Source: Marasmius tenuissimus
Lineage: Eukaryota; Basidiomycota; Agaricomycetes; Agaricales; Marasmiaceae
Assembly: GCA_029532415.1 (NCBI GenBank)
Contig: JAQOTA010000052.1
Span: 3,472,001 to 3,536,000 of the forward strand
Length of the DNA stretch: 64,000 nucleotides
Direction: 5' to 3'
Both the position numbers and the translations under genes were made by a program. The notes under the pieces were generated by a model. It had not been told where the DNA came from. It made no database searches and saw only the letters and a program-made list of their open reading frames with translations. Positions 1 to 64,000 of this stretch are shown here, piece after piece. Within the stretch, counting starts at the first letter, position 1, and every line of letters starts with the position of its first letter.

Positions 1-265
1 GTTGAAGTAGCCAACAACCCCTTCGCAGTAGCCCTGATTCAAGCTCCGTGAGCAGGTCAGATAACCTAACCAGGGGAACTCCACGCACCAAATACACGCC
101 TTCGCGTTCTGGCAACTCCGCCAGAACCGTTATCATATCTCCCTGCAGAAACATTAGATCTGTTTCGCTCTCTGCAACATGGTCATTTATCGCTGTACAT
201 CTCCCTATTCCACCCTCTGATGCAAAACGTGTCCAACGAGAAAGTTCTTTACCGCCCAGGTCCAT
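1..265 (-). CDS. SH3-domain protein, partial (3' part runs off the left edge)
   Basis: Read on the minus strand, an open frame (265-89) joins across a GTGCGT...CAG intron (88-34) to 33-1. The joined peptide contains DHVAESETDLMF, GDMITVL and GYCEGVVGYF, which is the order of an SH3 fold: the ALYDxxxExxxDL strand, the GDxIxVL strand and the C-terminal G-xxGxF strand. The preceding LGKEL-, RWTRFA- and GGIGRCTAI-like segment is one I recall from SH3 proteins of Agaricomycetes. SH3 domains bind proline-rich peptides, usually in actin, polarity or signalling proteins. The first in-frame ATG is at 265, but the gene may extend further upstream through another exon. The conserved tryptophan of the ligand groove is not obvious. 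The fragment could therefore be a divergent or decaying copy. Confidence 0.5.
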   Translation of the reverse strand, partial: MDLGGKELSRWTRFASEGGIGRCTAINDHVAESETDLMFLQGDMITVLAELPEREGVYLVRGVPLVRLSDLLTELESGLLRRGCWLLQ

Positions 266-1889
266 ATATCATCTGATTCCTGAGGGGACGATAGCGTAGC
301 TATGGAAAGTACGACGGTGTTAGCCCGTTCCGTTCGAGATTCGCCGAAGTGAGCCAAGTGGAAAGTCGAATGGTGTGAAATCTTGGAGGTTAGATGGCAT
401 CAGGCTGCACAGATAAACATTGAACATGCGGACGAAAGTGAAAGCAGTGCAGTGCGTAGCCTCCAGTCAGCCAATGGCAATAGATTTTATCAAGTCCGCT
501 TCGAGCCGGTCCGGGCCCCCAGGCACAAACATCATGATTCACGAGTGTGAGTGCACTTTAAATGGTCACTGTAACAGAGCATAGAAATAATTCCCACCCG
601 GGGACCTATAAGCTGCCCGGTGGCATCTCAGGCGGACGGAGAACCACCAAGCAGAGCTGTTGAGCAGTAAGATTGATTTTGCTGCATCAGGACACCCAAA
701 ACGTGCTCTTATCTGCACACGCGGCTGTTCGAATGCACTCAAAGAGTTCCTCGAGCGGCATCGACACGAGAAACAGTACGGTGTGGTAGTCCCACATGAA
801 CCCCTCTACGATACGTTCTTTCTTCTCATTTCATGAGTCTCCTTCACAATTCTGATAATTTCGGTTTAATTCGGTTCATTTCGACTTTTAACAATTCTTA
901 TGTTTTCGGTTTTAGTCATATCACCAAAAATCACACGGCAACTCACACCTTCGTACCTACGATGAACCTACGCCACCCGAATCCCTCTCGAACTTCCCTA
1001 CACACTGCAGAGCGCCGCTTGCGGGATCTTGTCCACCCCGTCTGCGAAAGAGGCTTAGCCCTACCTCAAAATAGATGCCGCGTGTGTTACGGAATGACTT
1101 GACGGTGCCGGCGAGTGTTGGAGAGTCAACTCCTTTCTTTTACATGGTCTCTTTTGTACGATACTCTGTTTCCTCCCCGACTCATCCTCTTTCTTGTACG
1201 CTACTCACTTTCGGCAGTTTCCTGGTCAGTGGGAATCTTTTACATAAACTATACAGCTGTCAATCCCGGTGTGTACGTTGCTTTGTATGGCTGTCAATCC
1301 AGCTTACCTTTTGCTCATCCCACCACGTTCCTCGCCCTCGGGCTTCTCTAAATCTCTCATATTCAAGTATATTCACCCCAAGCTACTTCAAGTTATAATC
1401 AAGTACTCTAAGACAAACCGAACGCGTCGCGTCGCGCCTTCAGGTACGTGTTCTATTACCTTACGTATCCATCACTTGCCTCGAGGCGCATCTCCACGCG
1501 TCTCGGTACCTTTCTCTTTACTCTAGGTTTCGTTCGCCGACTCCGGGTCTCGTAGTCCTTGTGTGGACTAGCCAGTTGATTCAAAAGCTGTTGTACTACC
1601 TATCTAAAACTGGCTTGCGCGTCGACTGAACGAGGTCGACATGAGGCATTGAGGGTGCAGGCAGCATCAATGCTTCCGGAATTAGCGTGGTCAATCTTGA
1701 TGAAAATGAATCATTCATAGTATGAAGCACATTTTTAGCGCGTAGATACGGACCGAATAGATCGTTCGGAGGTATAACATTGAAAAACTTTATAGCTAGA
1801 GTCAGATAGATCAGCGTAGTACTGGAGAGAAGGTGGCGGCACTCAACGATTATCCACGGCTGTCCAGAATGAAAAACCTTCACGATATT
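266..1889. other. No recognisable gene
   Basis: Several short open frames occur, mostly overlapping each other on a pyrimidine-rich stretch (about 820-1540), but none shows a domain, a consistent splice pattern or a codon pattern that I trust. It may hold the upstream region of the SH3 gene and the 3' flank of the gene that ends at 1890. Confidence 0.4.
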
Positions 1890-3015
1890 TTAATAGTCGC
1901 CTATCAGTCTATGTGCTTCGTTCGCCTGAGGAGGCCGCGTCCCCCATCCACGCACGCGGTTGGACGAATTCGCGGTCGTATAATTATATACATTTCGTGA
2001 GTTCGTTGTTGAGCGGTTATTGTTATTCGTCACGACATGGCTGTTGCCTGAGACGTTATTGACGGTAACATTTCCCGTGAAAGTTCCAGTGGAAGCCAAG
2101 CCGAAGAACGGACTAGAAGTCGCACTTGGCGAGGATATAGGCGAGGTTACGAGAGTTGGATTCTGATCCGAGTTCAGGATCGAGGGGTTGATCATGAGAG
2201 AAGAGGGCAGAAGGCGGTGATTTGGACCCTGACACAACAAAGCGGTATCAGAGTCACTGCGTCGAGCTCGCAACTCCTCTTGTATCGTCTTCTGACGAGT
2301 ATCCATCTGCTCAACCATTCCGCGGACAGCGATGTGTGATTGTACCTATGGAGAGAACGACACAAATCGGTGAATTAAGCCTCGAGATAGGGAACCAGTC
2401 ACTCACCTCGAAGAGATCCAATGCTTGCCTGAGCCTTCCTCTGAACCCTTGTATCCTATCCAGGTCCGACTTGGCAGAAAGATATAGTTTCCAAAACGCT
2501 TTGTCTGCTCGTCGCTGTGCGAAGTCCCTAATTTCCTCTAGGGTACTGTGAGTTGATTTCATCAGATAAACATTGTCCTAGGATGTAAAGACCGTACGAT
2601 GTCAGGGTCTTTAGGTGACTTATAAGAGTTGGTGACAGCTTCCCAGGCTCGAATTCTTTGCAAACAGCACCTATATTGTACACCAGAGAACACGTGTCGC
2701 AAACGAGTTGGTTAAAAGAGTTTCTGTTGTCCGATGCTCCCTTGTATGGATAGAATTAGGTCGAGATCCCGATGTTACAGATGTTGAACTCACCTGCGCT
2801 GCGTTCACAATCCCAATGGCCAGGGTAGAGAGAGTACCCACATAGGGTGCCACTCCAGACAGCTCGGCCGTCTCTTTCAAAGCTGTAAGGATTGTGATGG
2901 AGACATCTGCTACTGTTGACCCTCTTTTCTCCCAGAATTGGAACTTCGCTGTTCGACTTTTTTTCGGGTGATTCTTGCTGCCATCATTGCCTGTTTCGAC
3001 TGGAACGTTGGTCAT
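1890..3015 (-). CDS. Helical-bundle (HeLo/MLKL-like N-terminal) protein with Asn-rich tail
   Basis: Four exons join in frame on the minus strand: 3015-2794, 2740-2598, 2545-2407 and 2345-1890, giving 319 residues. The first ~190 residues resemble the all-helical N-terminal region common in Agaricomycete STAND/NACHT proteins and related MLKL- or HeLo-like proteins. They include an ITILTALKETAELSGVAPYVG helix, a CSLVYNIGAV segment, GKLSP, a TLEEIRDFA helix and the RIQGFRGRLRQALDLFE helix, followed by a charged helix (QMDTRQKTIQEELRAR). A Ser/Pro linker follows, then an Asn/Thr-rich stretch (around residues 255-305) with GNVTVNNVSGN. The protein ends without a NACHT, kinase or repeat domain. Family assignment is from memory of sequence style, not a search. 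The role could be membrane-active cell death or an adaptor; this is inference. Introns are 53-61 nt. Confidence 0.6.
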
Positions 3016-4989
3016 GGTACAACTCCAATGAGGACGGTAAATCGATCAGTGAATGCTTGACCTCGTTTGGCTTACGCCTCATGTACTGTGTACATGAGGC
3101 ATCGGATGGAGATTGGATGAAGATTCTGGTGGAGGCTGCATTCTCGGTTCGGCCGGAAAGCCCTGAGCCCGCGTTTGTTGGGATTTTATGCGAAGCGCCT
3201 TATAATGGGGGCATGTTGTGAGATGATACATCTGAATCGCCGTAAGATGGTTCCAGAAGTTCAACCGTGCGTCGCGGGAACCACAGTTGACAATGACGGA
3301 GGTTGTTGAGGTTGGTTGAGGTTGGTTGAGGTTGAAGACAATCGGTGCCGGGACGATGACAGATTGTACGAAAACGCTAGTTTTGCTCCCGATTGGGCGA
3401 AAATACAGCACAAATTTTCATGTTGTCATCCCAAATTATTTTGTCCCTTTGTCTTCAACTACTCGCGTCGTCTATGATTCCGCCTCATTTAAGGCTGGCC
3501 TCATCTAGCGCGACTTCTACGAATCTTTATCACGTCTGTCTCTCGGCCATGTTCTCTGCGCTCTTAGTGCCAAGTACCGGTAGAGACCTCTGGGCAGGCT
3601 TCGTCCTGAGTTCTCACGGGCTGTGGTATCGCAACAGATTCCAACCACCTCGAATCTTGAAAACTAGAGGCTTCTCAGGGCTTGCCGAGCTGGGGTGACC
3701 GACTCGGCGGCGAGCGACTCAGTGCACTGAATGATGGTCCTTGATCACCTTACACTTTGACTCCTGCGGCCTGCGGTACAAAAAGGGCTCCTCAAGTCCT
3801 AATCATTACGACGAAGGACTTTGCCTGGCCTACGTCAGCCTATAATGGATGTGCGCGGCCTGATGGCTATTAACCCAGTGCGCAGTAGCCGTTTTTCCGA
3901 CTTCGGATGCCAATGATTGTCATCTACACCAGCCTGGCGGGCGGGTCTCTGTGTCCCAGAAACGGAAGATAAGGAGTTGTGTGCCGCAGGCTTGTTTGTG
4001 ATGACATGTCGTTCCCGAATCCCGTCTCCTCGAGAACTCGGTGGTCTGATGGACTGAAATGGATATACTCGATGTCGTGAAAAATTGACCTCTGATATTC
4101 GTATCTTCATTATGTTGACTCCGATTCGTAGAAGAAACTTTCCGCTCGAATCGCTTTTTAAGTTCTCTGCGATTCAGTCCCTTTGAAGGGAAGGGAAGCT
4201 TCAAAAATCACAGTCCCGAATCTCGATGCAACTCGACCCACAGCTTTGACAGGTACTGGTGTCTGTGGCAGCTTTCAGGAACTAACTCAAGATATTCGCA
4301 ACAACACCGAGTCGAAGGATGCAGCGGGTCCCGAACGTTCTGTTCTATCTACGCAGTGCGTACATATCTATCAACTCGATCAATGCGGAAATTGGCTGGA
4401 TCCCGTCTTGTTGTATCGATACATTGCTTCAAGATTTCTGGCAAGCCACGGGAGGAACACCACACGCCAGACATCACAAGTTTGCACCTCGAAAGACCTC
4501 TGTGTAAACGTTTCGAGCGAAGGAATCTGAAACGGTACAGAGTTAAGTGTAATTTCAGGCTTAGAGGTTGGTGAGAGCTCGTGTGCGAGGCCCCCTTGAC
4601 TTGACCGCGGCATTGGATGACTCTTTTAATGGTTAGTCTGCCACTTGGCTCGAGGTATACAATCTATCGATGGCGGGTGTCGCTGATCTCCCGGTACCGT
4701 CCCCTGGTTTTCATAGGTGCTGTTTCATCCTCTGCCTTCAGCAGGGTCCCAACTTGATCCCATCCGTAAACCAAAACGCAGGCTCGAAATAATGCGTTCT
4801 TGCGGGTTAGACAAGATAATCATCTTGAGATGGGAGTTCCCGTTGCTGATGCGCGGCGTATTGGAGTTAAATATTCGGGCTGGTGGCTGCCGTCGATTGG
4901 TGAACGCTCGGGCTAGTAGTTGTCTAGTATGGTGACAAACTGAATCTTACCCGTCGTGATTTGAGTCGGTCGAAAAACTGACGATCCAG
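3016..4989. other. No recognisable gene
   Basis: Apart from a short tandem repeat at 3308-3334, I see only short overlapping open frames without recognisable domains or plausible splicing. Confidence 0.4.
3308..3334. repeat. Short tandem repeat, unit GAGGTTGGTT
   Basis: The 10-bp unit GAGGTTGGTT occurs about 2.7 times in direct succession. It lies upstream of the helical-bundle gene that starts at 3015 on the minus strand. Confidence 0.8.
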
Positions 4990-4999
4990 TATAAAAAGG
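4990..4999 (+). promoter_or_regulatory. TATA box of the EthD pseudogene
   Basis: TATAAAAAGG lies 78 bp upstream of the position that corresponds to the initiator codon of the decayed EthD gene. The intact paralogues have matching boxes at 7640 and 53728. Confidence 0.6.
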
Positions 5000-5067
5000 T
5001 CCCGACGCCCCAGTCACTCCCCGAGCTTCTGCCTCTCAGTTGCCTTCTTTCACATCGCCACCCTGTT

Positions 5068-6169
5068 GTGCCGCGGTCTATCCTCGTGTTCTTGTTAGCT
5101 CTTGTCACACTCGCTGCTGCGAACGTAATCCCACTCGACGATCGCGACGTTGCTCCCAACCGCATTAGGATGATGATGTGGTTCAGGAAGAACCCGAATG
5201 TTACCTACCAGGAGTTCTCCGACCACTGGGGACTTCCCCATACAGACCTCTTCCTCAACACACCGGCTGTGAAGCGCAACACATTATTGTACGAGCAGGT
5301 GCGTCCCCGCACTGATGCAAAAGGACCCCGTTCACGATTCGGTGTCCTTGATAGCTTCACGTTAATCAGGAGTGGAAGCAGCGTCTCCTTCGATAAGGAC
5401 TGCCAGTGCCCAACTTTGATGGGATTATGATCCTCGGTGCCACTACAATAGACAAGGCTCTTGAGATGAGACTCAGCAAGCGTTTCAATTCGACATTCTT
5501 GTTCTAATTTCTTCCCGTCCTATCATTAGTGTTTCTCAAACCAAGAATATAACAATGTGGTCCTCCCGGACAGCTTCATCTTCCGATCTGATATGACGTC
5601 TGCGGTTTACGGCGCGTTTGAGGTCGCTTCATTTATCAACAAGGATCCCAAACCTCCGGCATACAAAGTTGTCCGCAACGATATCAAGAGAGCTGTCGCT
5701 GACTTCAACCACAAGAACGGCATGAGTTATACCAACTTCACTAGCTACTACCGGAATGTGCATGCACCCAAGGTAAATATATTGATCAAGGCTACCGGAG
5801 TGGGCAAGGGCATTACCAAGTACGAACAGGTATCGGATAATCTTGGAATCCTCGCCTTCATTGGATCATTAATCATGTGGCTTTCAGCTGACTATGAGCT
5901 CAACCACCTCTACGGTCCCCAATCCTTTTGCTCCCATGAGCGGATGGGATGCAGTCGCTCAAGTGGACAGTCCCAACTTCCAATATATCCTTGACGTGAG
6001 CAAAGCCGTCGTCTTCTTCCGTAACCTGGCTCATTGTGCACGTATTCAGACCTCGAAGAAATCTCAGTTTGTCCGCCTTATAAAGCAGGACATCCACAAA
6101 TCTGTGAGCACGAACGCGGGCTACTAGGTTATTCCTTGCGACACCATTTCTTTCCAGATCCCCAAGTGA
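5068..6169 (+). pseudogene. EthD-domain (dimeric alpha-beta barrel) protein, decayed copy
   Basis: This copy matches the intact gene at 7720-8924 through all five exons: signal peptide, RIRMMMWFRKNPNVTYQEFSDHWG-type repeat 1, and repeat 2 around GMSYTNFTSYYRNVHAPK. It carries several disabling changes. The initiator position (5068) is GTG, with no upstream in-frame ATG and the next ATG at 5170, beyond the signal peptide. Exon 2 has an in-frame TAA directly after WKQRLLR. The donor after exon 2 reads GAG|AT where the paralogue has GAG|GT. The last exon has TAG (6125-6127) where the paralogue has CAA, 14 codons before the ancestral stop at 6167. Together these make it a pseudogene. The upstream TATA box persists. 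Family: EthD (Pfam PF07110), small alpha+beta-barrel proteins of poorly known function in fungi. Confidence 0.85.
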
Positions 6170-7639
6170 GCTGTCTCTTGATTGGATGGGAAAGTTCACG
6201 TCCCATACACCCCCATTTCGGAACGGGGTCGACTTGTATTCTCTTTTTTGATCCTATGTAAATAATTGTTATAATCGCTCATCTGCAATACTGTACAATA
6301 CCGTCACATTGCTAATAGTCATTGAATGCACCGTACCCTGCTCATTCACCGTTGCGAATTTAGGGGTCTTCGGACTTTGCCGAGAAAAGAGGTCCGTATT
6401 TGGAAGGAGTAATTTGGGCCTTTCTCTGGTTGACCAGTCACCACGACTACGACTTTCTCAATGTTCCCTTCTTTGCTCGATGACTCTCAATCTTCAGATG
6501 AACTGCATTGGCGATCCCTTTACGGCATAGCACACCGAAATTGCGACTACAAGGCCCTGCGGAGCACCTTTGGGAAGCCTGGAACTGTGTCGGAATGAAA
6601 CGTCTAGACGACACGCCACTCCCGCCCTCCCGAGTCCCCAGAGCAACCCCGGAGATCTGTCGCGGAGGGAGAGGAGGAGCGTCTACACGGCATGGTCTAC
6701 GCACTGATCACCGGGTCCAGTTCTTACAAGCAGCTAATTGGACTTTCAACTCCGAGACAGTTCCCACACTGCATGGATGAGTCAGCGGCTCGCAAAGCTC
6801 GCGGTAGATCTAAACCACGAAGGGCTACGTCCTTTGTCTTGCCTAGACGCACTCTCTTAGCCTCTGGCTGTGCTTTGAAATACGCTGCTTCGCGCAGTGC
6901 CAATTTAGCAAGCTTTCATGACATTCACACCAATGTACATCTTTGTGGCTTTACTCAGGGTACGGCGAGTTCAGCAAGTTACTAGGTACATATTCACCTA
7001 CTTACTGGATCAAATCTTCGCAGCCGGGAGACATCAATCAAGGCACAGTGCTTGAGAAGCTGCAGAGCGGGGGGCGGGCCCGAGAGTTACGTGAGCTCAT
7101 GCCAGTGTGCGTTGCGTGAATGTTCTTCCACTCGACCAATACAGAGATTAACCACCCGCCTTCAGTGTGCAATAATTTTTGTCAGTTCTGCCAACGCACG
7201 AGCACGCGGCAATTGACGCGTCGCACCTACAACTTCCAATCAGAGTCCACACTGTCCTCCTTCAATGGATCGACGTCGGACGAGCATCAAGAGTCTATAA
7301 TAATCGAAAGGTCATTTCACAAATCATTCTGATAGGGATGTCCATGGTCACGAGGAACAGAGTCTTCCTTATCCTCTCGGCGAGCTTTAGTCCTGGAGTG
7401 GACCAATATAGGTCGCCAACTAAACAAGGACCACCGATGCCAAATATTGAGCGGGAAATTCGATTTTCCTACCAGCGAAGGCGCAAGTTAGTCTTCACCG
7501 CCTCTAGGTTACCATTCCTCCATCCGCAAACCAACGTCAGTATGTTGCTTATCGATGCTCGGGCGTGATTCCCATCCCGGATGCGAAGTGCTCTTTGACA
7601 AACTTCAGAGAAGAAATCGAATGAAATTTGTAGCTGAGG
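6170..7639. other. Intergenic, no recognisable gene
   Basis: This is the stretch between the EthD pseudogene and its intact paralogue. Only short unsupported open frames are present. The paralogues may have arisen by tandem duplication that included some upstream DNA, since both keep a TATA box at a similar distance from the start. Confidence 0.4.
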
Positions 7640-7647
7640 TATAAAAG
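7640..7647 (+). promoter_or_regulatory. TATA box of the intact EthD gene
   Basis: TATAAAAG lies 80 bp upstream of the ATG at 7720, the same arrangement as in the related genes at 5068 and 53782. Confidence 0.6.
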
Positions 7648-7719
7648 AGCTCCCTACTCCCTTTACAAGGCTATCACTCAATCCTCTTACCTCTTAACGT
7701 TCGTCGTCAGCCAAACAAC

Positions 7720-8924
7720 ATGCGGCCTGTTGTCCGAATGCTCCTCATCGCCTCCATGTTCCTTCCTTTGGTCGGGCTGGCAGTAACTGCGCTCGTGAAG
7801 GCTGAACAAGCTGATCACGGTACCCCTGATCACAGTAGTAGTACCCCTGATCAGAGTAGTAGCGCCCCTGATCACGGTACTCCCGAGCACGGTATCGCTG
7901 AGGACCGTGTCAGGATGATGATGTGGTTCAGGAGGAACCCGAATATGACTTTCGAGGAGTTCTCAGACTACTTTCGTCTCCCACACGCCAATCTCTTCCT
8001 GAACACCACAGTCGTCAAACGCAACGTGATGTTGTATGAGCAAGTGCGTATCTGCCTAATTCGTTCAAATAAAGACTTTATTTACCTCCTTCGTAGCTCC
8101 ATGTCAACCAAAACTGGAAGAATCTCCTCGCCGATATGGGATACCCAGTACCCAATTATGATGGTGTCATGATCCTCGAGGCAGCGACCATGGACAAGGC
8201 TCTAGAGGTGAGATCAACGAAATTTGATCAATCGCGTCCGTGATTTATCTTCCTTCCGTTCTTGAATAGTGCTTCTCGAACCCAGAATACAACGACATTG
8301 TCCTCCCGGACAGCATGCTGTTCTCTGATATGAGCTCCGCAGTCTACGGTCCTTTCGTCGTTGCTTCTTCGATCGAGAAGGAACCCAGTCCCACCGTTTT
8401 CAACGCCATTCGTAACGATACTAAGAGAGCAGTCATCGCCTTTACACACAAGGAAGGCATGAGCTATACCAGTTTCACCAACTACTTCCGGAACGTAAAT
8501 CCTCCCAAGATCAACGCTTTGGCTGACTCCACCGGAATTGGAGAGGAACTCTTGAAGTACGAACAGGTACGATTCGTCAAACACTGCACGATTGATTCCC
8601 TGCTAGATAACTCATCCGATCGATTATAGCTTACCCTTAGCACTTCTCCGGTCACGGTCTCTAACCCCTTCACTCCGATGAAGGGCTGGGATGCGGTTGC
8701 CCAGGTAGCTGGGCCAACTTACCAATACCTCCTCCAGGCAAGTCAATTTCCTGACGAGTTCACTCCAAGTCACGGCCCATCTGACCCGCTGCCCACGAAT
8801 CCAGACCTCCGACAGTCTTCCCTTCAGTCGCCTGATTACTAATGATGCGAACAACTTTGTGGACGTTGATGCGGGCTATCAAATTCTTCCTGTCGATGTC
8901 GTCTCATTCCAGATTCCCAAGTGA
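7720..8924 (+). CDS. Secreted double-EthD-domain protein
   Basis: Five exons join entirely in phase 0 (7720-8043, 8097-8207, 8270-8566, 8630-8737, 8805-8924), giving 319 residues. A hydrophobic N-terminal signal (MLLIASMFLPLVGLAVTAL) is followed by a short degenerate linker rich in DHGTP/DQSSS/DHSSS units (residues about 32-60). Two related EthD-type modules follow. The first starts RVRMMMWFRRNP with FEEFSDYFRLPHANLFL; the second contains FTHKEGMSYTSFTNYFRNVNPPK. Such modules form dimeric alpha-beta barrels. The protein is probably secreted and its substrate is unknown. The fourth intron uses a GC donor (GCAAGT at 8738). The TATA box at 7640 supports this start. Paralogues lie at 5068 (dead), 53782 and 55114 with the same exon plan. 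Confidence 0.85.
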
Positions 8925-9038
8925 GCCTCCACTGGAACTTGGTCCCGATTCGTGAATCGTTTTTCTATTGAATTGAGCCACTACCGTCTTGTATTCCCAT
9001 ACTTTAGGTGTACATTTGTATCTTAATCTCTAACTTAT

Positions 9039-9277
9039 AGCTGTCCCAATAATTGTAGAAAGTTTTGCGGTTTCTCGTGCTCAGAATTTTTGTTTAGTGA
9101 ACAAACAGAATATGACTCGATTTGGTATGGTCGCGGTACTAGAGGATGTTAGGCCCCACCAGCACCCATGGAGCTCATTCAGTTTGCATTCAGTAGGGGA
9201 TCACATTGTGTTTGCACACTAAACAAAGATTCTGAACACGAAAAACTGCAAAACTTTCTACAATTATTGGGACAGCT
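9039..9277. mobile_element. MITE with 68-bp terminal inverted repeats, possibly Tc1/mariner-type
   Basis: The left arm (9040-9107) and the reverse complement of the right arm (9209-9276) agree over 68 bp with six mismatches. Both arms begin GCTGTCCCAATAATTGTAG. The whole element is about 240 bp with no coding capacity. The ends sit in TA-rich sequence (TATAGCTG left, CAGCTGTATA right), which suggests TA insertion as in Tc1/mariner elements, but the exact target duplication is unclear. The element lies ~115 bp past the stop codon of the EthD gene and could supply its terminator. The class assignment is inference from the ends. Confidence 0.8.
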
Positions 9278-9672
9278 GTATATATATGGAGTACCTTTCT
9301 TTGAACTTTCCGCCATCGTGGGCCAGCCACACGGCTAACTGTTGTCAGTGTTGGATGTTGCTCTAGGGTTTCCAGAGAAATTTCGGGATTCTCCGAATCA
9401 ACATCAGGGACCCCGCGCGTGAGATTGTCCCACCATCGTCATCACCAACCGTCATCAAGACCTCCCGTCCATTGAAGGCTTCATGCAACCCACCTAGTGT
9501 ACATCCAAGTACGGGTTCAAGTGATATATTGCAGCGTGCCGCCAATGACCCCTGTGGCGTTGGCAAGGCACTACATGTGTAGTGACCAGTCTGACTCTCA
9601 AATGCTGTTGAAATGCGTCACTGACTCCACGATGAATTTCTGCTCAGCGACGTCACTGACGCCCTCGTTGGG

Positions 9673-9680
9673 TATAAAGA
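9673..9680 (+). promoter_or_regulatory. TATA box of the small glycine-rich protein gene
   Basis: TATAAAGA lies 63 bp upstream of the ATG at 9736. Confidence 0.55.
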
Positions 9681-9735
9681 GGAGAAGGTATTGGTTACCT
9701 CCCTTCATTCTACTACCACACGAAACTCCCTTATC

Positions 9736-10251
9736 ATGGACTTCCTCAACAAGAACAACAACAACCAGCAGATGTCGGGAGCTCCCCAAGAACAGCACAA
9801 AGGCCAAGGCGGTGGTCTACTCGGCAATCTGATGCACGGTTCTTCTGGTGCACCCCAGGACCAGGTATCAGGGAGCGGAAACACTGCGGGTAGCGGGGGA
9901 GGGTTCATGGGCAAGCTGAACAACGCAATGGGAGGCGGCGCTGCTGGTGAAAAGAACGAGGGTATGCTCACTTCATTTTCTCGCCACAAGTCCGCACGCT
10001 GACTTTGAGATCGATAGATGCTTTGGATAAAGGTTCGATTTAGTGAACGATTACCATCAGAGCGTGGCACTGATCGTGTGACTGATCCCTTTCTGGCAGC
10101 TGTCGACTGGGTCCAAGAAAACGTTATGAAGCAAGGACCCCAGAACAACGAATCCGCGGCGGAGCAGATGAAGGACGAAGCCATTTCCGATGCGATTCGA
10201 GATCAATACAAGAACATGACTGGCAAGGATTTCCCTATAGCTGACAAGTAG
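9736..10251 (+). CDS. Small conserved basidiomycete protein (Gly/Asn-rich N terminus, acidic helix C terminus)
   Basis: Three exons (9736-9961, 10018-10032, 10100-10251) give 130 residues; the middle exon is only 15 nt. The N-terminal half is rich in Asn, Gln and Gly (NKNNNNQQ, GGGLLG, GSGGGFMGKLNNAMGGG). The C-terminal half is a charged segment with AVDWVQENV, QMKDEAISDAIRDQYK and ending GKDFPIADK. I recall proteins with this closing motif from many basidiomycetes, annotated as hypothetical or DNA-damage-responsive-like; the function is unknown. The start is supported by the TATA box at 9673 and the in-frame run from this ATG. The gene is convergent with the Argonaute gene downstream. Confidence 0.75.
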
Positions 10252-10660
10252 ACGGAGACACGGACTATCAATCGGAATACCTGTACTAGTATACGGACAT
10301 CAATATTGTATTATTTGTAGAACTCAATCACAGTCATTCTCATTCATTTCGTTGGAAGAATGATTGTTAGACAAGTTGTACAAAGGTAGGGCGTATTTAG
10401 ATTTGCGAAACTGAAGCTCCAGGTAGCTGAAAGTAGCTGCGTGGTAGATACAAGATACGGAAACAGTGTAGAGATGGCATGAATCACAGATTATCACACG
10501 AACGAAAGCGGGAGGAAAGCATATCGATAGGGAGCGGTGGGACAAAAACAGCAGTGACGACGAGCGATTTCACAGCAAGGGAGAAAGCATGAAGGATAAC
10601 GACAACGTATAGGGGTCAAGGCATGTGGGCGGGTGCAGGACGATATGAAGAAAAAGAATA

Positions 10661-13600
10661 TCATACAAGGGGAGTCCGTGTCGAGCAAATCACTGATAAG
10701 AACAACCAAATTAGCACAATTCCTGGCCACCAAAACCGCGAACGTGGGATACACACCGTAAAGTAGGTTCTGATCGCTTGGTTCCTGTGAACGGGCTTGA
10801 AGTCCTGCTTCATCCTCTCCAACGTTGTTTCCCGACCTCCGGTGACGGTGCTCTCAATTTCGGACATGGCAGAGGTCGACTGGTAGTGATTGGGCGCTCG
10901 AGAACACACAAGATCAGCATCTGTAGAGCAAACGTCAGCGGCGCTCCGAGCAGAAAGAAGCCGAGACCCACATGCAACGGGAGTCGGAATCGATATAGTT
11001 CGAGTTGACCGAGCGAAGACGTGGCACAAGCCAAAGCAGAGGCTTTGCAGCGCGTCCGCCCTTTAGATATGGAACGTCAGCCGTTAACAATGACCTCCCG
11101 AGTCGGAAGAAGACCGAGGAACTCACGAGAACGCGTTATCGTCAGATAAGACGTGATAATGAGCGCTTCGGCTTGTACCCAGGAGCCCTCCGTGCGATTG
11201 AAGATAGAAATCAAATTCGAGAGGGTGAGTAATCTCCGTGTCGATGACCGTCCCCGAGGGACAGTTACCGCTCTTGTCCGCTTGCCTTGGAATATCGTTG
11301 GGGTCTTTTGGGAAGAAACGGAAATGATGGCGTTTCGCTACGATGATGAAAGTGATCTTGGGATTGATATTGAGCGCCTTGCAGGTCTTGCGGATGATGT
11401 CGAGCTCTACGAAGGGAATGAACATAAATGCCATATAAAAAGGGACGAAAAGGAAAGGCGTACCGAGGTCTTTGACTTTCTGGTACTGACCCTCGTCAAC
11501 ACCGTCTCGGAAGAACAGAAGTCTCACAGGTTGGGCGTTGGCTTTCTTCTCCACGTTCTTCCGATAGTCCATGTATTTCCCCAAGATGTTCCCCACCATT
11601 TCGGCTAAATCCTCGATAATTTCGAGACGGCTAGTCTGAACTCGACTTTCTGCGATGTATTTGGCCGCATCCGAGTCTACGTTGCCCACAACTGCGGTGT
11701 ATGACGGGAGGGTGGAACCGGGCGCAGGGTGCATAACGTCCGCGCCTGGCACAAGGCATGAGATATTGGAATACAGAGGGAAGGAGGATAAATGTAGAGA
11801 CGCACCCATGATGATTGTGGGACGCTGAGGATCGTTTAGCTCACCGGCGTGCTGCGAGTCGGGTTTGTGGTTGATACCACCAAGTTTGGGGTTCACCCTA
11901 TCACAATTAAAGTCAATTTCGCGAAACGAAGTCAAAGGCGCGACAACTTACTTCAGAGCAACGTTTGCCCAGTACTGTTGTTTCGCCCGCCTGCACTTGG
12001 ATAGCTGAAGACATTGGGTTGCAACACCCATCTCAACGTCACCAAAACTGAAAGGAAATGAGTTCATCACATCAAGGCCGGCAGAAAACCTCCTTACTGC
12101 TTTACTGCGCGATAGATATCGGTGTTGCTCGCGTCTGGAAGAACAACGACCAACAGATCGGGACCGAGGTTTTGCCCGTTCTTTCGAGCACATTGACCGC
12201 CGGCAACCTTCAACTCGGCGGATACGCCCCTTTGAGGGTTGGCATGATAGATCACCGGATCTGCTTCGGCGACTCTCATTCCTGCGGAACGACATGGCTT
12301 TAGTGCAAGCACGGCCTGACCTGTCGGGAGGAAGTACTCACCAACATTTTGAAGCTGCGTCCTCATTTCTGTGGCCATGCTTTGCACCGCCGGTAGGGGA
12401 AAGCGATTTGGTGATTCGAATACGATAATGCACCATCGATTGATAGGCTGGGGCTTGATAAAGGTGATGTCTCGTAGGTTCCACGAGCCATTCCGAGGAT
12501 CCTTAAATCGAGAGTTAACAGATGTTCATGAGGCAAAAAAAGAGGTATACGACGTACAACAGTTTGGAGTCGCTTATCTCTCCCATCGGAACGAGGGCCG
12601 TACTGGAGCCTAGGAGGGTTAATGACTCGAGCATTGATGCCGATGGGGAACGTGGGCGATGGCACCATCCCAAAGCTACGGACATATTCGGATTGACCAT
12701 GGGCGAGGAGCTAAAGCGCGAACGTCAATCAACAAGGTCGTGACGGCTCGCAGAGCCAAAGACATACATCTACGCCCTGCCTGATTTGCCTCATTCTTTC
12801 CTCAGGCCTGAGTTGACTGAACTCGACCATGGCTTTCGTCACCTCTGGTGGCATCTGCTTGCGAGCAATCTGCCCAGGAAGAACCTCCAAGAGCTCGAGA
12901 GGAACAGCTGCACCGGATGTAGTCTGGGTGGAAAAGACCGTGATTATCAATGTTTGGTGTCAGGAAGGACTGTAAGGAGGGATGGGAGCTGACCTGAGCG
13001 CAGATGACATCCGGGTATTGAAGTCGACGGTTATACGTCCTTTGGAAGTATCGCGCGACTGACGTGCGTGTGCCGTCCCTCAGGCTGAACTCCAGATCAG
13101 CTGCACTCAGAATCGTCAACTTCGCTATAGAGATGATCTTCTGAGTTCCGGTGGTAACCTGTCAAGAGGGCAGGGTCAATTGAGATCGATGAGCTGAACG
13201 CCAAGAATAATAACTAACTTTCACTCGAATACCAGAGATGAAACGCTGCAAACGAACTCGCTCGCGATCTGGAAAACCCCTGGATGGCGCAAGCCTCATC
13301 GGGTCGTTTGGATTCACAGTACTTCTTCCCGGTGGTGGAGAAATATAGCTCAAACAGAGTCTTAGCAAAGGCCCCGCTTGATAGAACATCCCGGTCGTAA
13401 TGTCCACGTTCAGGATCGTCTTCCCGATCGCAGGCCGGATACTCTGGAAGTACCCTCGTCCGAATTGAATACCCATCGTAGGAGCTGACAGCATATTGTT
13501 ACCAGCCAAAGGGAAGAACGATCGCGTATTGAAGGCATAGCCGCGATTGATGGGGTCCTGACGAATGGCGACGTTCATGGCCATCAAGGCAGTCAGGACA

Positions 13601-14699
13601 CTTTCGTCTTGGGATTGCTGTCCCTTGACAAAGCGACTCAAGACCTCAGGATTGATCTCAGCGGCCTTCGTAATTTTGATGCTATAAACTACAGGAGGTC
13701 GTGGTGGTGCCGAAGCTGAGGGAGGCGCCGCAGACGCTACGGGTACTGAGAACTAGATGGCATGAGTTAGGGTTCGACGTTTAAATAATCATGTTCACTA
13801 TGTGCAAGGCTCACGGTTTGTGTGTGTCCTCCTGAAAGATCGAGGGCGTGGGCGATGTACAAGTTCTTCCGGCCATCATACACCCCAGCTGGCTCGAACA
13901 CTGCTCTCGCTGTATCGCATTGGAGCTGCTTCACGAGTTGTTGCGTAAAACGGGCGGGGAAAGAATCGGTTTTGCCGCTTGGTCCGGTGATCGCGACTAA
14001 GTGTGTCGATTCGCTCCTCAGAAATCATCCGAAAGAGAGAAGAGAAGATGATGGACACATACCATCATAGTGGTACAGTTGTTCAGTAGGGGTCGAAATT
14101 TCAGTCGCGTTGACGAAAACCTCAAGTTTTCTTCCTGCTGAGCCAAACCCATTTGCAGGCCGTTTGACTCCAACAGTTGTCGTCGACGCTTGAAAAACGT
14201 GAGCAAAAGTCCAATTTACATTTCGAAGGGGAGCCTCGAGGTTCCATCACCGCGCGCGAATCGTTGTCCGACAAGAACGTCCAGTCCAACGATCGTAAGG
14301 CACAGACACAAGGATCAAGAGAAAAAATGAATGGAAAAAAGATTCATTGCCAAATCGCCACGCGCGAATACAAGAACACTCAATGAAAATGATACAAGGC
14401 ATACCTGAAGGTGCGACTGGGTCAACCACAAGGCGTGGAGTTGCAGCTTGCGGTGCGTTGCCTGGAGGTTGACCCCCTCGTCCTCCTTGTGGTGGACCAC
14501 CTCTGCCTCTTCCTCCACCTCTTGCCCCCCAAGCGCCCCCACCCCCTTGTGCAGGTGCAGGCCCGCCTCTGCCTCTGCCTCTTCCTCTTCCTGAACCGGA
14601 AGACGTTGCAGGCGATGCGGGAGCACTGGGGGGTGGTGCTGAGGATTGAGAAGGAGGTTGGTTACGAGATGAGCCACCACGAGATTGGCGAGGAGGCAT
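10661..14699 (-). CDS. AGO: Argonaute protein (small-RNA-guided slicer of RNA silencing)
   Basis: A multi-exon minus-strand gene starts at 14699 and ends between about 10730 and 10661. Order: an N-terminal Gly/Arg-rich region (GRGRGRGRGG, about residues 35-80); N domain (VGVKRPANGFGSAGRKLEVF); linker and PAZ-flanking region (IQFGRGYFQSIRPAIGKTIL); PAZ; Mid (NGSWNLRDITF); and PIWI. In PIWI, spliced segments read INHKPD, PTIIMGADVMHPAPG, YTAVVGNVD, LLFFRDGVDEGQ, TFIIVAKRHHFRFFP, SGNCPSGTVID, FDFYLQSHGGLLGTSRSAHYH and LCHVFARSTRTISIPTPV. The catalytic Asp (GAD), Asp (FRDG) and final His (SAHY) are present, and a glutamate-finger candidate follows SRVQTSRLE, so slicing is likely. Introns inside PIWI include 11809-11752 and 11126 onward. 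The last exon is uncertain: the protein may end soon after IRTYFT by a short intron or read on to 10661. Confidence 0.93.
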
Positions 14700-15498
14700 C
14701 TTGAAGTTGAAGGTTGTAGAGATAAGCTGTAAGTAGGTACTAGATTGTGATGGTGGTATGAGAAGAAGAGCAATCTTGGAGCACGGCTTTTAAACGGATT
14801 CTCACTGTCCCACGTGATGATTCAACATGCTCAGGCTTCGACAGGCCCGATAGTACATACTGCGGTCAGTTGATACAGTAGAAGCGTCCAACGGAGGAAA
14901 GTAAAAGCGAACCTGGCCAGAAAAGTCAATGCGAGGTCATTGCGCAAGCTGCGATCAGCTGCGCTTTGTCCCGCGGGTAACATGTCATTGATGTCATTAC
15001 AGTAATAAAACTTGACAAATTAGAATTTAGAAAAGACGAGTACTCGTCTACCCGAGGCATCGACTGCAGCCAAGCGAGAACTAATCAAGGAGAGGTTGTT
15101 GAACGAGAGCTGAGGCATCTGATCCATGATGCGAAGTCAGCATCTAAACTTCAAGAAAAAAAGGGTTCGGGGCGATAATTACATTAACGTAGTTGGATTG
15201 AGGGCATTTACAGCGGGTTTGGTTATCTGCTATTCAACCGCAGCGTAGGCAAGACAATGAAAGCACCTGATCGAATCCGTCACACCGAAGTTTGTTCAAG
15301 CTGCGGTGGTGACTGGAGAATGCTAAGTATACCCCACCCTGAAAGGCGAGGGGCGCCTGTGGGTCCATTGCGCAAGCTTCATGCTCGTACTCGTGGTGCC
15401 AAATCCACTACTGAAGTCTGCAAGGTGAAGACCGTTGAGAAGCGACTCAGGAATGCAGACTCGACAAATGCTCACCTGTCCCACTTTTCTCGCAAGCT
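14700..15498. other. Upstream region of Argonaute; no recognisable gene
   Basis: This stretch lies between the Argonaute start (14699, minus) and the 3' end of the next minus-strand gene (15499). It should hold the Argonaute promoter and the terminator of the upstream gene. No convincing TATA box or coding exon was seen. Confidence 0.4.
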
Positions 15499-16354
15499 CT
15501 ACCCAATGAGCTCGTAGCCTCTCCCTTTCGGAGGCGGAGGCTTGCCAGGGTCATCCTTGAAAGCCTTCACCAGAGCTGCCACCCTCTCATCTGCTTCCAC
15601 TGCCACGTCTGTAATGACCTCGTATAACGCTTCCCTCATGACCTTCACCACACTCTGAAACGACTCCAGGGGCTGATCCTTGATCCCTTGTACGAGGTGA
15701 TGTACCTCTGTTGCCGCTTCTTTCATCCGTACGTGTACTCTCTCTTTCAGCTGCCCTGAAGTCTCGTCATCGAGGTTCACCAGGTGGTCGAAGAAGTGAT
15801 CCACGGTGTCCTCGTCTGCTTCTTGTGCTGTTAGGAGGAATGGCGTAGATAGAGAACGAAAATATTCTGCTGTTTGTCGGTAATCCGAGAAGTCCACCAA
15901 GTTGTAGTCCTCGTAAACGACGCGCTGAACTTGAAGCATGGCAACAAGTTGGTAGATGAGGTCTTGAAGGTCTTCCATGACTTCTAGCGCAGATATACTG
16001 ACCAGCACAAGACAGGAGCCAATCAAAGCTATCAACGTAAGGTCAGTCTTCCGCGAAGTGATGAACGGTAAGTTCATTGTTCAACTCACTGTAAACTGCA
16101 CCGCGAATTTTCGACCGAGGTGTGCCATCCTTGCGATACCAAGCTCTCTGTGCTAATCGGGATGCGAGACTCGGTTGAAAAGCCCTCGCCGTCGTATGAA
16201 ATGTCGACCGTCGTCCAACATTTTGGAAGGTGAGATTGCTGTTGTTCAGCACGTCACGACGGCATTGAAGGAGTGACGATGTCGTGGGTGCTTTTGATAG
16301 CCTTGCAGTTGCAGTCAGAGCAGAGCGTATCGAGGAGGCCCTTGCGACTATCAT
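15499..16354 (-). CDS. Predicted mitochondrial single-pass membrane protein, unknown function
   Basis: Two exons (16354-16090 and 16028-15499), joined across a GTGAGT...TAG intron, give 264 residues. The N terminus is rich in Arg, Ser, Thr and Ala without acids (MIVARASSIRSALTATARLS, then RRSTFHTTARAF), as expected for a mitochondrial targeting sequence. A hydrophobic segment (LIGSCLVLVSISAL) follows directly at the splice join, and then a long acidic, helical region to a C terminus ending GKPPPPKGRGYELIG. This suggests an inner-membrane protein with a soluble helical domain. I do not recognise the family. The gene is transcribed divergently from the DUF726 gene across a 204-bp intergenic region. 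Confidence 0.7.
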
Positions 16355-16558
16355 GAATGTCGCGAAGAGACAAATTCACGGTGTCGAGAGAACCGAGCTC
16401 GTCGTCGACAGTGACGAGGAAAAGAATGGATGATGAATGATTATGTAAATGTTGTCTGCTCGGTGGACCCGGACCGCTCGGCACCGGCATCCCCGCCTCG
16501 GGCGGATCGCCGAGCACTTTCTTACTCGTACCACTTCATACCATCGTATCGTTACTCG
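16355..16558. promoter_or_regulatory. Shared divergent promoter region
   Basis: Only 204 bp separate the start of the mitochondrial protein gene (minus) from the chosen ATG of the DUF726 gene (plus), so both promoters must lie in or near this segment. No clear TATA box is seen in either direction. An in-frame ATG at 16430 could lengthen the plus-strand protein by 43 residues, but that extension looks like untranslated leader. Confidence 0.45.
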
Positions 16559-19500
16559 ATGCCAGTGACGACGACGAAAGCTCCCGAGAAGAACGTCTTT
16601 GACTTCGACGACGATGACGATGAAGGCTGGCAGGACATGCCCGTCGTCCGCGAAGACACCATCCGAGGCGGTCTCGACGAGGAAGACCAGAAGAAATATC
16701 ACTACGTTACCCCATCGAATAACAAAGCTAAAACAGCAGCCAACGCTACGGGGAATCTCATCGATTTTGATGATCTCGGTAACGAATGGCGGTCTAAAGG
16801 ATCTGGAGACGTCGCGATGGAGAACGAATACACAAGGCTGAGAGGTGTCGAGGAAGATGAGTCGGACGAGGTGCATCTGCGGACCAAATATCTCTTCGAC
16901 GAGGACAAGGCGATGACGCCGCTCAGCCAGATGCAGGCGACGAAGAACTTGCTCACAGAGGGGCAGAGGATCGCTTATGTGGGACTATGTGCGTTGACGT
17001 GTAGGGAAATGGCGAAGAAGCTGAAGGATGCCAATAGGAAGGAACTGAAGCACGCAGCTGGGAATATGGAGATATGGTCGATGAAGATCATGGCCAGGAT
17101 ATACTACCATATGGAACTCGAGACTCAAGGTAAAGCTTTCATTTGCTTCGTATTCAAGACCGCTTAAAACATTGCAGAACAGAAAATGATTGAGAGCCTT
17201 GGAGAGCACGGCGTCGAGGCTATGGATCTTGTACCGGCTCTCATGACGACCCATACGATCTCAAATCCAGAGTACGACCCAGAAGAGGCCAGGAGAAAGC
17301 GAGAGGAGGATGCAGAACGGGCAGCAGAGGAAGAGGCAGCTGCAGCGGAAGAGCCCGACGATATTACAGACTCAGAATCGATATCTGGGCAGACAATCGT
17401 TGCAGAGTCACCTTCAATACCTCCCTCCACCCCGACAACCGCCAAGGTCTTCCAAACGACCGCTCGTGTGCTGGAAGATACCTCGACGTCCGCCATTCCA
17501 GGTGTATCGACCACGTTGTCTGCTGCGGACGAGAAAGTCACGCTGGACATCCGGTGGACAGTTCTTTGCGACCTGTTTCTCATTCTCATCGCAGACAGCG
17601 TTTATGACGCTCGCTCGCGCGTTCTCCTCGAATCAGTAGCTCTCAAACTGGGATTAGGGTGGCTAGACGTTGTTCGGTTTGAAAGTCGGGTCACAGAAGC
17701 GCTCGAGATCCAGGAGGGAGTCGAAAAGATGGAGAACCAGGATATTATTGACGGGAGGATGAAGTCTGCGCGGAAAAAACGTTACATGATGATGGGCCTT
17801 GCAACACTCGGTGGTGGGCTTGTTATCGGATTATCCGCAGGCTTGCTAGCTCCGGTTATTGGTGTGGGCCTGGGTACAGCATTTGGTACTATCGGTATCA
17901 CAGGCGCTTCCTCGTTCTTGGCTGGGGCGGGTGGTGCCGCAGTCATCACGACCGGTGGTGTACTGACTGGGTCGGGTATCGCGGCGAGGGGAATGGCGAA
18001 TCGGACACAACAGGTTCGGCAGTTTGACATTCTGCCTCTACACAATAACAAGAGGGTTAGTTGTATCCTTACTGTTCCTGGGTGCGTTCAACATGTTTGG
18101 TGCCGTCCCAAACGATGTTAACCTTTTTCGATCAGTTTCCTCAACGGCAATCTCGACGACCCACGTCTACCGTTTAGCGTACTGGATCCAGTAGTCGGGG
18201 ACGTGTACAGTGTTCTGTGGGAACCAGAGATGATCCGAGAGACGGGAAGTGCGATTAGGATCCTTACGGGCGAGGTCCTTACGCAGGTTGGACAAGCTGT
18301 CTTGCAAGCCACAGTGATGGCTACGCTCATGACAGCCTTGCAATGGCCCATCAGTACGTCTATGCCGTTTCCCCCCGAAATCGTTCTAATCCGCTATTCA
18401 GTCCTAACGAAGCTCGGGTATCTCATCGATAACCCCTGGAATAACGCGCTGGACCGAGCCAAGGCGGCTGGTAGCGTCCTCGCCGACGTTCTCCTCCACC
18501 GGAATCTCGGTGTCCGACCTGTGACACTTATAGGATTCTCCCTCGGTGCCCGAGTTATCTTTTACGCTCTCCTCGAGCTCGCCAAACACAAGGCACATGG
18601 TATTGTCCAAGATGTCTTCCTGATGGGTGCCACTATCTCTGTCTCGCAGAAGATGTGGAATGAAACGAGGAGTGTGGTATCGGGACGATATGTTAACGCG
18701 TATGCGAGGAACGATTGGGTTTTGAACTACCTCTTCCGTGCGACGAGTGGTGGTGTCGGGACTGTTGCCGGGCTGAGACCCATCGAAGGCGTTAATGGCT
18801 TGGAGAATGTGGATGTGACGGATAAGATTGCGGGGCATATGAGCTACAGGACGTTCATGCCGTTGATCTTGGATCAGCTTGGGTTCCCGGTGTTTGCAGA
18901 TTATTTCGATGAGCCTGAGGTGCATCATCTGTATCATCTGCCTGGTTCAGCCGCTCATGGTCTCTTTTTTTTTCGTGCAGGATCCGGACTTCGAAGGCGA
19001 CCGCGTAGTCGTGCAGGAGAAAGAAGAGCAAACTAAGAAGGGGTGGTTTTCAAAGAAGAAGAAACCTTCTCCACCTCAAAACGTGCAGCGACCGCCGTCA
19101 ACGTCCAGCTTTTCGTTCAACAAGAAACAACCATCAGATGGGAGGAACAGCCTTGATACCGTCGTCGATGAAGATCTGCCACCTCGAGTTGAGAGCCCTG
19201 CGAGCCTCCCGCCTTCTGATGGAACACAAACACCATCCGAGACTGGACCCGCAGCCACCATTCCAAAACATGCAGGATTCAATTTCTCTGCCATGAGGGA
19301 TGTGATTGGAGACTCTGAAAGGGACCCCGAGGAGCTGAAAATGCCCGTACCGACTACTGCTTCCGGTCCCAGTCAGATTCCTTCAATAGCCGCGATCCAC
19401 GTTCCTCCGCCCACGAATCGGACAGAATCTGCGCCGATACGTGGCCCTCCTACACCACCGTCTCCTCGAACGCGGTCTGTCTCTGGGCAGGGTATTGTTG

Positions 19501-20204
19501 GTGCTCCTGCGGAGGATCCTTTTACCTCTGCAATGACATCGTCGATGAGGTCCATGTCATTCTCTGAAGGTTTTGACCGTGACGAGGAAGAGGAAGAAGA
19601 CGATGTTGGATCTCCTCCACCTCCGCCTCTTCCGCAGAAGAATATTTTGCCTTCGGCATCAACCTCGTTTTCGCGATCTCCTGGTACATCACCACCTATC
19701 GGTTATCAACCTTCGCCCGCTTTGTCATTTGGAGGTAGCGATGGATCTATGTGGTCGTCTGGTCCTTCTACTTCGATGATTCAGTCGCCATTGGGTACAG
19801 ATGCGGATGCGGAAATGGGCTTCGGTTTGGGTACAGGTCTTGGCTACAGCAACCCCTCATTCTCCGCCAGAACACCTGGGTTGTCCTTTGGTGGTGCAGA
19901 TGGCTCTATCACATCACCGTCAACTCATAATCCTTTTCCCTCGAGTTCGACAAGACTACCAAGGGCGATGGATACTGGGTTGTCTTTTGGTGGTTCCGAT
20001 CGTTCGGTAACTTCCCCGCCCTTGAGTAATCCTTTCACTTCGGGGCTATCTTTTGGTGGTGCGGACGGGTCCATAACGAGTTCATTCGGGGGAGCTGGGT
20101 TAGGATCGAAGCCTACTGATTCGTGGACGATACCTAGCGACGTTGGTGCGGGAAAGAAGAAGTCGTCTGGGAATTCAAGTTACTATTCAAATCCTTGGTC
20201 GTAG
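16559..20204 (+). CDS. DUF726 / TMCO4-like alpha/beta-hydrolase membrane protein
   Basis: Five exons join in frame (16559-17129, 17178-18081, 18136-18353, 18402-18919, 18981-20204), giving 1,144 residues. An acidic N terminus (DFDDDDDEGWQDMP) and helical region precede hydrophobic glycine-rich membrane segments (GLATLGGGLVIGLSAGLLAP, GTAFGTIGITGASSFLAGAG). A hydrolase domain follows, with the nucleophile elbow GFSLGAR and the conserved VTDKIAGHMSYR near its end. This is the layout of Pfam DUF726 (human TMCO4, yeast Mil1-like), proteins thought to act on membranes with lipase-like folds. The C-terminal ~400 residues are low-complexity Ser/Pro/Gly, with four copies of an LSFGG(A/S)D(G/R)S unit. 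The start at 16559 was chosen because the acidic patch begins there. Catalytic activity is inferred from the elbow only. Confidence 0.85.
19722..20075 (+). repeat. Four dispersed LSFGGxDxS repeats in the DUF726 protein tail
   Basis: The coding units start at 19722, 19881, 19980 and 20046 and read LSFGGSDGSM, LSFGGADGSI, LSFGGSDRSV and LSFGGADGSI, each followed by Ser-rich linkers. The spacing (159, 99 and 66 nt) is always a multiple of three. Such units suggest repeated short linear motifs for binding a partner. Confidence 0.8.
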
Positions 20205-22079
20205 ATGACGGTGGATGTAGAGCTTCGATAGGTCCATCTGAGGTTTTTGAGTTTGGCTGTTTTCCCTTCCTCATTGCACTGCGTTTTTCTTACCTATTGC
20301 TTTTCACATAAATGTACCACTTACACTTCTTAATGAGCGTTCATTCGCGATTGAGCGCTCTGTCACCCGCCTATATCTCTATACCACACCTGCGTTGTGC
20401 GTTGCAGCATTTACATCTGGATTTTGATACATATTTCAACATAGTAGACTGTATAGCATTGACCTTTGTCCTCCCTCTCACGACTTCTGAGTCCTCTCCG
20501 TGGGGTCCGGAGGTTATGGGTCAAAAAAGTCATGTGACCGGGCTGCCCGTCAACTCCGAGTCCATGTTCCGATTGAAATTTGCAAACCCTCACCAGCCTC
20601 TCACCGCGTATTTACCACGAGACTCAGCCCACGAGACTCAGCCCAGGCTTCTGACTCGCTAGATCGCCCTCTTTGGGGCAGGATCTCCACTGCGTCGCCA
20701 TCAAGAGAAAATTTCGGAGCTCTCGTATGGAATCGAGACAAGTCCTTTCTTCCCTATTGCTTCCGACGCAAAATTCTCTAATATTGTAGGCTTCACTTTC
20801 GCGTATGAATGCCCCCAACATTCAACGTGAATTACGGCCCATCTGGTCTTCAGCCCTCATGAGCACCTGTTCGAGGATATTTGACCCCTTGGTCGTCATG
20901 TGTACTTGGCACTCTTCAGTCTTTTTTCGCCGTTCTGCACCCGGACATCTGGGGTGCGCGAAAGTAGGCCCGTGGTATAGGTTCAAATCGGCGACCAACC
21001 CAGCTCTACAGCCTCTACTCGATACAGATACTGCGGATCTTTGACTGGACTCCAATGGAGAATCGCGACGTACACTATTGGTTGCCATGCTCAATTCTGT
21101 TCACCGAAACGACCGAACAGGTGGTGAAGGCAGGAGAGGCTTCAGCCTTTTGTTTCTTGCCACCCTCGAATACTAGCCAAAGCTCTCGCAGGGGCTCTTA
21201 GAATCTAGATCAGTTGATTCAGGTCGACATTCGTCTGCTTCCTGTTTCGAGCATGTGCAAGGTGCGTTTTGGATCTCTCTCAGTCGATACCGCTGTTTAC
21301 AATACCCGATACTAAATTGTTGGACAAGCTGCTGAAGGCATGTGTTAAGCTTGCGCAGGACATCGGGCAAATCGAATGGTCAGCCACAGAGTTAGAAAGG
21401 CGAACAGAGGGCCCTGGTTCGAGTTACCCACTCCTTCATGGTGTAGACCTCAGTTAGTATCACCTAGTAACGATGACGATAGGTTGTTGGCCCGTCATCC
21501 AATGCGTTCAGGATGCAACTGACGGGTAGTCGTTACCAGAACATCGACCAGCATAGAAATGGCACCCCGTACAGTCTTGCCTCGGGCTACATCAGTCGGA
21601 TACACTACGATCGGGAGCAATTCTCCTACGAGAGAACCGATGACTCAGGAAAGTTGGACGCCATCGAGGACAGGTCTGTATCCTTGTGGTTTTTCTGGGC
21701 GCGGGTGCAGTTCTTGACCATTCTTTCCTCTACTTGGACATAACCCCTGTCATGCCGGGCCAATTCCTACCCGCCGTATGAAAAAATAAATCGTGCCGCC
21801 AGCCGTGGTATGAATGGGCGGGTGCAATCTATGTCGTGACGTGAGTGGTTGGCGGTCAACTCTTCATACAACGGGTGGCTAAGAGGCTGGAGTGGTTGAA
21901 TGAAATTGGACTTTCGCCTCCATGAGAACCGTCGTAGCGAGGTACAATCATATGAAGTATTCACGAGACGCTCCAACCATATCGCTCCCCACATCTCATG
22001 ATGACCTAGCACTCTCATTGGCCCGCCATCTTTATGCCACAACTCGAATGTCCGGTAACCCATAACCAGATCCTTGGGG
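20205..22079. other. Intergenic, no recognisable gene
   Basis: This stretch lies between the DUF726 gene and the cutinase promoter. Open frames here are short, overlap on both strands and show no domain or splice pattern. Confidence 0.45.
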
Positions 22080-22089
22080 TATATAAAGG
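22080..22089 (+). promoter_or_regulatory. TATA box of the cutinase gene
   Basis: TATATAAAGG lies 78 bp before the cutinase ATG at 22158. It is a strong consensus box, as is common for inducible secreted enzymes. Confidence 0.7.
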
Positions 22090-22157
22090 GCCACTGAGCA
22101 AATAATTCTTCAAGGTGCTCTCAGGTGCTCCAATACCTTTCAGTCCTAACCATCTAA

Positions 22158-23035
22158 ATGGCTCCCGCATTCCGTCTCGTCGTTGCAGCATTGGCTCTTG
22201 CCACCGCCGTCTTTGCAGCTCCTCTGGAGGAGCGCCAGTCCGGCTGTGCTGATGTTATGGTAGAGAACTCTGTCTCCCACCATGGCACATCCATACTGAC
22301 TCTGTTAAAGCTATTTTTCGCTCGTGGCACAACTGAGACAGCCCCCATCGGTCTCCCCGGAGGCGTCGGGGCCACTCTTCGAGCCAGCCTCAGTTCTCGC
22401 CTTGGCGGCCGCTCTTTGTCTTTCCAAGGGGTCGACTACCCTGCCAATATCGCGGGTTTCCTCGCCGGCGGTGACCCCGCAGGCTCTCGTACTATGGCGG
22501 CTGACGTGCGTGTCGCGACTCGGGTTCATTCTTCTGCCTAAAGTCACACTTCGTCCAGATTACCGGCGCGGCGAACTCCTGCCCCAATGTGAGTAATATT
22601 CCTTGTGCCTCTAACTCGGGCACTAAAAGTTACTTCGTAGGCGAAAATCGTGTCCGTTGGGTACAGCCAGGGTGCACAGCTTGTCCACAACTCCGCGAAG
22701 ATGCTCACAAGCGCCGTCACCAGCCGCGTCAACGCTGTTGTTACCTTCGTGAGTTAGGATTTTCACCCTGCTTATTCGATTAAGCTGAGACAGCATTTAC
22801 TAGGGTGACCCATTCCAGAACGAACCTGTGGGCAATATTCCCTCGAGCAACGTTCGGGTCGTCTGCCACACCGGCGACAATATCTGCGAAGGAGGTAACC
22901 TCGTCCTTGCCCCACACCTGTATGTCTTTCGATATTGCCTGTAATGATCCCACCACTGAAATAATGATATCATCACACAGTACTTATCAGCGAGACGTAC
23001 CGTCTGCTGCTGATTTTATAGTCAGCAAAGTTTAG
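22158..23035 (+). CDS. Cutinase (carbohydrate esterase family 5)
   Basis: Six exons join in frame (22158-22259, 22311-22505, 22559-22588, 22641-22748, 22804-22919, 22981-23035), giving 201 residues, slightly short of the usual ~210-230. A signal peptide (about residues 1-20) and a short pro-segment ending near EERQ are followed by the cutinase core: FARGTTE, GVDYPANIAGFLAGGDPAGS, the nucleophile elbow GYSQG (Ser118), VTFGDPFQNEPVG, TGDNIC (Asp170) and APH (His183), making the Ser-Asp-His triad. Cys30/Cys107 and Cys166/Cys173 match the two conserved disulphides. The enzyme should be secreted and cleave cutin-like polyester or short acyl esters. Introns are 51-60 nt and all have GT-AG ends. No lesion was seen. 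Confidence 0.93.
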
Positions 23036-24265
23036 GTTCGAAATCTATGGAGAAGCAATATGGAAAGCCGATCGTTGAAGGGAGAGTTTGCGCAATCTTG
23101 TATAAACCAGTTGTACCTATTTTTACTCGTCGAAATTGTCAAAGTATTGTCCGCCCATCTGAAGGCATCCTACTTACCACCGGCTCGGAGTGCATCGCTC
23201 CATTCCTCCGCTCAATGAGGATAGCACTCCAGTCCAGGAATACGTCCAGTCCGAAACCTTCTTCCACCGGAGTCGGATACACAGCCGACTGCCCGTCTGC
23301 GGTGAAGTGGGAAATCGGAGCAAGTTACAGGCCTGGTTTTCATCACCGTCGCTTTTCTGTGAGTTACCGGGCGCGTGGGACGGGTGTGTTGCGCGCTTTT
23401 CGTGTTGGCCCGGGGCAGCTTTTGTGACTCTGAGATACAAACCTTATTCTGTTTGGGCACAGGGAGCGCAAAGCATTGTTCGATCCTGAAATTGAACTAT
23501 GCCTATAACTACATACGGGACAGACAAGGACGAGAGTCGTTAAATGCTGATGCAGTGTCTTCGCTATCAATGTAGTCCTGCAGCGAACTAAGTTGGGTAC
23601 TAGGTGACGCACAGGTCTATTGTCGGCGGGAAGTCCACGGTTGGTTTTCCGCCATGAACTCACCATTGTCCTGACTCTCAGCCGCCATTGTCTAGCTACT
23701 AGTAATATGTCAGACTCCTGGTCTTCATAATTACTATCAACGGCGGCTAAAGTTGCAGGTATGAGAGTTTTAGCACTAGCTTGAACCCCAGCCAGGTGCG
23801 CACTGCCAGTGCGAGATTCATGGACGCGTCACCCGCCTGAGTCCCTCTCAGGTTCTCAGCCTTTTCTGCCGCCAGCATATGGCCAATGCACAGCTTTTTG
23901 TCCTTTGCCCTCATTCCTCCATGCATGTATGAAGGGGGGTTGGCCGACAAGCGGCGGGAACGAACTATCTATTCAGCTCGAAAACCAGCTCGTACCAATG
24001 CACCGCGAAAGGAAACCTCACGGTTGACTATATATCTTCTTGACCCGTACGGCTACTATATGATATCTATGATGCTATCCCTGCCTCAGTTTGAGCTGAT
24101 GAATTCTAAAGTTTCAATATGCATCTCGGAGAGTGTTAACAGAACCTAACGTGCGTCAACATTTCAGATACAAAGTCAATATGCTAATTTAGGCTGTTTT
24201 AGATTGAGGCTTTTGATGTTGGACGAGACTACGCCAACGGTCGATTGTTTTTATTCGAGTAAGGT

Positions 24266-24277
24266 TTAGGGTTAGGG
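24266..24277 (+). repeat. Interstitial telomere-like repeat (TTAGGG)2
   Basis: Two tandem TTAGGG units (the telomere unit of most filamentous fungi) sit 3 bp before a perfect hairpin. The array is too short to be a former telomere with any confidence. Confidence 0.5.
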
Positions 24278-24280
24278 TGC

Positions 24281-24322
24281 CAACACGTGATATGCATCTG
24301 TAGAGATGCATATCACGTGTTG
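24281..24322. repeat. Perfect 19-bp inverted repeat with 4-nt loop
   Basis: The left arm CAACACGTGATATGCATCT (24281-24299) and the right arm AGATGCATATCACGTGTTG (24304-24322) are exact reverse complements around a GTAG loop. Each arm contains CACGTG and ATGCAT. The pairing can extend outward (GCCAAC with GTTGGC) past a small bulge. Confidence 0.9.
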
Positions 24323-25852
24323 CAGTTGGCTGTATAAGCCGTGTATTTCCGAATATGAAGACCATCGAGGTTTTCTTGCTAGAGCTCGAGGCCATGGTGA
24401 AAGGACTCGGCTATCTGTTACAAAGTCTACTGCCGTACGTCTTGTAACGCTATAATGTGCACTTCTAAGTTATACTGAGCTCAAATATCAAAGCTCTTTG
24501 CGACAACGGGGGAACGGGTATCGTTGCAGAATGTGGAAGAAGGATGTTTCCTGATCGCGAATGTGTGCATTCACAGGGTGTCGTATTGCAGCGAAACTAC
24601 GAACGAATTGTAACGCCTCCTACCCGATTCGGGCACGGCGTGGGTCATAGGTTATTCTACTCTACAGTATATAAACCCCGCATAGCGTAGCTAATTACTT
24701 ATCTTTTACTTTACTTGTCTTTGTACATACCATCGGTGATAAACCCTTGTCGTGTTCATTTACGAGTGAGTCTGAGAGCGGGCCCGTCACAAGGCCCATA
24801 CCTGTTATACGAATGCATATGCCGAATTTTGACTTCCGTGCCGTTCCTCGCTCACTATTGCACAGGATGTTGTCTTGGAAGCAGTAAGGATAGATCTTGT
24901 ACAATAGATAAAGCAAGTGTGGCCTAATAACAAAAAGACTTACAGTTTGTACCTGCTGCTTGTCGGCCAACTCCCCTTCATTCAAGGACAAAACTGGCGA
25001 AGCTCAGGAGTCAGGACGGCAGGCAGTCTGTGTGGCTGTGATACCATTTTGGCGGAGCTTACAAAAAAAGGCGGCATCTGAGGGTCTCCTTTCCTTGTAC
25101 TGTAGGATGCTGTGGTTATTTATCCGTGAAATAACACTGATCTCCATCCCACCTACTCTCGCTTGTGGTTTTAATTTTTGGGAGAGATGCTCTGATGAAT
25201 GTCGTATGCAACATCGCCATCCGAGCTGCACAATGCTGCATATAACATCACTGTCTGAGGGTAGGTAGGCCTCTCGAGTCTCGACCATTGTCGCTTCAAA
25301 TTTGCCTGTGATCATGTGAGCGGCAGATTTGGGGTGACACCAGTAGCGCCCAGTTAGCGCCGGCATCAGCTTTTCTCGAAGCCAGAGAAATATCTCGAAT
25401 TCTTCGATCTCTTACTGCATGTTACTGATTATTATATTCGGTGTGAAGCCTTTTTGGGCAGCGCGTCGCTGACGCAATCATCTGGTGGCCGCAAAATGTA
25501 TGTAAGTCCCCTTCTTTGCTGTTTGTCTCATCTCCGGTGGAGAGGGAAGTCCACATCTAGCCACTGCAGTCCTAATTCTGGGCACAAGCAACTGGCATGA
25601 TCATTGTTAATTTCTGCCTTTGTTGCCTTATCTGGAACACCATCTTAGGTATTGTGGCACGAACACTCGGGAGTCAATGAATGATGTAAACCTGTTGTGT
25701 ACGGCTGCCGGCATGGCCTGACACAGTGAACTTCACTTTCTTCGTGCCTGTTGACCTGCCATGGTGGGCTAAATTTGGTTCTTGATTGTTATGAGTTGAA
25801 CCTGCAAAAGACTCACCATTGACCATTGTCAACATAGATATATCCGCTGCGA

Positions 25853-25860
25853 TATATAAA
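25853..25860 (+). promoter_or_regulatory. TATA box of the alpha-kinase gene
   Basis: TATATAAA lies 73 bp before the kinase ATG at 25926. Confidence 0.6.
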
Positions 25861-25925
25861 CACCCCCGAAAAGTGAGACCTTTTGAATCCAGACCCCACC
25901 GATCGACCAAGCTACACAACAAGGC

Positions 25926-28359
25926 ATGTCGGATATTACCCTTTGCTGTGGCGACGATCAAGGCTCTGGCTGTGGTGAGGTTTTCCCTCGAAAACAGAAA
26001 GCCGGCCTTTGTGCTGGTTGTCACGCAGTTGATATCTTATATCAACACGACGAGGCCAAGCAAACCATATTCCGGGCAAGTACCTTCCATCTCGCGCTCA
26101 CCGCTGTCTATTTCTAATTAACTGAATCTGTTTGACTAGAATATGCCACAGTGTACGTCCTGTGGAGTGAAATGGAAAAACCTCCGGGGTAACAAATGTG
26201 GTGGCTGTCGAAAAGGTACGTTCTCTTATTTGCAATTACATGTTTTTTGTTGATGTTCATGAGCACTGTTAGCTGACGAAGACACTGCATCAATGCCTCC
26301 TCCTCCATCGCAATCCACAATCCCCACTGCCCAGCACCATTCTGATATCACCGTCACTATACCAACTACACATCAGCCACCGGCGCCGCCCCCACCGACG
26401 CAAATCAATCAAGCGGTTGATCATCCTGGAAAAGCAATCTTCCAGTCACAAATGAAGGCTGGCAAGGCTGCTGCTGCTCGTGAGGCTGAGCAGCGATTCG
26501 CTCAACACCGACAAGCTGCAGTTTCTGGGAAGCATATGATCCAGACGTATTTGCATGCTTATACAGACGCCACAAAACCCAAGGCTATTATGTCAGTCGG
26601 ATCATCAATGGCATCCTGGGATGCTGACCGTCCGTTGAAAGGCAAGTTATCCTCAAGCTAATTTCAATCCACTGGTTTATTGATGACTGATTCAACTTCT
26701 CTTCTAGAAGCTATTGCTGCTAAGGTTCGAGAAATCAACGTCGAGGTCTGGGAACCAAACACCTCAGGAAGTCTTCAGGAGTAAGTGCTCCTCTTTTCAT
26801 ACTTGAACTAAACTCTATTATTAACAATAATTTTAGGGACGACTACTTCATCCGTCTACCTGGCACTCCCCCGATTCGTTTGTTGTACGGATCAGAACAT
26901 GGTACTATCGGAGAGCTCTACGATATTCACCGTAGCTACCCCGCCTCCCAGGAATCATGGTTCAGGCTCCCCGGAGAGACAGCATCCTCAAAGAAGACCA
27001 AGGAGTTCAAGGAAACTATACATATCTGGTTAGTTCTCCGCATTGCAAAGGTTTGACTTTTCCTTTTCCACTTTGGTTTGAGTCGCACTTAACCTACATC
27101 CCACATATTACATAACATCTTTAGATTGAGCAGAGAGACGGCCCTTTGCCGACTGGCTTCCTGGACAGCAATACTGGAGTTTCCAAGAAGCGTAAAGCAC
27201 CAGCGAACGAGGCAAATTCTACGGCCAAGAAGTCCCGAGGTGAGTAGGAGTACTCTGATCTGGGGTTTCAAGATTCTGACGTGATTCGGTGAGCAGTTGG
27301 TCCGCCCGTATCAACCTTTCAGCTTGACCTTGCGGTAGGAGGTACTCCATCGGGTCCTTTGCCAGTTGCAGAACCAGACGCGGGTGATGAGCTGGTCCAA
27401 TTCGAGTTTGCAGAATGGATTGAAACCCCTTCCGGACGAGGACAGTTCAATTGGACTGGAGACGATCTGCACGAGGGAAAACTAGCTTGCCGTCCATTTG
27501 CAAATGGCGCATCCAAACTAGTTTTCTTGGTATGTGCTATCGAATTATGATATTGTCCCCTTGCGCTGACTTCATATTATATCAAGCTCGTTATCGCCGG
27601 CAAGCGATATGTCGCAAAGCGTTATGCCGTTATCCCCGATGGTAACTCACTCAGCAATCTCGAGGATGTTGGCGAGATTACAATGCTTCAAAATCTACGC
27701 CTTCTTGAACAGGAGTTGAGAGTCCAGAAGCAGGGTGCATACTTCTTGAAGGAGTTTTACTCCACTGCACGGAAGGAGGGAGCAGTCCTCAGTACCGGTA
27801 AGTCAAGGGTGATTTCCCGGTCGCCGAATACTAAGCTGACATTTTGTCACTCGATATAGAGTTTACCTTCACCGATTGTTGGTTTGCCCGTGAGATTGTT
27901 AATGATGCGGCCCCAAGCCCATCTAAAGCCTCCGGAGTCGTGACAGAAGATTATGAGTTCCAGACTGCTGGTGACGATCCGGGCAGCATCTACTGGCTCA
28001 TTGAGCCCTATCACGCCATTCAGACTACCAAATACAGTGGCACACTTTCGGAATGTGACAAAAAGACCCTTCCCTTCAAGACAATGTCTGCTTTCGCACA
28101 TTTCACCCATTACTGGAGTTTCGGGACTCTTGTTTACGTTGATTTACAGTGTCAGTTTTCTTCTGCCTCAGGGACGGTAACTTACTGACATTGTCACTAG
28201 CCTCGCACGCATTCAAAAACGGTCGCGTCTCACGTGTCCTATTTGACACAATGACCCACACCCAAAAGAGGGGGTAAGTTCACTCTCTTGCTATAGTTCT
28301 GGCTATACAATCATCTGATTCATTTCAACTCACAGTTCCAGTGGTCCTGGTGATCACGG
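25926..28359 (+). pseudogene. Alpha-kinase (MHCK/eEF2K type) with zinc ribbons, 5' part, interrupted by retroelement
   Basis: Exons 1-10 plus the start of exon 11 join in frame (25926-26075, 26140-26215, 26273-26641, 26708-26780, 26837-27050, 27125-27239, 27297-27529, 27587-27797, 27860-28150, 28201-28273, 28336-28359). Exons 1-2 encode Cys-rich ribbons (CCGDDQGSGC, CAGC, CTSC, CGGC). A Pro/Thr-rich linker follows, then the atypical alpha-kinase domain: KRYVAKRY (ATP-binding lysine), AYFLKEFY, CWFAREIV, YWLIEP, LVYVDLQ and GPGDHG (the GxGxxG loop). Introns 1 and 3 use GC donors (GCAAGT). The frame meets the element exactly after the GDHG codons and stops within ~50 nt of LTR sequence. The missing 3' part is at 45128-45339. 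Without the insertion the protein would have 678 residues. Kinases of this type phosphorylate Ser/Thr, often in helices. Confidence 0.9.
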
Positions 28360-31061
28360 TGTAAAGCGCCACTCGCGGTGTATAATAAAATCTAACTCGT
28401 AGGTCAAATCCTTCCAACACTCAAGAGTGTAGCTGAAGGGTGCGGGAATCGGGGATCGGCGTTGATCGTAGGTTCCGCTCTTAGCCAGACTGCAATAGTA
28501 GGCTGAAGGAAATCTGACTCAAGAAACTATCCAACTAAGGTAGCTTCGCCTCTGAAACCAGTTCGGAGGTCAAAAGTGGGGTTCGGAAGAGAGGTTTATA
28601 GGTTGTTTCGGGAGTGTAGAGTTTGTTTGATGCTTCGGAAGTGCGTTCTTAGGCTTCAACTAGCTTCAGAACCACTCGAACAGCGAGGGGTAACAAGACA
28701 ATCAAATCAAACAATGGCAATAAGACTCCAATCAAGTCTGTCAATGACCGAAGACCAACTGTCAACGGCGAACAATATCCTCAGCCCAATTAGCTTCGGA
28801 AGTTCAACAATAGCTCAGCCAGTCAAGTCGGCGTCGCAGACAAACAATGCAAAGTCAAGGTCAAGCAAGTGTTCAATGGATTTTCTAGGTTTGGGCAAAC
28901 AAAGTTCTATTCCGTTCTAATGTCTCTCCAGAAGCGCTCCCGAGTCAACTGACTACCCAACAAGTGGAATAGCTTCGTATCCTCTGAATACTAATCGTAC
29001 GGATTGCTTGGGGATTCTTGATGAAAACCCCACTGCTTATATACCCTAGGAGGCTCTAATTCTACCTAATTGTACAAATATCGAATAAACCATGCCTCGG
29101 AGGCATAAACTACCTACTTTGGAATATACTTGGAGAGTTTTGTGTTTAATCTACGCTTTTGAACCCCAAAGTCAAAACCAATAATTTGCTTCGGAAGTAT
29201 CATCAGCCTCGAACATTCTCTAACATTCTTTTCTTCCGGGTCTCTCCTATCGATGGTTCCGTTCTGCCTATCTGCCTCCGCAGCATTGATTCTCCGGTTC
29301 TAGACCCTTCAATCGTCGTAGGTCATCCTGTTCTGTTTGCCTCCGAAGCATATACTCCCTTCGTCTGAAGCAAAGTACCTGCCTCCGAAGTGCTACTAGA
29401 TGCCTATATTCATGGAGTTACCCAGCCGTTCATAGCCAGGTCGATGTCCTTTCCGTAGCTCGGATAATTCTGAGGTCCTGCCATCCATATGGCCGCCCCA
29501 CTATATCCAATCTTGGTGCCTTGGATACCGGGTAATAGTTCAATGGTTCAGCCAGAACTCCCACTCGATTCTTTGGTACACCATTCCTTTCTTTCCAGTC
29601 CCTTGCCTCCCAGTGCAGTTGAGCACTGTGTTTTGCCACCAGCACCAACTATGCCCTTAGTACAGTCAATATCTCCATGTACGAGTATAAGGGAGGCACC
29701 TTGACGGTGCAACTCCTTCGATCACTTCTCGATCATTGTTTAGCGCCCAGTGCCTGGTTCGGATCCACGCCTCCGAAGCGCTAATTTCCTAGTTTCCGAA
29801 GTAAAATTTCCATTTCAGCGGCCAGTCCAGAGGTCAGTAAAAGCAAGTGCTAGGTTGTCCCAATTCCTTGCTTACTTTTCCCCGAGCGTACTATGGCACG
29901 CTTGCATAACATTGAAGACCACTTTCGCAACTTACTCTATAGTAAGCCTTTCTACTTTCTAGATTCCGAGGCGGCCTTCTGACTTCCTCTCCAGAGTTGT
30001 ATAAGCTCTGGTGGTATCCAGAAGATTACTCTGATAAGATCAAGGAGCGCCGCATCATCCTACCCATTCCACTCGACGCAGAACGAGAAGCTATCCTCGG
30101 AATCATCTTCCAGCAGTTCTTCCTCAGTCGCCACAGATCCGTCTACTGGGGCTACGTGATTCGTTACGACATGATCCAGGACGAAATCTATCTCTGCGAG
30201 GACACCTTTGACCACTTCATTCCTCACGACGCCAGGTCTATCATCGACATGGTTGCCGAGTCCATTGCTCGAGTGGGATTCCTCGACTTCAAAACCGCTC
30301 GTACTCCTGGAGCCGTCAACGCTTGGATCGACGCCGTCGTCAGCTGTGCTGAGTGCCCAGCACCTCCGAAGCTTGACTATACCAAGCTCTCGTTCTTCCG
30401 GTATTCCCCTGTCATGGGTCGTTGGCTCTCTCTATCCTTTTCTTTCTATAATCCTATTTTATGCGATCCATTCTATACCGATTATCTAGATCATGAAACC
30501 TTCATTGATTCTTATTATCCTGAAGATTCCGACGTAGATAATTACTTCGGTTGGGATGAGGTAGCTCTAGCCAATATGGATGACTAGCGTAACCTGTAGT
30601 ATACCTAGTATACTTGCATCAATCATGCCTCCAAAGCGAGGCCTCGACCTTATACCAAGCTTCTGAGGCTCGACTTAGTCTCTCTCTCCGACCATCCATG
30701 CTTCCGCGGTGACCTCCTCTGTCTATCCCTACTAGTACGGGTCTTCGTTAAGTCTGATTCTGTTATTCTAATCCTTAGTACGATGCCTCCGAGCCACTGG
30801 AGATATTCCCTTGTTATGACTACAGGTCCTAGTCGTGCCTCCGAAGTGATACTTTCGTCAGCTATACGACTCCTACAGTTTTCAGAGATAAGGAGAGACG
30901 CCTCCGAGGCGCTATTCTTTCCTTATGCTAGGATCTGAGCCTTTTACTAGCCGCTCGGGACTCGCTCTAGTACTCGTATTACCTAGTCATTTCTTATCTG
31001 TTTTATGCTAAAATCGCACAAAACAAGGCTCCGAAGCTGCTTTTTAATAGCAGGCGCTACA
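28360..31061 (-). repeat. LTR copy 1 (2,702 bp)
   Basis: Starts TGTAAAGCGCC and ends GGCGCTACA, an imperfect terminal inverted repeat with TG...CA ends. A minus-strand TATATAAG (29043-29036) is a candidate LTR promoter about 680 bp before the LTR's 3' end in element orientation. Many copies of a GCCTCCGAAGC-like motif are scattered through it. It carries a two-exon gene on the plus strand (29893-30587). Confidence 0.85.
29893..30587 (+). CDS. LTR-encoded two-exon protein, copy 1 (213 aa, unknown)
   Basis: Exon 1 (29893-29941) and exon 2 (29995-30587) join across GTAAGC...CCAG to an uninterrupted 213-residue frame. The protein starts MARLHNIEDHFRNLLYKLYKL and is rich in aromatic and acidic residues: WWYPEDYSDK, RSVYWGYVIRYDM, YLCEDTFDHF and a very acidic C-terminal tail (YYPEDSDVDN, ending ANMDD). 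One Cys pair (SCAEC) is seen. I do not recognise a family. It lies inside the LTR on the strand opposite to the element sense strand, so its intron would be kept in element RNA. Copies at 36926 and 43959 appear identical. The intact frame plus a clean intron argue for a real gene. Confidence 0.7.
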
Positions 31062-31077
31062 TCTCCCCCAAAGCAAA
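31062..31077 (-). promoter_or_regulatory. Polypurine tract before the LTR, copy 1
   Basis: On the minus strand TTTGCTTTGGGGGAGA directly abuts the TGTAGCGCC start of the LTR, the position and composition expected of the plus-strand primer of reverse transcription. A hairpin with 6-bp stem and TCCC loop (plus-strand reading, 31082-31097) lies 4 nt away on the internal side. Confidence 0.65.
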
Positions 31078-31499
31078 CTCCAGACCGTCCCCGGTCTAGT
31101 GTTTGTATGAGCGGAGGGGCTCTAGCGCGCATCCTTCCTTCTTTATTGACGGTTTCCCACGCCATCAGACGACTTCCGACCCTCTGTTCTTCAGAGGTAG
31201 GTCTTCCCATTAATTTCCGCTGGTCAGAGCACCGCCAATCACTCGTTGCTAGGGCAATCTGATCTTACCCGGGTCCCAGAACCTTCCCCAATATTCTATT
31301 TCCAAATCGAGTGAACTTCCAATCATCCTAGTGACTTCGAATGGTTCAACTTCCAAGTCACGAATATTTCTAAGTCCATCAGTCAGCCTCTGAAGTCATA
31401 GTTGAGTCAGACTGCGGAGGTTCCCGTCGGTTATTCCCGTAGGTCACGCAAATTGCCGAATGTGGCGGTTGTGGTTGAGTTTTGAACTTAGCCGAGGGG

Positions 31500-31520
31500 G
31501 TGCTTCTGAGGCTATATAAG
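31500..31520 (+). promoter_or_regulatory. Promoter module of the 821-aa cargo gene, copy 1
   Basis: GTGCTTCTGAGG followed at once by a TATATAAG box lies 56 bp before the cargo ATG at 31576, with a C/T-rich leader between. The same module recurs at 35291-35310 in the unit and in the second copy at 38533-38553. Confidence 0.65.
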
Positions 31521-31575
31521 ACCTGCGTTTTTCTCGCTAAGTCCCCATATTCTCCCCACATCCGCAGACTCCCCA

Positions 31576-34500
31576 ATGGCTCCTCCGCACCTCGTTACCC
31601 TCGCCCTTCAAAACTACGACATCCCTGCCGACTTCTTTCCCTTTATCTCTCCTCTCTATGACTTCATCCTAACTTTCCGCAAACTCGGCGCCGCGCTTCA
31701 CCAGAGCAATTCTCGCACCGAGCTACGCGAGTTATTCACCAAGCATAAGAGAATCTTGGTGAGAAATTTCCATTGATTCCTCTCATTCTGTTTGACCGAA
31801 CCTCTATTTCAGCTTCAACTTTCCCGGCTCCGATCAGAGAGTGGAGGGATGGAGGACACCTTTGCCGGTTCCTTCATCCTTACCCTCTTTGACGCTTGTC
31901 ATTCACATTTCAACGCCTCCGAACCGTTCAAGAAGGCTGTCAAAGGTTGGTGGCCTCAGTCGCATTCTCAGCGTAACAAGCTTCGGCGGCACGGCTGTTC
32001 TGTAAGCTCGGCCCCTCCTTTCTTTATTTCTATTTCCATTAATTCCTTCCTATACAGCCCTTCGACCTTTCCAAGCTTCCTGACGCCGCCATGGACCGTC
32101 ATTTCTTGTCTCTGAAGCCCTCCACACCGCCGGCTCCTTCTCAACATCTTGGTACCATCGACGTCGATGCCAGCGACGACAACAACGATACTGTTCAAGC
32201 TGGCCCATCCAGGGTCGTTGAGTGCGGAAGTTCTGACGATGACTCCTCCAACGCCGTCAGCGCTTCGGAGGAGCATGTCCCCACTCACGATTCCTCGTCT
32301 CGCGGCTCATCCTACGTTGTCCCTGATCCGCCTGAAGACCCTCAGGCCGGTGCTTCCTCCTCAGACGACAACGACTTTGAGCCTCCTCCAGCTTCCGCGG
32401 AGGAAATCAACAGGTTCGTTCTTTCTCAACGCCTCGGAGACATCATGCCAACTCCGATCTTCCCTCCCTCTCACCGTCGACCTCGTATCCGTCATCCTGT
32501 GTCTCCGAATCATCAACACTGGGGTCCTCGATCTAGGGTGAGTCCTCATATTCCTTCCTTGTTTCTAACTCAGTTATTAACTCCCTTGTGACAGCGCCGA
32601 TCTGCATCTTCTTCCTCAGATGCTGATTCTGACGATGAGGGGGAGACAGCTCCATCAATCCAGACTCGTCCCCTCATGTCTCGTACCGACCATGAGGATA
32701 TTGAAATGTCTGTGGTCGATGCTTCCGAACCATCAGCTGATGGTGGTTTCACTACGGTAAGCACATCTAACTCCTGTTTCCATTCTCAATTCTAACTTCT
32801 TATCCATTCAGAATAACATGGCCATCGACGACGAGGCCGGTGATGGAGAGGAGGACGACAAAGACATCGAGGAACACTCTATGTCTAGTCGCGAGGTTAA
32901 GGAGCGCCGGGAGGCTCTGTCATCCCTGAAGAACTTGGGGAACCCCCGAGTTCCTCGTCCTCGCTCAGAAACCCCACCCCCGATTCCTCCTTCCGCGGCG
33001 GTAATCAAGGTCAGTCCTTCTTCTTCCTCACTTCATTCTCTTTGGTCTAACTTAATTTCCTTCAGACTCGAATTGGACGAACAGTGAACGCTCCGAGGCG
33101 TCCAGGTAGTTCAACGGCGGTCATACCTACCGTAAGTCTTCTTTTCTTGTCTAAGGAATTCTTCTCATCCTTTATCCTCAGATGCGTCCTTCATCTGGTC
33201 CTTTGACCTCGAAGCGGAAGCGCGAGTCTACCCCGGAGCCTCAGCATTCTACTCGAGCTCGCTCAATGTCTGCTGCGGCAGCTCCCGCTTCTGAAGATGA
33301 GGAGTCCAGTGGATCCGACTCTCCCCCTCCTAAGAAGGCGAAGACCTCCAGCAAGGCAAAGGGAAAGGGGCCGGCTCATCAGCACTCTGGTTCTCGTTCC
33401 CGTGCGCGTTTTTATGAGCGCCCTCAGTACGGAACACCCCCTCCCGACTTCAAATCCCCTGACGATATGGAAATCCGCGACGCGGACTCTGTTCTTGGCA
33501 CCCCCAATAAGTCGGTGAGTCTCTTCCCCTTTACTCGGCTTATTTCCTGGCTCTGACTTATTTCCCAGCCTGCTCCACTCTGGACCTCACTCCCCGGTAC
33601 CAACAATGCCGACGAGGAGAGGCCCGAGTTCTGGGACCCCGTCAATGGTTATTTCTTGTCGAAAGGTCAATCTGGAGTTCCCGACGGAGTTATCCAAGGT
33701 AAGTCTCCCAGACTCATCTCTTCTCTATTCTCTCTAATCTTGTCCTACAGACCTCCGTGGCTACCTTTCGGTCCCAGGTCAACTTGACCTCCATGTTAAC
33801 CACTTTGTTAACGCCACGGCTCCAATGCGTGCAGTGAGTACTTCTGCCTTATTCCTTTCTTGAGTCTTGACTCTGATTCTTACTTCAGCCTGCTCTGGGT
33901 CGCTCAAAGCTGGTGTGCTTTAGCTGCGTGCTTCACCCGGAGACTTGCGTTCCATTTCCTGCCGACGACGACCAACATCTCTCCAACTCACGGAAGTGTC
34001 TCTTCTGCGTGCAGAAGAAGCTATCATGCGTAATGAGCTGTCCTTCCGAGGAGTTCGACAAGATGAAGGAGCTCTGCGCAGGCTGGGGTGAAAGTAGTGA
34101 GGCTGGTACGTGTCTTTCCCCGTCCATTTCCTACAGTTCTGATCCTCTTTTCTTAGGACTGAGCCGTCAATTCGAGGAGATCGCCAATGGTCGGCGCACC
34201 GTCGAGAGGCTTATCAACACTCGGAACGATTTGGACACCGAGATTCAACGGCTCGCCGATCGTGATGCCACTTTGGTTGCGAAGCTTCGGGAGTGCTGTC
34301 GCGACCCTCGAGACATACTTCGAGTTCTCTCCCGCAACGACCCCAACTTCCAGCTCAGCATGCCGACTATCATGCAGCTATGCTCGGTTTTCGGATGGGA
34401 CTTCTCTGAACTCCCCGAACCTTTTCAGTTTGGTCGGCACACAGATGGCACCCCCTACCTTCGGAACCAGGCTCAGGGTGACGTTCTGATGATCCCTTCC

Positions 34501-34634
34501 ACTTCCGAGTTCCCTACTGGCACTCCCGCCCCTGCTGCCGGTCCTTCTCGTGTAAGTCCTCTTTTCCACTTTCTTCACCTCCTTTTACTAAGTGCTTGCC
34601 TTAGAAGGGTGGTCTCTTGTTTTCTCTCGATTGA
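31576..34634 (+). CDS. Cargo gene of the retroelement, copy 1: 821-aa nuclear-like protein with Zn2Cys6-type cysteines
   Basis: Twelve exons join in frame: 31576-31758, 31813-32001, 32058-32537, 32595-32756, 32812-33009, 33066-33131, 33182-33514, 33569-33698, 33751-33833, 33889-34105, 34157-34551 and 34605-34634. The N terminus (~125 residues) is a helical region. A long acidic/Ser-Pro region follows, with basic nuclear-type signals (SKRKRES, PPKKAKTSSKAKGKG). Exon 10 has CFSCVLHPETC and, 16 residues on, CLFCVQKKLSC, each C-x2-C-x6-C as in Gal4-type binuclear zinc clusters but with a long linker. A coiled-coil-like stretch (RTVERLINTRNDLDTEIQRL) follows. It looks like a DNA-binding or chromatin protein, but no transposase or polymerase motif is seen. 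Every intron is a clean GT-AG intron with an intact frame, which implies selection or recent origin. It lies antisense to the element. Confidence 0.8.
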
Positions 34635-35169
34635 AATATAGCTCCGTCTTTAGATCTATCCGGGTACTCTTGTACCTTATTTCTTGTGTAGCATACAGTC
34701 CCTTGGACTTTAAATTCTGTATTTTCAACTTCCTCAGTACTTTATTAAGTACTTTATTTCTTGAGTAGTTCGTAGTCCCCTGGACTTTAAATTTTGTATC
34801 ATTATCTATTCCTTCGTCCCTATGGGACTTATAACATCTTCATATCTTGTCTTTCAGTTCTGGTGTGAATCCCAGTCTTGAGCCTCGAAGGCTCTTCCGA
34901 CTTTAAGTTCATTGTGACGCTTTCAGACTTGACAATCTATCCAGCCGAGGCGTACGAGTGGTTTTCTTTTCCGTTCCCATTCGTTAATTCTGTCTTCAGG
35001 ACTTCGCTCGGCCGATGGCTAGAGCTTCCGAAGCTCGGTTTTATCATCCTTGTGGTTCAGAGCCACTCTGTTCAGGCACCTCCGAACCGTCAAATGCGCT
35101 CAAATTCTCAAGGTCAAATTATTTGACTCCGAGGGCGCTTATTCGTTGAAATCGCAAAATCTTAGTCCC

Positions 35170-35208
35170 TCTCCCCCAAAGCAAAAGAAAATCAACGTCC
35201 CCGTTGAT
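35170..35208 (-). other. Second polypurine-tract plus hairpin module near the primer-binding end
   Basis: The 16-mer TCTCCCCCAAAGCAAA (35170-35185) is an exact copy of 31062-31077. A hairpin follows 5 nt later (ATCAACG-TCCC-CGTTGAT, 35191-35208). At the LTR copy the hairpin stem is different (AGACCG/CGGTCT) but the loop TCCC and position are the same. The copy in the second unit is at 42203-42241. Confidence 0.6.
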
Positions 35209-35290
35209 AGGCAGTTTACCCATTGTTCCGGACTCGCAAAATTTTCTTTACTTCGTAGGGACCTGAGATGCCTAAATTCCCGACGTCCAT

Positions 35291-35310
35291 GTGCTTCTGA
35301 GGTATAAAAG
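35291..35310 (+). promoter_or_regulatory. Second promoter module, pointing into the LTR
   Basis: GTGCTTCTGAGG followed directly by TATAAAAG repeats the layout at 31500-31520. It lies 82 bp before the LTR start (35393). The first ATG downstream, at the LTR junction, is followed at once by TAA, so no gene starts there directly. It may be the promoter remnant of a gene cut by the LTR boundary, or may drive RNA across the LTR. It also occurs at 42324-42343. Confidence 0.5.
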
Positions 35311-35373
35311 ACTAGCTATCTTCGCCTTGTCCGCCCATCGACACACAGTCGTTCTCTTGCCCATCATTCCTTG

Positions 35374-35390
35374 CGACGCGGTGGGCTCCA
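35374..35390 (-). other. Primer-binding-site-like sequence, unit 1
   Basis: Two nucleotides after the LTR end (element orientation) comes TGGAGCCCACCGCGTCG. A TGG start complementary to tRNA CCA at this position is the classical retroelement primer site. The matching tRNA was not identified. The second unit has it at 42407-42423. Confidence 0.55.
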
Positions 35391-35392
35391 GA

Positions 35393-38094
35393 TGTAAAGC
35401 GCCACTCGCGGTGTATAATAAAATCTAACTCGTAGGTCAAATCCTTCCAACACTCAAGAGTGTAGCTGAAGGGTGCGGGAATCGGGGATCGGCGTTGATC
35501 GTAGGTTCCGCTCTTAGCCAGACTGCAATAGTAGGCTGAAGGAAATCTGACTCAAGAAACTATCCAACTAAGGTAGCTTCGCCTCTGAAACCAGTTCGGA
35601 GGTCAAAAGTGGGGTTCGGAAGAGAGGTTTATAGGTTGTTTCGGGAGTGTAGAGTTTGTTTGATGCTTCGGAAGTGCGTTCTTAGGCTTCAACTAGCTTC
35701 AGAACCACTCGAACAGCGAGGGGTAACAAGACAATCAAATCAAACAATGGCAATAAGACTCCAATCAAGTCTGTCAATGACCGAAGACCAACTGTCAACG
35801 GCGAACAATATCCTCAGCCCAATTAGCTTCGGAAGTTCAACAATAGCTCAGCCAGTCAAGTCGGCGTCGCAGACAAACAATGCAAAGTCAAGGTCAAGCA
35901 AGTGTTCAATGGATTTTCTAGGTTTGGGCAAACAAAGTTCTATTCCGTTCTAATGTCTCTCCAGAAGCGCTCCCGAGTCAACTGACTACCCAACAAGTGG
36001 AATAGCTTCGTATCCTCTGAATACTAATCGTACGGATTGCTTGGGGATTCTTGATGAAAACCCCACTGCTTATATACCCTAGGAGGCTCTAATTCTACCT
36101 AATTGTACAAATATCGAATAAACCATGCCTCGGAGGCATAAACTACCTACTTTGGAATATACTTGGAGAGTTTTGTGTTTAATCTACGCTTTTGAACCCC
36201 AAAGTCAAAACCAATAATTTGCTTCGGAAGTATCATCAGCCTCGAACATTCTCTAACATTCTTTTCTTCCGGGTCTCTCCTATCGATGGTTCCGTTCTGC
36301 CTATCTGCCTCCGCAGCATTGATTCTCCGGTTCTAGACCCTTCAATCGTCGTAGGTCATCCTGTTCTGTTTGCCTCCGAAGCATATACTCCCTTCGTCTG
36401 AAGCAAAGTACCTGCCTCCGAAGTGCTACTAGATGCCTATATTCATGGAGTTACCCAGCCGTTCATAGCCAGGTCGATGTCCTTTCCGTAGCTCGGATAA
36501 TTCTGAGGTCCTGCCATCCATATGGCCGCCCCACTATATCCAATCTTGGTGCCTTGGATACCGGGTAATAGTTCAATGGTTCAGCCAGAACTCCCACTCG
36601 ATTCTTTGGTACACCATTCCTTTCTTTCCAGTCCCTTGCCTCCCAGTGCAGTTGAGCACTGTGTTTTGCCACCAGCACCAACTATGCCCTTAGTACAGTC
36701 AATATCTCCATGTACGAGTATAAGGGAGGCACCTTGACGGTGCAACTCCTTCGATCACTTCTCGATCATTGTTTAGCGCCCAGTGCCTGGTTCGGATCCA
36801 CGCCTCCGAAGCGCTAATTTCCTAGTTTCCGAAGTAAAATTTCCATTTCAGCGGCCAGTCCAGAGGTCAGTAAAAGCAAGTGCTAGGTTGTCCCAATTCC
36901 TTGCTTACTTTTCCCCGAGCGTACTATGGCACGCTTGCATAACATTGAAGACCACTTTCGCAACTTACTCTATAGTAAGCCTTTCTACTTTCTAGATTCC
37001 GAGGCGGCCTTCTGACTTCCTCTCCAGAGTTGTATAAGCTCTGGTGGTATCCAGAAGATTACTCTGATAAGATCAAGGAGCGCCGCATCATCCTACCCAT
37101 TCCACTCGACGCAGAACGAGAAGCTATCCTCGGAATCATCTTCCAGCAGTTCTTCCTCAGTCGCCACAGATCCGTCTACTGGGGCTACGTGATTCGTTAC
37201 GACATGATCCAGGACGAAATCTATCTCTGCGAGGACACCTTTGACCACTTCATTCCTCACGACGCCAGGTCTATCATCGACATGGTTGCCGAGTCCATTG
37301 CTCGAGTGGGATTCCTCGACTTCAAAACCGCTCGTACTCCTGGAGCCGTCAACGCTTGGATCGACGCCGTCGTCAGCTGTGCTGAGTGCCCAGCACCTCC
37401 GAAGCTTGACTATACCAAGCTCTCGTTCTTCCGGTATTCCCCTGTCATGGGTCGTTGGCTCTCTCTATCCTTTTCTTTCTATAATCCTATTTTATGCGAT
37501 CCATTCTATACCGATTATCTAGATCATGAAACCTTCATTGATTCTTATTATCCTGAAGATTCCGACGTAGATAATTACTTCGGTTGGGATGAGGTAGCTC
37601 TAGCCAATATGGATGACTAGCGTAACCTGTAGTATACCTAGTATACTTGCATCAATCATGCCTCCAAAGCGAGGCCTCGACCTTATACCAAGCTTCTGAG
37701 GCTCGACTTAGTCTCTCTCTCCGACCATCCATGCTTCCGCGGTGACCTCCTCTGTCTATCCCTACTAGTACGGGTCTTCGTTAAGTCTGATTCTGTTATT
37801 CTAATCCTTAGTACGATGCCTCCGAGCCACTGGAGATATTCCCTTGTTATGACTACAGGTCCTAGTCGTGCCTCCGAAGTGATACTTTCGTCAGCTATAC
37901 GACTCCTACAGTTTTCAGAGATAAGGAGAGACGCCTCCGAGGCGCTATTCTTTCCTTATGCTAGGATCTGAGCCTTTTACTAGCCGCTCGGGACTCGCTC
38001 TAGTACTCGTATTACCTAGTCATTTCTTATCTGTTTTATGCTAAAATCGCACAAAACAAGGCTCCGAAGCTGCTTTTTAATAGCAGGCGCTACA
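35393..38094 (-). repeat. LTR copy 2 (2,702 bp)
   Basis: Appears identical to LTR copy 1, shifted by 7,033 bp. It is the shared middle LTR of the array. Confidence 0.85.
36926..37620 (+). CDS. LTR-encoded two-exon protein, copy 2 (213 aa, unknown)
   Basis: Exons 36926-36974 and 37028-37620. The protein appears identical to that of the gene at 29893-30587. In this copy the DNA upstream of the LTR is element internal sequence with the TATAAAAG module at 35303, so it is the copy most likely to see that promoter, about 1.6 kb away. Confidence 0.7.
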
Positions 38095-38110
38095 TCTCCC
38101 CCAAAGCAAA
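38095..38110 (-). promoter_or_regulatory. Polypurine tract before the LTR, copy 2
   Basis: Same sequence and position relative to the LTR as at 31062-31077. The accompanying hairpin is at 38115-38130. Confidence 0.65.
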
Positions 38111-38608
38111 CTCCAGACCGTCCCCGGTCTAGTGTTTGTATGAGCGGAGGGGCTCTAGCGCGCATCCTTCCTTCTTTATTGACGGTTTCCCACGCCATCA
38201 GACGACTTCCGACCCTCTGTTCTTCAGAGGTAGGTCTTCCCATTAATTTCCGCTGGTCAGAGCACCGCCAATCACTCGTTGCTAGGGCAATCTGATCTTA
38301 CCCGGGTCCCAGAACCTTCCCCAATATTCTATTTCCAAATCGAGTGAACTTCCAATCATCCTAGTGACTTCGAATGGTTCAACTTCCAAGTCACGAATAT
38401 TTCTAAGTCCATCAGTCAGCCTCTGAAGTCATAGTTGAGTCAGACTGCGGAGGTTCCCGTCGGTTATTCCCGTAGGTCACGCAAATTGCCGAATGTGGCG
38501 GTTGTGGTTGAGTTTTGAACTTAGCCGAGGGGGTGCTTCTGAGGCTATATAAGACCTGCGTTTTTCTCGCTAAGTCCCCATATTCTCCCCACATCCGCAG
38601 ACTCCCCA

Positions 38609-41600
38609 ATGGCTCCTCCGCACCTCGTTACCCTCGCCCTTCAAAACTACGACATCCCTGCCGACTTCTTTCCCTTTATCTCTCCTCTCTATGACTTCAT
38701 CCTAACTTTCCGCAAACTCGGCGCCGCGCTTCACCAGAGCAATTCTCGCACCGAGCTACGCGAGTTATTCACCAAGCATAAGAGAATCTTGGTGAGAAAT
38801 TTCCATTGATTCCTCTCATTCTGTTTGACCGAACCTCTATTTCAGCTTCAACTTTCCCGGCTCCGATCAGAGAGTGGAGGGATGGAGGACACCTTTGCCG
38901 GTTCCTTCATCCTTACCCTCTTTGACGCTTGTCATTCACATTTCAACGCCTCCGAACCGTTCAAGAAGGCTGTCAAAGGTTGGTGGCCTCAGTCGCATTC
39001 TCAGCGTAACAAGCTTCGGCGGCACGGCTGTTCTGTAAGCTCGGCCCCTCCTTTCTTTATTTCTATTTCCATTAATTCCTTCCTATACAGCCCTTCGACC
39101 TTTCCAAGCTTCCTGACGCCGCCATGGACCGTCATTTCTTGTCTCTGAAGCCCTCCACACCGCCGGCTCCTTCTCAACATCTTGGTACCATCGACGTCGA
39201 TGCCAGCGACGACAACAACGATACTGTTCAAGCTGGCCCATCCAGGGTCGTTGAGTGCGGAAGTTCTGACGATGACTCCTCCAACGCCGTCAGCGCTTCG
39301 GAGGAGCATGTCCCCACTCACGATTCCTCGTCTCGCGGCTCATCCTACGTTGTCCCTGATCCGCCTGAAGACCCTCAGGCCGGTGCTTCCTCCTCAGACG
39401 ACAACGACTTTGAGCCTCCTCCAGCTTCCGCGGAGGAAATCAACAGGTTCGTTCTTTCTCAACGCCTCGGAGACATCATGCCAACTCCGATCTTCCCTCC
39501 CTCTCACCGTCGACCTCGTATCCGTCATCCTGTGTCTCCGAATCATCAACACTGGGGTCCTCGATCTAGGGTGAGTCCTCATATTCCTTCCTTGTTTCTA
39601 ACTCAGTTATTAACTCCCTTGTGACAGCGCCGATCTGCATCTTCTTCCTCAGATGCTGATTCTGACGATGAGGGGGAGACAGCTCCATCAATCCAGACTC
39701 GTCCCCTCATGTCTCGTACCGACCATGAGGATATTGAAATGTCTGTGGTCGATGCTTCCGAACCATCAGCTGATGGTGGTTTCACTACGGTAAGCACATC
39801 TAACTCCTGTTTCCATTCTCAATTCTAACTTCTTATCCATTCAGAATAACATGGCCATCGACGACGAGGCCGGTGATGGAGAGGAGGACGACAAAGACAT
39901 CGAGGAACACTCTATGTCTAGTCGCGAGGTTAAGGAGCGCCGGGAGGCTCTGTCATCCCTGAAGAACTTGGGGAACCCCCGAGTTCCTCGTCCTCGCTCA
40001 GAAACCCCACCCCCGATTCCTCCTTCCGCGGCGGTAATCAAGGTCAGTCCTTCTTCTTCCTCACTTCATTCTCTTTGGTCTAACTTAATTTCCTTCAGAC
40101 TCGAATTGGACGAACAGTGAACGCTCCGAGGCGTCCAGGTAGTTCAACGGCGGTCATACCTACCGTAAGTCTTCTTTTCTTGTCTAAGGAATTCTTCTCA
40201 TCCTTTATCCTCAGATGCGTCCTTCATCTGGTCCTTTGACCTCGAAGCGGAAGCGCGAGTCTACCCCGGAGCCTCAGCATTCTACTCGAGCTCGCTCAAT
40301 GTCTGCTGCGGCAGCTCCCGCTTCTGAAGATGAGGAGTCCAGTGGATCCGACTCTCCCCCTCCTAAGAAGGCGAAGACCTCCAGCAAGGCAAAGGGAAAG
40401 GGGCCGGCTCATCAGCACTCTGGTTCTCGTTCCCGTGCGCGTTTTTATGAGCGCCCTCAGTACGGAACACCCCCTCCCGACTTCAAATCCCCTGACGATA
40501 TGGAAATCCGCGACGCGGACTCTGTTCTTGGCACCCCCAATAAGTCGGTGAGTCTCTTCCCCTTTACTCGGCTTATTTCCTGGCTCTGACTTATTTCCCA
40601 GCCTGCTCCACTCTGGACCTCACTCCCCGGTACCAACAATGCCGACGAGGAGAGGCCCGAGTTCTGGGACCCCGTCAATGGTTATTTCTTGTCGAAAGGT
40701 CAATCTGGAGTTCCCGACGGAGTTATCCAAGGTAAGTCTCCCAGACTCATCTCTTCTCTATTCTCTCTAATCTTGTCCTACAGACCTCCGTGGCTACCTT
40801 TCGGTCCCAGGTCAACTTGACCTCCATGTTAACCACTTTGTTAACGCCACGGCTCCAATGCGTGCAGTGAGTACTTCTGCCTTATTCCTTTCTTGAGTCT
40901 TGACTCTGATTCTTACTTCAGCCTGCTCTGGGTCGCTCAAAGCTGGTGTGCTTTAGCTGCGTGCTTCACCCGGAGACTTGCGTTCCATTTCCTGCCGACG
41001 ACGACCAACATCTCTCCAACTCACGGAAGTGTCTCTTCTGCGTGCAGAAGAAGCTATCATGCGTAATGAGCTGTCCTTCCGAGGAGTTCGACAAGATGAA
41101 GGAGCTCTGCGCAGGCTGGGGTGAAAGTAGTGAGGCTGGTACGTGTCTTTCCCCGTCCATTTCCTACAGTTCTGATCCTCTTTTCTTAGGACTGAGCCGT
41201 CAATTCGAGGAGATCGCCAATGGTCGGCGCACCGTCGAGAGGCTTATCAACACTCGGAACGATTTGGACACCGAGATTCAACGGCTCGCCGATCGTGATG
41301 CCACTTTGGTTGCGAAGCTTCGGGAGTGCTGTCGCGACCCTCGAGACATACTTCGAGTTCTCTCCCGCAACGACCCCAACTTCCAGCTCAGCATGCCGAC
41401 TATCATGCAGCTATGCTCGGTTTTCGGATGGGACTTCTCTGAACTCCCCGAACCTTTTCAGTTTGGTCGGCACACAGATGGCACCCCCTACCTTCGGAAC
41501 CAGGCTCAGGGTGACGTTCTGATGATCCCTTCCACTTCCGAGTTCCCTACTGGCACTCCCGCCCCTGCTGCCGGTCCTTCTCGTGTAAGTCCTCTTTTCC

Positions 41601-41667
41601 ACTTTCTTCACCTCCTTTTACTAAGTGCTTGCCTTAGAAGGGTGGTCTCTTGTTTTCTCTCGATTGA
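38609..41667 (+). CDS. Cargo gene of the retroelement, copy 2 (821-aa protein)
   Basis: Twelve exons as in copy 1, each shifted by 7,033 bp (first ATG 38609, stop ending 41667). Every open frame I compared between the two copies matches residue for residue, so both copies appear functional. Its promoter module is at 38533-38553. The third unit of the array is truncated at the LTR and lacks this gene. Confidence 0.8.
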
Positions 41668-42425
41668 AATATAGCTCCGTCTTTAGATCTATCCGGGTAC
41701 TCTTGTACCTTATTTCTTGTGTAGCATACAGTCCCTTGGACTTTAAATTCTGTATTTTCAACTTCCTCAGTACTTTATTAAGTACTTTATTTCTTGAGTA
41801 GTTCGTAGTCCCCTGGACTTTAAATTTTGTATCATTATCTATTCCTTCGTCCCTATGGGACTTATAACATCTTCATATCTTGTCTTTCAGTTCTGGTGTG
41901 AATCCCAGTCTTGAGCCTCGAAGGCTCTTCCGACTTTAAGTTCATTGTGACGCTTTCAGACTTGACAATCTATCCAGCCGAGGCGTACGAGTGGTTTTCT
42001 TTTCCGTTCCCATTCGTTAATTCTGTCTTCAGGACTTCGCTCGGCCGATGGCTAGAGCTTCCGAAGCTCGGTTTTATCATCCTTGTGGTTCAGAGCCACT
42101 CTGTTCAGGCACCTCCGAACCGTCAAATGCGCTCAAATTCTCAAGGTCAAATTATTTGACTCCGAGGGCGCTTATTCGTTGAAATCGCAAAATCTTAGTC
42201 CCTCTCCCCCAAAGCAAAAGAAAATCAACGTCCCCGTTGATAGGCAGTTTACCCATTGTTCCGGACTCGCAAAATTTTCTTTACTTCGTAGGGACCTGAG
42301 ATGCCTAAATTCCCGACGTCCATGTGCTTCTGAGGTATAAAAGACTAGCTATCTTCGCCTTGTCCGCCCATCGACACACAGTCGTTCTCTTGCCCATCAT
42401 TCCTTGCGACGCGGTGGGCTCCAGA

Positions 42426-45127
42426 TGTAAAGCGCCACTCGCGGTGTATAATAAAATCTAACTCGTAGGTCAAATCCTTCCAACACTCAAGAGTGTAGCT
42501 GAAGGGTGCGGGAATCGGGGATCGGCGTTGATCGTAGGTTCCGCTCTTAGCCAGACTGCAATAGTAGGCTGAAGGAAATCTGACTCAAGAAACTATCCAA
42601 CTAAGGTAGCTTCGCCTCTGAAACCAGTTCGGAGGTCAAAAGTGGGGTTCGGAAGAGAGGTTTATAGGTTGTTTCGGGAGTGTAGAGTTTGTTTGATGCT
42701 TCGGAAGTGCGTTCTTAGGCTTCAACTAGCTTCAGAACCACTCGAACAGCGAGGGGTAACAAGACAATCAAATCAAACAATGGCAATAAGACTCCAATCA
42801 AGTCTGTCAATGACCGAAGACCAACTGTCAACGGCGAACAATATCCTCAGCCCAATTAGCTTCGGAAGTTCAACAATAGCTCAGCCAGTCAAGTCGGCGT
42901 CGCAGACAAACAATGCAAAGTCAAGGTCAAGCAAGTGTTCAATGGATTTTCTAGGTTTGGGCAAACAAAGTTCTATTCCGTTCTAATGTCTCTCCAGAAG
43001 CGCTCCCGAGTCAACTGACTACCCAACAAGTGGAATAGCTTCGTATCCTCTGAATACTAATCGTACGGATTGCTTGGGGATTCTTGATGAAAACCCCACT
43101 GCTTATATACCCTAGGAGGCTCTAATTCTACCTAATTGTACAAATATCGAATAAACCATGCCTCGGAGGCATAAACTACCTACTTTGGAATATACTTGGA
43201 GAGTTTTGTGTTTAATCTACGCTTTTGAACCCCAAAGTCAAAACCAATAATTTGCTTCGGAAGTATCATCAGCCTCGAACATTCTCTAACATTCTTTTCT
43301 TCCGGGTCTCTCCTATCGATGGTTCCGTTCTGCCTATCTGCCTCCGCAGCATTGATTCTCCGGTTCTAGACCCTTCAATCGTCGTAGGTCATCCTGTTCT
43401 GTTTGCCTCCGAAGCATATACTCCCTTCGTCTGAAGCAAAGTACCTGCCTCCGAAGTGCTACTAGATGCCTATATTCATGGAGTTACCCAGCCGTTCATA
43501 GCCAGGTCGATGTCCTTTCCGTAGCTCGGATAATTCTGAGGTCCTGCCATCCATATGGCCGCCCCACTATATCCAATCTTGGTGCCTTGGATACCGGGTA
43601 ATAGTTCAATGGTTCAGCCAGAACTCCCACTCGATTCTTTGGTACACCATTCCTTTCTTTCCAGTCCCTTGCCTCCCAGTGCAGTTGAGCACTGTGTTTT
43701 GCCACCAGCACCAACTATGCCCTTAGTACAGTCAATATCTCCATGTACGAGTATAAGGGAGGCACCTTGACGGTGCAACTCCTTCGATCACTTCTCGATC
43801 ATTGTTTAGCGCCCAGTGCCTGGTTCGGATCCACGCCTCCGAAGCGCTAATTTCCTAGTTTCCGAAGTAAAATTTCCATTTCAGCGGCCAGTCCAGAGGT
43901 CAGTAAAAGCAAGTGCTAGGTTGTCCCAATTCCTTGCTTACTTTTCCCCGAGCGTACTATGGCACGCTTGCATAACATTGAAGACCACTTTCGCAACTTA
44001 CTCTATAGTAAGCCTTTCTACTTTCTAGATTCCGAGGCGGCCTTCTGACTTCCTCTCCAGAGTTGTATAAGCTCTGGTGGTATCCAGAAGATTACTCTGA
44101 TAAGATCAAGGAGCGCCGCATCATCCTACCCATTCCACTCGACGCAGAACGAGAAGCTATCCTCGGAATCATCTTCCAGCAGTTCTTCCTCAGTCGCCAC
44201 AGATCCGTCTACTGGGGCTACGTGATTCGTTACGACATGATCCAGGACGAAATCTATCTCTGCGAGGACACCTTTGACCACTTCATTCCTCACGACGCCA
44301 GGTCTATCATCGACATGGTTGCCGAGTCCATTGCTCGAGTGGGATTCCTCGACTTCAAAACCGCTCGTACTCCTGGAGCCGTCAACGCTTGGATCGACGC
44401 CGTCGTCAGCTGTGCTGAGTGCCCAGCACCTCCGAAGCTTGACTATACCAAGCTCTCGTTCTTCCGGTATTCCCCTGTCATGGGTCGTTGGCTCTCTCTA
44501 TCCTTTTCTTTCTATAATCCTATTTTATGCGATCCATTCTATACCGATTATCTAGATCATGAAACCTTCATTGATTCTTATTATCCTGAAGATTCCGACG
44601 TAGATAATTACTTCGGTTGGGATGAGGTAGCTCTAGCCAATATGGATGACTAGCGTAACCTGTAGTATACCTAGTATACTTGCATCAATCATGCCTCCAA
44701 AGCGAGGCCTCGACCTTATACCAAGCTTCTGAGGCTCGACTTAGTCTCTCTCTCCGACCATCCATGCTTCCGCGGTGACCTCCTCTGTCTATCCCTACTA
44801 GTACGGGTCTTCGTTAAGTCTGATTCTGTTATTCTAATCCTTAGTACGATGCCTCCGAGCCACTGGAGATATTCCCTTGTTATGACTACAGGTCCTAGTC
44901 GTGCCTCCGAAGTGATACTTTCGTCAGCTATACGACTCCTACAGTTTTCAGAGATAAGGAGAGACGCCTCCGAGGCGCTATTCTTTCCTTATGCTAGGAT
45001 CTGAGCCTTTTACTAGCCGCTCGGGACTCGCTCTAGTACTCGTATTACCTAGTCATTTCTTATCTGTTTTATGCTAAAATCGCACAAAACAAGGCTCCGA
45101 AGCTGCTTTTTAATAGCAGGCGCTACA
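42426..45127 (-). repeat. LTR copy 3 (2,702 bp), right end of the insertion
   Basis: Ends in GGCGCTACA directly before the second ACGG target duplication (45128-45131), which fixes the LTR boundary independently of any model. In copies 1 and 2 the same end is followed by TCTCCCCC of the internal region. Confidence 0.87.
43959..44653 (+). CDS. LTR-encoded two-exon protein, copy 3 (213 aa, unknown)
   Basis: Exons 43959-44007 and 44061-44653. The protein appears identical to those at 29893 and 36926. This is the copy nearest the right host junction. Confidence 0.7.
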
Positions 45128-45339
45128 ACGGTGATGATGGAATCAATAACTTTGTGCTCAATCACCAGTGCAACACTATCTGTGACTCCCTTGGACTTTT
45201 GGACACCAACTCTTCGGATGAGGAGGATACACAAGTCAAAACAAGGAAGGGTCGGAATACAAGATCGAAAAAGACAAGTGGTAGGCATGGGACGGTTGGA
45301 CTGCCTCCAGATGTTGACTTGTCAGACTCGGATGATTAA
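45128..45339 (+). pseudogene. Alpha-kinase 3' part, separated by the retroelement
   Basis: After the ACGG duplication the frame resumes as GDDGINNFVLNHQCNTICDSL, the end of an alpha-kinase domain with its zinc-binding Cys-x3-Cys. A Ser/Asp-rich, lysine-containing tail ends DLSDSDD at the stop (45337-45339). Joined directly to the frame ending at 28359, it completes the GxGxxG-to-zinc region. No separate start codon or promoter is likely for this 70-codon remnant. Confidence 0.88.
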
Positions 45340-45474
45340 TTCTGTAATAGCTATCTACCTGGTTTTCAACAAACCGCCATGCTCGTGCTTCAATCACACA
45401 TTATAATTCTGGTTCAACCTAGAAAGTGTAGTATATTGTCGTTAGATCATTTGTATTTCCTACGTTCAGATTCA

Positions 45475-47393
45475 ATGACCACCAGCAGGCGGGTCTATAT
45501 GTATGCATTGTTCATCATTTATGGCATGACCAAGAATGAGTTGTGGTCAAAGCTAATACCCAAAACTCAAACTATTTGGGATTCACAGTTCATTGTTCAT
45601 TCCCATTGTTTTCCTCGTGTCAATGGTTATCCAACCGCATATAAACAGCATGGGCTGAATTGTACGTTATTCTTTGCTCTTGTCTCTTGGGTCCCCAGTT
45701 CGGACTGTTCACTATGGCGAATCCTGATGGAAAGAACGGTTACAGCAATGGAAATCGTGTGTATAACTAGAATCTTCAATCCTTTTCACTTTTGCTCATT
45801 CAAATTTCTCCTACATCTTGACAGAGCTGGATGATAACGAGCTTCGGGAGGAATTATTGAAGCTATCGACCGAGATGCTGTCCCAGGATCAAGCACGCGC
45901 CCGTCTGAAGGCAAAATTCAACTACTCAATTGGGTACGATCTTCCTTCTCTGATGGAAATTCTGCGTATTGCTAAACCTCTGGCATAATAAACCCAGTCG
46001 GAGCAAGTACTTCACATTGATGTCGAAATTCAACATCCCGACTCCCCGCCGAAATGCCAAGACCATGCCTCCGGAGTTGATGAAAAGTTTGGTTTTAGAG
46101 AAACTTGACGAAGATGTCTCTCGGCGAAATGGTCCGAACACTATACAGAACAAGTTAGCCCGCAATGGTGTCCCCCTTCCCCGGTATGCAATGAATAAGT
46201 TAAATCTATTATGACTCAGTACTCATGCACTTTGTTATCACTACAGCGACATGATACGATTGACACAGAAGGAGGCACAAGGACCGGCTGCTGCTATTCA
46301 ACGGATGCCAGGATATGGAAAGCCAAAGGTTCCCCGTGGAAAGTTGCTCATTATTGGCCCGTTCCAAGAAATTCACACAGATGGGCACGAGAAGTATGCT
46401 CGTCAGGCTTTACGGATGGGGGATTGTACTATTGGGATATACGGCATGCGGGACCATGTTGGCTTCATTCATTTGATGAAGACAGTTCCCGACGCACGCG
46501 AGGGGGCAGCAGTGGGTCATCTGCATCTTGACATGATTGTTGGCACAGGATATCGTACGTTTCAACCAAGACAGATATTTATTGTCGAAGTTTATCTGAC
46601 TTTCTTTCAATAGGAGCTGCAGTGCAGATGACTTATGATCTTGGACACGAAACCAAGGAGATGAAAAGGCAGCAATTTACCATCCGGTGCGCTCAGCTTC
46701 AAAACTTCTCTCTTTCCGTACTTTTATCAACCGTACCCTTTCAGGGAGCACTGCTCTGGTCTAGACCCTGATGAGTTTCCAGTTGTATGGGAGACCAAAA
46801 GTACACATAACATCAGTATTGAGAGTGCTTGGAAATGGTTCCGCCAGTACAACGGTATTGGGATTCGTGACATTATTGAGCAGGGCAAATCAAATGGGAT
46901 ATTTATCCAATCCAATCCGGTCCACACGTAAGTCACATGCACATTTGTTGGTTGATTTTTGCTTGCATGTCTGACTTTGGTTTCCAGCAACCTTTTCCAT
47001 TGGCTCTTTCCAAAACTTGTTCAGTCATGCTTAGATGACTTCATCGCATACTGGAATACGCACAAGATACGGAAACAGAACTCCCCACTGAGCGGAATCA
47101 CACCGACACACGCTATGGAATGCCCTGAGCAGTACGGGATGGTCAGTGGTGCTATAGATGTACCGCCAGACCTTATTGAAGAACTTCGTTCGCGACTCCC
47201 AGATCGGAACGAGGTTTTCCGATGGGTAAGCGACGATTTTGAGATCATGGCAGGGGCAGCATACGATATGATCGGGCGCCCATCTCTGGTCGGACCAGCG
47301 GCAATGAAAAAAGGCTGGGAGATCTTCCATCAGATGGCGGCTGTAATAGACTCTTTTCACCAGCAGGAGGATGAGGACAAAGGACTCAAGTAG
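45475..47393 (+). CDS. Integrase-core (DDE) domain protein of the Agaricomycete type, possibly disabled
   Basis: Seven exons: 45475-45661, 45825-45933, 45998-46183, 46247-46554, 46614-46686, 46745-46927 and 46988-47393, about 483 residues. The order matches a family of retroviral-integrase-like proteins widespread in mushrooms: YMYALFIIYGMTKNELW, ARRNGP-like SRRNGPNTIQNKLA, EIHTDGHEKYARQAL (first Asp), GHLHLDM, MTYDLGHETKEM (second Asp), HNISIESAWKWFRQYNGI (Glu), LFHWLFPKLVQSCLDDF, YWNTHKIR and PEQYGM. Such proteins look derived from transposons and their host role is unknown. The first splice is a problem: exon 1 ends in T and exon 2 begins AG, so the joined codon reads TAG. A G at 45661 would give Glu, as expected before LDDNEL. 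Either this copy is dead or the true first exon differs. Confidence 0.75.
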
Positions 47394-50300
47394 TTGATTC
47401 GATAAGGGTTTATGGTTGAACTTGTGACTTGGGACCTACATAAATTCCTATTAGTATGTTGTCTGAACTTGGTTAAGCCGTGCTAGATAACTTGAGAGAA
47501 TTTGAACATCACTCTTAGTACCGATGCTGCACAGGGATAGCATACACTAAATGACGTCATTAAGTTGCGAATTTTTTGGAATCCTTCACAACTTAATGAT
47601 GTAGCAGGGCCACAGCATCCCGAGGGCCCACTGCTGTGTCGGCAAACAACTCCTCATCCCATCTCACTCCTATAAAGACTGGTTAATACTTGTACTAAGG
47701 GTCAAGAGTCAAGTATAGTATAGTGTCTACACCTCTGGTCACTCGAACCAATCACAATGGCGCAGAGTTGGGACAATAGTAGGACAATGGTAGAAATCAA
47801 CCGTGGACTTCTCGCCGACCTTACAGGTCCCTGAGCCTTCCATTTATGAATCCGGACATTATTTTGCTTCTCCTATTCAAGCATTCACCATGATAGAATA
47901 CTCCTTAAGACTGTTGAAATTCTTCTTCACATTCTATTTGGAGAGGGGCTACACGGCTTTCGCTTGAGGTGCCGATATCGATCAAATCTGTAGGGACGCA
48001 GGAAAGACAGCGAGCGGCACTAGCCACTTGTTGAGCAGGTAGTCCGGTTGATATTTTCCGGCAGTCATTACAGTTTGTCCTGGAGAGACCGACGCTAAAG
48101 CCCCGACCCAAGCCACTGCCTACCACATCGAGGGCGACCGGCGATAACGGTTATGGAAGAAGAAGAAAAAATGGGTCGAGCGCCAATCGTGAACGAGAGA
48201 CACTCCATGTTCAACACCTAGATGATCCACCGCGTAGGTCAGGACAAAGCAAACGTTATCGTGGTCTAGATCAGATTAACTAGAGCGAATATGAGTCTTG
48301 AGAAGAGGTCATCAAATGAGCAGAAGCGTTGGCTGAACTCACTTGGCAATGTTATGGCACACAACATTATCCCCAGGGTAAGAATCTGCATCCTGTGGGC
48401 TAGAAATACCCAGAAACTTTGAAAGAAAGGTTCATTTGACCTACGGTGGTCCGGCGGCGGTCCGGAGGCACAGTAAGAATGTGGATCTCGGTAAGTTCTG
48501 ATCGGAAAGGCCCTCTCGGAAGGCACGATTCACCTCGAATCGGAGGTGCATCCAATCGAGACTGGCCTGCAAATACAGAATCTAAGTATCCTCCGCTAAG
48601 AGGGCGAAGGGCTCATATGCTAATCGGGTGGGGTGCTTGAGCAACGAGAATTCCATCCGTCATGGACTGCCAAACCGGATCGCCGTTCCTATTTTCAAGC
48701 GTCTGCTACGCAAGCCTATGCGGTTCTGCGTCTTTCTCTACCTCAAGGCCTCAAGCTGGCCTGACTCCCCATGTCCAGCGCGTCAACTAAACCCAGTCCA
48801 TATCACTCGAGTCTCGGTCTGACCGGAAGAGCGGAAGAAAACCACCATTCTCTATATATATTACTTAGTTCGTTTCCAATCAACTATGGATCTTTTGTCG
48901 GTCATCTAGATTTCTAGTCTCGTGAGCGAGCGCGATTGTTTTGGAGGCTACAGAGGTACAGCGGCCCTGTTGAAATGGAGATTGAACATGGGGCTTATCA
49001 AGCGAAGAGTTGGATCAACCCACCGAAGACACACGTTGTACCACTGAGTACCGGAAATAAAGATATCGGCTTAACCTTGAGCCGACTGTTCGTGAAATTG
49101 AAAGACATTCAGAACCATGGCCCATGGGGTTCATGAGCGTCGCTGATAGAACATCACCGTGAGAGTTTCACACTGAGCACAGGCGAATATCATGTGACCG
49201 GACCGCAGGGCCCGTGCTCGCGATCAGATTATTTGAATTCAATGGTTCAAGCCTTCAAGCTTCAAGGTTGGTTTCTTGTTGGCCTCTTGAACGCCCATTC
49301 CGAAACTCCATGTCACCTTTCCCAAATCTTTGGACCCTTTGGGCCTCTCGTACCGCACGTAATGCGAACTCCCAAGCTCTTCAAATCGCACTCCTCCCCA
49401 GCAAGTTGAAAAAAATATATACTGTGCTACGAGGATATGCAACTCCCAATCATCAGTGTCGAGTTTCCGCTCCGTTGATGAGCTACGCTTCCAGTCACAT
49501 CATCAACAACGGATCTCGACCTTAGAGTCTATCAGGAACTCATTAGACAATCAAGTTCTTGGCCGCTGGACGTCATAGATTCCCAGGTCTTTTATCACCG
49601 TTCTGAAGCCGGGCTTCTATGATTGCAATCTACGCCTCGTCGGTCGCAGCACGCTACCGGAGGGAAGCCTCGCACTTTTGGGAAGATCATGGCACGATAA
49701 CGCTTAGGTCGGTCTCCCACTCCACCAGAACGTCTTTGCTCGACCGTGTCTTATGATCATGACGACTGGCTCGACTCAGTGCTGGCGGCGAGAAAATGCA
49801 AGATATATAGATACTTTTCTCCTACAGCTTCCGGGCAGAAGGAGCGAAGACACTACGAGCGGTCACGACGGAAACCGGGTTTTTCGGGTCTCTGGTCAGT
49901 TCGAAGCTGGTGTTGAATGTATCCATTACTTCTTACTGCTCGATAGACTTCGAGGTTGTGATTCATCTTCTTCGTCGTCATTCCGTACACGGACCCAGCA
50001 ACAACCTCCGAAGTCCATGTGAGAGAAGCTTCGGAAATCTTCTGTGTTCCTCGACATAGAACTCGATGTCGACGTCATCTTCATTGACGAGGAGAAGTAT
50101 TCATATGACTACTAGTTAGGGATAGTCTTGGACAGGTACGCATAGATATTCGACTGAGCTCCAAAGTCACTTTCAGCCTGTGGGGAAGTACTGACGAATT
50201 TACCTTGCGTCCGACTTATCCCTGGCAGTTGAAGCATCAATCTAATTTGGAGTGTCGGGGAATCTCCCACCGTCGTTCTGAAATCTGTATGGGCCGACTC

Positions 50301-52099
50301 GGAGGGCTCCTACATAGATCTTTTGATGGACCTGGTCGAACTCTGGTCCCTTCAATCATTGGAAGGTCAAAGCGGGGCATCAAGAAAGCTCCTCGTCAAG
50401 ACTCAAATCCATGAACCTGTATGCTTCTTGCCCCTTCAGACCCACATGTACCCATACGACGTCGATACCATTCGATTTCCTTGAGTCTCAATACATTTAC
50501 TTACATTAGCTTCCACAGATTGCGGGCGTCCGAAGGAAGGTGACTGCTCAGTCGACGTGGCCTCATCGCAGTCATCTGGACATGATCAACGGACGTTCGC
50601 GATAGGTGGGTTCGGAATTCTCTTGGAAGTTGAGTCATAAGATCACCACCATTAGCTCGAGCGCCGCGGTGAATGCTGAAGCTAGTGGGTGGAAAATCCG
50701 AAGATGGCCCGAGTCGACACAGCAGAACGGCGACATGGACTGAATGCGGATGCGACACAAGGCAGTGGCCTGCAGAGGTATCCAACTCGCCCGAGTCGCT
50801 CAGGGAGATTGGTATTTCCATCGCTAGTTTCATCTCTCAACTCCAGCACCACAAGTCTGTCGCTACGGCGATCAAAGAAATGTGTTCCTCCCCTCCTTAT
50901 CTCCGACTACTTACTCCAAAGCCAAGTTATCGGTCCAATCTTTACAATACTTTGACGGACTTCACGGTCCTGGTGTATGATTTCGTTAACGGACAATGGT
51001 GCGTATTGAGCTTACCCCGATGAGAGAATTCGATCGAAGACTAAATGTCAGTGTAGCACCAAAGATGGCACCTTCAGGGAGTAATGAATGGCTTTAGGCT
51101 TGAGGCGTCGTTCAGCAGATCCACTAATGAATACATATATAATGTTCCCCGCTCCCGAGGAGCCAGGACCTCAGAAGATGAACCTGCAAACACTCGAAAA
51201 AGTCCTTTCTCGGCCTATCTGCCGGCGAAATTCGCGCAGATAGGGTCGTGTGATCTATGGTGGAGCTTGCGGGTGTATTCAAGTATGCTGCCATTCAATT
51301 CGACAGAATTAGGGGAAAGCCTCGAGCTTTCGCCATGAATTTGATTCATAACTCTGCCTCCATCCCTGCGGAGGCAAACGATGGCATACGAACAACGAGC
51401 GGGTCGGGAGTTGGTAGGCACAGCCAATCAGGAAGAAAAAAGCGTTTACCGTCAGGACAGACCAGCTCCAGCACATGTAATAACCCACGCGCTCAACGGA
51501 CTGTCAGATCGTTACACAGTTTATGGACTGTGCTCAGCGATTTATAGGCCCCCATGTCGTTTCTGGCAAGCGCCACTTCCCCACAGCTCCACCAGAAACA
51601 TGAGAAACACGTGGCGGTCCAACATGCAACCGACCTTCCTAACTGGGCATAATATCGGCAATGTCATACCGACATTTCGGAACCCGGCTGTGTTCTGGAG
51701 AATTCCCTTATAACAGTCTCAGACCGATGGGAGCTTCTGTATCCGGGGAACCAGAAAACACAGTCGAGCTAAAGGGCCAATCCACCTATAATAACATCGG
51801 CTTATACTCGATCAAGGAGCACGCTGCGTGTTGGTGAGTCTACTTTCTGGCGAGGTTTCTTAGAAGCTAATCTAGCCGTTTTGACATGTACCCAGAATAC
51901 AGCTTGCAGGCAGGCCCGCTACTCTTCAGTGCTTCTGTTTCCAGACCGGAGTCGAAGTGGAACAATTACGATCCTTCCTCCTCTCGACGCTCCATCCTCA
52001 TACTGCGCCACGACCTTCAAATTCTCGTCCTTACTGCGCACATCAACACTTCTCTCTCTACCCTTCCACCAAAGAGAAGGGTCTACAGCAGCATCCAGA
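47394..52099. other. Gene-poor stretch, no supported gene
   Basis: Short open frames occur on both strands (for example near 47905-48526 minus, and a ~90-codon open stretch on the plus strand at about 50230-50500), but none has a recognisable domain or plausible splicing. An inverted repeat with a TGACGTCA palindrome is at 47551-47599. Decayed genes or transposon remains are possible. Confidence 0.4.
47557..47599. repeat. Inverted repeat TCATTAAGTTG with 21-nt loop
   Basis: Arms at 47557-47567 and 47589-47599 are exact reverse complements of 11 bp. The left arm overlaps a 10-bp palindrome ATGACGTCAT (47551-47560) that contains a CRE-type TGACGTCA. It lies about 160 bp after the integrase stop, so it might act in 3'-end formation or mark an element end. 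Confidence 0.6.
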
Positions 52100-52810
52100 A
52101 TGGTTCGCTCGATATTGAAATCCAAATCCCCTCGACCCGAATCCCCACAGTCGTCTCAGCCCTCGCCATCAATATCCTTTTCCAGAGCACGGCATCCTCG
52201 ACTCACCCCATCTACTCCCAATCATCTCTTTTACGACAAGCAAGTCTTACCCTTCACCACATCTCCTCCCACACCGCACGTTCACTTTCCTCCTACTCCC
52301 ACCATCGTCTCCTCCACCCATGCGGCCCTTCCATCAACAATATATGACCGGGCGCCCATTCAAGTCAGCCCGAATTCCTGTGCATTGCCGGAACGTGGGG
52401 GCCGGGTGGTAAGGGGGAGCGCCCCCGCAGTTTGCATGAAGGGTGGAATTAAGCATGACGAGTGCAAGGGCAGTTACTTCCATCCGTTTGCTTTCGAAGC
52501 TTGCGAGCCGGAAGATCTCCCTTCCCCTACATCCGTTCCCCAACTCATCCCAGATATGAGCTCTGCCTCTGAATCTGAGGAGTCGATGGACGGCCACTCT
52601 TCACCGCACTTTTCACCCATACCCACCATGCATCCCGTACCGCCAACGGCTATGTCATTTTTACCTTATGGCGGATCGGCGAGGAAAGGAGACGCGCCTG
52701 GTCGGCCCAGGTTAAAGAGACGAAAGACTCCTGGCTCTACCTTTTGTCATACGAAGCGAGCCAGCATCGAAGAACCTCCGTCGTTGGATGGGTGTCTGGG
52801 CGGCTTTTGA
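52100..52810 (+). CDS. Conserved hypothetical Ser/Pro-rich protein
   Basis: A single-exon frame of 236 residues starts MVRSILKSKSPRPESPQ. It contains HVHFPPTPTIVSSTH, YDRAPIQVSPNSCALPERGGR and KGSYFHPFAFEACEPE, then an acidic/Ser patch (SSASESEESMDG) and a basic PRLKRRKTPG stretch near the end. I recall fungal hypothetical proteins with the HFPPTP and CALPERGGR motifs; no function is known. The frame is open for 73 codons upstream (from 51881). The start at 52100 was chosen because the typical motif order of such proteins begins there and the upstream part looks like leader sequence. Low complexity and short motifs suggest a disordered regulatory protein. Confidence 0.65.
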   Translation: MVRSILKSKSPRPESPQSSQPSPSISFSRARHPRLTPSTPNHLFYDKQVLPFTTSPPTPHVHFPPTPTIVSSTHAALPSTIYDRAPIQVSPNSCALPERGGRVVRGSAPAVCMKGGIKHDECKGSYFHPFAFEACEPEDLPSPTSVPQLIPDMSSASESEESMDGHSSPHFSPIPTMHPVPPTAMSFLPYGGSARKGDAPGRPRLKRRKTPGSTFCHTKRASIEEPPSLDGCLGGF

Positions 52811-53727
52811 AAAGCTCAGCCCGTCCCCGTTTTTCCGAAACGTGTTTCCTTAGGCTACCCGTCAACCTATTTATCCCTAATCACAACTGTACAACCACTT
52901 GCATTACCCCTCAACGCCTAACGCTCAATACCCCTGCCTGATGTGTCCGTTGTTTCCTCCTGCATATACGAACACGAATCAACCCTCACACTCTTTTAAT
53001 CCCTAATCATTGTTGTTCCCACCTCCATTACGCCGAAAGTCGCTCTACATTTTTGAGCTCGGCTGCTGTAGAATCATTTTACATGTACATAAGCTATTTC
53101 GTCTTCTCTGGCAACGTTTGAATACAGAAATAATCATGATTCTCCATATCCATGTTCGAATGGTTTCATGTTGGTCGGCGCTCAAGGCCCCATGAGCTCG
53201 CCCACACTGAATGTTTACTACTTGGGGTTTATATCTATATGGCTAGAAGGGCCTCATCTCAAACTCAAGCTCCAGAAGGCGAGCGAAACTATATTTCGGG
53301 GATCACCGAGTGACCTCGCGATCGCGTGCGAAAGTACATTTCTCTCGCAGGTTCAGCCCTTGTTACGATCTCACCCAACGAACACTCGGTTCAGGACAGA
53401 CTGTCTCGAAGAGATTGAACTTGGTCCTTGCATACCCAGTGTCAAGTTTCCTTACCCATCGCGGGTCCATTCCCGCCGCAGGCCCAACTTTAAGGGGGTC
53501 GCGCATAGCATGCGCGCCGTGCATAGCTCCTACTAACGTGGTAAACCTTACGCAGCCAATCATATTCAGCCTCCGGAGCGTGAGGTAGATTTTGTTGTTG
53601 TTCTTATCAACTGCAGTCCGGATCACAGTAGGTCTAGTGTGTCCTAGTTTGTTTCTGTCTTGCAAACTTACAGGCACGCACTGTAAATCTTTACAGCTGG
53701 GTCCACCAGGGTACGGTTCACCGTTGT
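52811..53727. other. Intergenic, no recognisable gene
   Basis: This stretch lies between the hypothetical gene and the third EthD gene. Only short overlapping frames are seen. Confidence 0.45.
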
Positions 53728-53735
53728 TATAAAGG
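53728..53735 (+). promoter_or_regulatory. TATA box of the third EthD gene
   Basis: TATAAAGG lies 54 bp before the ATG at 53782. Confidence 0.6.
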
Positions 53736-53781
53736 CACTCACTCGTCGATACTTCGTCATTAGACTCTTCCGGTCCGCATC

Positions 53782-54933
53782 ATGCGTTCATTCTTCGTCG
53801 GTCTCTGCGCTCTCCTCAGCGTCGCCACTGCAGGCCTGGCTATTCCTCAGCCTCTGTCTGCTCGCCACCCACCCGTTCCAGTTGAGCCTGGTCATGTTCG
53901 GCTGCTGATCTATCTCAAGAAACGCGACGACATCAGTTTCCAACAATTTTCCGATCATTGGCGTGTGATTCACCCACCTCTCTTCCTGGACACCAAGGCC
54001 GTGAAGGAAAACGTTACGAGATACGAACAGGTCTGTTCGCCTTTTCCAACGTTAAGTACAACCTCTGACAGGTTGTCACAATTCTATAGTACCATGTCAA
54101 TCAAGAGTGGAAACAGAAACTTATCCAAGAAGGAAAAAGCGTTGCCCCGAATGTCGATGGCATAGTCCTCATCGAAGCGGAGTCGATGGACAGGGCCCTG
54201 TCGGTCAGTTAAACCTACAACCATCGTTTCGACCCCGCTAATCACTGAATCAAACGAATGTTTAGGCATTCTCCGGTGATGAATACGTCGAGAAGGTGTT
54301 CCCAGACAGCGTGCAGTGGTCCGACGTCAGTAGCAACATCGTCGCTTCTTCGTTCCAAATCGCCACCGTCTTCGACAAGGAGCCTAAGCCTGTTCCGGCC
54401 TCTCAGCTTGGAGTCATTCGTACCGACATACAGACTCTCTTGGTTGACGTCGAGAGGAAAAGCGGTATGAGCGTTTCTGAGTTCGGCACCTATTGGAGGG
54501 AAGTGAACGCTCCCCATCTGCAACATTTGATGGAGGAGACTGGAGCAGGTGCTGGGCTCACGAAGAATGAGCTGGTGGGTTTCTCATGATACAATATTTA
54601 CCGTTTTGCTCGAGCTCACCCGACATTGATATAGCTCACTGTGGATCCTGACGTTGGTAACACCCCGACTCCTTTCCCTATCGAGGCCGTCAGCTACGAT
54701 GGAATGAGTGTTTTCAACGGACCTTCGTTCCAAACGATTTTCGAGGTCAGTTTGCCCTTGGGACGTCGACGAATCTGAGTGCTGACAACGAAAATACTCC
54801 CCTTAAACAGAACCTCAAGGACCAGAGATTGGTCTCGTTCTTCCAACAAGACGCACCTAACTTTGTCAACGTGGACAGGCCTATAGGATACCTGCCTGTC
54901 GATGTGGTTACTTTCAACATTGACAGGTCTTAG
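53782..54933 (+). CDS. Secreted double-EthD-domain protein, third paralogue
   Basis: Five exons, all joined in phase 0 (53782-54030, 54090-54203, 54266-54574, 54635-54745, 54811-54933), give 301 residues. A signal peptide (MRSFFVGLCALLSVATAGLA) precedes the first EthD module (HVRLLIYLKKRDDISFQQFS with DHWRVIHPPLFLD) and a second one (VERKSGMSVSEFGTYWREVN). The last exon ends VDVVTFNIDRS, like the VDVVSFQIPK end of the paralogue at 7720. The exon plan and splice positions match that gene, so both derive from one ancestor. No lesion was seen. Substrate unknown; a secreted alpha-beta-barrel protein is the safest description. Confidence 0.85.
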
Positions 54934-55113
54934 TTGAGCTGAATTTGAACATAGTTACGATATCTTACTATCACAGTATTGAATAATGATGATGCTAGCA
55001 TACAACATTGATGAGGGTTTGAGAGTCTAAATGTTCGACCGTGTAGGAAGTTGAATTCGGTGACGACGGACGACGATCTTATCCCCAAAAGGACACGGCA
55101 GTCCCAGTTGTGG

Positions 55114-56340
55114 CTAGATGAGGCTAACCACGTTGAGGGGCAGTATCATCGGGGATTGACTGATGCTCTTGGCGAACTTGTCCTCATCTGGACCCGCAAC
55201 TTGCCGGAACTCTTCGTTGATATAGATAAGCTAAAATAGGCCGTGTCAGTCTTCAATCAAGAAAAACAGAGCCGAAACTCACGTCAAAGATCTCCTCGAG
55301 AGAGGTAGACTGAGCAACTACGACCCCGTCGGATTCCAGGCGATTTTGACATTTCATAGTTGGATGCGGAAACTCGGGAACAGGGTTGGAATGAAGATGC
55401 AGCTAATTTTGCTCCGCCGAAGAAGGGTTAATTCGAGTATCACCGATGTGATGCCGCCCTTACCTGCTCGTACAAGGTAATCTTTTCCCGTGCGATTGGG
55501 ATATCAGTAACCAGTTTGGAGTGCGTCTCTAACCAATATCGATCGAATTGCTCGAAGGTGAGTTCATCCTGTTTGGTCACATTCAAAAGGAGTCGTCCAG
55601 AGTTTTCATCGAAAGTGGGGGTCGTGCTATTGAGATTTCTGATTCGATCCGGCGTAGTATTGTTGATGAAAGTGGTGCTGTGGAAGTATCCATACTTGAT
55701 TGAGTCCATATCGAACAGGCGCGATTCGGATGGGACGACTTTCTCTTGGTATTCAGCGTCATCAAAGACCTGGCAGTAGACCGGCACGGGTTCAGTATCC
55801 CTTAGGAGAGTCGCGAATCTCCCACCTCGCGTAGTTTATCGATAGAGTCGATCTCAAAAAGGGTCACACCGTCATAGTTGTCTGGTACGTCGATTCCCAT
55901 TGCCCGAAGCTTTGGTTTTATTTCGTGGTTTACATGAAGCTGTACGGAAGATGTGGGATCCATCATGATGACCCAAGTTCAATCCGACAACCGACACTCA
56001 CCTGTTCGTAGCGTCGGATGTTCCTCTGAATCGCCCCGATGGAACAGACCAGAGGACCGTGAGTCTCACGCCATCGTCGACTAAATTCACTAGGTGGGGT
56101 GATGTCGAGGTTGTGTTTAACGAATATAAGAACTTGAAGTTGTGGCTGGGAAGGAGGAGGACTCGAAGCTGGGGCAGTCTGCATAGTACCAGTCTGGTTA
56201 GCTCGAGCTTCGTTACTCGACTTATAGTGCTGCAGACTTGACGTTGATCGCATCCGAAAAGCTCGAAAGTTCAGCCTCGAAGTCACTACTGGCAGGGCCG
56301 AATGTCCGCCGTTGAACAAGCAATTGAACACTTTGGCCAT
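55114..56340 (-). CDS. Double-EthD-domain protein, fourth paralogue, without clear signal peptide
   Basis: Five exons on the minus strand (56340-56002, 55939-55826, 55769-55464, 55402-55283, 55230-55114), all phase 0, give up to 331 residues. The first module has LQVLIFVKHNLDITPPSEFS with RRWRETHGPL; the second has KQDELTFEQFDRYWLETHSK. The C terminus (LPLNVVSLI) aligns with the VDVVTF ends of the other copies. Unlike them, the N terminus lacks a convincing signal peptide, and a start at the internal Met at 56182 (MQTAPASS) is possible. It is convergent with the third paralogue, with 180 bp between the stop codons. It is the most diverged copy, suggesting an older duplication and perhaps an intracellular role. 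Confidence 0.78.
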
Positions 56341-57503
56341 CAGGTGGCCGTTATGTCACCAATCTGGCCTTGTAGACCAGTCACTTCCTTTGTTAGATTA
56401 TCTTTCTAGCTGATGAAGTATATGATTGCCCTTTGTGGTCAAACAACCCCACTGGCCGCGCCCGGAGCGGAAGAATGTCCAGAAACAAACAGATCTATGG
56501 TCTGTCCTTAGATATATCGGCCGTCAAGCGCCTAATAAGGAGACAATTAGTTGGAAAAGATGGTCCGCGTTTGTGGCCAGATACTGTACCATGGATATTC
56601 GGAGGTCAATTTTCATCATACGACCGATTCACGGCGAGAGGAAGACACCGCTTGCTCATGAGGTAGATGAGCGGATCCAAACATCGGGAGGGGGTTTTGG
56701 ACGAACAGCTGTGAAATTCAGGGTTTAAGATAGGATCAACGGCAAGGCAGGGTGCAGGAGACGACATGTATGAACAGAGATGTAAGAAACGGTCAATAGG
56801 AAAACTGAATCTCTCCCGATGTTGAAATCCGCTCATCTATCTCATGAGCAAGCGATGAACTTTCTCTCGTCGTGAATTGGCCCTGCCAGTAGTGATTAGT
56901 ACTTCGAAGAATAGACGTGAAGCGAAGCAAACCCGAACTTGAAGAGAATCGCGATTTGAGCAACGTTCGATTTCGATTGGTCTAGAGCTTGATAAAGAAC
57001 TTGGCAAACGTATCGGTTTTTTTAGTGTTCTTGTCTGAGGTGTTCAAAGTCGTAACCCGCTGATGCACTTTCAAGAGCATCTTAAAGGCTCTCGATAGTT
57101 CGGGACAAAGAGACGGTCAAAACAAAGCAGGCAGTGCAGTGGCTGTACGCCTTCCCAAAAAGGAAGCTTCCAGCTTGAGAGCCCCGTTCAATGTTCTTCT
57201 TTCTTTTACACCTTCCTGAGTCCCCATAAAATCCCGTAAAATCACAGAGCCTCGGTGATGTATATCGAAGAAGGTATGTCACAAAAAAACCGAGAAAACG
57301 CGGACGAGGAAGCGTAGAAAAAAATAAAACGTATCTTCCGTCTTCAAAGGGCCTTGATTTGGGCTGGTTTGTGCGTGAGAATTTATGTTGGACACTTTGG
57401 GGGGCTGGAAACGAGAAATTCCGCATCTCTTTCTTTCCTCCCCCCATCAAGACCACCAACACTCGTCCTCAAGAACCTCGAATTCGACCTTCAGATCATC
57501 CAA
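56341..57503. other. Intergenic, contains the histone H3 promoter
   Basis: No supported gene. The last ~100 bp before the H3 ATG is C/T-rich (CTTTCCTCCCCCC-like), as is common upstream of highly expressed fungal genes. No clear TATA box was identified. Confidence 0.4.
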
Positions 57504-58402
<899 letters not shown>

Positions 58403-59226
58403 GCCACCATCCTCTCTGTTGTCGCTAGCGTAGCATGTGGCCATAGACCCCGAGGTCGTCGTCATCGTTGGCGACATATAGTTTCTTGTTTATCCTAGCT
58501 TACACTTACTTCCTCTACTGTCCTCTACTACTTCGTCACTATGTGTTCGTATGACCTTTTCAACCTTTTTGGCTGACACCATTGGCGTTGCTGTACCACC
58601 TATTCCCTCTCTCACTCTCTCTGTCTCCTCTCGCTGTGTGTATATGAACTATGTTTATTGGATTGACTACGAATATATTCACCTACGGGTCTAAGCTTCA
58701 TGGCCTATGATCAACTATGATTGCGTCGGTTCAAACTTTCCCCAGTTCGGAACCGGGTGCCTCATTGTAGGTTCCTAATCAGAAGGTGAGTACGCTGCAG
58801 GTAAGTATGCTGTTCCTTGCAGGCGCTCTGAGTCTGATATTCTTGAGGTCCTTCTCACACTTTGCTTGACATATATGTAGATGACAATTCCTCCCTTGCC
58901 CAGATTCATAAATCCCGGGTTCAACGGAATGAAACCTTGACAATAGCTATGATGAACAAGATGAGTACAGGTGTCAGTATCAGCGCTGACAACCTACTTC
59001 CATACCCACTTGAAGAGTCAGAGCGCCCGACGGCAGGAGCGTTATCGGAGTCAGCTTTAAGCGCCCATCATACAACCTCATCCAGTAACCACCATCAACG
59101 CCTCATGCTGATCTCGTGCCCCGCTCAATTGACGCCCTAGTCAGTTTTGGGTAGATATACAATGGCTTCATCAAACAGGTAACTATACAGCCCTTGACCC
59201 GTACCGTATACTGACTTCTCGTGTCG
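58403..59226. other. Histone H3 3' flank and leader of the next gene
   Basis: No domain-bearing frame. A short open stretch at 58862-59140 is unsupported. An ATG at 59162 followed by a GTAACT donor could be a tiny first exon of the helicase/AAA gene, but the simplest join gives the wrong frame. Confidence 0.4.
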
Positions 59227-62200
59227 ATGCAGCTCGAGGGACTTGTTGAAGGCAACGCGAAGGAGGACTCCGGCTATACGAATGGACACGCCGTACAAGC
59301 AAATGTAGCAATCGAGATCGAGAAGGGTGCTACTCAAGTAACGGTAGCAATGGACGAAGGACCTGGATCGGAGGCTTCGAGCATAGAGGAACTCACTCAA
59401 ATTTGCTCTGGAGTCATCCCAATCTCTCGCAAAAACTCCTCGAAATTTCTGGAGTCTATCGTCACGCATCCGAACCCCAGTTCGTGTCTCAAACTCGTCA
59501 CAAGTGCATCCGGAATCGTTGCGTTGAAACGAGCAATGAACTTGGATTACACGCAGCTGTTCTACGAAGGGCTCTGCCGGCGAGTCGTCGAGTTCTTTCG
59601 CCACAATTCTTCGGTTGAAGTCACACAGAATTTTGTCGAAGCGCTCATCGATCCGCCACTTTTCTTTGCATCTCTCAGCAGTGCGCTTTGGAGATGGAAT
59701 CTCACAGAGAATACGCAAGAGTCTATCGCGTGGCTCTTTCTCCAATATCACTCACACCCTGCTGGCTTCAACGCCGCGAAACCACCTGCGACGAGGCTTT
59801 ACAAAGGTTCGTTCGTGGTCGAGCTGCTCCTGAAGTCACCACGGAACGAAATCCGAGAGATTGGGGAGAAACTCGAACAGATGTTACCAGAACAACCGGA
59901 CGCGGCGATCAGGAGTGACCACGTCGGCCCACCTGGTGGAAGACACGATAACGACTATCCTTCGAAGGAATGGAGGAACATTGCGGTGTACCCTACACCC
60001 GAGGAGTTGCAGACAAAGGCGACGCCGCATTTCCCGGTCATGACTGTATTCGACGAAGAGAAGAAGCCAGATGAAGATGGTAGAGTCGAGGATCGATATT
60101 TGGAGACTCTCTTTCGTCTGTATAGAGAGGAAGCAGTGAATGGGATCAAGATCGACCTTGATATGGCCACTGTCGTTCCGGACCCCACGCGCTCAAGCGA
60201 GGTTGAGCTGGCTGATGTCGTGTTTCCTGGGGACGACACGCAGGCTGGTGACATTGCTAGGGATGCGGTGCAGCAAGCCTCGACTCCAGCCAATGACCAG
60301 AACCAGATCACCGCCAACGGAGGGGCCGATACGACTATAGGTTTGGGTCAAACGGGGTGGGGGGACTGGGAAGCTGTGGAGCCACCAAACCAACACCGAC
60401 CTACATCGCCGGTTTCATCCGTATCGTCGCCTTCGGTCGTTAACAATGATCCTGGAGACGGAGTTGGGCGCAGATGGGCACTTGGTTTTCGTTGTGTGAA
60501 TGACCTCTGGTTGTTCGCGCCGCCCGCTTTCATCTCGCCACCTTCAACACCCTCGCTAGTTGGACCGCTCCCAGTACAGGACGTCAACGTGGACGTGAAC
60601 GGTGCCGTATCTCACAAGCTCACTCCAGCTCAAAGGAGAAACACCGCAGCAACCGTGTGGTGGTATGATGGGATGCCTTTCTACTTGTTGGGCTCAGTAC
60701 AACAGAAGGACGAGAAAGAGATAGCCAGCGAAGAGAAGGGCGAAACCGAGGCCAAGGAGGAACTCTTAGCGCTGTGCACCTACGTTCGCGACCCCCAGCG
60801 TCTGGCACAGGATCCTCCAATGATCGTCGTGCAAATTCAAGGTTCAGAAGAGGTCGTTTCCTCCGTTCTTCGACGGATATCCCAGCGCAAGTCCGAGTCC
60901 GGGAATCGGATGAAGCTGCGACTTCTCAGCTCGGCTCCTGAGCCACTTAACTTTGACTTGCAATCTGACGCTCTGGAGACGGTGCAGAATATGACGTCGG
61001 TTCCGTTTAAGGAGGAGCTATTGCTTTGGCGACGTCCCTCTCCTTCGCTGGATGGTGATGCGCCGGTTGAGGCTGGCACACGAGAGCCAGAATCTATTCC
61101 GGAAGACTTTCTTCGTTTGATCAAGGCGAATCCAGATCGAGATCTCAACCAGTTGCTGGGGATCTTGAAGCAACCCGCACTGAACAACGACCAGGCCGAG
61201 GCTTTAGAAGGAGCTCTGAGGGAGCGAGTTTCATTGATACAGGGCGTTACATGTGCGTTTTCCCATTCGTTTCCAGTCTGTCGTCGTCGTTTCTGAAGAT
61301 TATACGTTTTTCCAGCTACGGGGAAGTCAACTCTCGCGGCGCTCCTCATCAAAATCTTCCATCTGTACACGCCGGACCAGCGGATCCTCCTGCTTGGCAA
61401 CGGCACCATGAAGTTGAGGACGATTTACAAGGATTTGACGTCGCAGATGTGGGTGCCGAGAGACGACATCATGTCGGTGGGACACATCGCTGCAGATATG
61501 ACGAATTTGCAGAGGAATAAGGGGAGGGATCTGAGGGTGGCATCATCGAACAAAGATAAAGAGAAGGGGCAAGAGCCAACATTGGAAGCAAACTTACAGG
61601 AATTGATTGATGCCGCGAAGGGACTAGAAGTAGAGATGAAGGATGCCTTCAAAGATTATCATGGCAGGGTCGAGGACAAGGAACGCAAGGAGGAAAATGA
61701 GAAGCAAGCCGACGAGGCGGATAGTATACCAGACTCAGAAGCTAAGGCTATTCTGCAATACCTTGCAACTCACGACAGTGAGGCCACGTACCATGAGGCT
61801 TTGCGTGTTCCAAACGACCATCCCGAATCCGTGTCCGACGTATATCTCTTGGAGAGGTGGCGAGAGGGAAAGGATGCTGGGGTGCTTTGTAGTGCGGAGT
61901 CGATCAAGGCCGCATCTTCTATCTGGGAGATGTCGGATGCAGCACGAGGAGAAGCTGTCGAATGCTGGCAAAGCGCCATGGCGATCGAACAGAAGCCAGA
62001 GCAGGATGCCATCCAGAAGACGCCGAACGCACCTTCCTTTCCAACCTCTCCCCCTTCATCTGTGTCTTCTATGACACAGGACAATGCTTTGGAAGACGCG
62101 GTCTCCCGACTTTTCGATCTCGGCCATCAATACAACGTGTACCAATCGATTATCTCTGCTCGCGAAAAGGACGTCGACTTCGACACGCTGAAAAGTAAAC

Positions 62201-64000
62201 AAATCGTTGTGGGAACTCTGAATTACCTGTCCCAGATTCGGGAGGTTCTTACCGAGTCAGAGCTTCCGGAAGTCGTGATCGTTATGGATGCGGATGAGAT
62301 GTTCGAGTGTGAGGTACTATCAGCGTTGGGCCCAAAGACGAAGCATCTGATTATGTTTGGCAAAATGCCGTACGTTTGTTGCCTCTTTACTCAGTTTCGA
62401 GTCCGTTGACTGACAGAAATCATTACAGATCTCAAAGACCCAGCTTGACTACGCCCCGACTATCGGCCGGATCAAAGAAGGGCCACAACTTGGACATTTC
62501 TCTCTTCGAACGACTCATCCGTAAAGGTTACCCATGTCATATTTTGGATACGGTCTACCTTTATGTTGTTGCTCCCCCTCCCCCTCCTGTGGATACATTG
62601 TCAAGATGGGGAGCGCCAACGTATATGCCCCCACCACCTGGCGCGGATTCATGGGGCGTACAACAACCCATCAAACTCAGGTCGTCACGATCTCGCCGGA
62701 GATATGCCAATAGTATAGGTACTGGGACCCCTCCCGTTCAATCACGACCGACGTCCCCAGCACCGGTGGATCCTAGTCTTGAAGCTGAGCGAGTCATACC
62801 CCGGAAGATTGGGGCGTCTGAGAAGGAGTGGAACCTGAGGAAAGAGAGCGGGGGTGTTGGCAACCAGCACGTTGACGCTATCATGAGTATGCTCGGACTT
62901 GAGGAAGTGAAGAAGAAGGTGCTGGATATCATGGATATAGTTGAGTTGATGAAGAAGCAGAAGAGGTCGATGAAGGGGGTTACGTTCAATGCTGTGTTGT
63001 TTGGGAATTCGGGGAGGGGTGAGTCTACCGTATTGATCGTATGGTGTCGTTCTCTCCGAGCTGATTCGTCTCTCGATCTTTTCTACAAATCACAGGCATG
63101 CTCGCATTTGCGGACTACTACTTCAAGTTTCTCGAGTCGATTGGGATTATCTCTGGCAACGGTCCCGTCTATAACAACCTCAATGTCACTGAGGCCGAAA
63201 ACATCTTGAGCTACGTTCGCCGAATGCAAACATCTGGTGGCGGCATCCACGTCGTCGATGCTCATAAACCAGGGAAGTACTCCTGGAGCACCTGGCTGAG
63301 CAGTACTAATATCGATGGTGTCACTCCGGATTTGCTGGTACAACAGATGGCGCTGAGTGCTGGCGTCCACGCATTCTTGTTCTCCGGGCCTAAGGAAAAG
63401 ATGGAAACGTGGCTCGCGAGCAATCCAATTCTGGATGAGGCATTGGCACATCGGTTTTACTTCCCCGATCTGGAAGTGGACGAGATGTTGCAGGTGTTCG
63501 AGATGCGGTTGTGGGAGTTATTTAAAGGGGAGATGAAGGTCGAGGGAGGTGTAGATGGACCCTACGTTCGGTTGGCAGTGGAAGGGCTAGCTGTGAGGAG
63601 AGATGCAGAGGGGTTCGCGAACGAGCTGGAGGTTCATAGTCTCGTCGATGATGTGCTTTTGCGCCAGGCAAAACGGCTGGCCAAGCGAGACAAAGAAGTA
63701 GAAGAGGAAGCTGAAGAGGCCGAGCAACATCATATGCTCATCACGAAGGAGGATTTACTCGTACATTCAACGGACACCCCCATTGAGGAGAGTGGGTCGT
63801 ACAAGGAGCTCAACGACTTGGTTGGATTGGAGGCGGTCAAGGCAACCGTCAAAAGGCTGATCAAGTTGGTGCAGGTCAACAACCAACGACGACTCCAAGG
63901 CAAAAAGCCCGTGCGGATTCCCCTTAATCGTGTATTCTTGGGACCATCCGGAACAGGTAAAACGACTGTAGCAAAGATTTTTGCGAAATTGTTGAATAGA
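59227..64000 (+). CDS. Large helicase-like/CbxX-type AAA ATPase fusion, partial (runs off right edge)
   Basis: Exons 59227-61252, 61316-62369, 62429-63018 and 63096 to beyond 64000 join in frame, at least ~1,520 residues. Order: a helical N-terminal region; an SF1-helicase-like RecA domain with Walker A GVTSTGKST (split by the first intron) and a motif II VIVMDADEMFE, interrupted by a long charged coil; a linker with APPPPPPVD; then two AAA modules of the CbxX/CfqX (SpoVK) type. In the first AAA module the P-loop reads GNSGRGMLAF and Walker B reads IHVVDAH, so Lys, Thr and Glu are all missing. The second has an intact GPSGTGKTTVAK just before the window ends. Similar helicase-AAA fusions occur in fungi, related in part to NFX1-type proteins; the function is unknown. 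The start codon is uncertain; 59227 is the first ATG in the frame. Confidence 0.82.

Follow-up and report, generated by a model that had tools for sequence, protein, structure and literature searches.

We show that the repeat array at positions 28360–45127 of the window (the whole 64,000-nucleotide stretch of a Marasmius tenuissimus contig that was analysed) is very probably a single insertion of an internally deleted copy of a ~20.3-kb Marasmius element of the Ty3/gypsy type, and that the selected antisense genes of this element, here named A, B, and C, are very probably its own. The sequence-only reading of this locus had proposed an LTR–internal–LTR–internal–LTR array with its sense on the minus strand, and the target site duplication, TG...CA ends, primer site, and polypurine tract (PPT) all bear this architecture out. 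Specifically, positions 28360–35392 and 35393–42425 are identical across 7,033 bp when compared within the window, the three 2,702-bp LTRs do not differ from one another and run from TGTAAAG to CTACA on the plus strand, and ACGG stands on either flank; these repeats and shared flanks are not attributable to chance. The features of the array are as follows.

28356–28359, no strand: left target site duplication ACGG, 4 bp
28360–31061, minus strand: LTR 1, the 3' LTR in element sense, 2,702 bp
29893–30587, plus strand: gene A in LTR 1, predicted exons 29893–29941 and 29995–30587, 1 intron, 213 aa (repeated on the plus strand at 36926–37620 and 43959–44653)
31062–31077, minus strand: PPT TTTGCTTTGGGGGAGA, abutting LTR 1 (repeated beside LTR 2 at 38095–38110)
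31082–31097, no strand: hairpin 1, stem AGACC/GGTCT, loop GTCCCC (plus-strand letters)
31576–34634, plus strand: gene B, predicted 12 exons, 11 GT-AG introns, intact 821-aa frame
35170–35185, minus strand: PPT sequence again, as a second, internal copy (likewise at 42203–42218)
35191–35208, no strand: hairpin 2, stem ATCAAC/GTTGAT, loop GTCCCC as in hairpin 1
35376–35377, no strand: deletion junction (again at 42409/42410)
35377–35390, minus strand: residual primer-binding site for tRNA-Lys, 14/18 nt, TGGAGCCCACCGCG in element sense (again at 42410–42423)
35393–38094, minus strand: LTR 2, identical to LTR 1
38095–42425, minus strand: second internal region, identical to 31062–35392
38609–41667, plus strand: second copy of gene B
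42426–45127, minus strand: LTR 3, the 5' LTR in element sense, identical to LTR 1
45128–45131, no strand: right target site duplication ACGG

The array had been described as devoid of retroviral genes, and in agreement with this, tblastn with the four frames of a full-length relative (the C30 copy) gave no gag, protease (PR), reverse transcriptase (RT), or integrase (IN) match inside it and, across the whole window, only two chance-level matches, which fall beyond the array (E 0.19 and 0.74); the window copy has no pol of its own, as an autonomous Ty3/gypsy element would. Read by eye in the plus sense, the element has neither a TGG-type tRNA-complementary site after the left LTR nor a purine run before the right LTR; it is the minus-strand site that fits tRNA 3' ends. 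This site adjoins the right LTR, and 14 nt are complementary to the 3' end of tRNA-Lys, including CCA, according to the tRNA genes of this genome, while C30 holds the entire 18-nt site and fits tRNA-Lys at 18/18 nt. Among 32 pattern matches to the minus-strand site, 29 are identical tRNA 3' ends (control 2). Three of these 29 tRNA genes were inspected and all are intron-containing tRNA-Lys genes; ARAGORN run without introns returned, for the same three, one tRNA-Lys, one unnamed tRNA, and one no call. A variant primer site, CCTCAAGGTCGGGCT, is found at seven places in the genome, and the proposal that it serves a second tRNA was rejected (0/7 among tRNA-arm pattern matches). Since none of the patterns applied links the variant to a tRNA gene, only the C30-type site can be firmly assigned to priming by tRNA-Lys.

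The same genome carries the parent, a 20.3-kb Ty3/gypsy-type element that shares its LTRs and PPT with the window copy and encodes gag-pol on the minus strand, with antisense genes A and B as in the window copy and gene C in addition. The gag-pol-bearing partner with common LTR, PPT, and primer site that the sequence-only reading had called for exists, and both full-length copies examined have pol on the minus strand, not the plus strand. These copies, C30 and C32, consist of an LTR, positions 1–4315 of the internal region, ~10.6 kb of extra sequence, and then the primer site and the other LTR. The parent has 2.7-kb LTRs and, in sense, a primer site, gag, protease, RT-RNaseH, and integrase; its predicted spliced antisense genes C and B lie between integrase and the 3' LTR, with A inside the LTR. 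Pfam matches of the parent frames above cut-offs are Asp_protease_2 (2.6e-6), RT_RNaseH_2 (3.6e-9), and Integrase_H2C2 (1e-15), and those below are zf-CCHC (0.0013) and rve (0.0026); RVT_1 did not reach a Pfam E of 0.01, and RT was identified through PDB sequence matches, with the Ty3 gag-pol chain 7q5b matching both RT (1.4e-13) and IN (7.4e-10). The gene order gag, PR, RT, RNaseH, IN, the direct TG...CA LTRs with a short target site duplication, and a tRNA primer site and PPT on one strand are those of Ty3/gypsy elements. The PPT is present in 8/8 copies examined. Because the 4-mers flanking C30 differ (ACGG/TCGC), its two ends do not derive from one intact insertion.

The LTR ends recur elsewhere as expected, all 27 non-window LTR loci fetched having the TGTAAAG start and CTACA end. 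None of the observations named in the sequence-only reading as contradicting it was encountered. Judged by their flanks, 19 of the 27 are solo LTRs, 16 of which retain an exact 4-bp duplication, and the exact target duplications of the window and these 16 loci are NCGN in 17/17 cases, which suggests that the integrase markedly prefers CpG-centred targets. Because the LTR search scored 40 of 203 candidates, LTR copies are counted incompletely.

Relative to C30, the window copy is missing 10,607 bp comprising gene C, integrase, RT-RNaseH, protease, gag, and the leader, with deletion edges ~40 nt before gene C and at the 14th nt of the tRNA-Lys primer site. The internal region is matched up to position 4331 by the two window units alone, and all other matches stop at or before 4315 (14/14 candidates scored). 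Because the junction is unique to the window locus among the internal-region matches, we conclude that the array is a Ty3/gypsy-type element copy with an internal deletion; the pol-less family suggested previously did not hold up, and dispersed pol-less copies, as in LARD or TRIM elements, were not found, the form being confined to one locus. A LARD-like non-autonomous family that relies on the 20-kb element for mobilisation in trans would be compatible with the LTRs, PPT, and 14/18 nt of primer site that the window copy retains and with the identity of its three LTRs, which implies that this copy is recent. However, no second locus with the junction appeared among the internal-region matches, and pol-region DNA lies within 20 kb of 11/11 gene B loci outside the window among the matches listed, and we consider such a family highly improbable. 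It is less far-fetched, yet still unlikely, that the three LTRs in tandem reflect faulty assembly or a collapsed or expanded repeat and that the true locus has one unit or some other number: the two units are 100% identical across 7,033 bp, and several contigs start or stop inside element copies (C20, C27, C32, C35, and C39), but the array is flanked by an exact NCGN duplication, as are 16 independent solo LTRs, and a shared-LTR tandem is expected from LTR–LTR exchange, which is frequent here given the share of solo LTRs.

For the internally deleted insertion, we lean towards unequal LTR–LTR exchange, the reciprocal of solo-LTR formation, as the source of the three-LTR form. The window copy would have lost 10.6 kb with one deletion edge falling within the primer site, and because of this position the edge suggests aberrant strand transfer during reverse transcription, a cause to which we give even weight for and against. 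An origin through microhomology was rejected, as the 9-bp overlap in the initial BLAST was not borne out and the side-by-side sequences show none at the joint. Separately, TCCTT occurs near the joint in both flanks.

Two different spliced genes with intact frames had been noted on the plus strand, and gene models A (213 aa) and B (821 aa) confirm them; with gene C, the intron total is 17 (1, 11, and 5, respectively). Because gene A lies inside the LTR, the array holds three copies of it. Comparison of copies shows A, B, and C as predicted genes of the element's own under purifying selection, strongest for B. For gene B, all 11 GT-AG introns are kept in 8/8 copies examined and the frame is open in 7/8, dN/dS is 0.04–0.19 in 28/28 pairs, and indels are multiples of three in 4/4 cases in exons versus 8/35 in introns. 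P0001, a protein of 822 aa that was annotated independently, is 97% identical to the gene B product over residues 600–821 and, in a by-eye comparison, spans its exon joins. Gene A has homologues P0009–P0019 and is intact in 24/28 LTR sequences, with a nonsynonymous-to-synonymous ratio per site of 0.18 for shared variants; the other four copies are broken, and singletons include two stops. Its structure model (mean pLDDT 48) is too poor for use. Gene C is intact in 3/4 copies examined, whereas the fourth (C24) contains a stop and has lost a splice donor; dN/dS is 0.20–0.26 against an older copy and 2.2 between C30 and C32, the latter on only eight changes. The frames, conserved splice sites, and gene predictions by other groups predict that A–C are transcribed and spliced. 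Reverse transcription acts only on the sense genomic RNA, where the introns of antisense genes are reverse complements and go unrecognised; from this established biology, we infer that antisense placement allowed their retention.

The gene B product contains a six-cysteine cluster followed by a helix-prone stretch, and 6/8 homologues have the spacing C-x2-C-x6-C-x16-C-x2-C-x6-C; Pfam gave no match to Zn_clus, the profile of Zn2Cys6 regulators. Gene B is also mosaic: in two copies with gag-pol identity of 99.5–100%, gene B is 91.5% identical. The PPT is duplicated, and beside each copy stands a hairpin with a common loop and different stems. These two GTCCCC palindromic modules neighbour the PPT copies and also precede antisense genes B and C on their upstream side.

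That A–C are host genes captured recently and carried as passengers would agree with their host-like introns and with their antisense position, which is possible for a transduced gene. Against this, no host paralogue was found; matches to the Marasmius sp. AFHP31 homologues of gene B (58 of 72 candidates scored) and gene C (39/39) fall in element copies or remnants. Moreover, B and C are conserved together in this second species under neighbouring locus tags, on contigs equally long, and M. fiardii has a weak relative of gene C. We therefore regard capture as quite improbable. Even less credit goes to the idea that the antisense proteins have no role and that the purifying signal arises from, e.g., antisense RNA or DNA structure. 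PMC7264820, so far as its text was available, leaves the function of antisense ORFs undetermined in the elements of plants and fungi that it reviews, but gene B is selected at the level of the reading frame, with synonymous changes strongly favoured, and its exon indels preserve the frame, unlike most of its intron indels.

With the order PR-RT-RNaseH-integrase and the PDB matches, the element resembles Ty3 (Metaviridae), from which it differs in its antisense gene cluster and, in C30, the tRNA-Lys primer; the Marasmius parent is nearly four times as large as Ty3. HBZ of HTLV-1, a bZIP protein with a spliced antisense layout, offers an analogy only: it is a spliced antisense gene near the 3' LTR and regulates its element. 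Unlike HBZ of this animal retrovirus, the Marasmius antisense proteins gave no Pfam domain match, and we do not claim homology. HBZ is named as an antisense gene in the available text of PMC11963269. According to the part of PMC7264820 at hand, descriptions of antisense genes in LTR retrotransposons go back to the 1990s; most concern simple ORFs of plant elements, with function undetermined. The plant Ty3-gypsy elements Retand, Grande, and RIRE2 likewise have a long region from pol to the 3' LTR with antisense gene(s) conserved in most copies, whose role is described as unknown and supposed to be regulatory (PMC7264820, PMC11963269, as available). As in Retand-type elements, a conserved antisense gene lies between pol and the 3' LTR; unlike them, the Marasmius element has three antisense genes, one inside the LTR, whose intron counts are 1, 11, and 5. 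Neither paper uses the word "intron" in its main text, where the antisense genes are ORFs, and scanning against Pfam gave no match to TRP28 (PF04195) for A or B at E up to 1, nor for C at E up to 0.01. Among fungi, Boty-like Ty3-gypsy elements of Botrytis cinerea have an extra antisense gene, brtn, between pol and the 3' LTR; the citing descriptions, so far as available, name this one gene versus three here (PMC7264820, PMC4227169, PMC8365987). Antisense genes in themselves have precedents (Grande, RIRE2, Retand, Botrytis Boty), but a set of three with 17 introns, one gene being in the LTR, is new as far as the literature was searched. No fungal LTR element with multi-intron antisense genes was found in the titles and abstract starts searched, a set mostly outside subscription papers, and none is described in the available text of PMC9674265.

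By comparison with Retand/Grande and HBZ, a regulatory role seems the most likely one for A–C, and gene B may act in the nucleus; we advance this tentatively. We further speculate, with considerable doubt, that the lineage has its own antisense regulatory set of three intron-bearing genes, the introns being tolerated only through backward placement, and that gene B, with its six cysteines and helix-prone stretch, may bind the two palindromic modules and, through template switching, be reshuffled continually among element lineages that keep a uniform gag-pol. Such reshuffling beside a uniform gag-pol would be expected if gene B were in conflict with host silencing or with rival elements. The Marasmius family provides a fungal system with three antisense genes, 17 introns, and strong codon-level constraint on gene B, and adds a second species for comparison as well as a natural deletion copy that keeps two antisense genes without gag-pol. 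This makes it testable whether the element is under the control of its antisense proteins and whether a retroelement can retain introns by virtue of antisense placement.

Across 28360-45127 the window reads LTR-internal-LTR-internal-LTR; both units of 7,033 bp have the same sequence, as do all three LTRs of 2,702 bp, and ACGG stands on both sides of the whole array. The sense strand of the element is the minus strand, and no gag or pol was found in the array. Because gene A lies inside the LTR, the array contains three copies of this gene. The features considered here are as follows.

28356-28359 and 45128-45131: copies of the ACGG target duplication
29893-30587, plus strand: gene A, inside the LTR
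31062-31097 and 35170-35208: modules of polypurine tract (PPT) and hairpin, with equal loop and unlike stems
31576-34634, plus strand: gene B, 12 exons, open 821-aa frame

Elsewhere in the window, pieces of an Argonaute gene lie on the minus strand at 11126-13641, ~15 kb from the array (Pfam Piwi, 1.4e-46; ArgoL1, 2.5e-12), and a piece of a cutinase-like gene at 22158-22541 (Pfam Cutinase, 1e-9). Short ORFs at 5068-5994, 7720-8172, 53782-54165, and 55963-56340 are similar by eye and may represent one repeated gene family; the single ORF of the set that was scanned (53782-54162) had no Pfam match.

The retroviral genes that the sequence-only reading had found absent from the array are present in a full-length parent in the same genome (71 Mb, 70 contigs), which served as search space. 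With 40 of 203 candidates scored, and hence as lower bounds, there are at least 45 LTR matches, at least 35 of them spanning the full LTR (the three in the window included). Matches to the internal region occupy ~12 loci, some degraded or truncated by contig ends. A 20.3-kb element is present at two places, on contigs C30 and C32 (20,360 and 20,323 bp), and consists of a window-type LTR, the internal region to position 4315, ~10.6 kb of extra sequence, a primer site, and a second LTR. The extra sequence has minus-strand coding regions that, following the order of the element, specify a gag-like protein, an aspartyl protease, RT-RNaseH, and an integrase (Pfam). The gag-like protein has a CCHC knuckle scoring below the Pfam cut-off, and a search of solved structures matched both RT and integrase to the Ty3 chain. 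The gag and RT frames are open in C30 and interrupted in C32.

Compared with C30, the window copy lacks 10,607 bp, from ~40 nt before gene C, a third antisense gene, to within the primer site, which is reduced to 14 of 18 nt; comparison with C30 revealed no homology at the joint. Among internal-region matches in the genome, only the two window units match to the last base of this region, and therefore the pol-less form represents a single-locus deletion. Because one edge falls inside the primer site, the deletion would be consistent with an aberrant second-strand transfer. In C30, all 18 nt of this site are complementary to the 3' terminus (CCA added) at 29 of 32 places with a tRNA-arm pattern (control, 2); the three of these 29 that were checked are all tRNA-Lys genes (CTT or TTT) interrupted by short introns. 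A variant form of the primer site, CCTCAAGGTCGGGCT, is present at seven places, on C7, C20, C30 (two places), C32, C39, and C40, beside element copies and, judged by position, always in element copies or remnants; no tRNA gene in the genome matched it by the patterns tried.

Of 27 fetched LTR loci outside the window, 8 adjoin internal sequence. The other 19, judged by their flanks, are solo LTRs, and an exact 4-bp duplication is retained at 16 of them. Because 19 of 27 loci are solo, LTR-LTR exchange is common in this genome, and the three-LTR array would be the expected reciprocal product of such an exchange; alternatively, the array is possibly an assembly error. Two inverted LTR pairs (C7:2286304-2291496 and C30:2123306-2129102) may represent inverted nested insertions or, alternatively, foldback assemblies. 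The sites of integration centre on CpG: exact target duplications read NCGN in 17 of 17 cases (window and L004-L030 flanks), and the outer flank 4-mers have a central CG in 45 of 47 cases (window-wide CG frequency, 0.058).

Sequence comparisons argue that the antisense genes are real. Eight copies of gene B were compared, the seven outside the window being 85.6-98.4% identical to the window internal region. All 11 introns are GT-AG in all eight copies, the frame is open in seven (the C7 copy has one stop), dN/dS is 0.04-0.19 in all 28 pairs, and indel lengths are multiples of three in 4 of 4 cases in exons versus 8 of 35 in introns. By eye, an annotated homologue from another assembly (P0001) crosses the exon joins identically. 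Among the matches listed (58 of 72 candidates scored), all gene B loci are in element copies or remnants, and pol-region DNA lies within 20 kb of all 11 non-window loci; for the locus near 11 kb on C30 this is only a 169-bp piece 6 kb away. Of 28 LTR sequences, 24 carry an intact gene A, and its nonsynonymous/synonymous ratio per site is 0.18 for variants in at least two copies and 0.40, with two stops, for singletons. Gene C, between integrase and gene B in the parent, has six exons and encodes 364 aa; it is intact in C30, C32, and one older copy and broken in a fourth. Its dN/dS is 0.20-0.26 between young copies and the older copy; the young pair C30 and C32 gives 2.2, a value based on eight changes. 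Marasmius sp. AFHP31 has homologues of all three genes, those of B and C with consecutive locus tags (PQX77_021542-021544 and PQX77_019582-019583) on contigs equal in size, and M. fiardii has a weak gene C relative (35%).

C30 and C32 are 100% identical in protease, 99.8% in integrase, 99.7% in RT, 99.5% in gag, 98.9% in gene C, 98.7% in gene A, and only 91.5% in gene B. Differences among the window, C30, and C32 copies fall in blocks, the informative sites forming 99 runs compared with a mean of 219 in 1,000 shuffles (minimum, 191); run counts in four other triplets were likewise below every shuffle. We read this pattern as recombination between element lineages in and around gene B, probably via template switching; local rate differences could contribute to the clustering.

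Every unit contains two copies of the PPT sequence (TCTCCCCCAAAGCAAA on the plus strand), one beside the LTR and the other ~0.2 kb ahead of the junction at 35376/35377. A hairpin comes after each copy; the two share the loop GTCCCC and differ in their fully complementary stems (AGACC/GGTCT versus ATCAAC/GTTGAT), and both hairpins are unchanged in eight of eight copies, including the 85.6% copy. The paired pattern has 23 matches in the genome (control, 0), all by position within internal-region matches of the family. Compared with 200 shuffles, the fold of the first hairpin stretch beats 199 and that of the second 185, the second alone being weak. The modules may act as PPT and central PPT signals, as operators of genes B and C, or in both ways.

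Neither gene A nor gene B matched a Pfam family at cut-off, the single weak match being Arc_MA on B (E 0.3). Gene B has six cysteines with the spacing C-x2-C-x6-C-x16-C-x2-C-x6-C, present in six of eight homologues, and the Pfam Zn_clus profile did not match gene B. A helix-prone stretch after the cysteines has seven hydrophobic a/d positions in 35 (shuffle mean 3.4, maximum 8, in a control biased by skipping proline-bearing windows). Regulatory antisense proteins have been proposed or reported for Retand and HTLV (PMC11963269); by this analogy, regulation would tentatively be the most likely role here, at somewhat below an even chance.

LTR elements with antisense genes are already known. The word 'intron' is absent from the main text of a review covering antisense ORFs of LTR elements (PMC7264820) and of the Retand paper (PMC11963269), and a literature search, with thin coverage of subscription journals, turned up no fungal LTR element described as carrying a set of multi-intron antisense genes. 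Within the literature searched, such a set is new, and the window copy is an ordinary deletion derivative of the multi-intron antisense element.
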